From positions 64,112,866 to 64,176,865 of the forward strand of contig OZ024871.1 of assembly GCA_964017185.1 (NCBI GenBank): a DNA stretch of 64,000 nucleotides, in the 5' to 3' direction. The position numbers were made by a program, and so were the translations under genes. Positions 1-64,000 of this stretch are shown here, piece after piece; position 1 is the first letter of the stretch, and every line of letters begins with the position of its first letter. This stretch comes from Rugalucina vietnamica. Lineage: Eukaryota; Mollusca; Bivalvia; Lucinida; Lucinidae. Under the pieces are notes generated by a model. It was not told where the DNA came from. It made no database searches and saw nothing but the letters and a program-made list of their open reading frames with translations.

Positions 1-2938
1 CAATACATATTAGCTCCATTGGTGCCGTTGATGTCATGTTCACCAGCTCCGCAGCCTTTGTTGGTGGCTTCTTTCGACGGATACATCGACCGCACTCTTT
101 GATCTTCTGCTCGACGTATGTTTCCATTCCGGGCCAAAAGAAACGTCTTTTCAGTAAGGAGATGGTCCTGTCTCTTCCTTGGTGGCCTAGGTCATCGTGG
201 TATGCCTGGAAAACAATGTCGTACAGTTTACGTGGCAGCACCAGTTGATTCCAAGTTTGACAGTCAATTGTACCTCGCCGATATAGGACACCATCCTCTA
301 GATACAACCTGTCCCAATCACGTAAGAACCGCTTGTCAATATGGTGTTCTTCCATTGTTTCTGAAGATGGACGCTGACCTTCCTTGATGAAATCAACAAC
401 CTTGGAAATGAACTTGTCTGATTTCTGAGCAGCGATCCAATCCTCACATGACAAAGCTGTTGCCTTCAGTGTTTCGTCAGGAATTTCCTCATCTTCACAT
501 GTGGCTGATGGCGGTTCTTCCAAACTAAGACCTGTTGCCAAAGGAGTTTCTTCGGTAGAAACTGTAATTGCCCCTGTTATTGCTCGCAAAATTTCTGGGA
601 AGCTGCATTCCTCCTCTGTGACTGGTATTCTCGAAAGTCCATCGGCATCTGCATTTTGGGTTCCACATCTATATGTAAGGGTGAAGTTATAAGCTGATAG
701 TGCCGCTACCCATCTCTGACCGGTGGCGTCCAGTTTGGCTGATGTCAAAATGTACGTGAGCGGATTATTGTCTGTCAAAACTTCGAACTTCGACCCATAC
801 AAATAGTCGTGGAACTTCTCTGTAATTGCCCACTTCAATGCCAGGAATTCCAATTTATGAGCAGGATAATTCTTTTCTGCTGGCTTTAAACTTCTACTGG
901 CGTAGGCGACCACACGCTCTTTTCCGTCCTGGCGGTGATAGAGAACGGCCCCTAAACCTGTAGATGAGGCATCAGTGTGGACTTGAAATGGGTACTGATA
1001 GTCCGCATATGCGAGCACTGGTGGACTGGTGAGCTTCTCAATCAGAGTATCAAATGCTTCTTGTTGTTCCATTCCCCATTCAAATCCTTTCCTCTTTGAC
1101 GTCGCTGACTTGCCGTTCTTGGGGTTTGATTCACTGTTTCCAACGAGAAGATCATTCAGTGGGCGTGCGATTGATGCGTATCCTTTGATAAATCGCCTGT
1201 AATACCCCGTGAATCCTAGGAATTGTCTCACTTCCTTAACAGTTGTGGGTACTGGCCAGGATCGCACTACCTCAATCTTCTCCGGATCAGTCTGTATGCC
1301 TTCTTCCGAAACGATGTGTCCCAGGTAGGATACTTGGCCCTTGAAGAATTCACATTTTGAACCTTTTAGTTTCAGATTATGCTCATGCAGGCGCTTGAAA
1401 ACTGCTTCAAGTTTCTCCAGATGTTCGTCAAAGCCAGACGAAAAGATGATAATGTCATCGAGATAGATCAAACAATCGCGGAGGTTCATCTCGCCCATGC
1501 ATCTCTCCATCAGGCGTTGAAATGTGGCTGGAGCGTTGCATAATCCAAACGGCATGCGGTTAAATTCAAAGAATCCAAGCGTCCCGACCTGGAATGCTGT
1601 CTTGCATTTGTCAACTTCCTCTAACTCCACCTGCCAGTACCCACTTCTGAGATCAAGCTTGGAGAAGAACTTTGATCCAGCTAATAAGTGTAAGGAATCT
1701 TCCACTCGAGGTATTGCGTACGCATCAGTTATTGTCCTTCCGTTCAACTTTCTGAAGTCGACACAAAACCTGATGGAACCATCTTTCTTCCGGACTATAA
1801 CTACATTGCTTGAATAAGGACTTTCACTGTCCCTGATGGCACCGGCGCTCTTCATTTCCTCTAAATGCTCTCGAACTTCTTGAATAAGACGAGGTGGTAT
1901 GCGTCTGTAAGGTTCTTTAAACGGCTCTTCATTGTTCAGTCTGATCCTGTGCTTTACTAAGTCCGTCTGTCCAATGTCTGTCACGCCTGTTGAAAACACA
2001 TGTTTCCATTGATGAAAAAGTTCAGTTACTTTCTCCATTTGATCTTCATCGAGCTTAGTGTTCTCTAATTTGACACCCTCTGGTAAAGTTGGTTGATCTT
2101 CAGAATCTATTCTTAACTGACTTGCAATATTAGCTGTCTGTGCTGAAGAAGTTTTGTCTGATATATCAGCATTCCTTAAAACTTTCACCTGCTGTAACTC
2201 ACATAGCAATGTTTGTGGCTTTATAATGAGGGGTCTAGCAGAGATGTTAAAAATTCTAACAGGTACTCTGTGATTCCTTCCAGATGAATTCAGTGAGACT
2301 ACTCTGGGACATACGCCTATTCTGTCTGATGCCTTTTCTGACTGTTCTGTGACTGCTTCATTATACTCCATTCTCTGATCCTTTTTTAATAGGCCCGAAA
2401 TCGTTACTGTCTCGTATGGTTTCACTTCAATATCTATCTTGTTGGTTGATTTGACATTTCCGATGAAACCAGTTTGTAAACTCAAGAATGCAATTTCCCA
2501 CTGATCTGGTGCTGTTTTCCTTCTGCTTTGAATCTGGACTTCTCTTATTGCATTTGTTCCCACTATTATTGGTACTCTTAGATTGTATTCTGTAGTTGGC
2601 ACAACGAGAGCTGGCAAATACAAGGGTTCATCTATAAAGGACAATTCAATCTTCACTATGATTATCCCAAAGTATTTTAATGACTTTCCATCGGGGCCTT
2701 GAAGAGATAATCTAAAGTCTTCATGCAGCTCTGGGCGGGGATTAAGCGATCTGTAGAATTCCTCTGAAACCGTTGTTACCATAGAGCCACTGTCAATTAA
2801 TGCAGGTATCTCAACATCACACACAGTAACCATTGTTTCATTTGCATGGCCAACTACTTTGGCAAACATTTCTTGTTTGTTTTGTTTAGGGCATTGTTTG
2901 TTATTGTCTCCAGCTTGCCCTACGTTGAAGACATTCAT
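1..2938 (-). CDS. pol: Ty3/gypsy-type Pol polyprotein, cut by the window edge
   Basis: The frame is open from the ATG at 2938 to base 2 (979 codons), and the motifs I checked are all in this one frame. In order: an aspartic protease with a DSGS active site near residue 49; a reverse transcriptase with YLDD at about 492-495 and a preceding KLDLRSGYWQ block; a Ty3/gypsy-type RNase H with TDNNPLTYILTSAKLDATGQ around 722-740; and an integrase N-terminal zinc-binding module (HDDLGH followed by ECGRC) near the window start. The integrase core lies outside. The order protease-RT-RNase H-integrase marks Ty3/gypsy rather than Ty1/copia. Pol lies in the -1 frame of Gag and overlaps it. It could be made by -1 frameshifting at 2941-2947, since the pol frame is open upstream to 2989, or by re-initiation at ATGA. 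No internal stop was seen, so the element may be young. Confidence 0.93.
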   Translation of the reverse strand, partial: MNVFNVGQAGDNNKQCPKQNKQEMFAKVVGHANETMVTVCDVEIPALIDSGSMVTTVSEEFYRSLNPRPELHEDFRLSLQGPDGKSLKYFGIIIVKIELSFIDEPLYLPALVVPTTEYNLRVPIIVGTNAIREVQIQSRRKTAPDQWEIAFLSLQTGFIGNVKSTNKIDIEVKPYETVTISGLLKKDQRMEYNEAVTEQSEKASDRIGVCPRVVSLNSSGRNHRVPVRIFNISARPLIIKPQTLLCELQQVKVLRNADISDKTSSAQTANIASQLRIDSEDQPTLPEGVKLENTKLDEDQMEKVTELFHQWKHVFSTGVTDIGQTDLVKHRIRLNNEEPFKEPYRRIPPRLIQEVREHLEEMKSAGAIRDSESPYSSNVVIVRKKDGSIRFCVDFRKLNGRTITDAYAIPRVEDSLHLLAGSKFFSKLDLRSGYWQVELEEVDKCKTAFQVGTLGFFEFNRMPFGLCNAPATFQRLMERCMGEMNLRDCLIYLDDIIIFSSGFDEHLEKLEAVFKRLHEHNLKLKGSKCEFFKGQVSYLGHIVSEEGIQTDPEKIEVVRSWPVPTTVKEVRQFLGFTGYYRRFIKGYASIARPLNDLLVGNSESNPKNGKSATSKRKGFEWGMEQQEAFDTLIEKLTSPPVLAYADYQYPFQVHTDASSTGLGAVLYHRQDGKERVVAYASRSLKPAEKNYPAHKLEFLALKWAITEKFHDYLYGSKFEVLTDNNPLTYILTSAKLDATGQRWVAALSAYNFTLTYRCGTQNADADGLSRIPVTEEECSFPEILRAITGAITVSTEETPLATGLSLEEPPSATCEDEEIPDETLKATALSCEDWIAAQKSDKFISKVVDFIKEGQRPSSETMEEHHIDKRFLRDWDRLYLEDGVLYRRGTIDCQTWNQLVLPRKLYDIVFQAYHDDLGHQGRDRTISLLKRRFFWPGMETYVEQKIKECGRCIRRKKPPTKAAELVNMTSTAPMELICI

Positions 2939-2947
2939 GCGTTTAAA
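2887..2947 (-). promoter_or_regulatory. Predicted -1 programmed frameshift signal (slippery site plus pseudoknot)
   Basis: Read on the minus strand, Gag ends CCT TTA AAC GCA TGA. The heptamer T_TTA_AAC (2947-2941) is in the Gag frame and fits the X_XXY_YYZ rule. Slipping -1 leads straight into the Pol frame (CGC ATG AAT). After an 8-nt spacer (2940-2933), GTCTTCA (2932-2926) can pair with TGGAGAC (2912-2906). The loop segment TAGGGCA (2922-2916) can pair with TGCCCTA (2893-2887). A 12-nt A-rich linker (2905-2894) separates the second strand of stem 1 from that of stem 2. This is the geometry of an H-type frameshifting pseudoknot. The pairing was read by eye and no energy was computed. Confidence 0.75.
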
Positions 2948-5900
2948 GGCTCCTTCTTTTCCGTTTCTTTCTTTTCTTCTTTCTTTGTTTCAGTTTCATT
3001 AGGTTTTGGTTTATCCCATTGTGATTTCGGAAACTTCGGATATCTTGGTTGTCGATCATATCCATGCTGTTCTTGATATCTCTGTTGTCCTCTCCCCTTT
3101 TGTTGATCTTGCAAATCTGGCTTGTCTTGCAGTTGCTTTTCCAGATATTCTATTCTACTCGTAAGCTCCTTGTACTTAGGATCTTCCTCTTTATTCTGTT
3201 CACTTTCTGTTTCTACTCTTTGTTGTTGTTGTTTAATGCCAGCATTGATAGTCATCTGTTCCTCTTCTTCTCGAACTGCACGTCTCAGAAGTTCAAAATT
3301 TGAGATTGACTCAAAATGCACCCTTGTCGCATTCTTCAATCTTTCACTTCGCAGTCCTCTCCAAAAGGCATCTTTAAGTAAATCATTCTTTTCTTCTGCT
3401 TTAATCTGTCCTTTTTCTGTGGCTTTCAGCAAGATTTCTTCCAACCTCAATCCCCATGATCTTACTGATTCATCTTGCTTTTGTAAAGCAGTATAAAATT
3501 CCCTCATTATGCTTCCTCTTGTTGCTACGTTACCAAAGACTGATTGCAATTTATTCATAATTTCTTCAACCGTTGCAGCAGCACCCAGTGGCATTATCAC
3601 TCTCTTAGCCTGGTATTTTACTGACTTTCTTATTGCCTGTCCAACCTGACTTTCTGTTACTTCTTTATCCTGTCTGAGACAGTCGACCTCATACTTCCAC
3701 TCTTCAAATGATGTTTCATTCTTTGATTTTGAATCTTCTCCAGAAAACGTTGAAAGCCTTGGAGGGTCATTCCGATCTGTGACGGTAATCTGCGGTATGT
3801 AGTGTGTTTCTTTTCCTTCTGAATCCTTCACTATTTTCACTTCTTTCTTCCCAACTTCTGTATCCTTTTCAGAATCACATTCTGCACGGCCTACAGTAGC
3901 TGACGAATACTGTTTCAATTGTCTCTTTAACTCTTCAATTTCTTCCCGTACAGATCTGTCTGATATACTTTCATGCTCAACCGTTTTACTGTCTCTCAAC
4001 TTCAATTCGCTTATCTCCAGTTGCTCTTGTCTGCGTTGTAATTCTTCTTGCCTGTGACGTAATTCTTTCTCTTTTTCTACTATCATATCCTCATAAGAAT
4101 CTCTCTGAACTCCAGTCTTTTCTCTATTTATCGCCTCATTGCGAAGCCATTCTTCTTTCTTCAACAACTCAGCCTCTAATTTTCTCAGATCCTCTTCCTT
4201 CTTTTGTAGTTGCTTCTTCCTCAAATTTCTTTCAAATACATCACGCTTGCTATCAATTTTACTACTCGCTGCCATATACAGATCATCATTAATATCTGAC
4301 TCACAGTGTTCTTCTCTTCTATATTGCCGCTCTCCGTCACTCTTTTCTGTATCTCCCCTATTCCTGGTCATATATTCTGTTTCATTCTGTACACGAGGAC
4401 TTATATTATCTGGCATAAAACGTTTCACTTCTTCCAGTGCCCTTTTATAGCCTTGATAATAGTATGCCATTTGATAATCTTGGTTATCATCCACCTTCAC
4501 ACCGCACGAGCTCCAATTAGGCATGTTATCTACTTCATTATCTGACGTCACAGATCTCCTTCTGTTCCATTCCTGAGGAAATAACTCTTTAGGCTTTGTA
4601 TCTTCAACACGATTCCCTTTTCCTACAAATCCTATTTGACTTTCACTGGCATTATACATTCTTCTCGCTGATCTATCTGTTGATTCTTTCTGTTGAAATG
4701 CTGAATATGTGTCCTTCATCTGTGTTCTCGGTGTGCTTTGTAACATGCCGAGAAGAGTGAGTCTCCTATCCATATCTGCTATTTCTCTATCTAAAACTTG
4801 CGAGAATGAGCCTTCATTAACCTGATGTTTACTAACATCTAATGATAATATTCCAGCATTTCCCAGTGGTGTACACCGATTATGTTCTGAAATCTGTTTC
4901 TTCTGCACGTCTATATCCTGATCGTCCATTGTCATCGCATTTTCTAGAGGGTTTACTGCTGCTGTAGTTTCTGTGAAAAATTTTACAGACGACTTTTCTT
5001 TTTCTGTCTTTCTTCTCATTTCTTCTCGGAATTCCTCTTGATATTTCTGTTCAAGTTCTAGTAGGTACTTTTGACCCCAATTGTATGTCTCTTCAGTTTC
5101 TGGCATTACGTCTTCATCATAATATTCATGTCCTTTACTTTCAGACTGCCTCCAATGTTGTGTGCTTTCTTGTATTGTCTGTTGCTGTGGAAGCTCTTCT
5201 CCTATGTCTAGCAATTGCATCTTTCTAATATCTTCTTCAACTTGGAATGGTTGTCTCCCCATGTCAAGTTGCTTCCAAAATTCTGCTTTCGCTTGTTCTT
5301 CAGACTTTATCAAAGATTCTTTCTCTAATACGTGCTTGCGTTCTGCTAATTCTTTCTCTTTTTGTTGGTCTCTCTGTTTCTCTTCCAACTTTCTTTCCCA
5401 TTCTTTTCGTTGTTTGTCTTTCATTATTTCTAGCTGTTGTTTTCTATACATTTCATACTGTGATCGTTCAAACTGCCGTTTTGCTTCCTCTTTCGCTTCT
5501 TCTTCCCGTTTCAATTTAATCATATCATCTAGCTCTTTTTCCCATTGCTTTCTTTTCTCTTCTTTCATTTGTTCAAACTGCTTTTGTCTAAGCTCTTCTT
5601 GTCGTGCTTTCTCTGATTTTATTTTCTCTTCTTCTCGTTCATATTCCAGTTGCTTTCTCCTCCTTTCATCATACATTTCATTTTCCCACTTTTCTCTTAA
5701 TTCCTGTCTCAGTTTTTCCGCCTTCAATTCCTCTAGTCGTTCCAATTCAACATTCCGTTTCTCTGCTGCTTTCATTTCTTCATCCTGTTTCCTTTTCTTT
5801 TCCTCCATCATTTCCGTTTCCCACTGCTTTCTCAATTCTTGCTTTAGTTTCTCACTCTGTTTCTGTCTAATCTCTTCTTGGCGATCTTGTTCTGTTTTCC

Positions 5901-7170
5901 GTTTTCCTTCTATTATTTCTTCCTCTAGTCGCTTTTTCTTTTCCGCTTTCCATTCTTCCTCCCACTGCTTTCTTTGTTCCTCTAACAACAACTCAGTTTG
6001 TTTCTTTCTAGCTTGCTCCTGTTCCTTTTGTAACAATTTTCTCTTCTCTTCTTTATGTGCTTCTTCCTCTAATTTTCTTCTCTTTTCTTCTTGCCATTCA
6101 ATTTCCCATTTCTTCTTTTGCTCCCCCATTAATTTCTCAACTTTTTCTCTTTCTGCCTTCTCTCGCTTCTCCTTTTCTAACTTTCTTTTCTCCTCAGCCT
6201 TTGCCTCTTCTTCTAATTTTCTTTTCTTTTCCTCCTGCCATTCCTTCTCCCACTGTTTCTTTTTCTCGTCCATCATTCTTGCATCATTTTCCTTTTCAGC
6301 CATCTCTTTCTTTTCTTTTTCCAATTTTCTTTTCTCCTCTGCTTTCTCTTCGTCTGCTAGACGCTTTCTCTTTTCCTCTTGCCATTCCTTCTCCCACTGT
6401 CTCTTTTGTTCTTCCAATAATCTTACTGCCTTTTCTGTCTCCGTCTTTTCCTGTCTTTCCTTTTCTAACTTCCTTTTTTCTTCCTCTTTCGCTGCTTCCT
6501 CTAGTTTTCTTCTCTTTTCTTCCTGCCACTCTTTTTCCCACTGTTTCTTTTGTTCTTCCATAAGCATCTGTGCTTTATCTCTGTCTGCCTTTTCCTGTGC
6601 CGCTTTTTCCATTTTTCTTTTCTCCTCTGCCTTCGCCTCCTCTGCTAATTTCCTATTCTTTTCCTCTTGCCATTCTTGTTCCCATCGCTTTCTCTGTTCC
6701 TCCTTATGTGTTTCATCCTGCTTCTTTCTTGCCTCCTCCTTCGCCTGTATAGCTCTTCTTTCAATATCTGCCTTAGCGTCTTCTGCCATTCGCTTCCGTT
6801 CAGCTTCATTTTGCAACACTATTTTCAACTGTTCCTCTTTCTGGCTTTCAGACTGTTTCCTTCTCGCATCTTCTTGCGCCTGTTCAGCTTGTTTTCGCCT
6901 CTCTGTAGTAGCTACGCCCTCTACATTTCGTTTCATGTCAACTTCCGTCTTTCCTTCTATTTTCAAATGCTCTTCTCTTTCCTTCTCTATTCTTTTCCTT
7001 TCTTTCTCTTTTACTTGTGCTGCCTGAGCTTTGATGAATTCCTCTTGTTTCTGAGCTTCCATTTTCTTTCTATGTTCCTCAATCAAAAATCTTGTTCTTT
7101 CTGCTTCCTGTTTTTCTTTCTCTCGACCTGATCCGTAACTATCCTGTGTATGTGTTGCTTGTTGTTTCAT
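2935..7170 (-). CDS. gag: Giant coiled-coil Gag of the Ty3/gypsy-type element
   Basis: The 1411-residue frame starts at an ATG (7168-7170) and ends in TGA overlapping the pol ATG. Residues 1-156 are charged helix. Residues about 157-630 are ten tandem repeats of about 48 residues, each opening with a variant of EEQKKQWEKEWQEEKRRKLE. A less regular acidic linker and a second coiled coil (about 960-1100) follow. Residues about 1130-1330 resemble the capsid domain shared by retrotransposon Gag and PNMA proteins (SFEEWKYEVDCLR, VFGNVATRG, SVRSWGLRLEEIL). The tail is Q/K/E-rich. No CCHC zinc knuckle was seen. Typical Gag proteins of this class are several times shorter, so the N-terminal 900 residues are the oddity. 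The context (immediately upstream of pol) makes the capsid role firm; the coiled-coil role is unknown. Confidence 0.85.
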   Translation of the reverse strand: MKQQATHTQDSYGSGREKEKQEAERTRFLIEEHRKKMEAQKQEEFIKAQAAQVKEKERKRIEKEREEHLKIEGKTEVDMKRNVEGVATTERRKQAEQAQEDARRKQSESQKEEQLKIVLQNEAERKRMAEDAKADIERRAIQAKEEARKKQDETHKEEQRKRWEQEWQEEKNRKLAEEAKAEEKRKMEKAAQEKADRDKAQMLMEEQKKQWEKEWQEEKRRKLEEAAKEEEKRKLEKERQEKTETEKAVRLLEEQKRQWEKEWQEEKRKRLADEEKAEEKRKLEKEKKEMAEKENDARMMDEKKKQWEKEWQEEKKRKLEEEAKAEEKRKLEKEKREKAEREKVEKLMGEQKKKWEIEWQEEKRRKLEEEAHKEEKRKLLQKEQEQARKKQTELLLEEQRKQWEEEWKAEKKKRLEEEIIEGKRKTEQDRQEEIRQKQSEKLKQELRKQWETEMMEEKKRKQDEEMKAAEKRNVELERLEELKAEKLRQELREKWENEMYDERRRKQLEYEREEEKIKSEKARQEELRQKQFEQMKEEKRKQWEKELDDMIKLKREEEAKEEAKRQFERSQYEMYRKQQLEIMKDKQRKEWERKLEEKQRDQQKEKELAERKHVLEKESLIKSEEQAKAEFWKQLDMGRQPFQVEEDIRKMQLLDIGEELPQQQTIQESTQHWRQSESKGHEYYDEDVMPETEETYNWGQKYLLELEQKYQEEFREEMRRKTEKEKSSVKFFTETTAAVNPLENAMTMDDQDIDVQKKQISEHNRCTPLGNAGILSLDVSKHQVNEGSFSQVLDREIADMDRRLTLLGMLQSTPRTQMKDTYSAFQQKESTDRSARRMYNASESQIGFVGKGNRVEDTKPKELFPQEWNRRRSVTSDNEVDNMPNWSSCGVKVDDNQDYQMAYYYQGYKRALEEVKRFMPDNISPRVQNETEYMTRNRGDTEKSDGERQYRREEHCESDINDDLYMAASSKIDSKRDVFERNLRKKQLQKKEEDLRKLEAELLKKEEWLRNEAINREKTGVQRDSYEDMIVEKEKELRHRQEELQRRQEQLEISELKLRDSKTVEHESISDRSVREEIEELKRQLKQYSSATVGRAECDSEKDTEVGKKEVKIVKDSEGKETHYIPQITVTDRNDPPRLSTFSGEDSKSKNETSFEEWKYEVDCLRQDKEVTESQVGQAIRKSVKYQAKRVIMPLGAAATVEEIMNKLQSVFGNVATRGSIMREFYTALQKQDESVRSWGLRLEEILLKATEKGQIKAEEKNDLLKDAFWRGLRSERLKNATRVHFESISNFELLRRAVREEEEQMTINAGIKQQQQRVETESEQNKEEDPKYKELTSRIEYLEKQLQDKPDLQDQQKGRGQQRYQEQHGYDRQPRYPKFPKSQWDKPKPNETETKKEEKKETEKKEPLNA
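5280..6702 (-). repeat. In-frame tandem repeat, about 10 x 144 bp, in gag
   Basis: About ten consecutive 144-bp units encode a 48-residue helical repeat with two tryptophans at fixed spacing (QWEKEWQEEK). The first five or six units are closest to each other. The last ones have drifted and vary from 45 to 48 residues. This suggests expansion by unequal exchange within the reading frame, with selection keeping it open. Confidence 0.85.
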
Positions 7171-8315
7171 AAGTTCAACCGGTGTCCTTGTGTGTTCGAT
7201 TAGTGGTGATTTTATAGAAATATATTTTATATTAAATATATTTTAGTATCTAGTATTTTGGCAAACAAGTATACAAAGTATCCAACTTTATATAACAAAC
7301 ACCAGGTAAAGAATGCATTGGAGCATCACATACATTTTATCGTGCTCTGGCCAACATAATAATCAATGAAGAATGAAAATCGATCACTATGAAGTTACAA
7401 AGACAATATCAAATATGACATAAATATGATAATCAAATATACATCTTTTTACATAAATGTGAATAATAACAAACCTGTAAAATATATAGAAATATATTTT
7501 AGTATCTAGTATTTTGGCAAACAAGTATACAAAGTATCCAACTTTATATAACAAACACCAGGTAAAGAATGCATTGGAGCATCACATAACGATGAATATT
7601 GAGTTAAATTCATATCCAAGGTAACCTGATCGGTTAACGGAATAACGTTCATACTGTAAATACCCAGGGGTCTATGTATTCTCACTTAATCTTTATAAAG
7701 AGCATGATGGGCCTTCATCACATTGTGATATCAGACGAAACGGCGAGGTTGTGGCATTTGCATATGCGCCTTACACTGAAGGGTACCATGAGGGTTCGGC
7801 AACAATTGTCATTCATTTAAATTATGAAGATATCGTAGACGTCGGCAGATGTAGATCTCTGGACTACATCGACGTCTGGACAAATTTCCATGGATTTCTT
7901 CTCTATCCTGATTAGAAAAAGAATTTGACGAAAGTTGATGGCTGAGAACAGATGCACCTTTTTAATTCTAGATTCTATATCACAAGATACATAAATGTAC
8001 TATATCCAATATAAAAACACACATTGCTGACAGATTTCCAACTCTTTTAAAGCTCCTCCTTAAATTGCTCATGGAACAATTTACATATTACAGTATGGAC
8101 GCAAAAATCGTTATACAAATTAAAGGGAAACAAACCTAAAGCCAAGTGTCTACAATTAAATGTTATGTACTCCTGATGGGCAGTTGCTATTGGCAGAACA
8201 GTCAAGTCACTTGCGATTTTGTACATTGGAAAATATGTCACTTTTATTTCACCCAACAAACCGTTCTCTTACATACCACTAAGACGCAAAAGTAGACAAT
8301 GTACTCTTTTTATTT
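7171..8315. other. Upstream region of the gag-pol element; LTR not located
   Basis: A 5' LTR and primer-binding site should lie here or beyond on the minus strand, but the partner LTR is outside the window and no PBS could be recognised. The stretch contains a 99-bp direct repeat (separate entry) and an interrupted inverted repeat near 7838-7876 (GACGTC and GATGTAG with their complements). No gene is seen. Confidence 0.5.
7234..7588 (-). repeat. 99-bp direct repeat, two copies 256 bp apart
   Basis: Bases 7234-7332 recur essentially identically at 7490-7588. The copies lie just upstream of the gag start on the minus strand, so they may be duplicated leader or LTR sequence of the retrotransposon, but this cannot be shown without the other LTR. 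Confidence 0.85.
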
Positions 8316-8438
8316 GGCGGTTCTAACGAGTGCCCACAATCTAAATAAGAAAAATAGGTATATCCCTGCAAACCCCAGTTTTGCCATATAAAAGTGGGGT
8401 TTGCGGGGGTACACGTTTAACGGACATGTTTTCATGAT
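8316..8438 (-). mobile_element. Hairpin MITE family 1, partial copy
   Basis: Reverse-oriented partial copy. It carries the GCGGTTCTAACGAG hairpin arm, the CCCCAGTTTTGCCATATAAAAG block and the terminal GGACATGTTTTCATGAT end. One hairpin arm is missing. Confidence 0.75.
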
Positions 8439-9745
8439 TGATTAGTCTTTACCTATGATCAATAGCGTTTTCGAATAGCTGTTGTTGCCAGTGACAAAAA
8501 TCCGAAAAAAAATCTTTGAAAGATTCAGCCGCAGTCTCGAGAAAAAGCAAGTCAAAATTAAAGAAAACTGGTGTTAGTACCCTGGCAAAAACACAAGCGA
8601 TTTTAATTGGTCTTCATGAAAATGTAAGGTTTTATTAAGTTAGCTTTATTACTGGTAATTTTAATCCCGAACTATCAAGCGGGTTTGAAGCTGTAGTGAT
8701 TTAACAGTCCCAATGGGATTATACATGTATTTTACTTGTTCACTAAATTTTGCCTCTGGGCAAATACACGTATATATAGATCTATAAATATATTGTTTTA
8801 AACATATATCACAAATTGATGACACCCAATACAGGACCAGAATCGCCATTTCACTTATTTAATAGTAATTATCGTCTTACAGACATATTGCTTTCTGTCA
8901 GGGACGAAATATGAAATTTGTAAATCATTATATATGATCACAGCATATGCATATATACTCATCAAAAGAAGTTTTGTACCAGTTAATATTTTTCTCATTT
9001 TAAGATAATGTCTAGTATAGATATTTTTCAAATAAATTTTTAAAACTTAAAACCATCTTAAAGCCCCTATCTCACTGGAATGCGACAACTGGAGACTAGT
9101 TCGTGAATAGTTCGCGACTATTTCGCGACAAAGATTATTCGATATAAACACAACTTTCACGTTGCAGTCTCACTGAATAGATATTTATGCGACAAATTCG
9201 CGAATTTCGGTCTAATTTTGAAAATATATCACGCAACTGTCGCGCGCTGGTCGCGCGACTGTCGCACGACATTCGTGAGAGTGTCTCACGACTTTCGTTT
9301 CACATCCTCATTCGAGATACTGAAAGCAATCATTTAAAGCAAAAAAAAAAACACTAAAAATTGAATTTTTTCCACAAAAACACTATTTTTGACCAAAAAT
9401 AACGATTTTTGAGATTTTGTCTCAATTCTAAGATAAAGCTTAGTAACACATCTCTCCAATAAAATGGGTTGTTTTTCTTTCAAACACAGCATGTAGCACC
9501 CATGAATGTTTAACTGGAGGTACTGGACTGGACCCATCCAAATTCAGAATTTTTAAAAAGCTGCATATCAAAAAAGTACTCATGCAACATCTTTGACATG
9601 GAATCCGGGTCGTTTCGCCCGTGGGTCGTTTCGCCGGGTCGTTTCGCCCTGAGTCGTTTCGCCCTGGTTTTATGGGTGGGTCGTTTCGCCCTTATTAGGT
9701 GGGTCGTTTCGCCCGTGAGTTGTTTCGCCCGTGAGTTGTTTCGCC

Positions 9746-9748
<3 letters not shown>

Positions 9749-9794
<46 letters not shown>
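9749..9794. repeat. TTA trinucleotide microsatellite
   Basis: About 15 units of ATT/TTA directly after the left terminal array. Confidence 0.9.
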
Positions 9795-9891
9795 TTATTA
9801 TTATTGTTGTAGTCGTTGTTGGTGATATTGTTATTGTCGATGATGCTGATGCTGATAGGTAGGTAGGTAGCTAGCTAGCTAGGTAGGTAGG

Positions 9892-10395
<504 letters not shown>

Positions 10396-10431
10396 GAAGG
10401 AAGGAAGGAAGGAAGGAAGGAAGGAAAGGAA

Positions 10432-10433
<2 letters not shown>

Positions 10434-10513
<80 letters not shown>

Positions 10514-10514
10514 G
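10434..10514. repeat. GATA microsatellite, second tract
   Basis: About 20 uninterrupted GATA units following a GGAA tract (10388-10428). Confidence 0.95.
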
Positions 10515-12110
10515 CGGTGTTTCTGGTATTTCGACAGTCAGCTTAACTAATCAAATAATTAACAGAAGTGTGATATTTGTCCAAGTCAATTGATTAATGC
10601 GATAATCCATTAATATGTTTACGCCTTCAATCACACGTAAGGTGACAAAATTCGTGTTTGTCAATTAAAGGCGATGTGTGAATGCTTTGTCTTTGGCGGT
10701 GACCGATGGCCGACATTCTTGAAGTGTTAAATGGTAAAAGAATAAAACATGACTCCGATGCATATCGTGCAACCTTAAGCACAAGAAAATAAAAAATGAC
10801 TTTCGTTCAATGCCGATTAAGGACCTAGCGTTTTTCGCTGATTTCAAGCGTAAAGTGGTCAAAACACACAGACATGTATACGATTACAGCGCCAAAAATT
10901 AGGGTGAAATAAGTCCGTGCATATTTATTGTATTTGAAAACTTTCGAATTCGTTTCATTTTACACACATTTTGGTATGAAATTTAAACAGGCTGACTGTA
11001 TTTTCTGTTTGAAATTATTTTTGCCGAATTATCCTGTATTCTAAAAGAAATAATCATAATCGCACCAATTTATAGTGAGGCGTTTTCAAAGTCCTTTAGT
11101 GTATATACCCAAAAGATAGTTATGAATGATCAGCCCAAGACGTATCATTAAGTTATAAATAACAAATAATACACCAGATCACACATTTGGGCATGGTAGG
11201 AAAATCAGGGCGAAACGACTCACCAACTAGGGGCGAAACGACTCACGGGCGAAACGACCCAGGGCGAAACGACCCAGGGCGAAACGACTCACGGGCGAAA
11301 CGAATCAGGGGCGAAACAACTCATGGGCGAAACGACCCGGGACCTTTGACATGCGATCGCTTTTAACAGAAAGAAAACAAGCGGCAGGTTTTGGTGTCAA
11401 AACATCTCATAGTGATCAAAAATTGAAATGAATTGCCATTGTACTCATTTTTTCCAATATTCATCATTTTTTAATAAAAATTGCAATTTTGTCAAAAAAA
11501 TGAACTTTTACTAAAATTGTGAGATATTTTAAATTGGTATTAGGCTTAATCATTAGCTTTGGAGCTCTTGTGTGTAAATTTGGAATTAAAAATGTGTTCT
11601 TAATGATGTGGAATTTTTTCGATTTTCCAATTTTCAGCATTTACAGAAAATGGGAATTTTCATTGTTTCCGAAAATCGTTTCCGCAATGATTTTTGGTCT
11701 TATCACACATATTATCAAACTCTTTCAGACTGTGCAAATTCAAAAAAGCTAGGTTTAAAATTGTTAGTTAAAATGTCACTTAAAATATGAAAAATCTAAA
11801 TGGTGCAAAACTTCTTTTGATGAGTATATAATAATTATATGCATAATTCATTCTGGTTGTATAATTGTCTGCGCTTGCGTTCAACTATGTTTTGAAAAAA
11901 TCGACTCATAAAAAAAAAATTTTATGTAACGATTTAGTACTGTGTAAAGGCATAGCTTAGTTTTCAGTTTTTGAAATGATGTTTCGATTCATGCATTTGA
12001 AAGCTACCATAACAAGAGTATCTTGTCGAAAAGAGTTTGCTTATGTACAGTACATGCATGTGATAATACTTTTTTTCCAGAAAAAAAATAACGACAGGTG
12101 TAATAAGAGC

Positions 12111-12772
12111 TGTCGCAGGACAGCGTAGCTCGCCTGACTTGTGCTTTGCCACTAAATTTATCAAAATCTATGACCCATGACCTTGACCTCAAGGTCGCTC
12201 AGGTGGGTTGTGATGGTACAGCATAAAATTTCAGACCAATATCCACAAACGTGCAAAGTTTCAACTTGATCCATCAACATAGAGGTACATGTATATAGAC
12301 TTCAAAAATCTTTAACCCAAAACTTTAACCAAAAATTTCTTAGGCCATGACCTTGACCTCAAGTTCACCCAGGGTGGGTCATAATGGTACAGCACAAAAC
12401 TTCGGACCAATATCTACCATCATGCAAAGTATCAACTTGATCCATCGACATGTTCAAGAGATATAGACTTCTAAAAACTTTAACCGAAAACTTTAACAAA
12501 AAAAAATCTAAGTCTGTGACCTTGACCTCAAGGTCACCCAGGGTGGGTCATGATGGTACTGCATAAAACTTCAGACCAATATCTACCAACATGCAAAGTA
12601 TCAACTTAATACATCAACGTGTTCAAGAGATATTGACTTCTAAAAACTTTAATGAAAAAGTCACTAGAGCACGAAATATAGGTCAAGGTCACTAGATCAA
12701 TGTGGGTGCAAAGTCGAGACATCAAGGAGAAGCCATATGCAAGGTTTGATGGTTGTAGGCTTTATAGTTGAT
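12111..12772 (+). mobile_element. Tandem-array element A (about 171-bp unit)
   Basis: It opens GTCGCAGGACAGCGTAGCTC and carries about four copies of a unit of about 171 bp, marked by GACCTTGACCTCAAGGTC at about 12179, 12350 and 12520. The same start and unit occur in element B at 21653, whose far end (CAGGCGAGCTA) is the inverted complement of its start (TAGCTCGCCTG). Here the far end has decayed. The central array with short inverted ends matches the architecture described for bivalve pearl/HINE elements; that assignment is an inference. Confidence 0.75.
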
Positions 12773-12805
12773 GAGCTATTAAGGGTTGGCTTAAAAAATG
12801 ACATC

Positions 12806-12986
12806 CATCAGGAAAACATGCCCATGCAAGTATACCCCCCTGAATCCCAACTTTATATACTAACACTGGTGTATGAAGGAATATACTATTTTTCTCATCT
12901 CTGACCCAAAACATAGATTGTGGGTAGTCGTTAGAACTGCCTCAGCTATAATTCTCAGTAGATTACGTGGGCATGTCTTCATAATA
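12806..12986 (+). mobile_element. Hairpin MITE family 1, decayed copy
   Basis: The CATCAGGAAAACATGCCCAT end, the ACATAGATTGTGGGTA arm and the closing GGGCATGTCTTCATAAT end are present. The second hairpin arm is deleted after GAACTGCCTCAG. Confidence 0.75.
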
Positions 12987-13205
12987 CATTTTAGCAACTC
13001 TTAAAACACAGTATATTACAGATACATTCACATTCAGGGACATTATAAACTGTTGCATTTGTCCTGCTTACTGTAAATTTCCAATGAGCATGGACTATCA
13101 TTGTAAAAAGTTTCATTGATAAGACTTCACTTGTAAGATACTGACCAATCAATTTACACAAACTGTCTTATATTAGAACATTTACCCTTTGTGATTCAGC
13201 ATGGT

Positions 13206-14735
13206 CAAGGCAAAGAAAAACCAGAGGACCAATGGTCCTGTAAACGCTCACCTGAGATCAGCTGCATATACCAATAAACATGTTTGAATATTATGGTATT
13301 TAACTCCAGTGCAGGGGCAGATAAGCCCTTGGGCCATTTTCTTTTTTCAGAATCTTCAATATTCTGTCCATTTGCCAATTTCCTGTTGGCTTTTTCCTTC
13401 AAATGACATTTTAACAGTTTTCCCAATTCAGATGCACAGGCAACCCATGTTGACCTTGCCATAAACTTGGTCAAGGTCATCACAGGGTCATGATTTATAT
13501 ATACATTTGAGTACTTTAGCCATCGATGCCTCACGCCAAGTTTCCTTGAAATCAGTCTATTGGTTTCAGAAAAGATGATTTTTGATGGGTTTTTACCATA
13601 TATGGGCATGGCGGCCATCTTGGTCATGTGACCTAGATTATTTATATACACATTGATTCCCCCATTCTATAGATGCTTCACTTAAAATTTGGCTTTGTTT
13701 GGCCAAGCGGTTTCAGAGGAGAAGACGTTTGAATATTATGGAAATATACATGTATATTGCCCCGGGGTGGGGGCACATGAGCCCCTGGGGTCCAATTTTT
13801 TTCAGAATCATTAATATCTAGTCCTACTGCCCATTTCCTGCAAGACTTTCACTTTAAATGACATTTTAAAAGTTTTCCCCATTCAAATGCATTGGTGACC
13901 TACGTTGACCTTCCCGTAAAATAGGTCAAGGTCATCACAGGGTCATGATTTATATACACATTGTAGTGCTTGAGCCATCGATGCTTCGTGCCAAATTTCG
14001 TTGAAATCGGTCAACCGGTTCTGGAGAAGAAGATTTTTGAACGGTTTTTACCATATATGGGCATGGCGGCCATCTTGGTCATGTGACCTGGATTTTTTAT
14101 ATACATATTTGTTACCCCTTCCTATTGATGCTTCACATAAAATTTCGCTTTGATTGGCCAAGCGGTTTCAGAGGAGAAGATGTTTGAATATTATGGAGAT
14201 ATACATGTATATTGCCCCGGGGTGGGGGCGGATGAGCCTCTGGTGCCCAATTTTTTTCAGAATCATTAATATTCAGTCCTACTGCTCATTTTCTGCAAGA
14301 TTTTTCCTTTAAATGACAATTTAACAATTTTTGCCATTCAAATGCATTCGCGACCTATGTTGACCTTGCCGTAAAATAGGTCAAGGTCATCATAGGGTCA
14401 TGATTTATATACACATTGTAGTGCTTGAGCCATTAATGCTTCATGCCAAGTTTGGTTGAAATCGGTCCAGTGGTTCCGGAGAAGAAGATTTTTGAAGGGT
14501 TTTTACCATATATGGGCATGGCGGCCATCTTGGTCATGTGACCTGGATTATTTATATACACATTGGTTCCCCCTTCCCATAGATGCTTCATGTAAAATTT
14601 TGCTTTGATTGGCCAAGCGGTTTCAGAGGAGAAGATCTTTGAAAAGTGTGGACGACGGACGGACGACGGACGGACGGACGACGGAGCATGGGTATACTAT
14701 AAGCTCACCTTGTGAGCCTGACGGCTCAGGTGAGC
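13206..14735 (+). mobile_element. Tandem-array element C (about 460-bp unit)
   Basis: It opens with the hairpin AGGACCAATGGTCCT and GCTCACCTGAG and closes with CTCAGGTGAGCTAAAA, so the ends are inverted complements. Inside, about three units of about 460 bp are marked by GGCGGCCATCTTGGTCATGT at about 13610, 14070 and 14525. A GGACGGAC tract (14650-14685) precedes the last hairpin. The same termini occur at 27336-29250 and, inverted, at 38731-40725, but with different inner units. No transposase or replicase is encoded. The 67- and 148-residue frames over it are translations of the repeat. Confidence 0.8.
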
Positions 14736-15368
14736 TAAAAAGAAGTAAACAACATGAAATTATTATATATCAATTTTATTTGCATATTTTCACTTTCTTT
14801 AGGTATGTATAAAGTTTATTTGAGGAAGTTTGTTTTGATTTGGATTTCTAGTGTTCGCTGGTTATCATATTTCCATGTATAGAGTTATAATTATGAAGAC
14901 AAACAATAGATTTTTCTGTGCACTGATACTGTAAGTATCCAAGTGACAGTATTGATTTTTCTTCTACACTGACTGACTGACTGACTACAGTTTGAAAAAA
15001 CAGGTAAATTCGTTTGTCCACGCTCATTGGAAATTAACAGTATAAATGTTAAAATGTCAACGAATGGTATTTTAACACATTTATAAGCAGGATAAATGAC
15101 TGGCTACAATATATAATTTGAACCAGCATTTTATAAAATATATCAAATTTTTAGGGTTAATGTGCCATTTAAATAATGCGCTCAGTTGAATTGAGAACAA
15201 ACAAGTTTTGTAACCTGGGAACAAAGACAAAAAAATAACATAACATATTTCAGTGTAGTCTTCTTAAATTGTTTTCTCCCTTAAAACAAATTGATTTCAT
15301 CCACCAAAACATGAAACAGAATTAGCACAAGACAGGATGAACAACTGAACGTCACGAAAACATGTACT
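14736..15368. other. No recognised feature
   Basis: AT-rich sequence with no usable reading frame or recognisable repeat, apart from four GACT units near 14971. Confidence 0.5.
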
Positions 15369-15465
15369 TATCCCCCTTATACCCAACTCTTGAATAGTAA
15401 AACTGGAGTTTGCAGGGGTAAACCTATTTTTCTTAGTTATTTTTGCTCCAAAACATATACTTAAG
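15369..15465 (+). mobile_element. Hairpin MITE family 1, left fragment
   Basis: Only the CCCCCTTATACCCAACTC...GGAGTTTGCAGGGGTAAACC block and the start of the first hairpin arm remain. Confidence 0.6.
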
Positions 15466-16590
15466 GAATTAAAATACGCAACACACTAAATTCCAATTTT
15501 TACGTATGTATTTGATGTTTTGATAAAACCCTTTTATGAAATGACCTACTGACTGATTTTTGCACGTGATGAAATGAGAAAACGTCATTTAATTGACAAA
15601 ATTAACGACAAAACGTCAAAAACTATGAAAAACGCAAATTGTGACGTAAACGTCGGGGCGAAGGGGAAGATGACAAATTCTTTGCAAGTGGGTTACGTGA
15701 CGTCGACTTGATAATGTGCAATAAAGACTAGGATCATTGTATACTTAGGCGCCGTGACATGTTGCGTTAAATCTGATTACCGGAATGCTGAAGTTTACAA
15801 TAACGAAAAATAAGTAATTAACGTCATATTAATTATTCGATTTTGGCTATTTGTACCTAAACGGTATATATGGAACCAGCATACGACACGACGTGCTTTT
15901 TAATTAACAGCGACATCACAGGTACCGTAGAAATGGATCATCGGAGCGTTTGTTTTGACGTTCGTTAAACAGAATATCACGTTATGTAAAGGAGCGAAAC
16001 GGATTATACGCTTGGAGTAAACACTCGATTAAAGCTCTGTAATCAAACTTTTGGCAATTGATCATTTCTGAAATCAGAAAATTTGAAAAAAACATAATGA
16101 GAGTCTTTAAAATGCAGGATGTTGGATTTTGACGTTAAAATGGACGTTTTATGGACGTCTGAAGTACAAAGGTAATGTTTACGTAAATAATCATTTTATT
16201 GAATGTAACGCATGCCGAAGGAAATTTTACTGGTTTTTTACTCATTTTTTCGATTGACGTTGGTGACGTTAAACGTCCCATAACATACCCAAATGTTACC
16301 AACTGATCAATGATTACATCTGCAATCACTTTTAGGGGGTTTGGAAACAAAATAGTGGTTTTGGTTTCAAACTTGACATTTACTGATCATGGTTACAGGG
16401 TGACCACTGTAGGTCAGTGTGGTTACGGGTACGCCATTAAGCATACGTAACCGACATTGTGACTCAACCTGTTGCAATTTGACGTTTAGATATTGTTTTC
16501 GTATAAGAGGCTCAGTTATACCACAGACTTGCATTACAAAGCATGTTTTTAGTAACCCAAAGTATTTGTTGCGCTTCTTTATTCCTTAAG
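15466..16590. other. Gene-free stretch rich in TGACG/CGTCA motifs
   Basis: About a dozen ACGTCA, TGACGT or CGTC cores lie between about 15575 and 16490, for example GTGACGTAAACGTC and TTGACGTTGGTGACGTT. No reading frame of note. It may be a decayed transposon or a set of CRE half-sites. Confidence 0.45.
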
Positions 16591-16751
16591 TATAGATTAT
16601 GAATACCCTCTGAGGCGGTTCTAACATGTACCCAAAATCTATGATTTGAGCAAAAATAAGAAAAATGTTAAAACTTATCAGCTGAAAATATTTCAATTTT
16701 TAAAGCTCAAAAATCTCAGACTGTTTATTGCATGGGCAAGTTTTCGTAATG
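16591..16751 (+). mobile_element. Hairpin MITE family 1, right fragment
   Basis: It holds the shortened hairpin, GAGCAAAAATAAGAAAAAT and the terminal GGGCAAGTTTTCGTAATG. The left block is missing. Confidence 0.65.
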
Positions 16752-16759
16752 ACATGTAC

Positions 16760-16879
16760 CAGTACCCAGAGTCAAAGTTTTGAGCAAAAATACAACAAAA
16801 TAATAAAAAACTTTCAAATGAAAATCTTCAATTTTCACAGCTATAAAATCTGTATATTTCATGAGTGTGTCTTCCTATG
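16760..16879 (+). mobile_element. Hairpin MITE family 1, right fragment, abutting the previous one
   Basis: It starts at GTACCCAGAGTCAAAGTTTTGAG and ends near GAGTGTGTCTTC. It follows the preceding right end directly, as if two copies had recombined. Confidence 0.5.
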
Positions 16880-16949
16880 CAATATGGTCCATTGTTTCTG
16901 CAGATATAGAACCTAGTTTTCTGAATATCCAGCTCAAATTAATTGCATA

Positions 16950-17229
16950 CATCAGGAAAACATGTTCATGCAACTAATACCCCCTTAAACCCCACTTTGA
17001 TATAGTAAAACTGGGGTATGTAGGGGTATACCTATTTTGCTTAATTTTGCTCCAAAACATAGATTGTGGGTACTTGTTAGAAATGCCTCAGTGAGGCAGT
17101 TCTAATGTGTACCCACAATCAATGTCTCGAGCAAAAATAAGTAAAATATCAAAATTTTTTCAATTATTTTTTTTTAATTTTTACTGCTGAAAAATTCTTT
17201 GTATATTACATAGGAAAGTTTTTGTAATG
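16950..17229 (+). mobile_element. Hairpin MITE family 1, full-length copy
   Basis: Both ends (CATCAGGAAAACATG and AGTTTTTGTAATG) and both hairpin arms are present; the arms meet at GCCTCAGTGAGGCAG. Confidence 0.8.
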
Positions 17230-17541
17230 CTTATTACCATTCCCCAAAGGCTTTGACAGAAAAGCATGAAAAAGTAATAAAAATGAAAATGTAATGACAG
17301 CTTTAGCCTTAATAGTATGTAACAGACAAATCAATTACATTTCAACATACAATGAATGACAAAAATGGTGACCTTAGTAAGATTGATCCAATAAAAATTA
17401 ATGCACTTATCAATGTTTTCATGGAACAAGAAAAGTGTAAAACACTTCGTACAAATTTTCATTTTTCCTACCAAAACAGCTTTAGAAGCTTCAACAACAC
17501 TCATCTTAATGCTGACATACATTACTAAAACATGTTAAAGA

Positions 17542-17819
17542 CATCAGGAAAACATGTCCGTGAAATAAATACCCCTGTTTACCCCACTTTTATATAGAAA
17601 AACTGGGGTTTGCAGGGGTATACCTATTTTTCTTATTTTTGCTCCAAAACATAGATTGTGGGTACTCGTTAGAACCGCCTCGCCGAGGCGGTTCTAACGT
17701 GTACCCACAATCTATGTTTTGAGCAAAAATAAGAAAAATATCAAAAATTTTCCTCTGAAAATTATCGATTTTTGACCTGAAAAAATTACCGCATATCATA
17801 TGGGCATGTTTTCGTAATG
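17542..17819 (+). mobile_element. Hairpin MITE family 1, reference copy
   Basis: This is the cleanest 278-bp copy. The ends are imperfect inverted repeats (CATCAGGAAAACATGTCC against CATTACGAAAACATGCCC). A left block CCCCACTTTTATATAG with its near-complement CTGGGGTTTGCAGGGGTA forms one hairpin. The centre (about 17620-17745) is a near-perfect palindrome with arms of about 55 bp meeting at CCGCCTCGCCGAGGCGG. No coding potential. About 19 copies or fragments occur in the window. Its superfamily is unknown to me and no clear target duplication was seen. Confidence 0.85.
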
Positions 17820-18072
17820 GATAAGCCTTTTCGACCCTAACTTGAGACAAGTGATAGCCTTATAAACTGTTAGAGACTTGAAAAATTACATAGGATACAC
17901 ATTCGTACATTAATTGAATGAATTAGCATTTGATATATACTCAGCTCCTATGAAAAGCTACCTCCATTGAAATTTCTATTTTTTGAAAAATACATGTATA
18001 AAATTTCTGTCTAAAAGTTTAGTTTCAAGCATGATTATAGTTAACTGCAATTTAAAGCCCCATTTTCACAAA

Positions 18073-18309
18073 TGAGCCTGTGCATGGGAAAACCAACAAT
18101 CTGCATAGGCGAAAACAAAGACGCAGATCAGCTTCGCGGTAACCGCGAAGCTGATCAGCGTCTTTGTTTTCGCTACACGGATAGTACATTTCCTCCTCTA
18201 CTTATTCCCAAATTTTCAAGATTCTGGGTTTCTTCTGTGACTGTACAGCCTGGTTTGTGTTGGACCTGGTCGGAAACCCAAATTGTTGGTTTTGTCATGC
18301 ACAGGCTCA
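18073..18309 (+). mobile_element. MITE family 2 (GAGCC ends), full-length reference copy
   Basis: The element is about 237 bp. The ends TGAGCCTGTGCATGGGAAAA and TTTTGTCATGCACAGGCTCA are inverted complements. A central palindrome reads AAAGACGCAGATCAGCTTCG followed by its complement, meeting at GCGGTAACCGC. A short open frame crosses the hairpin, but it recurs only because the repeat recurs. Nine copies lie in the window, in both orientations, often next to TATA or ATAT. Confidence 0.85.
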
Positions 18310-18960
18310 AATCGGCATGTGTTTCCATACTTCTAAAACCCTCTTGAAAATGCCACCAATTTGGGTTTTAATTTTTCCATCAACTAGTGGAATCGAGGAC
18401 CTAACTTACAGGTAGTGCCCAAAGTTTGTATTTCTCTGTACATTCCAATGGAAGCTCCTGACATTTCTCAAGGAGTGTGTATAATCTATTCAGCTGTGAT
18501 GATCACTGATTTCAATAGCAATGATGGATGCAACTTTGTGCCATGAAAGTGAATGCTGAAGTTGTCTATTCAGAATGAATCAAATATCATGTTTTAATTG
18601 AACCTGATGTATGGGTAACTTTTCATTGACGCTATGCATATAACAACTTTGTTGCTGGTGCAAAGTTAAGTTGTTTAACCCAACTATCTACTCAAAGTGA
18701 CAAAATGCAGAAAACTAAGTTTTTATAGGGTACAACACAAAACAAAATGCACCAACCTAACTGAGTAAAACTATTGCAGAAGAAAGAACATCGTATTGTT
18801 AACAAAAAAAAAATGAACAAAAACATCAATTTTGAGCGCAAGGTGCAAGTTGATGGCCATTAAAATAATCAGTTAATTTTCATTTTTAGATTATTAATGT
18901 CATTTAGCCTTAAGTCAAGACTCATTCAAATGTATATTTAGTGGATTAGGTTTGATTTCC
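18310..18960. other. No recognised feature
   Basis: Unique-looking AT-rich sequence without a convincing gene or repeat. Confidence 0.45.
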
Positions 18961-18964
18961 CCAT

Positions 18965-19110
18965 CAACAATTTTCAGTCATGTCGGGATGGAGCAACCCC
19001 TTCCTGTGCATTAACCAGTACTATGAGGAGTAAATGTCTTGCTCAAGGCCACAACCCCATATGGGGTTTGAACCCACAATTCACTTGATCTAGTCTGATG
19101 GTTTTCTTGT
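18965..19110 (-). mobile_element. SINE-like remnant with V-domain-like box
   Basis: Read on the minus strand it contains GGGTTCAAACCCC (like a tRNA-derived B box) followed by CCTTGAGCAAGACATTTACT. The latter resembles the conserved central box of V-SINEs. A shorter related piece lies at 25130-25205. No A box was identified. Confidence 0.5.
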
Positions 19111-19347
19111 ATGAGCCACGTTATGATAACCAGAGATGTGGTTTCTTCACAGGTCCGACACAAACCGAGCTGTGCAAGCACAGAAGATGGCTAGAGGCTG
19201 GAAATTTTGGATTTAAAAAGTAGAGGAATTGTACCAACCATGTAGCAAAAACAAAGGCCCTGACCAGCTTTGCAGTTTCTGTAAAGCTGATCAGCCCCTT
19301 TGAAATTGTCTATGCATATTTTTGGTTTTCTCATGAGGTGGCTCATA
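19111..19347 (-). mobile_element. MITE family 2 copy
   Basis: Ends ATGAGCCAC and GTGGCTCAT. It contains GGTCCGACACAAACCGAGCTG and a degraded central hairpin. Confidence 0.75.
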
Positions 19348-19400
19348 AGTAGAGGGAGTCTAGGTTAGTTAATCATTGTATTTTACATTCATGTATTATA

Positions 19401-19638
19401 TGAGCCACCCCATGGGAAAACCAACAATCTGCATATGCGAAAACAAAGACGCAGATCAGCTTCGCGGTAACCGCGAAGCTGATCAACGCCTTTGTTTTCG
19501 CTACTCGGATAGTACATTGCCTCTTCTACTTAAATCCGAAATTTCAAGCTTCTTGCTCTCTTCTGTGACTGTACAGCTCCGTTTGTGTAGGACCTGGTCG
19601 GAAACCACAATGTTGGTTTTCCCACGAGGCGGCTCATA
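19401..19638 (+). mobile_element. MITE family 2 copy
   Basis: Ends TGAGCCACCCCATGGGAAAA and CCCACGAGGCGGCTCATA. The central palindrome is intact (GCGGTAACCGC). Confidence 0.85.
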
Positions 19639-19763
19639 TTATGTGAACATGCAAAATTTATGACTGAAATTGTACAGCAGTTAAAGAATTATGCAGCATG
19701 GTTGACAGCATTATAAAATTGAAATGAAGGTCATTTGCTGATAACTCATAGAGGATTAACATA

Positions 19764-19963
19764 TAAGCCGCATCATGAGAAAACTACCTTTCTGAACATG
19801 AATAAAATGCAGATCAGCTTTGTAGTGTTGTTTTTGCTACACTTATAGTAGAAGCCCCCTTGTTCAATCAATCCAAAGTTGCTAGCTTCTGGCATTCTTC
19901 AGGGACTATACAGGCTGGTTTATGTTGGACCCCAGAGAAATGTTTTGTTGTGATGCAGCTTAC
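19764..19963 (+). mobile_element. MITE family 2, degraded copy
   Basis: The ends are altered to TAAGCCGCATCATGAGAAAA and GTGATGCAGCTTA, and half of the central hairpin is missing. The right end is duplicated just downstream (19984-20015, AAATGTTTTGTTGTGATGTA). Confidence 0.65.
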
Positions 19964-20024
19964 ATGACTTGGTCATACGCCAAAGAAATGTTTTGTTGTG
20001 ATGTAGCTTTAAGTTAACCCAGAT

Positions 20025-20270
20025 CATCAGGAAAACATATCCATGGATTGCATACCCCTTAAACCCCACTTTTATACAGGTAAAACTGGGGTGTACAATC
20101 TTTCTTATTTTTGCTTAAAAACATAGATTGTTGGTACTTGTTAGAACTGCCTTCTAACCCACAATCTGTGTTTTGAGCAAAAATATTGAAAATAGAGCAA
20201 TTTTCTAAAAAAAAAAAAAATCACTTTTTAAAACCTGAAAAAAATCACTGTATATTGCATGGGCAATCTT
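20025..20270 (+). mobile_element. Hairpin MITE family 1 copy
   Basis: Both ends are present. The hairpin tip is deleted, so the arms meet at AACTGCCTTCTAACC. Confidence 0.75.
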
Positions 20271-20369
20271 AACGAACAGCATATAAACTTAATCACAAGA
20301 AAACCAGCCCTGAGATTTCTCACCAGGATCAAGGCCAATAGGGTGATGATCATGTTTGTGAACATAATT

Positions 20370-20440
20370 ATGCCCCCTTATAATAGCCTTTTATATTGTA
20401 AAACTGGAGTGTACATAGATAAACATTTTTTTCTTATTAT
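20370..20440 (+). mobile_element. Hairpin MITE family 1, small fragment
   Basis: Only the block ATGCCCCCTTATAATAGCC to GTAAAACTGGAGTGTACA survives. Confidence 0.5.
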
Positions 20441-20938
20441 TATTGCATCAATAGCCGTGTCACACTATATTAACAGCCATATATTAACGAAAAGAAAGCC
20501 ATGTATTAATATAGCAATTCACGTGTGCACGTGCTGTTAATGCATGGCTTTTACGGGCGCCACACAAAACACATGCTAATAATGAGTAACTGAAGTCTGC
20601 ATGGTAACAAGCATAAGAATGAAAACTTTCATGCGTATAAAAATGTGATGAGGCTGTAAAATATAGTGCACCATTATTTCTTTTGTTTGTGCAGAATTTA
20701 TGTAATAATAGCGACCGACAATGATTTTGTCATTCATTAACATTCGTTAGGTCCCGAGGGGAGCATTGAAAACCAAGGGCTGCGCCTAGCGATTGTTAAT
20801 GAATGAAAAATCATATTTGATCCCTATATTGTTATTATTTTAGCTCAAAAGCATAGATTATGGGTATTCATAAAACCTGCTGCAGCTGATCAACTTAATC
20901 CTCAAATCATCAGCAAAAACCTTCTCCATTTTGGTCTT
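20441..20938. other. No recognised gene; downstream side of the UBFD1-like gene
   Basis: No reading frame of interest. Any UBFD1-like 3' UTR would extend into this side. No clear AATAAA was seen on the minus strand. Confidence 0.4.
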
Positions 20939-21138
20939 ATAAGGGAGTACTGATGATAATTGATGATAATACATATTAACGGACACATTTGCAAATTTCT
21001 TCATTAAAAACCTATGTTGTTGGTGCTTATTAGAAGCGCCTCACTGAGGCCATTCTATTGAGCATCAACATCATAGGTTTTTATATAGAAACAAAGATTA
21101 TCTTTTAGTTATCATCAATTCCCATCAAATACTCCCTT
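20939..21138. mobile_element. 200-bp palindromic MITE-like element
   Basis: The ends TAAGGGAGTACTGATGATAA and its imperfect complement (ATCAATTCCCATCAAATACT then CCCTTA) flank an inner hairpin. The hairpin is AAAAACCTATGTTGTTGGTG meeting near GCCTCACTGAGGC and returning to ATCATAGGTTTTT. It resembles family 1 in its hairpin tip only. Confidence 0.7.
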
Positions 21139-21166
21139 AAACTGGTTTTCTGTTCTAAGAATATAA

Positions 21167-21178
21167 TGAGCCGGCTCA
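21167..21178. repeat. Fused MITE family 2 ends (footprint-like scar)
   Basis: TGAGCC directly joined to GGCTCA, with nothing between. This looks like the two termini of a family 2 MITE left after loss of its interior. It lies 14 bp beyond the UBFD1-like stop codon, in the presumed 3' UTR. Confidence 0.55.
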
Positions 21179-21191
21179 TATATCACAATAT

Positions 21192-21302
21192 TCAGTAAAA
21201 CTGCCATTTTCCCAACACTGTGTCTTTAATGGCTTCCACATATTGAGCTGGTACCCAGTAAATCCAGTACCGAGAGGCTTCTGTTGGTCCTAGCTGGAGA
21301 GC
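21192..21302 (-). CDS. UBFD1: UBFD1-like last coding exon
   Basis: The acceptor TTTCAG precedes 21302. It encodes ALQLGPTEASRYWIYWVPAQ and the C-terminus GKWQFY, then TGA at 21194-21192. Phase 0 start. Confidence 0.93.
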   Translation of the reverse strand, partial: ALQLGPTEASRYWIYWVPAQYVEAIKDTVLGKWQFY

Positions 21303-24300
21303 CTGAAATAGGAACCAGCATAAAGATAAAAGTAACATCCAGTACTCAGGGGAGGCTTTGTTGGTTGGAAATAGTATGGGTTACATTGTATCACCAAATA
21401 TTCATAGGGGCCCCACACTTGTTTTGATTGATTTGTGACACATATTAAGCGAAAACAGGTATACATTGTAAAAATATTGTCAATATTTTTACAATGTATA
21501 CCTGTTTTCGCTATGTGTCACAAGTCGACCAAAACACACGCCGGGCCCCTATGATTATACTGAGTCAGTAACCACTAACAAGTTTTACAGTACCACGAAA
21601 ACTTGTACCCGGTAAGTCAAGTTCTGTGATACTTTCAGATTGATATTTATTGCAAGGTCGCAGGACAGGGTAGCTCGCCTGACTTGTGCTTTGTCACTAA
21701 ATCTATTAAAATCTATGACCCATGACCTTGACCTCAAGGCCTCTCAGGGGGGCAGTGATGGTACAGCATAAAACTTCAGACTAATACATGTATCTACCAA
21801 CATGCAAAATACTAACTTGATCCATCTACATATTCAAGAGATATAGACTTATAAAAACTTTTACCAAAAACTTTAACACAAAATTTCTAAGTCTGTGACC
21901 TTGACCTATATGTCAATAAGGTGGGTCATGATGGAACCAATATCTATCAACATGCAAAGTATCAACCTGATCCATCTACATATTCAAAAAATACATATAC
22001 CTAGACTTACAAAAACTTCAATCAAAAACTTAAACACAAAATTTCTAAGTCCAAGACCTTGACCTAAAGGTCACTCAGGTGGGTTGTGATGGTATAGCAT
22101 AAAACTTCAGACCAATATCTATCAATATGCAAAGTATCAACATGATCCATCTACGCATTCAAGAGATATAGACTTACAAAAACTTTAACCAAAAACTTTA
22201 ACACAAAATTTCTAAGTCCTTGACCTTGACCTCAAGGTCACCCAGGTGGGTCATGATGGTACAGAATAAAACTTAAGACCAATATCTACCAAAATGCAAA
22301 GTATCAACTTAATCCATCCACATGTTCAAGAGATATAGACTTATAAAAACTTTAACCAAAAACTTTAACATTAAAGCAATGCTATACTAACGCCGACGCT
22401 GATGTGACTGCAATAGCTCTTTCGTACAGGCGAGCTAAAAATTAGATAAAAAAAAAAATGTTAAATTTGTCTCTATAACTTCTAAAATGAAAAACAAGTT
22501 TCAGAAGTTGAAAATTTTATTTCACTGATGAGATGTCACCATTAAGTATAACTGTATATACCAATAGTTAGAACTTTACCCAGTAGTGCCTATTCTATTT
22601 TACAATTTATATACTTCTGCATGCTTAAAACACCATATTTAGAACCAAGTGATGTAATGGCTTCTTTTAATACACAAAACCACTCTTTTGACAAATCACA
22701 TGTAATATTACTCATTGATGGGTTTCTGAAAGTATCACATATGATATGAGCCGTGATGTGAGAAAAAAGGTCTTCGGGGTTTCCAACCTGGTCTGACACA
22801 AACTACAGAAGATGGCTAGATGCTTGAAATTTCGGATTCAGAAAGAAGAGGAATTGTACTATCCTTGTAGCGAAAACAAAGGTGCTGATCTGCTTTGCAG
22901 TTACTGCGAAGCTGATCTGCATCTTTGTTTTTGCATAGGCAAAAATCCAGTTTTCTCATAACGTGGCTAATATATTTTTGGCAAACTTTCAACATCAATA
23001 GTTGGATAGTTGGGACAGTTTGAAACAATTAAAATAGAATTAGAATAAAAGCGCTGCAGGCATGCATGATACCCCGCCACACAAATTTAATTTAGCAAAA
23101 ATGTTTGTCAATAAATCCTCAAGATAAAGAGCAGAACAAAATTTTGTCATAAATGAAGGACCATAACTCTGTATATGTTGATAAAATTTACCCATCTTCA
23201 ATCCAAAACCACTACTTCCTGATTTGAACTTTTATACAAAGTTTGAAGAAAATTGGTTGATAAATGCACAAAACAGAGGCAGGGAACGAAATTTTAATGT
23301 AAATCATGGGCCATAACTCTACTTTATTTGCCCATGATTTAACGAAATTTATTCATTTTCAATCCCAAACCACTCCTTCCTGATATGAACTCCTATACAA
23401 AGTTTGAAGAAAATCGGTCAATAAAAGCTCAAGATAGAGTCCGGAAACAAAATTTTAACGTAAATCAAGGGCCATTACTCTGTACTTATTCGACAAAATT
23501 TATCCATCTTCAATCCCAAATCACTCCTTCCTGGTATGAACTCCTATACAAAGTTTGAAGAAAATCGGTCAATAAATGCTCAAGATAGAGCCCAGAAACA
23601 AAATTTTAACGTAAATCAAGGGCCATAACTCTGTACTTATTTGACGAAATTTATTCATTTTCAATCCCAAACCACTCCTTCCTCATATGAACTCCTATAC
23701 AAAGTTTGAAGAAAATCGGTCAATAAAAGCTCAAGATAGAGTCCGGAAACAAAATTTTAACGTAAATCAAGGGCCATTACTCTGTACTTATTCTACAAAA
23801 TTTATCCATCTTCAATCCCAAATCACTCCTTCCTGGTATGAACTCCTATACAAAGTTTGAAGAAAATCGGTCGATAAATGCTCAAGATAGAGCCCAGAAA
23901 CAAAATTTTAACGTAAATCAAGGGCCATAACTCTGTACTTATTTGACGAAATTTACCCATCATCAATCCCAGACCACTCCTTCTTGGTATGAACTCCTAT
24001 ACAAAGTTTGAAGAAAATCGGTCAATAAATGCTCACGATAGAGCCTGGAAACAAAATTTTAACGTAAATCAAGGGCCATAACTCTGTACTTATTTGACAA
24101 AATTTATCCATCTTCAATCCCAAATCACTCCTTCCTGGTATGAACTCTTATACAAAGTTTGAAGAAAATCGGTCAATAAATGCTCAAGATAGAGCCCGGA
24201 AACGAAATATTTACGTAAATCAAGGGCTATAACTCTGTTCCTATTTGACGAAATTTACCCATCTTCAATCCCAAACCACTCCTTCCTGATATGAACTCCT

Positions 24301-27300
24301 ATACAAAGTTTGAAGAAAATGGGTCAATAAATGCTCAAGATAGAGCCCGGAAACGAAACGCTGACGGACGGACAGACAGACAGACAGACAGACGGACGGA
24401 CGGACGGACGGACACTCGAACGCAAATTTTTTTTGGAGGGTATAACATAATACCCCGCACTTTTTAAGTGGCGGGGTATAAAAATCTAAAAAAGAATTTT
24501 ATTTTACCAGCATATGATATTCTTCATGGCCATCTAAAGGTTCACTGACTACAGCTTTAATGGAATTCATAGGAAGTTTTTCTGTTCTTTCTGAAACCAC
24601 AAAGAAATTCAATGAAATTTAGCTCTCAAAATGACACATTCTTTTTTGAAATTGAATAGAAAAATATCAGCATCCTTCATATTTATGAATATGAATGACG
24701 TGGCAGAAACATATTGACTATTGAGCTTTAAATCACTCATTAATACAGCAAAGTCACGATCTGATTTTATGCTGCATGGTTGGAAAAAGAAACCCAAACC
24801 CAGGGTTTCTCGCTTTCCATGCAAACACCCTGCCATCTGTGCTACTAAGCCACATGTCTGTCCTTTTTATTTACCCCGTTAAACATAAATTGTCTCTGAA
24901 TCTGCTTGGAACAGAGACCTTTTTGCTGCTCGCAGCCAAAGCATGGACCCACACTGCCCACCAAAATGTCAGAGGTGTGGAAAAAGAATGTAGCCAAACA
25001 GGACATCACAGTAACCATGTGTGTATTTACCAACTTAACTAATATTACTTATTAGCACAACTTTTATCATTTTCACAATCAAGTTTTTATCAAATATTTA
25101 CATTTTTTTTGTTTTGTGGGGTACTGCATACCAGTCAATCTTGTTCAGTCATGTCAGGATTTAAGCACTTCCTGTGTATTAACCAGTACTCATGGAAGTT
25201 CATGTGCCTTTTTCCCACTTCCATCAGGAAAACATGCCTATGTAATGTATACCCCCTTAAACCCCACTTTTATATAGAATAACTGGGGTTTGCAGGGATA
25301 TACCTATTTTTCTTATTTTTGCTCCAAAATATAGATTGTGGGTACTCGTAAGAACCGCCTTAAGGAGGCGGTTTTAACGTGTACCCACAATCAATGTTTT
25401 GAGCAAAATATTTTTTAAAAAAATCAAACTTTTTCCAATAAAAATTTGAATTTTTGCTGATGAACAAAATTTCTGTATATTGCATAGGCATGTTTTCGTA
25501 ATGAGTGGTATTTGAAATCTCAATCTCACAATCCAAAGTCCAATGCTCATCACTATATATGAGCTGCGACGCGAGAAAACTGGTCTTGGGAGTTTCCGAC
25601 CAGGGCCGACACAAACCGACCTGTAAAGTCATAGAAAAAGGCTAGAAGCTTAAAATTGTGGATTTAAGAAGAAGTGAAATTGTACTATCAGTGTAGCGAA
25701 AACAAAGGCGATGATCAGCTTCACAGTTACTGCGAAGCTGATCTGCGCCTTTGTTTTCGCATAGGCAAAAATCTGGTTTTCAAATGACGCGGCTCATATA
25801 TATTTTACCTTTAGTTCCTAACCATATCTGATCTAACTCCAGCTTGAATGTGAGCCTGACTTTGCCCCCTGATTTGTTGTACATTCCTGTGAGGGGTTGG
25901 GGAGGGAGGGACTGTTTTGAGTTCTTGATTCCTGGCATTGCATCATCCGGTTTGCCATATTTGTCTAATACTTTTTTATGTTGCTGAAAGGTAACAAAAA
26001 TGCTTCATTGGACTAACAATTTCAACATACAATGTTTTTAATGTGGAAAAGCAAAATTCATTTATAAAAGTGTGAATCTTTGCTTATAAAGCATTTAATA
26101 AGCATGCCTTTAAATAATGCCTTGTAGAAACTGTCAACCATCTACATCAGTGGGTCTGTAAATTTCTTGTGCAATAACAAATATGGGGAGTTCTTCTTCC
26201 TATTTAAAAATGATTATTTCTTTCATGTGGTACTGATATTTATGTCCCAACAATAATTTTGAAAGAGAAAATTCATTTTAGAATTTCTGATATCAGCAAA
26301 AAATACATACAAAACAAACATCAATACATCAATTTTACCTTTTGTTGACTAAGTGGTTCTTTTGAGGATGCAGCCTTTGCCTCTTCTTGAATCTCTTTCG
26401 CAGTTGGCGCACTAACTGACAGGACGTCGTTCATCGTTGACCCTACCACCATTATCTTGGCACCTTTCGTAACTTTCAGATCACGTAATGAGCTTTCGTT
26501 TTTGGCTAAACCTGTTGAAAGAAATCAAAATAAACTTTTTTTGACTTTTGTGTCATGAAAATGAAAACTGCCAAAGCTTGGTTTAAACATTAGTTGGCAT
26601 TATGTGGTCAAATGTGATGAAGGTAACAGGAGATCCCGGGGAAAGCCATCAAACCTGGATGGGTGACCACTACCATGCCACATGCCCTGACGCAGATTTG
26701 AACCCGGACTACATAGGTGACAGACTAGTGTGTTGCCTTATCCACTACACTATCCAGGCCCCCTTGGTTGATATGCTTAATACTAAGTTAGAAGAATTTT
26801 ATATGTAAATGTTTCTTATAATAATCTTCTTAAAAGAAAAGCTCTGGCAACCTTTAATATTATATTTCTTCAGATATAACAAAAATATGAGCAGCTACAC
26901 GACAAACCAGGTCTTCTGACCCAGTCTGACACAAACTGGCCTGTAAAGTCACAGAAAAAGGCTAAGATCTGGAAAATATGGATCTGCACAGCTTATAGAA
27001 CTGTAAAAATCTGCTTTTATTTTGATGCAGCTCATAAAAATGAAACATTGAATAGCGATTGTTGCTTGTTTGTTTTTATCATCTGGAGGACTTTATAGAA
27101 TTAATACATTACATTTAGTTGAAAATACATAGCATCTTAGTAACAACTACCCAACAACTTAATAAATAAGAAAGAACTCAACGACTGGTGTCCCTTTTAT
27201 GGGACATAGGCAAATAGGCAAACAGAATAGCCTCAGATGTGATGCCAGCAGAACGCAGCGTCCCATCTGGGGCTATTCTGTTTGCTCAGAGAATTTTCAT

Positions 27301-30300
27301 CAAAAACTTGATTAAAATAATTAAAAAATCACTCCTAACACCCCTAACCAGAGGACCAATGGCCCTGTAAACGCTCACCTGAGACCTGAGATATATACCA
27401 ATAAACTTGTTTGACTAGAATGGTAATATACATGTATATAACCCCAGGGCAGGGTCAGTACAAACTCTGGAGTCAATTTCTTTTTTAAATCATAAAGATT
27501 CAGTCGTTTTGCCAATTACTACAAGTTTTGCCCTTCAAATGACATTGTAACAATTTTCCACATTCAAATGTGTGGGCAAACCTAAGTTGACCTTGCCGTA
27601 AAAAGGTCAAGGTCATCCCAGGGTCATGATTTATACAAACTTTGTTGATGCTTCATGCCAAGTTTCAAAATCACAGGCCTTCTGGTTCTGGAGAAGATTT
27701 TTAAAGGTTTTTGCTATTTATAGCCATGGTGGCCATCTTGGTCATGTGACCTTGACCAGTTATACAAACTTTCATTCACTCTTCCTAAGAATGCTCCACA
27801 TAAAGTTTGGCTTTGATTGGCCAAGCGGTTTCAGAGAAGAAGATCTTTCAATATCACTGTAATATACATGTATATTGCCCCGGGGTGGGGGCAGACAGAC
27901 CCCTGGGGTCCAAATTTTTTCAGAATCATCAATCTTAAGTCCATTTGCCCATTTCCTGCAAGTTTTTCCCTACAAATGACATTTTAACACTTTTCCCCAT
28001 TCAAATGCATGAGCGGCCTATGTTGACCTTGCCGTAAAATAGGTCAAGGTCATCCCAGGGTCATGATTTATATAGACTTTGTAGAGCTCCAGTCACTGAT
28101 GCTTCACACCAAGTTTCAAAATCATTGGCCTTCTGGTTCTGGAGAAGACGATTTTTAAAGGTTTTTTTCTATTTATAGCCATGGCAGCCATCTTGGTCAT
28201 GTGACCTTGACCAATTAGATAAACTTTCTTTCCCCCTTCCCAAGGATCCTCCATAAATTATGAAGTTTGGCTTTGATTGGCCAAGCGGTTTCAGGGGAGA
28301 AGAAATACATGTATATAGCCCCTGGGCAGGGGCAGACAACCCCCAAGGGGCTAAAATTTCCCATTAACATTAATCTTCTGTCCATTTGCTGTAAGTTTTA
28401 CCCATTAAATAGCATTTTACCATTTTTTCCCATTCAAATGCATTGGCGACCTAAGTTGACCTTGCCGTTAAATAGGTCAAGGTCATCCTAGGGTCATGAT
28501 TTATATAAACTATGATGGGCCCACGTCCCCGATGCTACATACCAAGTTTCGTGGAAATCGGCCCACTGGTTCTGGAGAAGAAGATTTTTAAAGGTTTTTG
28601 CTATTTATAGCCATGGCGGCCATCTTGGTCATGTGACCTTGACCATTTATATAAAATTTCTTTCCCCCTTCCCAAGGATGCTCCATATCAAGTTTAGCTT
28701 TGATTGGCCAAGCGGTTTCAGGGGAGAAGATGTTTCATTATTATGGAAATATACATGTATATAGCCCCGGGGCAGGGGCAGACAACCCCCCAGGGGCTAA
28801 AATTTTCCATTAACATTAATCTTCTGTCCATTTGCCTATTCCCAGTAAGTTTTACCCATTAAATAGCATTTTACCATTTTTTCCCATTCAAATGCATTGG
28901 CGACCTAAGTTGACCTTGCCGTTAAATAGGTCAAGGTCATCCTAGGGTCATGATTTATATAAACTATGATGGGCCCACATCCCCGATGCTACATACCAAG
29001 TTTCGTGGAAATTGGCTCACTGGTTCTGGAAGAGACGATTTTTAAAGTTTTTTGCTATTTATAGCCATGGCGGCCATCCTGGTCATGTGACCTGGACCAT
29101 TTATATAAACTTTCGTTCGCCCTTCCTAAGGATGCTCCACATGAAGTTTAACTTTGATTGGCCAAGCGGTTTCAGAGGAGAAGATCTTTGAAATTGTGAA
29201 CGACGGACGGACGACGGACGGAAGGACGGCCTTCGGCTCAGGTGAGCTAAAAATGACTCATCCAAATGATAATGATGGGAAAGTACATCCTTCAAATATG
29301 GGTTAAGTTTTCACTGACCTTTGTACATTATTTTCTGCATTGCAGAAGGCACACCTGAAGAATAGAGATTTATAAAATTGAGCCGCCTCGTGGGAAAACC
29401 AACAATGTGGTTTCTGAACAGGTCGGACACAAACCGGGCTGTACAGTCACAGAAGCAGGCTAGAAGCCTGAAATTTCGGATTAAGAAAGTAGAGGCATTG
29501 TACTATCCTATTTTCGCTATTGTACTAGCGAAAACAAAGGCGCTGATCAGCTTCGCAGTTACTACGAAGCTGATGTGCACCTTTTTTTTCGCATATTCAA
29601 GTTGTTTTCTCATGCGGCGGCTCAAATGACTTCAATGTGTTACAGCAGTGTTCATCATGACAATAAAACTGACAATGTTACAAAATATAAAACGGACCAT
29701 AATATGTAAGCATTCTTGCAAAAACCTTTGAAATTCTTATTTCTAAATGAATGAAAACTTATCTGAGCAAAGAAAATGGCAATATTGTCTTGAAGACTGC
29801 TAAGTTCTTGATAATAGTATGCTTGCATGAAAATTCATCAATAACATGCACATTGATCAACTTTACTTATGTCCAAAATAGTTTAAGCATGCTTATTATC
29901 CATTTTAAGTTACTTTCATGTTGTCAGACTTTCATTGGCATCACTGTCGCAATGAATAACATTCAAATACTTTGCAATATCCAAGCGAGAAGCTGAGCAC
30001 AGACCACGACCATCTTCATGTTAAAGCAGTACTCACATCAGCAAACATTGTCTGTCTAATGTATACCCCAATTGAACCCCACTTTTATATAGCAAAACTG
30101 GGGTATGCAGGTGTTGACCGATTTTTCTTTTTTTTTTGGCTCCAAACATAGATTGTGGGTACTTGTTAGAACCGCCTTGCCGATGGGGTTCTAACGTGTA
30201 CCAACAATCTATGTTTTGAGCAAATATAAGAAAAATATTAAAAAAAAATTCTACAGAAAATTTTCAATTTTTACAACTTAGAAACCAATGTATAATATTA

Positions 30301-32795
30301 ATATTTTCGTAATGCAGGTGATCAAGCATTAGCAGATCTTCAGGGAAACGCCAGCAGCTTATATTTTTTCAAATAAGCCAGACTGGCAGGGAGCCCAAAA
30401 TGATAAAATCTTTGACTTCAAATAACTTGTTACAACTTCTACCTGTGAGAGTTTGTATATGATCCTTCAACTTTAGCACTGTATTATCCAGAGGAAAAGT
30501 CACATCATATTTCTGTTTGTTAAATATCACTTTGAACTCTACTGTCTCACCACTATCCCCAGAATTATTTGCATCACAGTTTTCTTCTGAAACAAAATAT
30601 ATTTTAACACAAAGGTAAAGTTGGGTAAGTGGGACTGATATTTCAAAATTGTTTTTCTTTTTCATAATTCTACTCATCAACAGTGGGAAACATACATGTA
30701 TGAATCATTTAAAGTTAAGCCCAGTCAGGTATGCTGCTAATCTGTTTCACGAAAATGAGAAGTTTCTTTTGTTGTTGTTTAAAAATTATCTGGTTCAGTA
30801 CTTCTGTTACTTAAGAAAATAAAGATCTAAAATATATGCATTTTTTATGAAACTTTTAGTTTTGTTTTCATATTTTCTGCTTTTAATACAGGTACATGTA
30901 TGTAACAGTGATAAGCAGCCAGTAAATCACCTTGAACAAATTACTGATGATGTCATTTCAACCAGATCAATTGTTCTTTATAATCAATTTAATAATCAAT
31001 TGTTCTTTAAAAATCAATTTAATAGGCTACAAGTAGAGACACAACTTGCTTTTAAAAGTAATAACTCATTTTCTTTCTATCTTCTGGTACTGAGTGTCCA
31101 GAACAATTTTAGAAATTTTAGATCAATTTTGATGTTCAGGAAATTGAAAATGTAATGTGAACATTCGTTACTTTTGCAGTGACCAGAATCAGACTAGTTA
31201 CTAGCAAGGGCCCTATATCGAGAGGACGACACACTCAATGGAAATCGCTCATGAAATATTGACTATGTACTATGCCCCTTTTACCTGTCCGCTAAGCCAC
31301 AGCAGTCGATATTGTCGCCATTTTGAAATAAGATAAATCATACCTAATCAAACCTGTTCAAGTTTTAATTAAATAACTCCAAAGATTGGTTGCATTCAAA
31401 TTGATAAATAAAGAAAATTAAGTGCACAAAGTCTACCATCATAATAACAGTTTTAGAACCATTTTTTAAACGACAACCTTTCAATTTAGGAAAAAAAGTA
31501 GGAAAAAGAAACCCCTAAAACAAATTTATGAGCAGTAAATTTCCCGGAAAAAATCGTCCTGACAAACTGACAGTACAGCTCGAGCTTGGGTTTTGCATAT
31601 GTTTACTTGAAGATTTGTCGTTAACATACATAGTAAACAAAATAATTATTGGTAGAAAGCTCAAATAAAGCTGTAAAGTGTTCCAAAAGCGCCTCCGTTG
31701 ATTTTCGTTTTCTAAAAACGGTCAGCCATTTTGTCACGCGGACTTTGTAATTTCTAATAAGTTTACTACTACACATTTCAAAATATCAAACTCTTATATA
31801 AATTTTCTGAAACTTTGATGTATCTACTTTTCATAAATATTTTACTTACTAATAGCACGCAGCTTATATCTAAGTAATCGGTTCCGATTTATGACGACTG
31901 TGTGAAAATTGGTTGCCATGACGCCATTTTAAGGTCAAAAATAGAAACAAAATAAGGGTAAAGAAAACCACTAAAATTACCTGTAATGTGATAATTAGGG
32001 GAAAGATAAATTAGTCAGACAAAAGATAATTAAAAGGCCTTTAATCTGGTAAATGGATTTAATTGTTAAAAGGTTCTACTTACTGGCTCAGAGAAGATAA
32101 TTCCATTCAATTAATTATAATTTTGAAACTACCGCTCGTTTGCCGGATCATGCGGGGCAACGGGTTGTTTCGGTCCAAAATCATGTCACAGTAGATAAAG
32201 GGCAAAATAATCAGAGTGTGTCGTCCTCTCGATAAAGGGTCCTTGTTACTAGTGAAATGCCTAATGCAAACATCATTCGTAACAATGGCCCTCAGTCTAG
32301 GGGAACATTGGTAACTTTCATTCAGCAACCACCTGCTAAAAGCTCTGCACTGCGAAGACAATCATTTGGTGAAACCCTGGCTAATTTCCCCCAGTTTATT
32401 TTTTTTCCAAATATAATGCAAATCCCAAGCAGTTCCCCTGCACTGGGGGGTGGACAAATCAAATGTAAAATTTCTGTTTTTTTTTCCACAGCTATACACG
32501 CCATCTCCGATGACGGACGGGTGAAAGGGGTGGGTGGGGGAGGCTGAGATTACAAATGACTTGTGCATAACTGGCTTCCACACCAGCCTGGTCCCTGGCA
32601 GTGAATATATATTACTACTATTACATTATTTACCATTGTTCATATCTGTTTTCACATCATCATCAGGGTTTATCCCACCAGGGTCACCCTGAGTGGAGCT
32701 GTCATTTGTCAGATTTTCATTGCCACAGGTTTCCTGCACTGGGATAGATTCCTTCACCACTGATTCAGTAGTTGTGTCTTCTGTTGTGTTGGTTT
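21192..32795 (-). CDS. UBFD1: UBFD1-like ubiquitin-domain protein (first exon not found)
   Basis: Seven minus-strand exons with GT/AG borders join in phase: 32795-32634, 30586-30443, 29354-29319, 26511-26339, 25983-25809, 24590-24508 and 21302-21192. They give 294 residues and TGA after one base borrowed from a missing first exon. The order is an acidic Ser/Thr-rich N-terminus, a ubiquitin-like domain (EFKVIFNKQKYDVTFPLDNT through SAMQKIMYKG and GAKIMVVGSTMNDVL), a linker, and the conserved UBFD1 C-terminus (LTGMYNKSGGKVRLTF, ERTEKLPMNSIKAVVSEPLDG, YWIYWVPAQYVEAIKDTVLG). Human UBFD1 is about 309 residues, so little is missing. The family protein binds polyubiquitin and has been linked to NF-kB signalling; nothing here shows that directly. 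The introns are large and full of mobile elements. Confidence 0.93.
21403..21553. mobile_element. Foldback element of about 150 bp in UBFD1 intron
   Basis: A near-perfect palindrome. The ends CATAGGGGCCCC and GGGCCCCTATG flank arms containing AAGCGAAAACAGGTATACAT, meeting at AAAAATATTGTCAATATTTTT. No coding potential. Confidence 0.85.
21653..22440 (+). mobile_element. Tandem-array element B (about 165-bp unit) in UBFD1 intron
   Basis: The start GTCGCAGGACAGGGTAGCTC matches element A. The ends TAGCTCGCCTG and CAGGCGAGCTA are exact inverted complements. About four units are marked by GACCTTGACCT at about 21727, 21898, 22057 and 22221. Confidence 0.8.
22746..22972 (-). mobile_element. MITE family 2 copy in UBFD1 intron
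   Basis: Ends TGAGCCGTGATGTGAGAAAA and TTTTCTCATAACGTGGCTAA, with a central hairpin around GATCTGCTTTGCAGTTACTG. Confidence 0.75.
23069..24479. mobile_element. Tandem-array element D (about 151-bp unit) in UBFD1 intron
   Basis: The ends are exact 12-bp inverted repeats (ATACCCCGCCAC and GTGGCGGGGTAT). About eight units of about 151 bp are marked by CACTCCTTCCTGGTATGAAC and TACAAAGTTTGAAGAAAAT. Next comes a CGGACAGACAGACGGACGG tract (24364-24412), then a terminal hairpin ATACCCCGCACT...AGTGGCGGGGTAT. It ends 28 bp beyond the donor side of the next UBFD1-like exon. Confidence 0.85.
24508..24590 (-). CDS. UBFD1: UBFD1-like coding exon (83 bp)
   Basis: Acceptor GGTTTCAG, donor GTAAAA. It encodes ERTEKLPMNSIKAVVSEPLD and GHEEYHML, one of the most conserved stretches of the family. 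Confidence 0.93.
25130..25205 (-). mobile_element. SINE-like remnant in UBFD1 intron
   Basis: Related to 18965-19110 over TTCAGTCATGTC and ATTAACCAGTACT; no tRNA-like head remains. Confidence 0.4.
25222..25503 (+). mobile_element. Hairpin MITE family 1, full-length copy in UBFD1 intron
   Basis: Both ends and both hairpin arms are present, with the tip CCGCCTTAAGGAGGCGG. Confidence 0.85.
25559..25800 (-). mobile_element. MITE family 2 copy abutting a UBFD1 splice donor
   Basis: Ends TATGAGCTGCGACGCGAGAA and CAAATGACGCGGCTCATA. On the gene strand the donor GT is at 25808-25807 and the element begins about seven bases later, so the early intron sequence is largely MITE. Confidence 0.8.
25809..25983 (-). 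CDS. UBFD1: UBFD1-like coding exon (175 bp)
   Basis: Acceptor CTTTCAG, donor GTAAAA. It encodes QHKKVLDKYGKPDDAMPGIK, then a Pro-rich stretch, then GMYNKSGGKVRLTFKLELDQ. Confidence 0.93.
26339..26511 (-). CDS. UBFD1: UBFD1-like coding exon (173 bp), end of ubiquitin-like domain
   Basis: Acceptor TTCAACAG, donor GTAAAA. It encodes the last strand of the ubiquitin-like fold (LRDLKVTKGAKIMVVGSTMN) and a charged linker ending SKEPLSQQK. Confidence 0.93.
26600..26765 (-). mobile_element. tRNA-derived SINE-like element in UBFD1 intron
   Basis: On the minus strand a tRNA-like head carries an A-box-like TAGTGTAGTGGATAAGG (26753-26737) and a B-box GGGTTCAAATCTG (26705-26693) at normal pol III promoter spacing. 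It is followed by a GTGGTCACCCATCCAGG segment. It does not fold as an intact tRNA by inspection, so it is a SINE head rather than a tRNA gene. Confidence 0.65.
26886..27036 (-). mobile_element. MITE family 2, internally deleted copy
   Basis: Ends TATGAGCAGCTACACGACAA and GATGCAGCTCATA. The central hairpin is lost. Confidence 0.65.
27214..27292. repeat. Short imperfect inverted repeat
   Basis: GCAAACAGAATAGCCTCAGATG is mirrored by CATCTGGGGCTATTCTGTTT and GC, with a 20-30 base loop. Possibly another small foldback element. Confidence 0.5.
27336..29250 (+). mobile_element. Tandem-array element C, second copy, in UBFD1 intron
   Basis: Same termini as 13206-14735 (CCAGAGGACCAATGG, GCTCACCTGAG; end CTCAGGTGAGCTAAAA). 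About four units of about 440 bp are marked by CATCTTGGTCATGTGACCT at about 27734, 28192, 28621 and 29070. A GACGGACGG tract precedes the final hairpin. Confidence 0.8.
29319..29354 (-). CDS. UBFD1: UBFD1-like 36-bp microexon
   Basis: Acceptor TATTCTTCAG, donor GTCAGT. It encodes VPSAMQKIMYK and supplies split glycine codons at both borders, restoring the ubiquitin-like domain between its neighbours. Confidence 0.92.
29379..29625 (-). mobile_element. MITE family 2 copy just upstream of the microexon acceptor
   Basis: Ends TTGAGCCGCCTCGTGGGAAA and TTCTCATGCGGCGGCTCAA. On the gene strand it ends about 24 bases before the acceptor AG, so the branch point must lie in that short spacer or in the MITE itself. 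Confidence 0.85.
29626..30035. other. UBFD1 intron, no recognised feature
   Basis: AT-rich sequence; the 81-residue frame here shows no family features. Confidence 0.45.
30036..30314 (+). mobile_element. Hairpin MITE family 1 copy in UBFD1 intron
   Basis: Ends CATCAGCAAACATTG and TATTTTCGTAATG; hairpin tip CCGCCTTGCCGATGGGG, slightly decayed. Confidence 0.8.
30443..30586 (-). CDS. UBFD1: UBFD1-like exon with start of ubiquitin-like domain
   Basis: Acceptor TTTGTTTCAG, donor GTAGAA. It encodes an acidic lead-in, then VEFKVIFNKQKYDVTFPLDN and LKLKDHIQTLTG, the first beta strands and helix of the ubiquitin-like fold. Confidence 0.93.
30587..31204. other. UBFD1 intron, no recognised feature
   Basis: No conserved frame or repeat. 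The 102-residue plus-strand frame at 30847-31155 has a hydrophobic start but no recognised family. Confidence 0.45.
31205..32245. mobile_element. hAT-like non-autonomous element in UBFD1 intron
   Basis: Terminal inverted repeats of about 30 bp: CAAGGGCCCTATATCGAGAG and CAAGGACCCTTTATCGAGAG, both followed by GACGACACACT. Flanking GTTACTAG (31197-31204) and GTTACTAG (32245-32252) give a 7-8 bp target duplication, with a one-base ambiguity at the right end. A CA start and 8-bp duplication are typical of the hAT superfamily. No transposase is encoded in its 1.04 kb. Confidence 0.85.
32634..32795 (-). CDS. UBFD1: UBFD1-like N-terminal exon (162 bp)
   Basis: Acceptor GTGTTTCAG, donor GTAAAT. It encodes a low-complexity acidic and Thr-rich stretch (ETNTTEDTTTESVVKES and GINPDDDVKTDMNN). 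It needs one base from an upstream exon. No in-frame ATG occurs before the last few codons, so a start exon must exist further upstream. Confidence 0.85.
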
Positions 32796-33858
32796 CTGAA
32801 ACACAGCATGAACATTAAAAAATCTGACATTTACTGTAGCAGCACTCCAGCTGCTTCAACCTGCTTGTCAAAATGTGGGTTTTTCAAAAAGCTTGTACTT
32901 GTTCATGTGAAAACAAAAGTAAAGTCGGTAGAATAACGAATGGGCTTTCGGAGCAAGACTAGACCAGCTCAGCTTTGGAGAAATGGGAAAAAGAATTATT
33001 TAGAGAATAAAGTAAAAAAATCGAAATAAGTGTTATTCAGATAAAGAGTCCAACAAGTGATTTTTCGGTATTTTGCGAACCTTGCGTCGACATTTTTGTT
33101 GACAAACTTTCTTTCCTTAATTTGAAGAGTGGTGGGTAAAACCCGGTACCGATAAAGAGCCCGGACTATACCCAACAGGTTCCATTCACAGTTTCGTACT
33201 TTTGAGGTGGCCAAAAATTTCAATATTAAGGGGTAGGGCATGAAATTGGGCTGTAAATTATCCTCTTTCAATAATTTTCCGACATCTTTCCCCAAATCGG
33301 ATCAATTATGCCTCAAACATGTGAAAAATACTTAATTTCCACTATTAGACTGGTAAAAACCGGGATTATATAAGGATCCCGGATCGCTCGCCAGTCATAG
33401 CCGGTGACGCTCTTCACTGTCGACTTTGCAGGGGTTATCTTTGTTCACAAATAGCGAAAAAAGTAGCTGGATGGCACATATTTGTGCACTGCTCATTATG
33501 ATCCTGGGTAGATTCTCTAAGTATTTACATGCGATTTATGGGTCGTCCTTTTGCACATAACATGCATGGGGGCCCAGACTTTAGGCATATTTTACGAAAA
33601 TCCACTGGTCTGAAAGAGGGGGTAGGGGAAAATATCCCCAAAACAGGTAGGGTGAAAGTCAGTGCTAGGCGATTTAAATGATGTTATTTTGTTGTTAGAC
33701 ATTTGATTTAATGATTTTATGGGAGAAAACGGATTGTTCACCAGATTGGACAGAGCTAAATTATCAATTTTGGCGGATCTAGCTAAATTAACTGAAAAAT
33801 GCTCTAAAAACTGTGGATTGCTACCACAGTGCCGACACCTCCATTGCTCTCCGATATT
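32796..33858. other. Region upstream of the UBFD1-like exons; start exon not identified
   Basis: A short ATG exon ending in phase 1 is expected on the minus strand here or beyond the 33870-35073 insertion. None of the ATG and GT combinations inspected had the right phase. Confidence 0.4.
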
Positions 33859-34048
33859 GATCACTGCCGCATTGTCGCTGACAGGTAGCGCTTCACGCAC
33901 TGACCTGTCGCAGTTGGCCAATGGGATCTGGGGAAATCATGCGGGATGTCCCAGCTTTCTTCGTGTGTCGTCTGTAGCCAAAATCGGCTATATCCCACAA
34001 TTCAAAGCGCCAAATGCGAGAGATCAAGATGAGGTATCGCGCGTCTGA

Positions 34049-34080
34049 TCTCGCGAGAATGAAGATTGAATAAGATGGCG
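34049..34080 (+). promoter_or_regulatory. Possible TATA-less promoter: TCTCGCGAGA and YY1-like AAGATGGCG
   Basis: TCTCGCGAGA (34049-34058) is a known palindromic core-promoter motif of animal housekeeping genes. AAGATGGCG (34072-34080) matches the YY1 consensus often placed at start sites. The ORF start at 34131 follows. It could drive the MYND frame or, being palindromic, a divergent transcript. Confidence 0.5.
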
Positions 34081-34130
34081 CACTACCATGGCGGAAATTT
34101 TGACCGCGGTTAAAATTATTGGAAATAACG

Positions 34131-34430
34131 ATGGAAAAATTCCCCAGTGTTATTCCAACTGCCATAGTTCACATCATCAACACGTTGGAAAGTGATAGCG
34201 AGCACCGGTACCAGTGGAAGCTTTCCCGGAATCTGGAAAATGTCTCGTTATTCGTAAAATGCGAATTTCGCGCCAAAAGTGTTGAGGGTGACCAGCCGCC
34301 ATTTCCTGTGAGACGGAAACCAGGAAAGAAGAAGCACAAATCGCCATCTAGACTGAGACGCCAAAGAGCAAGAAAACAACGCTTTCAGGAAAAGAAGACA
34401 GCTCGCCTAAAAGCCCTGCCTCAGAGGTGA
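34131..34430 (+). CDS. ORF preceding the MYND finger, basic C-terminus
   Basis: 99 residues from ATG: MEKFPSVIPTAIVHIINTLE, then a region containing YQWKLSRNLENVSLFVKC, then a very basic KKKHKSPSRLRRQRARKQRF segment. In its own frame it stops at 34430. In the -1 frame the sequence stays open from 34352 and continues into the MYND finger frame, so the two were probably one protein separated by a frameshift. I do not recognise the N-terminal domain. No canonical slippery heptamer is seen in the overlap. Confidence 0.6.
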   Translation: MEKFPSVIPTAIVHIINTLESDSEHRYQWKLSRNLENVSLFVKCEFRAKSVEGDQPPFPVRRKPGKKKHKSPSRLRRQRARKQRFQEKKTARLKALPQR

Positions 34431-34876
34431 ACACAGCCGTTCTTCAAGAACAGGAACATACAGCCGTTCTACAAGAACCGGAGCCTTCTTGTGTAACTTC
34501 CATCAAGGACAGTAGTGATCTGGATAATACCGGTCAAATTCAGGATTTAATCTGTGGCAGTGATAAGCGCTCTGAGAAGCAGGTTTTGTCACCAGACTCT
34601 GACATCAGTATCGAGACTGAAAGGGCCCTTCTCTTAGAGGTTCTACAACAGACAGACACTGACAGCGACGACAATTCATTTGATATTTCGGAAGTGATTT
34701 CGGAAATCAATACATGTTCAAATTGCAAACGTCAACCTCAAGCAGGTGTTGAACTCAAGCGTTGTTCGCGTTGTCAAATAACCAAGTACTGTAGTGTTGA
34801 TTGTCAGAAAAAAGACTGGGATTTCCATAGATTTGCATGCTCAGTGGTCGCAAAGTCTGCGACGAAGAAAACTTAA
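34352..34876 (+). pseudogene. MYND zinc-finger reading frame (-1 relative to the upstream ORF)
   Basis: The frame is open from 34352 (after TAG at 34349) to TAA at 34876. It has an acidic Ser-rich region with a doubled LQEQEHTAVLQEPE motif, then a C-terminal MYND finger: CSNC, CSRC, YCSVDCQ, W, H and a final C, with the usual C-C, C-C, C-C, H-C order. MYND fingers mediate protein interaction. The only early start codon in the frame is a GTG at 34427, not credible in an animal, so translation would have to come from the upstream ORF through a frameshift or splice. Classed as broken unless programmed shifting is shown. Confidence 0.7.
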
Positions 34877-35154
34877 CAGTTGCTACAGTTAAAGACCTTT
34901 GCACACGTGTAAATATTGTATACAAGACATTTCAGTTGTGTTCAGACATTTTATATACTGTTTTATACAAATCCCACATATTTTAGTGTTGTAGTAAAAA
35001 CTAACATTAACAACTACGCCGAAAGGTGGTGCGCCTCTATATAGGCGGAATATACATCCGAAAGAAAGAAAGAGATCACTGCCGACACCAGTGTAAAATG
35101 TTGTCGTTGTCGTTGTTGTTCGTACTTTAGATATCCCTGCGCGTTGCGGATTAT

Positions 35155-35280
35155 GGTCAACTCGTACTTTTTTCCAACTCGTCCCTCGTCAAGTCGTACT
35201 TTTCAATTGGAAACTCGTACTGACTTAAACTCGTACCTTTAGTCAACTCGTACTTTTTTTGGTCAACTCGTACTTTTGAA
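35155..35280 (+). repeat. Iterated TCAACTCGTACTTTT motif
   Basis: About six degenerate copies of AACTCGTACTTT at irregular spacing of 15-38 bp. Similar in style to the iterated-motif ends elsewhere in the window, but no inverted partner array was found nearby. Confidence 0.75.
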
Positions 35281-35440
35281 ATAATCTTATATATTTTATG
35301 AATGTTTATTTGACATATATGATGTTTTGCATTTTATTGTGCCTTTTCTTGCAAAAAGATGCACAAGCACTACATGCATGACGTATTTATGCTTTAGTTA
35401 ATTAAATCATTGACCGTGTGAGCAGAATTTATCTGAATCT

Positions 35441-35550
35441 ACCCAGCGGGCACATGACGTCATAATGACGTCATATCAACGTCGATGCGACGTCATGACG
35501 TCGCATCGACGTCGATCTGACGTCATTATGACGTCATGTGCCTGCTGGGT
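35441..35550. mobile_element. 110-bp palindrome with four perfect CRE sites
   Basis: The ends ACCCAGCGGGCACATGACGT and CCTGCTGGGT are near-inverted complements, and the arms match almost throughout. TGACGTCA occurs at 35455-35462, 35466-35473, 35518-35525 and 35529-35536, with GACGTCATGACGTC at the centre. Probably a small foldback MITE. Confidence 0.85.
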
Positions 35551-35770
35551 CATATTCAGGCTTAGGCATGCATGACGTAAATCATCACCTGAGCGAGCGG
35601 ATTTTATTACATAATAGTAACGGTTAATTGAAAATTTTACCTACATGACCATGCAGAATGGGAACGACTGCGTCTTTTAAATTATCTTAAATAAAGTTTT
35701 ATCAGTTTTATCAGTTTTATGATTTTATCAATTTTAACATAAATGGGGAATACAAGAAAAACTGAAACCT

Positions 35771-36329
35771 CGGCTTCTTGAGACGTAACCTGAGCGAATG
35801 CACTATGCAAGTGAAGAATACAGCCTACACATCTCTCGTGAGACACACCCTGGAATATTCTTCATCGGTGTGGGATCCGTCATCTACGGAAGACATTGAA
35901 ACTGGAGAAGGTTCAAAGGCAAGCTGCCTTGTACACAGCAACTACCACGACAGGACTCCGGGATGCGTCACAAAAATGGTCTCTGATCTTGGTTGGGAAC
36001 CACTTCAGAAGAGGGGTCAGATTGACCAAATGACGACACTCTACAAGATACAGCGGGGATTGGTTGAAACAGACACTGGTGACAGCGTACCTACTAATGG
36101 CAGGTGCACCAGAGGTCAGCAAAGACTCTACCAACCAGCTGCCACAGTGACAGTCTACAAAACCTCCTTGCCCCAAGGACCATCAAGCGCAGATTTTTTA
36201 CGCAGTTTTAAATTGTACAAAGATGTTTTTACCTTGAAAAGAGAAGGTCTCTTTCCCTCTGCTGGACAAAAGTACATTCTGGCCATTTTGTGGAAGAAGA
36301 CGAAGAAATTTATAGCAGTTAGAATTTAA
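35771..36329 (+). pseudogene. Non-LTR retrotransposon reverse-transcriptase C-terminal fragment
   Basis: It carries the C-terminal block typical of Jockey/CR1-type reverse transcriptases: FLRRNLSECTMQVKNTAYTS, TLEYSSSVWDP, NYHDRTPGCVTKMVSDLGWE. Around 35895-35930 the conserved KLEKVQRQAA is in another frame, so there are at least two compensating indels. The polymerase core with the YxDD motif is absent. A dead 5'-truncated copy. Confidence 0.8.
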
Positions 36330-36469
36330 TTGTTTCGGGTATCTGAGTGGAAAAGATGATCTTTTGGATATATTACAACTTGAAAATGAGTAATCTTATA
36401 AAACATAATGAGTCTAGATCTCAGTCTAAAGCTGGTCACCTTAACTTTATATAAGAGTACGCACAAAGA

Positions 36470-36870
36470 AGCACGAACAGAACAAAAATAGACACCAAAA
36501 TATGAAACAAATTTAATAGAGCCACAACAGAAGTATCGGCCTTTAACGGCCAAGAATATAAAAATACTGGAGGGGGCGGGGGAGGGACGTGATTTTACAG
36601 GTCAAATATATCGCCCTCAGCTTCTGCAATGGATCAAACTATTTAGTTAGTTGTGAATCTAACTAGTCAGTGAATCCTCACAGTAGCCAAAAAAAAAAAA
36701 AATAAAAAGAAAAAAGAAAAAAACGTGATTGATAAAAAACGAGGACTCTACAGATACAACTTGATTTGCTGCATAACGACCATTGAAAATTTGGAGAAAA
36801 AGAAAACCACCAATACAACCCCGGTGGGCAAAGCAACAGTCAAGACAAGAATGCACATGTAATACTATGA
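36470..36870 (-). repeat. Interspersed repeat family U, copy 1
   Basis: It shares GAAGTATCGGCC, CTCAGCTTCTGCA, AACGAGGACTC and CGGTGGGCAAAGCAACAG with 56915-57480 (opposite strand) and 63540-63925 (same strand). Type unknown. A poly-A tract at 36690-36720 interrupts it. Confidence 0.65.
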
Positions 36871-36949
36871 TCTGATCCGAAAAAAAAGATGCGAACGTTC
36901 GAACCATCCGGATGTTTGTTTCCGAACGTCCGAACCTTAAATCTGACAC

Positions 36950-37676
36950 CGAATGACATCCCTAATTAAGCCCCAACCAACTAAAATGAATAGCTCTGAG
37001 TCGGAGTCATGATAGAGTCTAATGCCCGACCTATCGGCGTGCAATAAATCGTGATAAGGTTAAAATATAAACGTACATGTCTAACGCGTTTTTTGTGTGT
37101 TTTTTTTTTTTTTTTTTTTAACTGACCTGAAAAAAACAACATATTTTTTTTAATTTGCACACCAAGTCAACATAAAATTCTGGTAACTGAAAATAAGAAA
37201 TTCATTTCCCACAAGCACCATTCAAACTACTTGTGATACTTTGAATGCTCTAAGGAGTTCATATAGGCGAATGCGTCACTTAGATGTCCATATTGATTGT
37301 CGTTTCAGTTTTAACTACATGTATATCTAGTTCACCAGTTCACCACAAAGCCCACATTTATAGTGCCTTTGAACTGCAGGGGAATAAAATATATTGGATA
37401 GATAAAGATGTTGTGTTTTCATGCCCCCAAATTTGATAAAGTTGGGATGGCAAACTGCTTTGGGCTTGTCTGTCTGTCTGTGAATGTGTGCGTGCGTCTG
37501 TCACTTTTTGGAAACTTTTAAATGGTGCGTGCTAGGGTTTTTAAATTTCATATGCATGCTCCTCATAAAATAGTTGACCCATATATTTTCTTCTGTATGC
37601 GTTTAGACCCTTTTCTAGATTATGCCCGTTTAAAAATTAAATTTGAAAATCAAAACTGTATGAGCTAGAGCCTTCA
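36950..37676. other. No recognised gene
   Basis: Contains a poly-T run (37097-37119) and CTGT units near 37466. Nothing else supported. Confidence 0.45.
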
Positions 37677-37917
37677 TATGAGCCGTCTCGTGGGAAAACC
37701 AACAATGTGGTTTTTCGAACAGGTCCAACACAAACAGGGCTGTACAGCCACAGAAGACAGCTAGAAGCTTAAAATTTTGGATTTAAGAAGAAGAGGAATT
37801 GTACTATCTGTGTAGCGAAAACAAAGGCGCTGATCAGCTTCGCGGTTACCGCGAAGCTGATCTGCGTCTTTGTTTTCGCCTATGCAATTTGTTGGTTTTC
37901 CCATGTGGCGGCTCATA
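37677..37917 (-). mobile_element. MITE family 2, full-length copy
   Basis: Ends TATGAGCCGTCTCGTGGGAA and TTTTCCCATGTGGCGGCTCA. Central palindrome GATCAGCTTCGCGGTTACCG is intact. Confidence 0.87.
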
Positions 37918-38154
37918 TTTTGTATGCTGATTTGGACTGAAGAGTAGATCACCTGATTAACCTGATTAAAGTATATGTCACATTTATTTGACATTATTTC
38001 GCAATTTTCATTTTTTATTGATTTTTCCACCTTTCGGTGAAATTTGAAACTTTTCAACTTCATAAACATATTCCTCATAAAAACAAATGACCCTTTTAAA
38101 TCACCAAGCTTTGGATGACTAAAATCTAGTTGCATTTGGAATCGTGTATTTTTA

Positions 38155-38400
38155 AACGGAGTGGCTATTACCAGTTAACTGGTAATAGCGATTTTACGTT
38201 AAAATGGCTGCTGCCAGTTGACTGGCAATAGCGATTTTACGTTAAATTGGCTGCTGTCAGTTGACTGGTAATAGCGATTTTACGTTAAATTGGCTGCTGC
38301 CAGTTGACTGTCACCAGCCATTTTTACGATAAATCGCTGCTGCCAGTCAAAATTATTATAGCAATTTAACATAAAATAACTGCTGCCAGTTGACCTTCAT
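38155..38400 (-). repeat. Palindrome-rich array, inverted partner of 44815-45010
   Basis: About four units built from GCTGCTGCCAGTTGACTGG and TAGCGATTTTACGTTAAA. The reverse complement matches 44815-45010 unit for unit, in the same order, including the odd unit GGCTGGTGACAGTCAACT. Confidence 0.85.
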
Positions 38401-38730
38401 ATTTGACAAATTATTATTTGTACATAGATGAAGTAAAGTCAAAACTTGTAAGAGTTATCAAACTATGAGTAGAAAATGTAGAAAGGGTATCTACACTATT
38501 TACATTACTTACAGTGTTATCTTTGTCCATAGCAGTATATTATGCGCGTAGAAGCCTTCTTGGTTTCAGTTTTGGACTCGTCTTGTAAACCAGATGTGGT
38601 AACCAGAGATCGCAGGTGCGATGCATAATTTTGGGTTCCATAATTATTTTGAATGAACCTTTTTTCGAAGCTAGCACTTAGACGCCCACTTTGCCTTCAG
38701 TGTAACATGTTACCTGTTGGTATACATTTA

Positions 38731-40725
38731 TTAGCTCACCTGAGCCGAAGGCTCACAGGTGAGCTTATAGGATAGGCAGGCATCCGTCGTCCGTCGTCGT
38801 CCGTCCGTCCGTCCGTCGTCCGTCGTCCGTCCACAATTTCAAAGAAGAATATTTCTGAAGCTAGTAGGCCGATCTTGATCAAATTTAATGTGAACCATAA
38901 TTGGGTTGGGGGATTGATGGCATTAGGTTTTGGAGCAGATTGTATCAAAATTGTGGTTTCCATGGCAACAAATAGGTCCCATACACTCACAATGGGAAAA
39001 ACTAAAAAATCTTCTTCTCTGAAACCACTAGGCCCACAGCTTTGATATTTGGTATGTAGCAATGGCTAATGGTCCTCTACATAAATTGTGCCATTCGTGC
39101 CCCTGGGGTCAAATTTGGCCACGCCCCGGGGGGTCGATAGTCTCCATAGACTTACTATGGGAAAAAAATAAAAAATCTTCTTCTCTGAAACCACAGGGCC
39201 CACAGCTTTGATATTTGGTATGTGGCAATGGCTAATGGTCCTCTACATAAATTGTGCCAGCCATGCCCCTGGGGTCAAATTTGGCCACGCCCCTGGGGTC
39301 GATAGTTTCCATAGACTTACAATTGGAAAAACTAAAAAAATCTTCTTCTCTGAAACCACTAGGCCCACAGCTTTGATATTTGGTATGTAGCAATGGCTAA
39401 TGGTCTTCTACATAAATTGTGCCATTCATGCCCCTGGGGGTCAAAGGCCACGCCCCGGGGGTTGATAGTCTCCATAGACTTACTATGGGAAAAAAATCTT
39501 CTTCTCTAAAACCACAGGGCCCACAGCTTTGATATTTTGTGCGTGGCAATGGCTAATGGTCCTCTACATAAATTGTGCCAATCATGCCCCTGGGGTCAAA
39601 TTTGGCCACGCCCCGGGGGTTGATAGTCTCCATAGACCTACAATAAGAAAAAAAAACTAAAAAAATCTTCTTCTCTGAAACCACTAGGCCAACAGCTTTG
39701 ATATTTGGTATGTAGCAATGGCTAATGGTCCTCTACATAAATTGTGCCATTCATGCCCCTGGGGTCAAATTTGGCCAGGCCCCAGGGGTTGATAGTCTCC
39801 ATAGACTTACTATGGGAAAAAAAATCAAAAATCTTCTTCTCTGAAACCACAGGGCCCACAGCTTTGATATTTTGTATGTGGCAATGGCTAATGGTCATCT
39901 ACATAAATTGTGCCAATCATGTCCCCGGGGTCAAATTTGGCCACGCCCCGGGGGTCGATAGTCTCCATAGACCTACAATAGGAAAAACTAAAAAAATCTT
40001 CTTCTCTGAAACCACTAGGCCCACAGCTTTGATATTTGGTATGTAGCAATGGCTAATGGCCTCTACATAAATTGTGCCATTCATGCCCCTGGGGTCAAAT
40101 TTGGCCACGCCCCGGGGGTTGATAGTCTCCATAGACTTACTATGGGAAAAAAATTAAAAAATCTTCTTCTCTGAAACCACTAGGCCCACAGCTTTGATAT
40201 TTGGTATGTAGCAATGGCTAATGGTCTTCTACATAAATTGTGCCATTCATGCCCCTGGGGTCAAATTTGGCCAGGCCCCGGAGGTTGATAGTCTCAATAG
40301 ACTTGCTATGGGAAAAAAATTCAAAAATCTTCTTCTCTGAAACCACAGGGCACACAGCTTTGATATTTTGTATGTGGCAATGGCTAATGGTCCTCTACAT
40401 AAATTGTGACAGCCATGCCCCTGGGGGCAAATTTGGCCACGCCCCGGGGGTAGATAGTCTCCATAGACTTACAATGGGAAAAACTAAGAAAAATCTTTTT
40501 CTCTGAAACCAAAAGACCCAGAGCTTCTATATTTTGTATGTAGCAATGTTTGGTAGTCCCCATTAATTAATTGTGCCAGTCATGCCCCTGGGTCAAATTT
40601 GGCCATGCCCGGGGGTCAATAGTGTCCATGCATAGACTTTCATTGGTCGATTCTCAATTAATTTAAATCTCATGAGCTTACAATGTGATAATCTCTCAGG
40701 TGAGCTACAGGACCAATGGTCCTCT
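38731..40725 (-). mobile_element. Tandem-array element E (about 170-bp unit)
   Basis: Inverted relative to elements at 13206 and 27336: it starts TTAGCTCACCTGAGCCGAAG with a GTCCGTCCGTCC tract and ends CTCAGGTGAGCTACAGGACC. About ten units are marked by CCCACAGCTTTGATATTTGG and GGCCACGCCCC. The frames over it (60-108 residues) are translations of the unit, not genes. Confidence 0.85.
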
Positions 40726-41150
40726 AGTTATTTTTTCCATCATTTTCCAACGTTTGTTAAAGTATAAAGTATGGTGCGGCATCATTGAGTGCTGGTCTAA
40801 CATGCATGTACATGTAGTTTATGGATTGCTATTCGCAGTGTTGCAACATTACAAATTTACAAACATAATGTGCACTAATATTGCTAGGATAAAGGTGTGC
40901 CTCAGATAACTGACCGTTGCGGCATCACATTATTTAGCTGTTGACCATAGACGTTCAAGGTCATTAAATAAATAAATGCTTCAACATTGCAGTTATTCAG
41001 CCAACTTCCTTCGCTGCAAGAACCGGTAACAGTGACTGACTTTGTTGGTCAACGGCATCATTTTGACATGTTATCAAAACGGTGGATGCAAAAATAATAA
41101 TATAACCAGATTTAGCGAAATAGTGACTGTTTATTTCCACCCAAATCTAC
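40726..41150. other. No recognised feature
   Basis: Nothing supported apart from AT-rich sequence. Confidence 0.4.
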
Positions 41151-41162
41151 GACTTTTTCTGT

Positions 41163-41199
<37 letters not shown>

Positions 41200-42315
41200 C
41201 CTGTGACTTTTATCCTGTGTCAATTATGTTATGTAGTGTGTCGAAAGTCTTCTTTATGATTCAATGACACCTTATTTGATAAAGCCAGTCAAGCATTATT
41301 CGATCACGTGGTCAAACTGTAGAGCCGCGTCATAAAAAATGCCTTCGGGATTTCTGATTAGCTCTTAAGCCGGACAGGACAGACACAGTTAATGTCTCGA
41401 GGTTTGATTTAGCATTGTGCTAAATAAGAAGTGAAAAGATGGGGTGTTAGCTAAAGCTGTGTATAAACTGCACTTATGTTTTGATTAAAAAGGTCAAATA
41501 TATTTTTCTTGTGGTGCGGCTCTGGTGTCATAAATAGAAGAATATCCCCAAAATGTTTTTACAGTACGCGTGTTAGAACTCTTTTCATACCTTGAGGCAT
41601 GTTTATGACACCTTACGTTTGAGGCGTATCTTTGATAAACCGCGACCCCTTGAGAAGAATTACTTATTATTATTATTATTTTTTTTTTTTAATTTTTTAA
41701 TGTGTACTGGGTAAACAATAAATACATTCGAGTTTTTTTTTTTTCTCATTTACACCTAGAACTGCCTGACTGACTCACTGACTGAATGAATGAAGGCATC
41801 GTCTGAGGGCCATCTTGTCCGCCATCTTGCCTCATAAAAATAACATTGGGGTCAAAACTTAGAAACATATGTTTAATATTGTTAAAAGCATAAATTGAGC
41901 ATTTTAAGCGCAGAGAAATGAGCATATTAAACCCTGGGGTGATGTTTTCTTGTTTTTGGCGACCGTCTTGGACGCCATCTTGATTTTTCCAAAACGCTCA
42001 ATGATGCCAGGGTGGCATCATGCAGTTTCCGAACTAGCATGGCCCAGTGAACTGGAAACCACAATAAAATTTCATGCGGCACCATCTTCCAGGTTATGCT
42101 GATGGCTTCTGGACAGACAGGGCTATCGTTATAAACCGGGGAACTTTTCGAATCTTGCTAAAATTCATGGTTTAAGTATGTAAATATCTGTTCTTATCAA
42201 CCGTATTGAATAAATTTGGCGTGATTATTCGGTTGACGGAAAAAAGTCACAGGAAAAAAGTCACGGAAAAAAGTCAAAGGAAATAAAGTCACAGGCAGAA
42301 AAATCACAAAAAAAT
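41150..42315. mobile_element. Putative element with inverted AAAAGTCACAGG arrays
   Basis: The left arm (41150-41225) has GACTTTTTCTGTGA and CCTGTGACTTTTATCCTGTG around a 30-T run. The right arm (42236-42310) has four to five copies of AAAAAAGTCACAGG in the complementary orientation. About 1.1 kb with no recognised gene between. No target duplication was resolved. Confidence 0.55.
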
Positions 42316-42494
42316 AAAATACCAAGAGAAATTGCATATAATCTGTACAGAAATGAAGTAGGACATGGTTTTCATGTTTAAAGTAAGCAATGCTGTGAAA
42401 CTGTCATTATCAGAATCAAACCATGTCCTTGAAATGGAAAATAACTGAAACATAGAATATGTGGAGCATGGTAGCACTCAGTGTGGTAGAGTTT

Positions 42495-42873
42495 CAGGCC
42501 ATGATGCCACTGATGCCAGAGAAATGGGTTTTAAATAAATGTAAACCGTTGTTAAGCGGACAGCATGTATGAAGGAGACTACCAAACGTTGCTACATACA
42601 AGAAATAGAAGCTCTGGGCCTTGTGTTGTGGTTTCAGAGACGATGAATTTTTTTCCATTGTAAGTCTATGGGAGCTTTCTGTTGCCATGGAAACCACAAT
42701 TTTGACACAATCTACTCCAAAACCTAATGCAGTCAATCCCCAATCCAATGATGTTTTACATTAAATTTGACCAAGATTCAGAAATATTCTTATTTGAAAT
42801 TGTGGACGGACGCCGATGTTGACGGACGCCGGATGCCTTCCTATCCTATAAGCTCACTTGTGAGCAGCTAAAA
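42495..42873 (+). mobile_element. Single-unit relative of tandem-array element E
   Basis: It carries one unit (CTCTGGGCCTTGTGTTGTGG, CTTTCTGTTGCCATGGAAAC), a shortened GGACGGACGCC tract and the end hairpin AAGCTCACTTGTGAGCAGCT. The unit order is the reverse complement of 38760-39060. Confidence 0.75.
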
Positions 42874-43690
42874 TGTAATGTTTTGGCTGTATTTCACAGT
42901 TGACAATCAAATCAAAGGCATTCTAGTATGAGACAAAACACTTTGAAGATGAAGCAATTAACCGTGATTGTTTACTGAAGATTCTGGCAATTGTTGCATT
43001 CAGTAACTGTTAATTTTGATCGCACCACCTGATGACCCTACGAGGTGTCGAAATAATCACGGTAGGTAACCAAAACGGATCCTTTCAGAGGAAATATGCG
43101 TTTCCCGTTCCTTTCGGAGGAAGGGACGGTTCCTTTCAGAGGAAATTGGTAGACGAAGACGTTTAGACGCTAGAAACATAAACAACCCTTGGGTGATATC
43201 CTCAGATAAATAGTCCACGTAATGCACAACATATTGAATTTGGTAGCTGAAGCGAAAATTCGCAATGTGCTTCTTTGTTTTCGCCGTTTTAAATGAAATA
43301 AGTACCATTGTTTAAGAATGCGACAATACAGGCTGCACGTTTAATCGCAAATGAAGATATTTGCAACGAAATGTCTTCGAAATACAATATAAAATATATT
43401 TCTTGTACTAGTACACAGTAAAACTCAATCAAAATACACTAATTCGCCTACAAAAAGTAAAATATTAACCATCACCAGAAAGTCATGTAGAAACGGATCC
43501 TTTCGGAGCACGCCTGAAGTTGTGATTTTTTGGCAACGGCTGTGATCAGAGTATCTGGCACCGGATCATATAGGAGAAATTTTACTACTAAGGCATATCT
43601 GAATGGCATATTCACTAGCTCTACTTTTTTATAGCCACTGATACTGTCATTTCATTCAAGTCGCCGCTTTACTGCTTTGGTTTGTAATAG
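42874..43690. other. Gene-free; repeated CGGATCCTTTC(A/G)GAGGAA motif
   Basis: The motif occurs at about 43075, 43107, 43128 and 43495. No gene recognised. Confidence 0.45.
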
Positions 43691-43813
43691 AATTAAGCCA
43701 ATAAAATGAGCAGAATTTCAAGTTCAAAGAATGTCTCAAAATGCATAAAAACGTCTCCAAGGACGACCAGAACTTGTCACAAAATTTTCTCGGATGAGTA
43801 CCGAACCCTATTA

Positions 43814-43814
<1 letters not shown>

Positions 43815-43852
<38 letters not shown>
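43815..43852. repeat. AG dinucleotide microsatellite
   Basis: About 18 AG units with one interruption. A 74-residue frame crossing it is an artefact of the repeat. Confidence 0.9.
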
Positions 43853-43853
<1 letters not shown>

Positions 43854-44099
43854 TCCCTTTGTGCTCTCCCCCGCTCGCCTTCTACAATCGTGAAACTTCT
43901 TTCAAGTATCATGTCCGGGCCACTTTTTAAAGCCGACGGCCCTGAGTATACATGCACTGCGGCAAAATTAAAGAAAGCAAAACAAAGTTAGCCCATAAGT
44001 AACATGAATTCCTACGAAATAATAATAGAAACATATTTTTCGACTGGAATAAACTACATTTCAGTGCCTGTAACTTAAGATTTTGAAATTCTTCTTGGT

Positions 44100-44270
44100 T
44101 TAAAACATACATTGTAGGTACTCGTTCGAACCGCCTCGGCGAGGCGGTTCTAATGTGTACCCACGATCTATGTTTTCAGCAAAAATATTAAAACTATCAA
44201 AATTTTTCCAATGAAAATTTCAAATTTGTTTCTTAAAAAAAGCTCTGTATATTGCATGGGCAAGTTTTCC
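44100..44270 (+). mobile_element. Hairpin MITE family 1, right part
   Basis: Complete central hairpin (tip CCGCCTCGGCGAGGCGG) and the GCATGGGCAAGTTTTCC end. The left block is missing. Confidence 0.75.
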
Positions 44271-44800
44271 AACTCGTTGGGTAGGCCGATGACTCTTCCA
44301 CTTTGTTTAATTCGCACAAGGGCTGCGTTTAAGTTCAAGAAAACTTAGAATATTATGCCTTTGAAATCGACATTTTAATACATCGTCCCATTAGAATATT
44401 TTGCTTTTGAAATCGACATTTTAATATGTCCCATGTACCAATGTCCATCTGCAAAACAGCCATGCTTTTCGTCATCCATGCGTCATTAACGTTTGGACCA
44501 TCGAGGTTATTTTGGACATTTTGTCCATGGGAACATACGCAGTATGTGCAACCTAACATGTTATGAAGTATTCTACACATATAGTTTGGATGATATATAA
44601 TGCTAAATACAATTTAAATTCACGAAACAAACTTCTTTGTAGTCAATTATTTCTATTACCCGAATTTTAGAGATAGTTCCAACAAAACAGATAACTGAAA
44701 ATATAACAGAAACCAAAAATACTCTTTCATTTGATACATTTTCTTCTCATATTTTGACAACCCTTACACTGCGTTTACTTCATTTAACTAAAAATAACAA
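44271..44800. other. No recognised feature
   Basis: No gene; a duplicated GAATATT.TGC.TTTGAAATCGACATTTTAA segment at 44349-44377 and 44394-44422. Confidence 0.45.
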
Positions 44801-44814
44801 TTTGTAAATTGCCA

Positions 44815-45010
44815 TAACCAGTTAACTGGCAGCAGCGATTTATCGTAAAAATGGCTGGTGACAGTCAACTGGCAGCAGCCAATTTAACGTAAAATCGCTA
44901 TTACCAGTCAACTGGCAGCAGCCAATTTAACGTAAAATCGCTATTGCCAGTCAACTGGCAGCAGCGATTTTAACGTAAAATCGCTGCTGCCAGTCAACTG
45001 GTACTAGACC
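44815..45010 (+). repeat. Palindrome-rich array, inverted partner of 38155-38400
   Basis: Units of CAGTCAACTGGCAGCAGC and GATTTTACGTAAAATCGCT; AGTTAACT, AGTCAACT and TTTTACGTAAAA are themselves palindromic or nearly so. Confidence 0.85.
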
Positions 45011-45019
45011 TTTCCATTT

Positions 45020-45728
45020 TTAAAGCCAGATGTACGTAATTGAAGGCGCTCAAAGGAACGTGCGTACCTAAGGGTCGAAACGTCATTTTTATGCCGCATT
45101 CGTAACGTCAGTTTTCGCTCGAAACGTCATTTCTAACGTCAGTTTACGTTCAGAATACGAAACTATGTTCATACAATTATGCAGAGGACTTCAGAAATGT
45201 AAACAAAATGATATTATTTATTATTTCTGCTCAAATATATAGATTATGGACATGTTTTCTCGAGGAAAACTTCATCTGTGCGACTGTTAGCAATATTAAA
45301 TGCTATATAGCATCGGAGGTTTTGGCGCAAAACCGACGTCGCGCGTAAAAAGTACTGAATTCAGCAACGACTACCTACCTTCTCACGCTTATAGCAGGAA
45401 AACGAATCCGGTAACTATGGACTTTCGCGTTATCTACCTGTCGTTCAGAAATTTCTCTATCACATATCAGTTTTTTAAAAAATCCTACCGTGGATTTTTT
45501 TAACTATATCAAGAAAATCAACAAAAAAGGGTCTAAAAATCGCATTTTACGTTGACGTCAATGTATTTTTGCTCTCAAATTTAGCGACTTTGAAGGCAGA
45601 TATCTCGTAAACAAGCTCGGAACGGTATCGATTTCTTTTCATTTTCGTATGTAGGACATCAAAATACACTCACATGCAAAAAATAAAAAAATTCTACCGT
45701 GAGGTCAATTACGTACATCTGGCTTTAA
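45020..45728. mobile_element. TTAA-flanked 709-bp element with 20-bp perfect TIRs (piggyBac-like)
   Basis: TTAA (45020-45023) then AGCCAGATGTACGTAATTGA at the left. The exact reverse complement, then TTAA (45725-45728), lies at the right. TTAA duplication is the hallmark of piggyBac-class insertion. The termini do not begin with the usual CC, so the assignment is tentative. No transposase; several CGTCA/TGACG motifs inside. Confidence 0.8.
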
Positions 45729-46005
45729 CGAGTCGCACTGAGCCGAAGGATTATGGGGTGAGTCTGCAGGACAAGACTAGCCGGCGTTCTCGCATGTCCA
45801 CACTTTCGAACACGAATGTCTCTGAGACAAGCCAGCCAATCACAAGGAAATGTTAGTTGAAGCACTAACTGAAAAGGGTGGGGAAAGACTACATGGGGCT
45901 CTGCACTAGACTGGATTGAGAACTGCGGTTTCCCTTCAATACCCAGAGGTACAGTATAATGGGGAAATGATGTGAACATTCTATTTGTTTCATTTTTCAT
46001 TGAAT
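45729..46005. other. No recognised feature
   Basis: No gene or repeat recognised; the 91-residue minus-strand frame has no visible family. Confidence 0.4.
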
Positions 46006-46009
46006 CTAT

Positions 46010-46213
46010 TGCGACGGAATAGCCTTCCTTGGAAAAATACGTTGGTGCAACGTATTAGCGGCATATTGAGTGCTTGTAATATGCAAATTTCAAACTCGAA
46101 ACTTTGTGAATCGAGTAAGTGTAGAGTATGTAGCGCAGTAAACCACCCTTGGTGGATGAGCATGCTTTTCCACCGACGGGGTTTGCTGTGGCTCGGCTGG
46201 GCCGTTCGTTACA
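46010..46213 (-). mobile_element. Solo LTR, same family as the TRIM at 47245-47697
   Basis: It begins TGCGACGGAATAGCCTTCC and ends TTCGTTACA, matching the TRIM LTRs in reverse orientation (GTGCAACGTATTAGCGGCAT, CCACCCTTGGTGGATGAGCA, GGGGTTTGCTGTGGCT). Flanked by CTAT at 46006-46009 and 46214-46217. The retrotransposon-sense orientation starts with TG and ends with CA, so the LTR reads left to right here. Confidence 0.85.
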
Positions 46214-46217
46214 CTAT

Positions 46218-46948
46218 CATCTGCCTATGTGCAGAAAAGTTTCGCGTGAGTTTGAAATTCGCCCAGGTTGGACAACCGACTGCGGAGACAGCTGTTCTTG
46301 TGCGTTTAGGAAAATTCCTATAGTCTTGCAGGGCATTTAAGGGGGAGAAATATTGCCAACGGCATCAATGTTGCACGATTTATCTTCTTTCTTGTCGATA
46401 TTTAAACATGATTATAAGCACAAATTATTTAACTAAGCATACTGTAGAAAAGCTTTTTCTTCCGATATCACTTCGATTTTTTCTCAGTTTTAAATAAAAT
46501 GATATATCAGTTGACAAGATGTTGCCTTCAATGTCCCCAAATGCCCTCTTTAGCTACTTCTATCGACTTCCCAGATCTCTGTTGGTGACAGGTTAGTCGA
46601 ACTGTCGCATGGTCGTGTCTCATATTTAAGCAATCAATACACACTCTATTGTTTCTCATCTTTATTCACTTTCCAAAACTGGTTGCTGCAATTTCTAGTG
46701 GAAAGAGCAGCGATAATATTAAATTGTGCTCTGGAAGTGGCCATACTTGTGCAAGGATTTCTACCAATCAAATATTGAGGTGAGTTTGTTTTAATTTTTG
46801 AGACAGTGAGTTTGTTTTAATTTATATCTTAATGCAAACTGTTTATTCATATCAAGTCACTAAAACGTGAAATACAGTTTCATAATTGGTCTTAGTTTAC
46901 AAATGTCTTATTTGTCCAAACAAATGTCTTATTTGTCCAAATTCATTT

Positions 46949-46950
<2 letters not shown>
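46218..46950. other. No recognised feature
   Basis: AT-rich; tandem TTATTTGTCCAAACAAATGTC near 46906-46941 precedes a TC microsatellite. No gene. Confidence 0.4.

Positions 46951-46954
<4 letters not shown>

Positions 46955-47000
<46 letters not shown>
46955..47000. repeat. TC dinucleotide microsatellite
   Basis: About 22 uninterrupted TC units. The overlapping frames are artefacts. Confidence 0.95.
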
Positions 47001-47002
<2 letters not shown>

Positions 47003-47047
47003 ATATCTATGTTCGCTCTCACCCTTTGTCTCAGTCGCTCCCATGCG

Positions 47048-47200
47048 CGGATCCAGAAAATTTTCTCGGGGGGGGGGGGTCCAAATTCCCAGAAGGGGTC
47101 TGACGGAAAATTTCAACATGGCAAAAATTAATAATCTGACAATTCCAGGGGGTTTCCGGACCCCCTGCCCCCCCCCCCCCCCTCTGGATCCGCCCATGGC
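47048..47200. mobile_element. Small TIR element with GCGGATCCAGA ends
   Basis: The ends CATGCGCGGATCCAGA and TCTGGATCCGCCCATG are inverted complements with one mismatch. G- and C-homopolymers lie just inside. About 155 bp, no coding capacity. Confidence 0.75.
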
Positions 47201-47244
47201 TCCCTCTCTGTCATTCTCAGGCTCTGTCAAACGGATCAAGCTAT

Positions 47245-47697
47245 TGTAACGTTTGCCGAACCAAGCCACAGCAAACCCCGTCGGTGGAGAAGCATGCTCA
47301 TCCACCAAGGGTGGTTTACTGCACTATATAGCCAACACTTACTCGCTTCACAAAGTTTCGCTAATACGTTGCACCAACGTATTTACCAAGGAAGGCTATC
47401 TCGTCACATTACTCCCACTCCGAGAAGTCTGGCCTAAAGACTTGACCTGGTAAACACATGGGTAAGGCAACTCCGGTCTGGCAGTTATCGTTATCCCACC
47501 GCTGCCACCAAATGTAACGTTCAGTCGAACCAAGCCACAGCAAACCCCGTCGTTGGAACAGCATGCTCATCCACCAAAGGTGGTTTACAGCGCTATATAT
47601 TTAACACTTACTCGCTTCACAAAGTGTAGAGTAGGTCTCCAGATGCCGCTAATACGTTGCACCAACGTATTCTACCAAGAGAGGCTATCCCGTCACA
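47245..47697 (-). mobile_element. TRIM: miniature LTR retrotransposon with PBS, PPT and CTAT TSD
   Basis: Two LTRs (47245-47408 and 47513-47697) enclose only 104 bp. On the minus strand the 5' LTR runs TGTGACGG...CGTTACA. Two bases later comes TGGTGGCAGCGGTGGGAT (47510-47493), a plausible tRNA primer-binding site. A purine tract CGGAGTGGGAGTAA (47422-47409) precedes the 3' LTR. CTAT flanks both sides (47241-47244, 47698-47701). It encodes nothing, so it depends on an autonomous partner. The short frames over it are LTR translations. LTR lengths differ by about 20 bp through an internal deletion. Confidence 0.85.
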
Positions 47698-48061
47698 CTA
47701 TATTATGTCCTGCATGGTATTCGTCAAATGGTTTTAACCGTAAATGATGCTCTTAAACTATTCGGTTTGAAATTGACAACCAGGGCCCAGAATTACAATC
47801 ATTCCTTAAGTTAAGGCCTCCTTAGCGGTTTAAGTTAAGTTTATACCTTAGCTAGGATTTTCCTTAAAAAGTGCATTTGTAATACACTTTATGACCATCC
47901 TTTACTAAGGAGAAGTTTCCGTAAAAACTTAACGAACCGTTCCGGGAACAGTCGAAAACCTTACCGGAGCAACACGAAAATTTAATAATTTTACATCGCG
48001 TAAGCGGCATAATACATAGACAAAAGATTTTGAATATCAACATTGGTTTATTGTATATTCC

Positions 48062-48165
48062 ACGTTAGACTTCGTGGTGCAGTGGATAACACGCCCGTCT
48101 CGCAATTGAAACTTGTAACGTGGGTTCTGAGTTCGAAACCTGCTAATGTTGATTTTTTTTCTTGT
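48062..48165 (+). mobile_element. tRNA-derived SINE head
   Basis: A-box-like TGGTGCAGTGGATAACACG (48075-48093) and B-box GAGTTCGAAACCT (48129-48141) at pol III promoter spacing, followed by a T-rich stretch. The cloverleaf is not complete, so it is a SINE rather than a tRNA gene. Confidence 0.65.
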
Positions 48166-48559
48166 CATTTTTATTTTTGTTTCTTTATTACCCTTATACA
48201 TTCCTTATGTTTTGCTTTTAAATTGAGTAATTTTCGAGCCGTACTTGTGCCCTGCAGTGAAAATACATCATAGCAACACACACACATATATGTACACAGC
48301 CTCTCGAAGACAAATGTGGTGATGGAAATAACCCAAGGAAACATGATTTCATCATAATAATAATGATGACTGCAAACAAAATATAAAGGTTAGATCCTTC
48401 GGAAAGCAGCGAAAACACTCAAAAAGAGAGGTAGTAAGGATTGTATTGCGCTATTTCGGGTGATGAACCCTCATCAGTGACTTTATAAACCGACAACGAA
48501 ATCCAGACAAGGCTATAAAGTTCGATATGTGCGATATAGTTTTTCCTCTCAGATTCTTA

Positions 48560-49124
48560 TTTTGCAAACGCGCGCCCGGGTAGCCCGAGTGTATTGATTG
48601 CTGTAATCTGTGGCGAGAGGCCATAGATTAAGAACCTTCTCCTGCCGTTTTGGTTTCGAAACCAGACACATTCAGTACGGGACCCCGCCGATTCAAGTGG
48701 GGCCGTGAGAAATAGATGTTCTGCTGTACCTCCAGGTTTAGCTTTTAACTGAGTGACCGACCACTCGATGATTGGTTGATTGCTATATGTACGTAGGTCT
48801 GGGCATGCCCAGAAAAAGTGGTCCATACATATAAGCTTAAGTCATTTATTTGGGTGGTGATATTTTGAAGCACATGTCTCCAGTCATGACATTCAAATGT
48901 TAGGTAGAAATTTCATAAAACTGAAGCAACGTACCAACGTACCAACGTAAACATATCTGTTGAGAGAGACGTAGATCTAAAGCAACATGTCAAATAATCA
49001 AACGAAAAGGCAAATTTAGTCAACACATTACCGGTAAAGGTCCATGGAAGCAATGCTAATATCCCGACATGACTAAAAACTGTTGACTGAGTGGTTAAGC
49101 CACTGAGTGGTTAAGCCACATACA

Positions 49125-49158
<34 letters not shown>

Positions 49159-49160
49159 AG
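48560..49160 (+). mobile_element. SINE-like element with poly-A tail
   Basis: It contains the segment GTGGGGCCGTGAGAAATAGA...ACCTCCAGGTTTAGCTTTTA and the end CCCGACATGACTAAAAACTG...GGTTAAGCCACATACAC, followed by about 35 A (49122-49156). It shares its body with 50171-50477. Confidence 0.6.
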
Positions 49161-49689
49161 TAAAAACGGCGAAAACTGTGATACGTATGTTACGTAGCGT
49201 TGCCCGGTTACATAAGGTGCTTAAATATATTGTCAAAACTCCGTGAATAATGCATAAATTGGGCACTTTTTGTATTGCCTAAGTAAAATCTTAACTTAAG
49301 GTAGCTATCGAGTAACCTTAAATATTTAAGAATTTCCTCAAGTTAAGGTCTACCTTAAAGTAAAAAAATCGATTGTAATGCACTTTTGTCGAATTTAAGG
49401 AAAATCTTAAGTTAAGGTCTACCTTAAGAGTTAAGGAAGCATTGTAATTCTGGGCCCAGTGCTATATATGTACCTCAATATTTAAGCTTGATTTCGTGAC
49501 GAGAACTGTCAAACTTCCTGACAAACGTCATGGTTTGATTTAGCAGCGACGTCGAGACACACGCAATTCTGTTGACAATGCTTTCGAGCAGAAAAATAGA
49601 TTTATTTATGATGAATCCACTCACCGAGCGAATAGATAGACTCGACCTCGACAGGATTTCTATAATTGCATACCAGACATCATTAATGA

Positions 49690-49895
49690 GGCTTGTATAG
49701 GGTATTTTGGGTTACGGGATATTCTCCCATTTTTATTTTGGGATATGGGATATTGACCCTATTTATTTTGGGATATGGGATATTCAGGAATTTTGGGATA
49801 TGGAATATTGGAATTTATTTTGGGATACGAGTTAAATTAATTTTGGGATATGGGATATTCTGGGCGGTTTATTTTAGGATATGGGATATTGCCTA
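49690..49895. repeat. Iterated ATTTTGGGATATGGGATATT array
   Basis: About seven degenerate units of about 20 bp and multiples, ending in a run of C (49896-49911). The 75-residue frame is a translation of the repeat. Confidence 0.85.
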
Positions 49896-50081
49896 CCCCC
49901 CCCCCCCCCCCCACCCCTAACCAAGCCTCATTAATCTAATGACATTTCCATACATGTATTTCTACCGAAATCTGCCGTTAACTTAAAGTTATACGATCTA
50001 GTTCCAAAACAACAAAATATATTTAAACTGTGTGCAAGACATTTCGGCCAGACTTTCTTTGGCGATGGTGAAACGGTCTTA

Positions 50082-50668
50082 TCAGGAAAACATGTCCATG
50101 TAATGTATACCCCCTTGAACCCCACTTTTATATAGCAAAACTGGGGTATACAGGAGTAGACCTATTTGGAATGTGGGCCCTCGTCCATTGGGGCCTAAAG
50201 CAATAGATGGGCTGCTTGTGCCTCCAGGCAAAGCTTATACGCTACTGACTGATCATCTGATTATTGGCTAACCGCTCAGGTCTGAGCCTTACCCGGAAAA
50301 TGGTTCAAGTCAAACCATTCATACGTATAAGCCTTATGTGGCTTAGTTGGGTGTTAATATTTTAAGCACTTGTTGATGTCATGACATAAAAGTCCCATAA
50401 AATGGAGGCAACGTCCCGACATGACCTTAGCGGTTGACTGGGGTGTAAAGCATCAATTCAAACAAACAAAACAAACAAAACATAGATTGTGGATACTCAT
50501 TAGATCAGCATCGGCGAGGCGGTTCTAACGTGTACCCACAATATATCTATGTTTTGAGCAAAAATAAGAAAAATATCAAAATTTTTCGGTTGAAATTTTT
50601 CAATTTTTAAAGCTCAAAAAATCTCTGTTTTTTTTTTTTTTTTTTTTTTTGCATGGGCAAGTTTTCCT
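50082..50668 (+). mobile_element. Hairpin MITE family 1 split by a SINE
   Basis: The left half (50082-50170, CAGGAAAACATGTCCATG to TAGACCTATTT) and right half (50478-50668, hairpin remnant to GCATGGGCAAGTTTTCC) are separated by 300 bp of SINE-like sequence. One hairpin arm was partly lost at the insertion. Confidence 0.8.
50171..50477 (+). mobile_element. SINE-like insertion with AAAC tail
   Basis: A body of about 280 bp related to 48660-49110 (GATGGGCTGCTTGTGCCTCC, CGTCCCGACATGACCTTAGC) ending in AAACAAACAAAACAAACAAA. Its position inside a MITE dates it after that MITE. Confidence 0.7.
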
Positions 50669-50724
50669 ACTGTGGTAATTGCAGCCGTTGCTTATTAGTC
50701 AGGTTTATCAAAATAAACTCATGT

Positions 50725-51947
50725 TTTAAAAAAATTGAAAATTTTCAACTGAAAAATTTTGATATTTTTTTTTATTTTTGCTTAAAACATAGATTGTTGA
50801 TACACGTTAGAACCGCCTCGCCGAGGCGGTTCTAACGAGTACCCACAATCTATGTTTTGGAGCAAAAATAAGAAAAATATATACAATGAACTCGACAATG
50901 GAGAATCATTGACAATGGCGAATCACTCGTACAGATATTGCAGATTTTCTTGAAACTTAGACAAAATATTGTTTATTTTATAACTCTGTCACTTACTTTC
51001 ATCTATTCGTTGAGGTTTGGTAAAAGAATGGTGTCAAAATTCCACCGAACAATAAAATCAGGGTTGCTGAAACGCTTGACCCCTCTACTAAGAAACCTAG
51101 TTTATTGTTCCGCAAAAAGTGACATTCGGATAAAATGTGTTTCTTACCAATGTTTTAGGCATTTAATTATACCATTTTCGCATTACTGTTATGCCTAATA
51201 TCCCTAGTTATGTAGTATGACTGTTTTTGATAAAAGTTTTGACATTGAAGATAGATATAAGAGTGTACAAATGTACAGGTCAATTCGACAATAGCGAATC
51301 ATACTTTGTGTGGTGAAAAGAATGTGCACAAAGTACTGATAATCTACCTTTGGAAGGCTTGTCCAGGAACAATTTGGTTTGGTCAATGGCGTAACTAATA
51401 TTGATGCAAGTCGTGGTTTAACCCTCTTGCGTTTAGGCTTACGTTGATTCCTTTCAGCAATAAGGTATGCTAAAAGCGGTATAATAAACCTTTCCGATAT
51501 TGCATGTGCTGTTGACAGTGGACGTAAAGCACCAAAGCAAATTAACAGAATATAATCGAACACCATTTAGTTTCTCGTTATGATGGCACCATTTGTGTGC
51601 AAAAAATCCTCCTTAAAATGGTTTCTTTTGGGCTATAGACTATCTGATTCGCCATTGTCGAGTTTGGTTCGCCATTGTCTAATGCGGGAGGTACCATATC
51701 AACAGAGTTATCTCACATTAGGAAATTTTATAAATCTAAATTATTATTTTTCTGTGAAGCTGAGATATGTTAGATGTTCTTAGTACCAAATAGGAAAGAA
51801 TTCTCGTAAACGTGTTTAAAATAATTGCGTTTGACCTCTTAGTGATTCGCCATTGTCGAGTCCACTGTATACCCCTGCATACCCCAGTTTTGCTATATAA
51901 AAGTGGGGTATAAGGGGTATACATTTCACGGACATGTTTTCCTGATG
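50725..51947 (-). mobile_element. Hairpin MITE family 1 (inverted) split by a TA-flanked transposon
   Basis: 50725-50882 holds the complete central hairpin (tip CCGCCTCGCCGAGGCGG). 51868-51947 holds the ACCCCTGCATACCCCAGTTT block and the GGACATGTTTTCCTGATG end. Removing the insert restores the usual family sequence with a single TA. Confidence 0.85.
50884..51867. mobile_element. 984-bp TA-flanked element, CAGT/CAAT-type ends
   Basis: Left end CAATGAACTCGACAATGG, right end (complement) CAGTGGACTCGACAATGG, flanked by TA at 50882-50883 and 51868-51869. The sub-terminal motif CGACAATGGCGAATCA recurs at least five times in both halves. A TA duplication with a CAGT start suggests Tc1/mariner or pogo-like mobilisation. 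Its frames (86, 120 and 67 residues) show no recognisable transposase. The 120-residue one has a basic KPKRKRVKPR patch. Confidence 0.8.
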
Positions 51948-52282
51948 TTCATAAATTTATATCGCAACAATTTTTCCAAATAGTTGATATAGACGAAATG
52001 TCCCTCTTACAACACCTAAATGAAATTCAGTATGCAAGATGTTACTTTTAATGGTCCATTACCACTTGTCAGAAATTGTCTGTCAAACTGTGACAGTTCT
52101 GTGTGTCTTTCTCTTGAATCAGTGCCTTACATTAATTGAGTTACACATACACATATACATGGATGCAGGCAGTACTTCTGGACGTCTCAGTTTTTCGCGT
52201 GTATTACAGTACCAATTCATATTGCATTTTAAGTCAGACTTTCTGAATGTCTGATTCTCTGTCAATTGCTTATTAAGATTAT
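51948..52282. other. No recognised feature
   Basis: No gene or repeat recognised. Confidence 0.4.
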
Positions 52283-52531
52283 CATCAAGAAAATATGTCC
52301 ATGAAAAGTATACCCCCTTAAACCCCACTTTTATATAGCAAAACTGGGGTATGCATGGGTATACCAGTTTTTCTTATTTTTGCTCCAAAACATAGATTGT
52401 GGGTATTCTTGTATCTCACAATCTATGTTTTGAGCAAACATAAGAAAAATATCAAATATTTTCTACCGAAAATATCATTTTTTTACAACTTTAAAAATCT
52501 ATATATATTGCATGGACATGTTTTCATAATG
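52283..52531 (+). mobile_element. Hairpin MITE family 1 copy
   Basis: Both ends are present. The hairpin tip is deleted, leaving GTGGGTATTCTTGTATCTCAC at the turn. Confidence 0.8.
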
Positions 52532-53682
52532 TCTTTATCTGTAATTTGTGGACGTTCAATGACCAGGGGACGTAGTCAGTCTTTGACATGGCGGACAAGA
52601 ACACCAATCAGATCATTAAACAGATGACTGAGTTAGGAATGGTCTTAAGGGATATAAATATATTGACAAAACGATTAAAGTGATATGGGGTTTCTTTGTA
52701 GACATAAAGGGACATTGGATACTGAATTGGCTACAGAAGGGTATTTCGCGATCTTGAGATGTGAATTTTGGTGCTATTCGTCACAAATGAATCTGAGGTA
52801 TGGAATATCCTTAAAAAATGGCGGTAGGTAGGTAGGACTTGACCACAGCGTATATAGAGTCAAATGTTTCCCAGGTAATCTATGCATTATCAACTGCAAT
52901 TCTATTAGAGTCATTCTGCCTTTCAATCAACATATCACTGTGATGACAAAAATGGCAATTTAAGCTGTGGCTTTCGTGTATGTTGGTTACACCATAATCT
53001 CTCTGACTTCACATTCTACTGACAGTGATAAAGGACATTATTGCATGCTACATAATGCGCCTAGCCCTGTGATCGCCTAATTGCATTGTAGGCAGAGCTG
53101 TTAGCTCCATTAATTAGAATTCAAAGCGGCATTGCTTTCAAATTATTGGATTTCCGATGATTTTATATTAAATTCAGCGTTCGTCTAAGAGACTGCCAAT
53201 ACGTGGAATAGCATTGGCCGACATGCAGTGGGAATAAGTTTTTCAGCTTTGATTTTAACATTATCACATGCCCTGACAGATATAGCTTTAGCCAACGTTT
53301 CGTTACTATACACCATGTCACTGTCGAGAAGCAAAGACCGTGTGTACTATCCCTCTGTTGAATCATGGTTGTTGTACCCTTCTTGAAAATTAAACACAAT
53401 AAGTAAATTATAAATACTTCCTCTTGTCTTATTGCGGTTTACCTCGTCATTTATATGAAATGTATAGACTCTAGTTCTCTCATGCTCCCTGCCCTACCCC
53501 CAAGAACACGAAGAGTCAGAGACTGTCAGTTTTACAATCCAACAACTTTTGACAACAGTCCCTTAGAATTAACGTTGTCATAACACACGTAAATGTCAAT
53601 TTTCATTTAATTTTCAAGGCATCAAGTCTTAAAATCGTTGGATCAACGTTTCATTTGAAACTTTTTGTTTCTTTTCTAATTA
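52532..53682. other. No recognised feature
   Basis: No gene found. The 78-residue minus-strand frame at 53163-53399 shows no family signature. Confidence 0.4.
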
Positions 53683-53863
53683 AACATAGATTTTGGGCTC
53701 ACAGTAGATTTTGGGTTCACAGAAGAACCGCCTCGGTGAGGACGTTCGAATGAGGACCCACCGTGAATCAACGTTTTGGAGCAAAAAAGGAAAACGGGTA
53801 TACCCATGTGCCATATAAAAGATGAGGGTAAGGGGTACCAATTCAGAGAATGTTATCCTGATG
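53683..53863 (-). mobile_element. Hairpin MITE family 1, diverged copy
   Basis: Degraded hairpin (CCGCCTCGGTGAGGACG), GGGTATACCCATGTGCCATA block and a TGTTATCCTGATG end. Confidence 0.65.
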
Positions 53864-55206
53864 TAAAAACTTTCTATTCTGTTATAACCCAACACCATTC
53901 GGAATAACACCAATAGATTTTACCGTGACGAGGCTAAATTTCTGTCCAGACAAATGTTTATGGTGAATTTCATCTATATTGCATAACAAGAGATGGAATT
54001 ATTCGGATGATTTGCTGATTATGAGTTAACTGAACATCTGACGCCAGCTAATATTGTATCTAATCATTGTCAAGGACCAGATTTTTATGTGTCCATAAAA
54101 GATCATAAAATGACACTGGCTGAAACGTTACATAATGCATCCAACTTGTAACGCCTGTATAAGAAAGCGCATAAGTACTAAATGTATAAAACTATACGCT
54201 TTTTATACAAAATAAAATATCGTTTATCATATTCGTCATTTTAACGAAACTAATTAAGACGACCGCGTCAATTTCCATGAACTGGTACCAGATATGAAAT
54301 TCACTTCTCTCAATAAATCAACACGCACTTCAATTTTCTCTCATAAATTCACTTTTAATTCAAAGTTGATTGCTGCAGCTATTTCCTCTATTGGATATTC
54401 TAGTCCGAATATTGAACTCTGTTGATAGCTGCAATCTTACGGAAATTTTTTAGTGCAAATTGTTGGAATCTTTTAGTTTAGACTCGGTACGCGAGAGGTA
54501 AGAATACTTCTATTTTATTCTATAGTTTAGTGCGACACATGAATGTTGGAATCACAAACATTTCGTTACACTCGACATTGAATCACTGTCTTACGTCGAC
54601 CTTAGCTGAAAGTTCAGCTTTGTGCGGCTCATTTTGAAGGTTATTTCTTTATTACCGTAAGAAGTGGGAAAAGAGTGGGCCTTCATTCTTGTATTGTTTT
54701 ATCTAAAGTTTTGATACCCTTATTTATGGTGATGACATAATTGTATTTAGGTCTCATTTTCTTGTCATTAAGCCACAACTATCTGAGTATCAGGAAAAAT
54801 AAAGCCACAACTATCTGAGTATCAGGAAAAATAATTTCTCTTCTTTTCTCTAGATCTTTTAGTGTGCCGGGAAGTACGTCACTCAGTTTAGTTGTTGAAA
54901 CTGCAGTCTGAATATGCTAAACTAAATACGGATGGTATAAATGTCTATCTGTTTTCATACTGTATTTTTAAAAAAAAACAAAAAAAAACTGGAATAACCC
55001 TGCGAGAAGTGTCATGCTGTTGCTAAGTTTAAAGGCTCTACTTGTGTGTAAACTCAAATTGGTTTGTCGGGATAGAAGCGTCAATTGACATTTTTTTGCA
55101 TGAACTTACAGCGTCGTTAGTTTTCAGTGATCAATAATTTTAATTTTTAGGGTTGCATAAGTTTAACAATAAATTCTAAGTTCTCTATGCTTTGTTTTAG
55201 TAGTTA
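53864..55206. other. No recognised gene
   Basis: Includes a 33-bp tandem duplication at about 54770-54835 (AAGCCACAACTATCTGAGTA twice). Nothing else supported. Confidence 0.45.
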
Positions 55207-55228
55207 TGACATTCGTGCCTGTGCTTTT

Positions 55229-55263
<35 letters not shown>

Positions 55264-55360
55264 CTTTTTTTCTTTTTTTTTTTTTTTTTTTTCTTGCTTC
55301 TAGGATTGTCATCTTTCCGGCCCTTTGGACCTACACTGACATTCGTGCCTGTGCTTTTTC
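55207..55360 (-). mobile_element. Tiny LINE-mobilised retrocopy with 22-bp TSD
   Basis: TGACATTCGTGCCTGTGCTT (continuing TTTC) occurs at 55207-55230 and again at 55338-55360. Between them is a T-rich tract of about 65 bp and about 45 bp of unique sequence ending TTTGGACCTACAC. On the minus strand this is a short body followed by poly-A, flanked by a long duplication, the signature of target-primed reverse transcription. The parent transcript was not recognised. Confidence 0.75.
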
Positions 55361-56912
55361 TACTACTGTCTGTGTCTTTAATTGGCTACGGCGCCACTAG
55401 GTTGTCAATTTACATGCCATTATAGGTACAAGTGAACGGTATTATGCAAACATGTAAGAAGTAAAGCGTGAACTTATGTTTGCTTGCAACCGCATGGTTC
55501 GTTCTTTGATTCCATCTCGCATGACTGTGAGATTCGCACGCAATTTTGCAACCAGAGCTAGAACGCGAGAACAACTGAGTCGCATTGCTGATTTTTTCAC
55601 CAAAAATAGCTCATGTATCTTGTTGGGGTATTTCCAAAATATGAAAATATTCACCATCTCCTAGTGAGTGAACCTGGTGTTCGATCTGCACAAAAAGCGC
55701 AAAAGTGGTTGATGATGCATCCCCGATATTAACGAATGCAGCAATTGGTTTTGCTGCAGGGCTGATCAATTAATTACTGGGAGTTTTCTCCGGCGATGGA
55801 ATTAGTCTGTCGTCGACACGGTTTACAAGAAAGCCAATTAACTTATCAGGAAGATGAATCTTGCGACAGCGCTTCATTACTTATCTGTTTGTATCGAATG
55901 ACACGACTGGCTTAATAAAACTGCACAATTTATTTGGTCTTGTAATCCCAATAAAACTGAAGAATTTCCATGGGACCTCATCGTTAGAAAATGTCTTCAG
56001 TGTGATGATTCTTAGTATGTTCTGGAATCGAACATAAAACATTTATATTCTAATGTTGCACCCCCATGCACTCCACCCGCTAAACACCAGCAATTCCTTG
56101 TTCATACGACGGACTCAAACCAGACAATGCGACACACTTAACATTCTCAAAGACAACAACACAATTATTTTTGTTATAAATATGATGGCAGCAATTTACT
56201 GATCGAATGTGTGTACAGATGCAAATCAACTAATTGACTTGACGCCCACTGTCCTCACACCGTTGCAGCACTACCAAAGCTCGTCCTGTAACCATGCTGA
56301 TGCACACAACCAACCTTGAATAAACTAAAATACTTTTACATCTTGATCCAGTCTTCATTAATACTGTATTCGTATTAAATGTGTATACGACGCATAACCA
56401 GACAAGCCATTCTAATGCCGTGCATTTCTGTACTTGTATCTGAAAAATGCAAATCAACAAAAAAAAAAAGGAGTACTTTTAGGGTGCGTAGGGGAGGATA
56501 CACTTTTTCGCATCTGAACACATCAGAAAGTCTGCCTCAAACGACAAATATCTATTTGCACGTTCTATCAGTCGCTCATAACATTTCCTCGTGCATCACG
56601 AGAAACTCTAATCGCTCACCCAGTCACGGTGCTCAAATAAACTACATATTACGTCTAAAATCCACACTGTACAAAGAGTTGCCCCAACATACAGCTCCGT
56701 CTCAAAAATAGCATACCCCTGCAATTGACCCCGTCACCTGCATTACATCGATCATTGCTGGATAGCTATTAATTTGGTCTGAATGAATCTTCTGTTATGA
56801 AAAATCATAACACGTTACAGACGTAAAGGTTATAACTTGAATGTTATGCGACAGTCTGCATGCTTAGTTTTTAACCCAATCATGGTTGATAACTATATGC
56901 TGCCTTCTTTAA
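55361..56912. other. No recognised gene
   Basis: Overlapping frames on both strands at 55442-55664 and 56230-56711 show no family features and are not supported as genes. Confidence 0.45.
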
Positions 56913-56914
56913 TT

Positions 56915-57480
56915 GCACGCCGGTGGGTCGGGCGTCAGACTCTATGATGGCCCCGACTTTAAGCTATTCATTTTAGTTGGATGGGGCCGGAGCGTCTTGT
57001 CTGTTGCTTGGCCCACCGGGGTCCAACTGGTGTTTTTCTTTTGCTCCGGAGTTAGTAGGTTATTCGGCGCCCAGGGATCTCCATCGTCGGGCAGATACTC
57101 GATCTGTGAGTCCTGGTTTTTGATTCATCAGGATGTTTATCGTGATTTATTTGTTTGTTCTTGATGATTCATTGACTAGTTAGAGATTCACCACGAGGAC
57201 CGAAGAACTAACTAAATGTTATGAACCACTGCAGAAGCTGAGGGTGAGGTTATGGCCATGTAAAACCGGTTTGAGCCCGCCAGTAACTTTGTGTTACTGA
57301 TCGTTCCAAGGCGATACTTCTGTGGTGGTTCTTTTTGTTTTATGTCTTGGTGTTTAAAATTTTTGTGCTGTTGGCGCCTAATGTATGTTTTCATATTTTT
57401 AGTTAAGTTTAGTGGCCACCTATTGGGAAATAGCTGCTCAGTTTTCATGGTATAAGTACCTGATTGCTAGTTTGGTTTTT
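56915..57480 (+). repeat. Interspersed repeat family U, copy 2
   Basis: Longest copy: CTTGTCTGTTGCTTGGCCCA, GTGTTTTTCTTTTGCTCC, GATTCACCACGAGGACCGAA, CTGCAGAAGCTGAGGGTGAG, GCGATACTTCTGTGG. The frames at 56913 and 57212 are translations of this repeat, not genes. Confidence 0.7.
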
Positions 57481-59262
57481 TCCCACCTCGGTTGTTGGAG
57501 TGGGAATCTTTTTCTGATTGCGCCTTTTGTGTGTTAATATGGGATTTAATTATATTGATCATGAGCAGTGCAATTGGACAGAAAGCTGCTTTCAGCGTTT
57601 TCCAAAATTCTGGCAGATTTAAAGTCAAGGTTTCAAGTTTCGGCGATTGGTATTATGTAAGTACATGTACTGTGAATATTACCACTTTCTAACCTGGCAT
57701 CTATTGTAGATACCTTAAAACTTGCACCACATTCGCAAACGTTCAGAGGTAGAAATGGAATTCAGTTGTACCCACTGTCTTGTATAATGCTACCTTGCAA
57801 ATGCATGTTTTCAGCATATAAATTGTCTGCAAGTTTACCAAATTTAATAAATTTGCGTCTCTAACAGTTATTTTAGTCGAACCATGAAACTTATCTATAG
57901 ATGTGTTTTCTAGACGAGACAGCAATGAGTTAATCTCAATATTCTCTATATCAATCACAGAACAAGTTTCCACTCAGACAATCATGCATAATCATGTACG
58001 ACAATTTAATTCCAAATCTTTCAGACAAACGTGTAGGAAAATGATGCTTCAAACCAATGATTTTACATTGGTAATTCTTTCAGTGCAGTGGTTGCAGCTG
58101 TTAATTTCTAATTGTTTCTTAACTTTATAAAAAAAAAAATATGGTGCCTTTAGGCCGTGTCTTTCAGAGGCTGACACTTTATTGACTTGCGCGACAATAA
58201 TCAGTTGATTAGACGTTTCCATTGTTTGTTGAGCAGTTGGATTAAACAAAACTATCGGTAAGCCTTTGTTTTAGTTTCAAACTGTATCTGTATGAGATAA
58301 GTAAATATTGGATGTAGAGCAAGCTAGTATTTGCCTATAATTTTCATATTTCAGCAGCATACTAACATGAGCATCAGAACTAAAATAATGGACGAGCAAT
58401 TTTACTCGCATGCTAAGCAAACCATAAATGGTTTGTGGTATTTTACTGGTCCAAACTAAGCTGTATTGAGACCTTATGTTTCACTGGGGGTATCTTATCC
58501 TGTTAGTTTAGAGCCTCAAAACCGTCATCAACCACGATTGGGTATCCAGTAATGATATTCTAATGAGTAACAAAGATACAAGATACAAGAAGGTCTGAAC
58601 TAAAGTATACAGCTGTTCACCCTTCGTGCACTTGAGATGTAGCACAAGTGCACAATTTAATTTTCTATGTCTTTACATGCTACACGTATGTGCACCTCAT
58701 GCGCCAAAAAGTGCATCAATGTGTTTACCTATGTTCAGTCTTCACTGTAGCATTGTACAATAAGTTAATTGTATACTTGTTTGCCACTAGTAATTACTGC
58801 TGCTAGTGTTGTGTAGTGTTATGACTGTACAGCAAACCCCATTGTATATTTTCCATTGGGGTCAGTGAAGGTAGTCTGAGAAAGCAAAACCCATACTCAG
58901 TTCCAATTCATTTGAATCGTGTTCCATTATTCTGTCTTTGATAAGATGAAACACTTTGATAATTCCAAACTAGAACGCAGCAATATTTGTTGCAAAAGGA
59001 ATAGTTTGTACAGCACTTGTAACTAGCTTGTAACCCGTTGTCATATCTAAACCTAACATCGCGTCATTTCTATAAGAAAAGATGGGACGAGGCAAAGTGT
59101 ACTAATAAAAAAAATAATGACAACCAGAAACTATTCAAATCAGCATTATAGTCCTACCCAGTAAAACCGATATGCGAAACAGTTAATTTTACAAGCAAGT
59201 CATGACACAAAAACAGATACCTTACCTACAAGGTGTCCACCTTACTACTGTCTTTAGTTCCA
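57481..59262. other. No recognised feature
   Basis: AT-rich sequence with short unsupported frames only. Confidence 0.45.
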
Positions 59263-59725
59263 CCAAGAAAACATGACCCTTGATACCCCACTTTTATATA
59301 GTAAAACTATGCAGAGTTAAACGTATTTGTCTAATGTTTGCTCCAAAACATAGATTGTGGGTACTCGTTAGAACCGCCTCGCCGAGGCGGTTCTAACGTG
59401 TACCCAAAATGTATGTTTTGAGCAAAAATAAAAAAAATATAAAAATATATACAGTTCAACCTGTCTTAAACAAGCAGCCAAGGGAAATACTAAAATCGCT
59501 TGCTTAAGACAGGTGCTTGCTTAATAGAGGTTATGTTCTAACACTAGCACATAACTAGGGTGGGCGTCCTACCAAACAACGTTAGCTAGAAATAAATAAT
59601 AGCACTGCCACTGTCAGTGGTAATTGTCATTAAGTTCTCCAAAATCACACTGGTAAATGTAAAAGAACTGGAGCTGGTTGCAACGAACTGGTGCAGTCTA
59701 AATTACGCACTGGAGTAAGAGTAAA

Positions 59726-59878
59726 ATGGCGGAAAAGGTAAATAAATCTTATACCTCTTTTCATTACCATTCTCTTATAAACTTGTGTGTATTTTATTTG
59801 TCATGTCACCTAGCGCAGAGAAGGGCGAAAGCCTTGCAGTTTATGATTTTATCACGCAATATGCAATTTATTTCATGA
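59726..59878 (+). CDS. Small ORF in left palindrome arm (MAEKVNK...)
   Basis: ATG GCG GAA AAG opens 50 codons (MAEKVNKSYTSFHYHSLINL then CHLAQRRAKALQFM) to TGA. The mirror copy in the right arm (61839-61588) keeps the frame and reads on to 83 residues. Shared by duplication; no family is recognised and coding is doubtful. AAG|GTAAAT could also be a splice donor. Confidence 0.25.
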   Translation: MAEKVNKSYTSFHYHSLINLCVFYLSCHLAQRRAKALQFMILSRNMQFIS

Positions 59879-60239
59879 GTTGGAAGCCAAATCCGATACA
59901 GTTCTACCTGCATGACTGGTGGCATGTGTTTTCGAGCCAAAATTGAGGAGAAAATGCATGTTTGAGCATAGTTTTTGTTATATTATCATATATTTACTAA
60001 TAAACAATCAAGAAACACGATTTCTGATCGCCAATTTTTTTTCTTGGTATAGAAGCAAATGTTTTATTGAGGATTTTCTATTACAACGCACTGGGAGCAT
60101 TATCTGAATCATTGGTACAACGCACTGGTGGTTGCACAAACTTGCTTCAGGGTTGCTGATTTCACACAGGCAAAGCATCTAACTCGCTCAATCATTGCGC
60201 TATCATATATGCAAAGATTTACAAGACTTGTAAAAATGA

Positions 60240-60432
60240 TATTTGTTAGACGAAAATTCGACTTTTTGTTCTATTTTTGCTACAAACATAGATGGTGGTT
60301 ATACTTTAGAGGCGATTCTTAGAGTACACACACTCTATATGTCGAGCAAAAATAAGAAAAAAAAAATGCGTCTACCCATGTACCACCTGTTTTGCTATAT
60401 AACGTGGGGTCTAAGGGACATGTTATAAGGCA
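60240..60432 (-). mobile_element. Hairpin MITE family 1 copy in left palindrome arm
   Basis: Diverged copy in reverse orientation (TTTTTGCTACAAACATAGAT, TGTCGAGCAAAAATAAGAAA, TATATAACGTGGGGTCTAAG). Confidence 0.65.
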
Positions 60433-61100
60433 TTTTCTAGCATTACTGTCCACATGTCAGACCTAGATCCCGCTTATTATCTCATCAATCCGTGCACCCG
60501 ATCAACCAGAAAAGAAAGGTATGAGTACTTATATGCATTTATGTCCTATTTTTAAAATCGGTCCATCTAAGTTTTAGCTGGATATGGCGAAGACTGTGCC
60601 TTGTTTTATTAATTCTTACAAGTTACAACTAAAGCTCTTTGTTTTGAGGATTTTGGTTGGTCTGCAGATGCTCCGAGTGCTTTACTTTTATTTATACAGA
60701 TTCTTTACGATTAAATTAAAAGTGCAAAATCCGGTCAAACAGAAGTACATGTAGCTCCATAGTTGTTTCGTTGCATCTCATTGAAGTGATACGAAGTACC
60801 GAAGTGTAACAGAATAATACAAAGTTCTGTAAAACTAAATGTATGTTTTTGTTTTGCAAAAAGTCTTTTATTGCTTATGTGTGTGTCTTGTTTTTACATA
60901 AGTAATGTAGATACAAAAATGATGGTGTCATATTTTTCAGGCATGCAGATATCAAACTGAATTCGCACATTTAACAAATATATTGACTAAACATTTTAAC
61001 ATTCATAAAGTGTTAAATCTATTACAACCGTATTATTCTGTTCTGATTATTCGGGTGCACAGGTTAATGCAATGATAAACAGGAACCTAGCTTTGAAAAC
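60433..61100. other. Centre of the palindromic element
   Basis: About 670 bp of AT-rich sequence with no reading frame or motif recognised. Confidence 0.45.
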
Positions 61101-61290
61101 ATGGGGATTAAAGCAAGAAAATGCCTATTATGCGCGTGAACCTTAGACTCCACTTTATATAGTAAAAGGGGTGGTACATGAGTAGCCATTTTTCCTTATA
61201 TTTTCTTGACACATAGATTGTGTGTACACTAAGAATCACCTCTAACGTGTAACCACGATCTAATGGTTTTCGCAAAAACAGAACAACACA
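61101..61290 (+). mobile_element. Hairpin MITE family 1 copy in right palindrome arm
   Basis: Diverged forward copy (GACTCCACTTTATATAGTAA, ACACATAGATTGTGTGTACA). It is the mirror of 60240-60432 and shares its shortened tip (GAATCACCTCTAACG). Confidence 0.65.
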
Positions 61291-62300
61291 GCTGTGTTCA
61301 TTGTCATCACTATATGAAAGTTCAATGCTACGGCTTTTTATGATTTAACACTAAAATAATTTTAATGTCTGCTTTTCTGGGCGAGTTTGATGCTCTGTCT
61401 ATGTCAAATCAGCAACCCTGAAGCAAGTTTGTGCAACCTCCAGTGCGTTGTACCAATGCTTCAAAAATGCTCTCAGTGCATTGTAATAGAAAATCCACTA
61501 TAAAACGTTTGCTTCGATGCCAAGAAAAAATTTGGCGATCGGAAATCGTGTTTCTTGGATATTTATTCATAAAAATATGATGATATATCAAAAACTAAGC
61601 TTAAAATGCATTTTCCCTTCAATTTTGACTCGAAAACACGTGCCACCGGTCATGCTGGTAGAACTGTATCGGATTTGGCTTCTAACCCATGAAATAAATT
61701 GCATATTGCGTGATAAAATCATAAACTGCAAGGCTTCCGCCCTTCTCTGCGCCAGGTGACATGACAGATAAAATGCACACAAGTTTATAAGAAAATGGTA
61801 TTCAAATGAGCTATAATATTTATTTACCTTTTCCGCCATTTTAATCTTAATACAGTGCGTAATTTAGACTGCACCAGTTCGTTGCAACCAGCTCCAGTAC
61901 TTTTACATTTACCAGTGTGAAAATGCCCAGACAAGTTATCTAGGATTATCTAAACAATGAATTATGACATCTGGAAGGTGTAAAGACAATTTTGACACCT
62001 GGCAGAGTTTAAATACCCATGTCAAAATATTTCTTTTTTAAGTAATTGAATGTAAAAGAGTGGCTGCTTAAAGCCAAAATTTGGACAAAAACTAGTGGTC
62101 TCTGGCCACGTAAGACAAGTGCTTGCTTAATACAGGTTCATTTGTATGTAAAATCAATTGGGGGAAATGAAAGTGCTTGCTTAAGACAGGTGCTTGCTTA
62201 ATACAGGGTTTGCTTAAGACAGGCTGGACTGTATACTGAAAGTTTTCATTTTGACAACATTAAGGATCTTTGTATATAGCATGGGTGTGTTTTCATAATG

Positions 62301-62541
62301 TCGGTAAGCTGGGCGAGTTTAAAGATTAATCGTAAGATTAGAAAAATTAAGGTAAAAGTAAGCAATGATCAAGAAATGGTGCAGTCAGAAACAAATTTCC
62401 ACTCCAAAATCCGAGGTGGGAAAAACTAAATTAACAATCATGTACTTAGTATGAAAACATATCGTAATCAATAGTGAGCAGCTATTTTCCCAACAGGTCG
62501 CTACTCAGGTACCCAAACTTATCTAAAAATATGAAAACATA
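62301..62541. other. No recognised feature
   Basis: Short spacer between two elements. Confidence 0.4.
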
Positions 62542-63530
62542 CGAGGGGAAAGCAAAAAGTTCATGGACTTTCTGAATAACTTTTATAATTGATGTCCGAT
62601 TGTTTTCGTATTTTCACAAGTGTAATAATGGTCTATGGTCGACATTCATGTAAAATGTTATTTGTCGAATCTTATTTTTGATCGGTCAAATTACATCGAC
62701 AAACACGTGGGGTTTGCTACCCCGGAGCACGCCGTAAAATCTCTGTTTACGTGTTTATACATATAAAAATATTTTAAAACATGTCATTTCTAAATCTCCT
62801 TAAATTATGGAAATATTGATAATGATGTAATTCGGCTTGAAATGTGAAATTGCAGTTCTCGCATTCGAAAGACAACGCTACAGTGACACTTTTTGAAAGA
62901 CAAGTCTAAGCAAAAATTTAGTAAAAAAAAGTTACTTGTAAATGGCGGAAACTTACACATCGATAAAATTTGTGCGAGACTTCCGAATAAAACCTACAGA
63001 AACGTCTGATTTGTTACAAACAGCTAGAGACACATCAGAACTTAAGCATACAACAGTGTTCAATGATGTGCAAAGTGTTAGTCACAACGAAATAGCTGTT
63101 AGAAACAACAAGTAAGCACAAAAATCTACGCAAACAGCTTTAACGTCATGGCATGCCCCGTATAATCCTAGCGTCTGTCGCAGAAATTGTCATAAAAACT
63201 AAATTTTTCTAGTGATTTGCCTTAAACTTTCTACTGTTATCCTTCACGGATGGGGAATAAATATATGAAAATTTGCTTGAAGTCGAATGAGAAATAATGT
63301 TTTTATAGGAACTTTTGACTCGGCCAGCGTTTACAGAAAACCCGTTGGCAAATGACGTTAACGTCTTGGCGTGCTCCGGGTAGCGCTAAGATGTTTATCA
63401 AGTGATTTGTCTGAAACTTTCTATGCTTGTTTGTATTAAATTGATCGCAAACATACGGTAATTTCAGAGAAATCGCATATATACTTTTGATTTTATTGAC
63501 AAAGTCTACGAACTTTTTGCTTTCCCCTCG
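62542..63530 (+). mobile_element. mariner-like element with decayed transposase
   Basis: TIRs of about 30 bp: CGAGGGGAAAGCAAAAAGTT at the left and its exact complement at the right, continuing as C(AT/GT)(G/A)GACTTT. Flanked by TA at 62540-62541 and 63531-63532. 989 bp, shorter than a full mariner (about 1.3 kb). A remnant transposase N-terminus lies at 62942-63115. Confidence 0.85.
62942..63115 (+). pseudogene. mariner transposase N-terminal remnant (57 aa)
   Basis: MAETYTSIKFVRDFRIKPTE, then TSDLLQTARDTSELKHTTVF, then a stop after RNNK. The spacing of IKF, KPTET, LLQ.A and VF matches the first helix-turn-helix of mariner transposases (IKF...K...ET...L..AYG...VF). The catalytic DDD domain is missing, so it cannot be active by itself. 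Confidence 0.65.
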
Positions 63531-63539
63531 TACATAAGG

Positions 63540-63925
63540 TGCTAACAACACTAAAATTCAACACCAAGACATAAAACAATAAGAACCGCCACAGAAGTAT
63601 CGCCTCGGAAGGATCAGTATTACAAAATTAATGGCGGGCTTAAACTAGTTTAACAGGCCTAACCTCACCCTCAGCTTCTGCAGTGATTCACAACGTCTGT
63701 TGTTCGGTCCTCGTGGTGAATAACTAACTCGTCAGTGAATCATCTAGGACAAACAAATAAATCATGATAACGTCCAAGATGAATCAAAAACGAGGACTCA
63801 CATATGCAATCAGCTGCCCGACGATGGATCGCCCTGGGCGCAAAACAACATCACTGAAAATTTGGAGCAAAAGAAAAACACCAGTTGAACTCCGGTGGGC
63901 AAAGCAACAGACAAGATAGCAGGGC
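63540..63925 (-). repeat. Interspersed repeat family U, copy 3
   Basis: Reverse orientation of 56915-57480: CCGCCACAGAAGTATCGCCT, CCTCACCCTCAGCTTCTGCA, GTCCTCGTGGTGAAT, AAACACCAGTTGAACTCCGG. It starts 8 bp after the mariner-like element. Confidence 0.7.
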
Positions 63926-64000
63926 GGATATGTAACAATTTTTTGGTGGATTGTGCACTTTTTAATAAAAGCATGAAACTTGGCACAGGTGTAGACTTAT

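Follow-up and report, generated by a model that had tools for sequence, protein, structure and literature searches.

A probable −1 ribosomal frameshift signal with a covarying pseudoknot at the Gag-Pol junction of Ty3/gypsy-type retrotransposons with a PNMA-type Gag

The Gag-Pol junction of a Ty3/gypsy-type LTR retrotransposon in the bivalve Rugalucina vietnamica bears a compact cassette that, judged from its sequence, is very probably a −1 programmed ribosomal frameshift signal. We read the element in a 64,000-nucleotide stretch of contig OZ024871.1 (the window, meaning the whole stretch analysed) and compared it with relatives in the same genome. We observed the frame relation, the heptamer and the downstream knot, and found that the knot covaries and is retained across the relatives compared; we infer that ribosomes slip here, at a rate and efficiency that would help to set the Gag:Pol ratio. 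The frameshift interpretation of the original prediction is supported. The cassette consists of the following parts.

2941..2947, minus strand: slippery heptamer T_TTA_AAC in the Gag frame (TTTAAAC, read from 2947 to 2941)
2935..2937, minus strand: Gag stop codon TGA, 3 nt after the heptamer
2936..2938, minus strand: Pol-frame ATG overlapping the Gag stop (ATGA)
2926..2933, minus strand: 5' arm of pseudoknot stem 1 (S1), 8 nt
2916..2922, minus strand: 5' arm of pseudoknot stem 2 (S2), 7 nt
2905..2912, minus strand: 3' arm of S1, 8 nt
2894..2904, minus strand: A-rich loop 3, 11 nt, of varying length among relatives
2887..2893, minus strand: 3' arm of S2, 7 nt

The heptamer does lie in the Gag frame, within the Gag ORF (7170-2935). 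It had been placed four codons from the end of Gag, a count that holds if the preceding CCT is included; otherwise a single sense codon, GCA, stands between the heptamer and the TGA. Both interleaved 7-bp stems are present as described, but S1 gains one T-A pair. The knot is therefore an H-type pseudoknot with an S1 of 8 bp and an S2 of 7 bp, and the spacer and A-rich linker, put at 8 and 12 nt, become 7 and 11 nt. Pol is exactly in the −1 frame relative to Gag and, as claimed, is open for 51 nt upstream of its ATG, back to 2989. The cassette has two features of −1 frameshift signals: a 0-frame heptamer where Gag overlaps the −1 frame, and an H-type pseudoknot that is supported by covariation and lies within 5-9 nt downstream. 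The mechanism is of a known, textbook kind. Most ribosomes would pass the heptamer and terminate at the Gag stop one codon on. The pseudoknot, 7-8 nt downstream, would make some of them pause on T_TTA_AAC, allowing the tRNAs of the P and A sites to re-pair on TTT_AAA; the slipped ribosomes would then carry on in the Pol frame and yield Gag-Pol.

The element around the cassette has these features.

2935..7170, minus strand: Gag ORF, listed as 1411 aa from the first ATG
3382..3747, minus strand: capsid region of Gag, Pfam PF14893 PNMA (E 2e-13, 50.5 bits, cut-off 25)
2..2938, minus strand: Pol ORF in the −1 frame, incomplete at the window edge, with protease, reverse transcriptase, RNase H and the start of integrase
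2786..2794, minus strand: aspartic protease Asp-Ser-Gly, Pol residues 49-51 (from the translation)
1310..1795, minus strand: reverse transcriptase domain (PF00078, E 5e-35)
68..235, minus strand: integrase zinc-binding domain (PF17921, E 2e-17), following reverse transcriptase and RNase H as in Ty3/gypsy elements
7228..7651, minus strand: 5' LTR, ends approximate
About C3:64110744-64111168, outside the window: 3' LTR

The LTRs that flank the element agree at 423 of 424 aligned bases, with one 1-nt gap. In Pol, reverse transcriptase occupies residues 382-543, RNase H 621-750 and the integrase zinc-binding domain 902-957. The order protease, reverse transcriptase, RNase H, integrase is that of Ty3/gypsy elements (Metaviridae), the protease being assigned by its DSG motif and a weak Asp_protease_2 match (E 0.0052, 17.9 bits) under the cut-off of 24.3. 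The N-terminal part of Gag is long, repetitive and, by eye, coiled-coil-like, and the capsid domain lies near the C-terminus. The capsid scores above the curated PF14893 cut-off, making this a PNMA-type Gag; the match was obtained with a 244-aa Gag fragment, and a domain scan of the whole 1411-aa protein at E 0.001 listed nothing. Against the PDB, the capsid matched Ma2 chain 8uyo (E 2.9e-4), 8rb3 (E 0.0096) and MOAP1 7lgc (E 0.12). All ten other Gags tested, each covered over about 500 aa upstream of the shift site, matched PF14893 (E 3.3e-15 to 3.5e-10). We sought a PNMA-type N-terminal RNA-binding domain in the first 157 aa of the Gag ORF, and these gave no Pfam match. A search of viral contigs with Pol residues 1-329 gave no relative.

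Is the cassette kept in related copies, as the original prediction requires? The host genome (1.09 Gb, 47 contigs) was searched, 122 Pol relatives were scored and 98 were fetched. A heptamer is kept at the same place and both stems are kept through compensatory changes. By our rule, whose heptamer list was drawn up after junctions had been seen and which was corrected after the first knot search, 94 of the 98 carry a cassette. The exceptions are loci L027, L086 and L092, whose 5' part is missing or replaced, and L115, where no cassette was found within 241 nt. A knot search with frame conditions found the knot in 88 of the 98; the ten rows without it are L027, L038, L044, L080, L086, L092, L106, L111, L113 and L115. 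An uninterrupted knot (S1 of at least 6 and S2 of at least 5) is present in all cassettes except L080, L104, L108 and L111.

The predicted T_TTA_AAC is present in the window copy, but it is just one of several heptamers in the clade. Among the 94 cassettes we counted GTTAAAC 39 times, TTTAAAC 38, GGGAAAC 8 (L054-L060 and L107), AAAAAAC 3 and GGAAAAC 2, with AGGAAAC, GAAAAAC, GGATTTT (L062, with a stop codon close behind) and GTTAAGC once each. The P site departs from strict X_XXY_YYZ in G_UUA_AAC, G_GAU_UUU, G_GAA_AAC, A_GGA_AAC and G_AAA_AAC. L038 has the heptamer G_TTA_AGC, yet its Pol frame is open for 1371 aa. On a Pol tree that excludes the cassette residues, at least six heptamer changes fall among 20 of the 30 cluster representatives. 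The Gag stop follows the heptamer by 0 or 3 nt in 29 of the 30; in L066 and L095 it lies 27 nt on.

Covariation was computed on the 30 representatives. Paired positions remain paired in 92.3% of cells, and sliding the partner out of register lowers pairing to 33-57%. The covariation score is 0.490, compared with 0.254 in shuffles, none of 500 scoring as high. Four of five covariation measures exceed all 500 shuffles; the fifth, further pair types, does not (24 versus 21.9 shuffled, with 66 of 500 as high, and 144 of 500 as high for the extended stem). RNAalifold predicts S1 unaided. Because rows were cut at the S2 complement, the columns of the S2 3' arm are biased towards structure; an alignment-free test covers this bias, and it found the S2 partner in 28 of 30 representatives (shuffled mean 2.6, maximum 7). 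S1 is not perfect throughout: pair 15-43 is open in 8 of the 30 rows, 17-41 in 4, 20-38 in 3 and 22-36 in 12, partly through a register change or bulge.

Perhaps the nucleotides are conserved because the N-terminal Pol peptide V-S-V-x-G-Q-T-G-D is constrained as protein, rather than through RNA structure? Many of the 30 representatives do keep that peptide in recognisable form. However, pairs at second codon positions change jointly, so that both residues are replaced (V..D to A..G, S..G to F..E), and these linked double replacements track base pairing. Protein constraint fails to explain paired changes that swap two amino acids at once. Both sides have changed in 11 of the 13 pairs, which none of 500 shuffles matched, and S2 stays complementary while loop 3 varies in length. 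We consider this account very improbable. We are equally sceptical of an account in which ribosomes terminate and re-initiate at the ATGA overlap to produce Pol, with the heptamer incidental. The overlap is present in the window copy and also in its sister, whose 211-nt junction is 99% identical, and the original prediction had offered re-initiation there as a competing route. Yet just 2 of the 94 cassettes place a Pol-frame ATG at the Gag stop, and both belong to the window copy's family; we conclude that re-initiation is not the conserved route. Any Pol-frame ATG lies within 60 nt of the heptamer in just 8 of 94, whereas heptamer position and knot are the parts kept among relatives.

A chance heptamer beside a chance pseudoknot is more improbable still. 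Such a coincidence would be easy for the heptamer and S1 5' arm alone: heptamer, 8 nt and S1 arm gave 21 matches in the host genome, against 35 for a reversed control, and the pattern is therefore uninformative by itself. Eight of the 21 became loci, with the knot in two (L006, L007) and in none of the other six; L011-L013 were cassettes in fetched stretches and L010 was the sister copy, so that at least six of the 21 are cassettes. The complete knot is another matter. Of the window's strong heptamers, 608 on the minus strand and 610 on the plus strand, a 7+7 bp H-type knot follows one on each. When the 80 nt downstream of the heptamer were dinucleotide-shuffled 50,000 times, such a knot arose once; among 50,000 random 80-mers of the strand, 66 had one. 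Uninterrupted knots occur in 90 of the 94 relatives' cassettes versus 7 of 272 control stretches inside gag. Relatives keep the cassette as a rule, and this refutes chance.

Folding of the window copy gave further figures. The nested minimum-energy fold of 68 nt is unremarkable (z −1.37, with 16 of 200 shuffles folding equally well) and omits S1; the tool cannot form pseudoknots, and we therefore do not count this against the knot. With loop costs left out, duplex energies are −10.4 kcal/mol for S1 and −11.5 kcal/mol for S2, and the best nested fold has −10.2. A covariance-model scan of the window scored the known site, itself in the training set, at 58.6 bits and the next two at 12.4 and 10.1 bits. 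Rfam matches were absent from 2700-3100 with E values up to 1 allowed, and from the whole window at gathering thresholds.

The heptamer of mammalian PNMA3 is G_GGA_AAC. PNMA3 (Ma3) and PNMA5 are described as having a −1 signal made of a classical heptamer and an H-type pseudoknot (PMC5009743, PMC11011659). The review puts Ma3 frameshifting at about 20% and describes the post-shift peptide of PNMA3/5 as without a match to known proteins (PMC5009743); a 2024 study calls the functional relevance unclear (PMC11011659). As in those descriptions, which are what we compare rather than knot sequences, a PNMA-type capsid protein is followed here by a heptamer, an H-type pseudoknot and a −1 frame; unlike PNMA3/5, which are without Pol, this element continues into a protease-reverse transcriptase-integrase frame.

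Other systems share single parts. A 2003 survey, as relayed in PMC5009743, found pol in −1 in 28 of 51 animal LTR retrotransposons, many with heptamers. Our element agrees in its pol frame and in a classical heptamer near the gag end; as against that survey, here the stimulator is resolved as one H-type knot that covaries over 30 clusters from a single genome, while the heptamer turns over. Ty3/gypsy-derived PEG10 is described with G_GGA_AAC, the heptamer of L054-L060 and L107, and a pseudoknot between Gag-like and Pol-like frames, but it belongs to the sushi-ichi group, not PNMA, and its spacer is 5 nt (PMC2800197). Nidovirus sites likewise combine UUUAAAC with H-type knots, and the equine arteritis virus heptamer GUUAAAC is that of 39 of 94 cassettes; these are RNA viruses, and S1 is 10-14 bp in five of six table rows and 5 bp in the sixth (PMC3835772). 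Pea enation mosaic virus, a plant virus, resembles L062 in the features compared, G_GAU_UUU and a stop close behind (PMC5009743).

One reading of these likenesses, which we put forward tentatively and hold to be somewhat less than an even bet, is that the PNMA3 and PNMA5 signals are relics of a Gag-Pol cassette that existed in PNMA-type metaviruses long before mammals and is retained here in its proper place, with a PNMA-type Gag before it and a full Pol after it. The knot would be the conserved core within the clade, and the slippery P-site half would have been replaced repeatedly, including by G_GGA_AAC. These elements would then be a plausible source of the mammalian PNMA3/5 frameshift. What this adds is a large collection of natural variants, all of a single frameshift knot and all from one genome (94 copies in 30 clusters), in which covariation supports the structure and reveals which parts evolve.

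The main features of the element, a Ty3/gypsy-type LTR retrotransposon, are as follows.

About 7228-7651: one of the two flanking LTRs, the other lying beyond the window; 423 of 424 aligned bases are identical between them, with one 1-nt gap
7170-2935, minus strand: Gag ORF, 1411 aa, overlapping the Pol ORF
2947-2941, minus strand: slippery heptamer T_TTA_AAC
2938 to past the window end, minus strand: Pol ORF

A domain scan of Pol gave the domain order typical of Ty3/gypsy, with reverse transcriptase followed by RNase H and then an integrase zinc-binding domain; the protease is represented by a DSG motif and a weak, sub-threshold aspartyl-protease match. Given the near identity of the LTRs, the insertion looks young. 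Searching with the 211 nt of the junction at the DNA level gave a single sister copy, 99% identical. The window LTR holds a 99-bp exact direct repeat (7234-7332 and 7490-7588, 256 bp apart), and the 3' LTR beyond the window carries the same duplication. Elsewhere in the window, arrays of a 16-bp unit (GGGTCGTTTCGCCCGT) form an inverted pair about 1.5 kb apart (9605-9746 and 11231-11338), and long tandem arrays with units of roughly 150-500 bp occupy 12163-12652, 13342-14643, 23107-24358, 27692-29189 and 38979-40629.

The last codons of Gag read CCT TTA AAC GCA TGA. The original prediction placed Pol in the -1 frame, open back to 2989, and the reading frames bear this out: Pol is -1 relative to Gag, with no stop back to that position. 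The predicted heptamer and H-type pseudoknot are likewise present. The knot starts after a 7-nt gap and consists of stem S1 (8 bp), a 3-nt loop, stem S2 (7 bp), a second 3-nt loop and an 11-nt loop. A 7+7 bp knot in range was rare in the window, following 1 of 608 strong heptamers on the minus strand and 1 of 610 on the plus strand, and arose in 1 of 50,000 shuffles of the 80 nt downstream of the heptamer.

We searched the host genome with the first 329 Pol residues and obtained 122 scored matches (35-100% identical) among 692 candidates. Junctions were examined at 98 of the 122. A search that also required Gag to be open and Pol to be open in the -1 frame found a knot in 88 of them; under a rule whose heptamer list was drawn up after the junctions had been inspected, 94 have the S2 core downstream of a heptamer-like site. 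An uninterrupted knot (S1 at least 6 bp, S2 at least 5 bp) occurred in 90 of these 94 cassettes versus 7 of 272 control stretches inside gag. The exceptions were loci L080, L104, L108 and L111, the last having mismatches in S1. The final scored match, L115, showed no cassette within its 241 nt examined. Locus L038 has a broken heptamer next to an open Pol frame of 1371 aa; at L044, where Pol is open over 1362 aa, loop 3 is one base longer than at L035. The heptamers were GTTAAAC (39), TTTAAAC (38), GGGAAAC (8), AAAAAAC (3), GGAAAAC (2) and, once each, AGGAAAC, GAAAAAC, GGATTTT and GTTAAGC. Clustering at 88% identity over 80 nt gave 30 groups. A Pol tree that covered 20 of their 30 representatives, built with cassette residues left out, implies at least six changes of the heptamer; the Pol stretch of the other 10 was too short for inclusion.

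Covariation in related copies had been proposed as a check, and it was found. In the alignment of the 30 representatives, the 13 pairs were formed in 92.3% of cells, with changes on both sides in 11. The covariation score was 0.490 versus 0.254 in 500 shuffles that ignored relatedness. For four of five measures the observed value was out of reach of all 500 such shuffles; the number of further pair types (24; shuffle mean 21.9) was within them, 66 of 500 being as high. When partners were slid out of register, only 33-57% paired. Because the alignment rows had been cut at the S2 complement, we ran an alignment-free test of S2: the complement was present in the downstream segment of 28 of 30 representatives, whereas 500 shuffles averaged 2.6 and never exceeded 7. 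RNAalifold predicted S1 unaided. This stem can be extended above a bulged base by column pairs 22-35, 23-34 and 24-33, formed in 19, 22 and 24 of 30 rows, respectively; with the extension, 90.4% of cells were paired and 12 of 15 pairs showed double changes. L109 and L113 lack the bulge and have an unbroken S1 duplex.

Could protein constraint on Pol have conserved the pairing? Pairs 17-41 and 20-38 connect second codon positions of Pol. The first encodes Val..Asp in 20 of 30 rows and Ala..Gly in 5, with 4 unpaired; the second encodes Ser..Gly in 11 rows, Phe..Glu in 5 and other paired combinations in 11, with 3 unpaired. Since both residues change where these pairs change, we conclude that protein constraint is not the cause. 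Re-initiation at the ATGA overlap, suggested as a competing route to Pol, did not hold up as a conserved feature: only 2 of 94 cassettes, those of the window copy and its sister, have an ATG in the Pol frame where Gag ends, and 8 of 94 have one in that frame anywhere up to 60 nt from the heptamer. This rarity, as read from the junction sequences, points to frameshifting as the conserved route. In 29 of 30 representatives, the Gag stop codon comes 0 or 3 nt past the heptamer. At the frameshift site of pea enation mosaic virus, the closeness of a stop is important according to PMC5009743, and the nearby stop may have a role in these elements too.

At 1411 aa, this Gag is long. Its N-terminal part contains a 144-bp (48-residue) tandem repeat (5487-6742, minus strand; 4.3 copies by TRF, plus more diverged copies by repeat finder) encoding a charged, coiled-coil-like stretch. 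Glycine-arginine-rich stretches precede the shift site in the Gag C-terminal parts of six relatives (L023, L026, L037, L041, L045 and L066), and no CCHC knuckle was seen by eye in their C-terminal 150 residues. The capsid region matched Pfam PNMA (2e-13); a scan of the whole 1411-aa Gag at E 0.001 gave no match. By sequence, the region also matched solved PNMA2/Ma2 structures (8uyo, E 2.9e-4; 8rb3, 0.0096) and, at 0.12, the MOAP1 structure 7lgc. All 10 other Gags picked from different clusters matched PNMA (3.3e-15 to 3.5e-10).

The PNMA3 heptamer is G_GGA_AAC. PMC5009743 reports that a classical heptamer and an H-type knot give PNMA3 about 20% -1 frameshifting, into a peptide described there as unlike any known protein; according to PMC11011659, it is unclear whether the PNMA3/5 shift is functionally relevant. 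The latter paper, whose search covered vertebrates, describes reptile, amphibian and fish metaviruses that carry an RNA-binding domain of the PNMA type, and PMC3406341 links the PNMA genes to a Gypsy12_DR-like Gag of zebrafish. Among the matches listed for PNMA with frameshifting or for mollusc/bivalve retrotransposons, no title or abstract opening described the cassette, which does not prove its absence from print. On a bold reading, the frameshift signals of mammalian PNMA3/5 would be relics of the cassette found in these elements.
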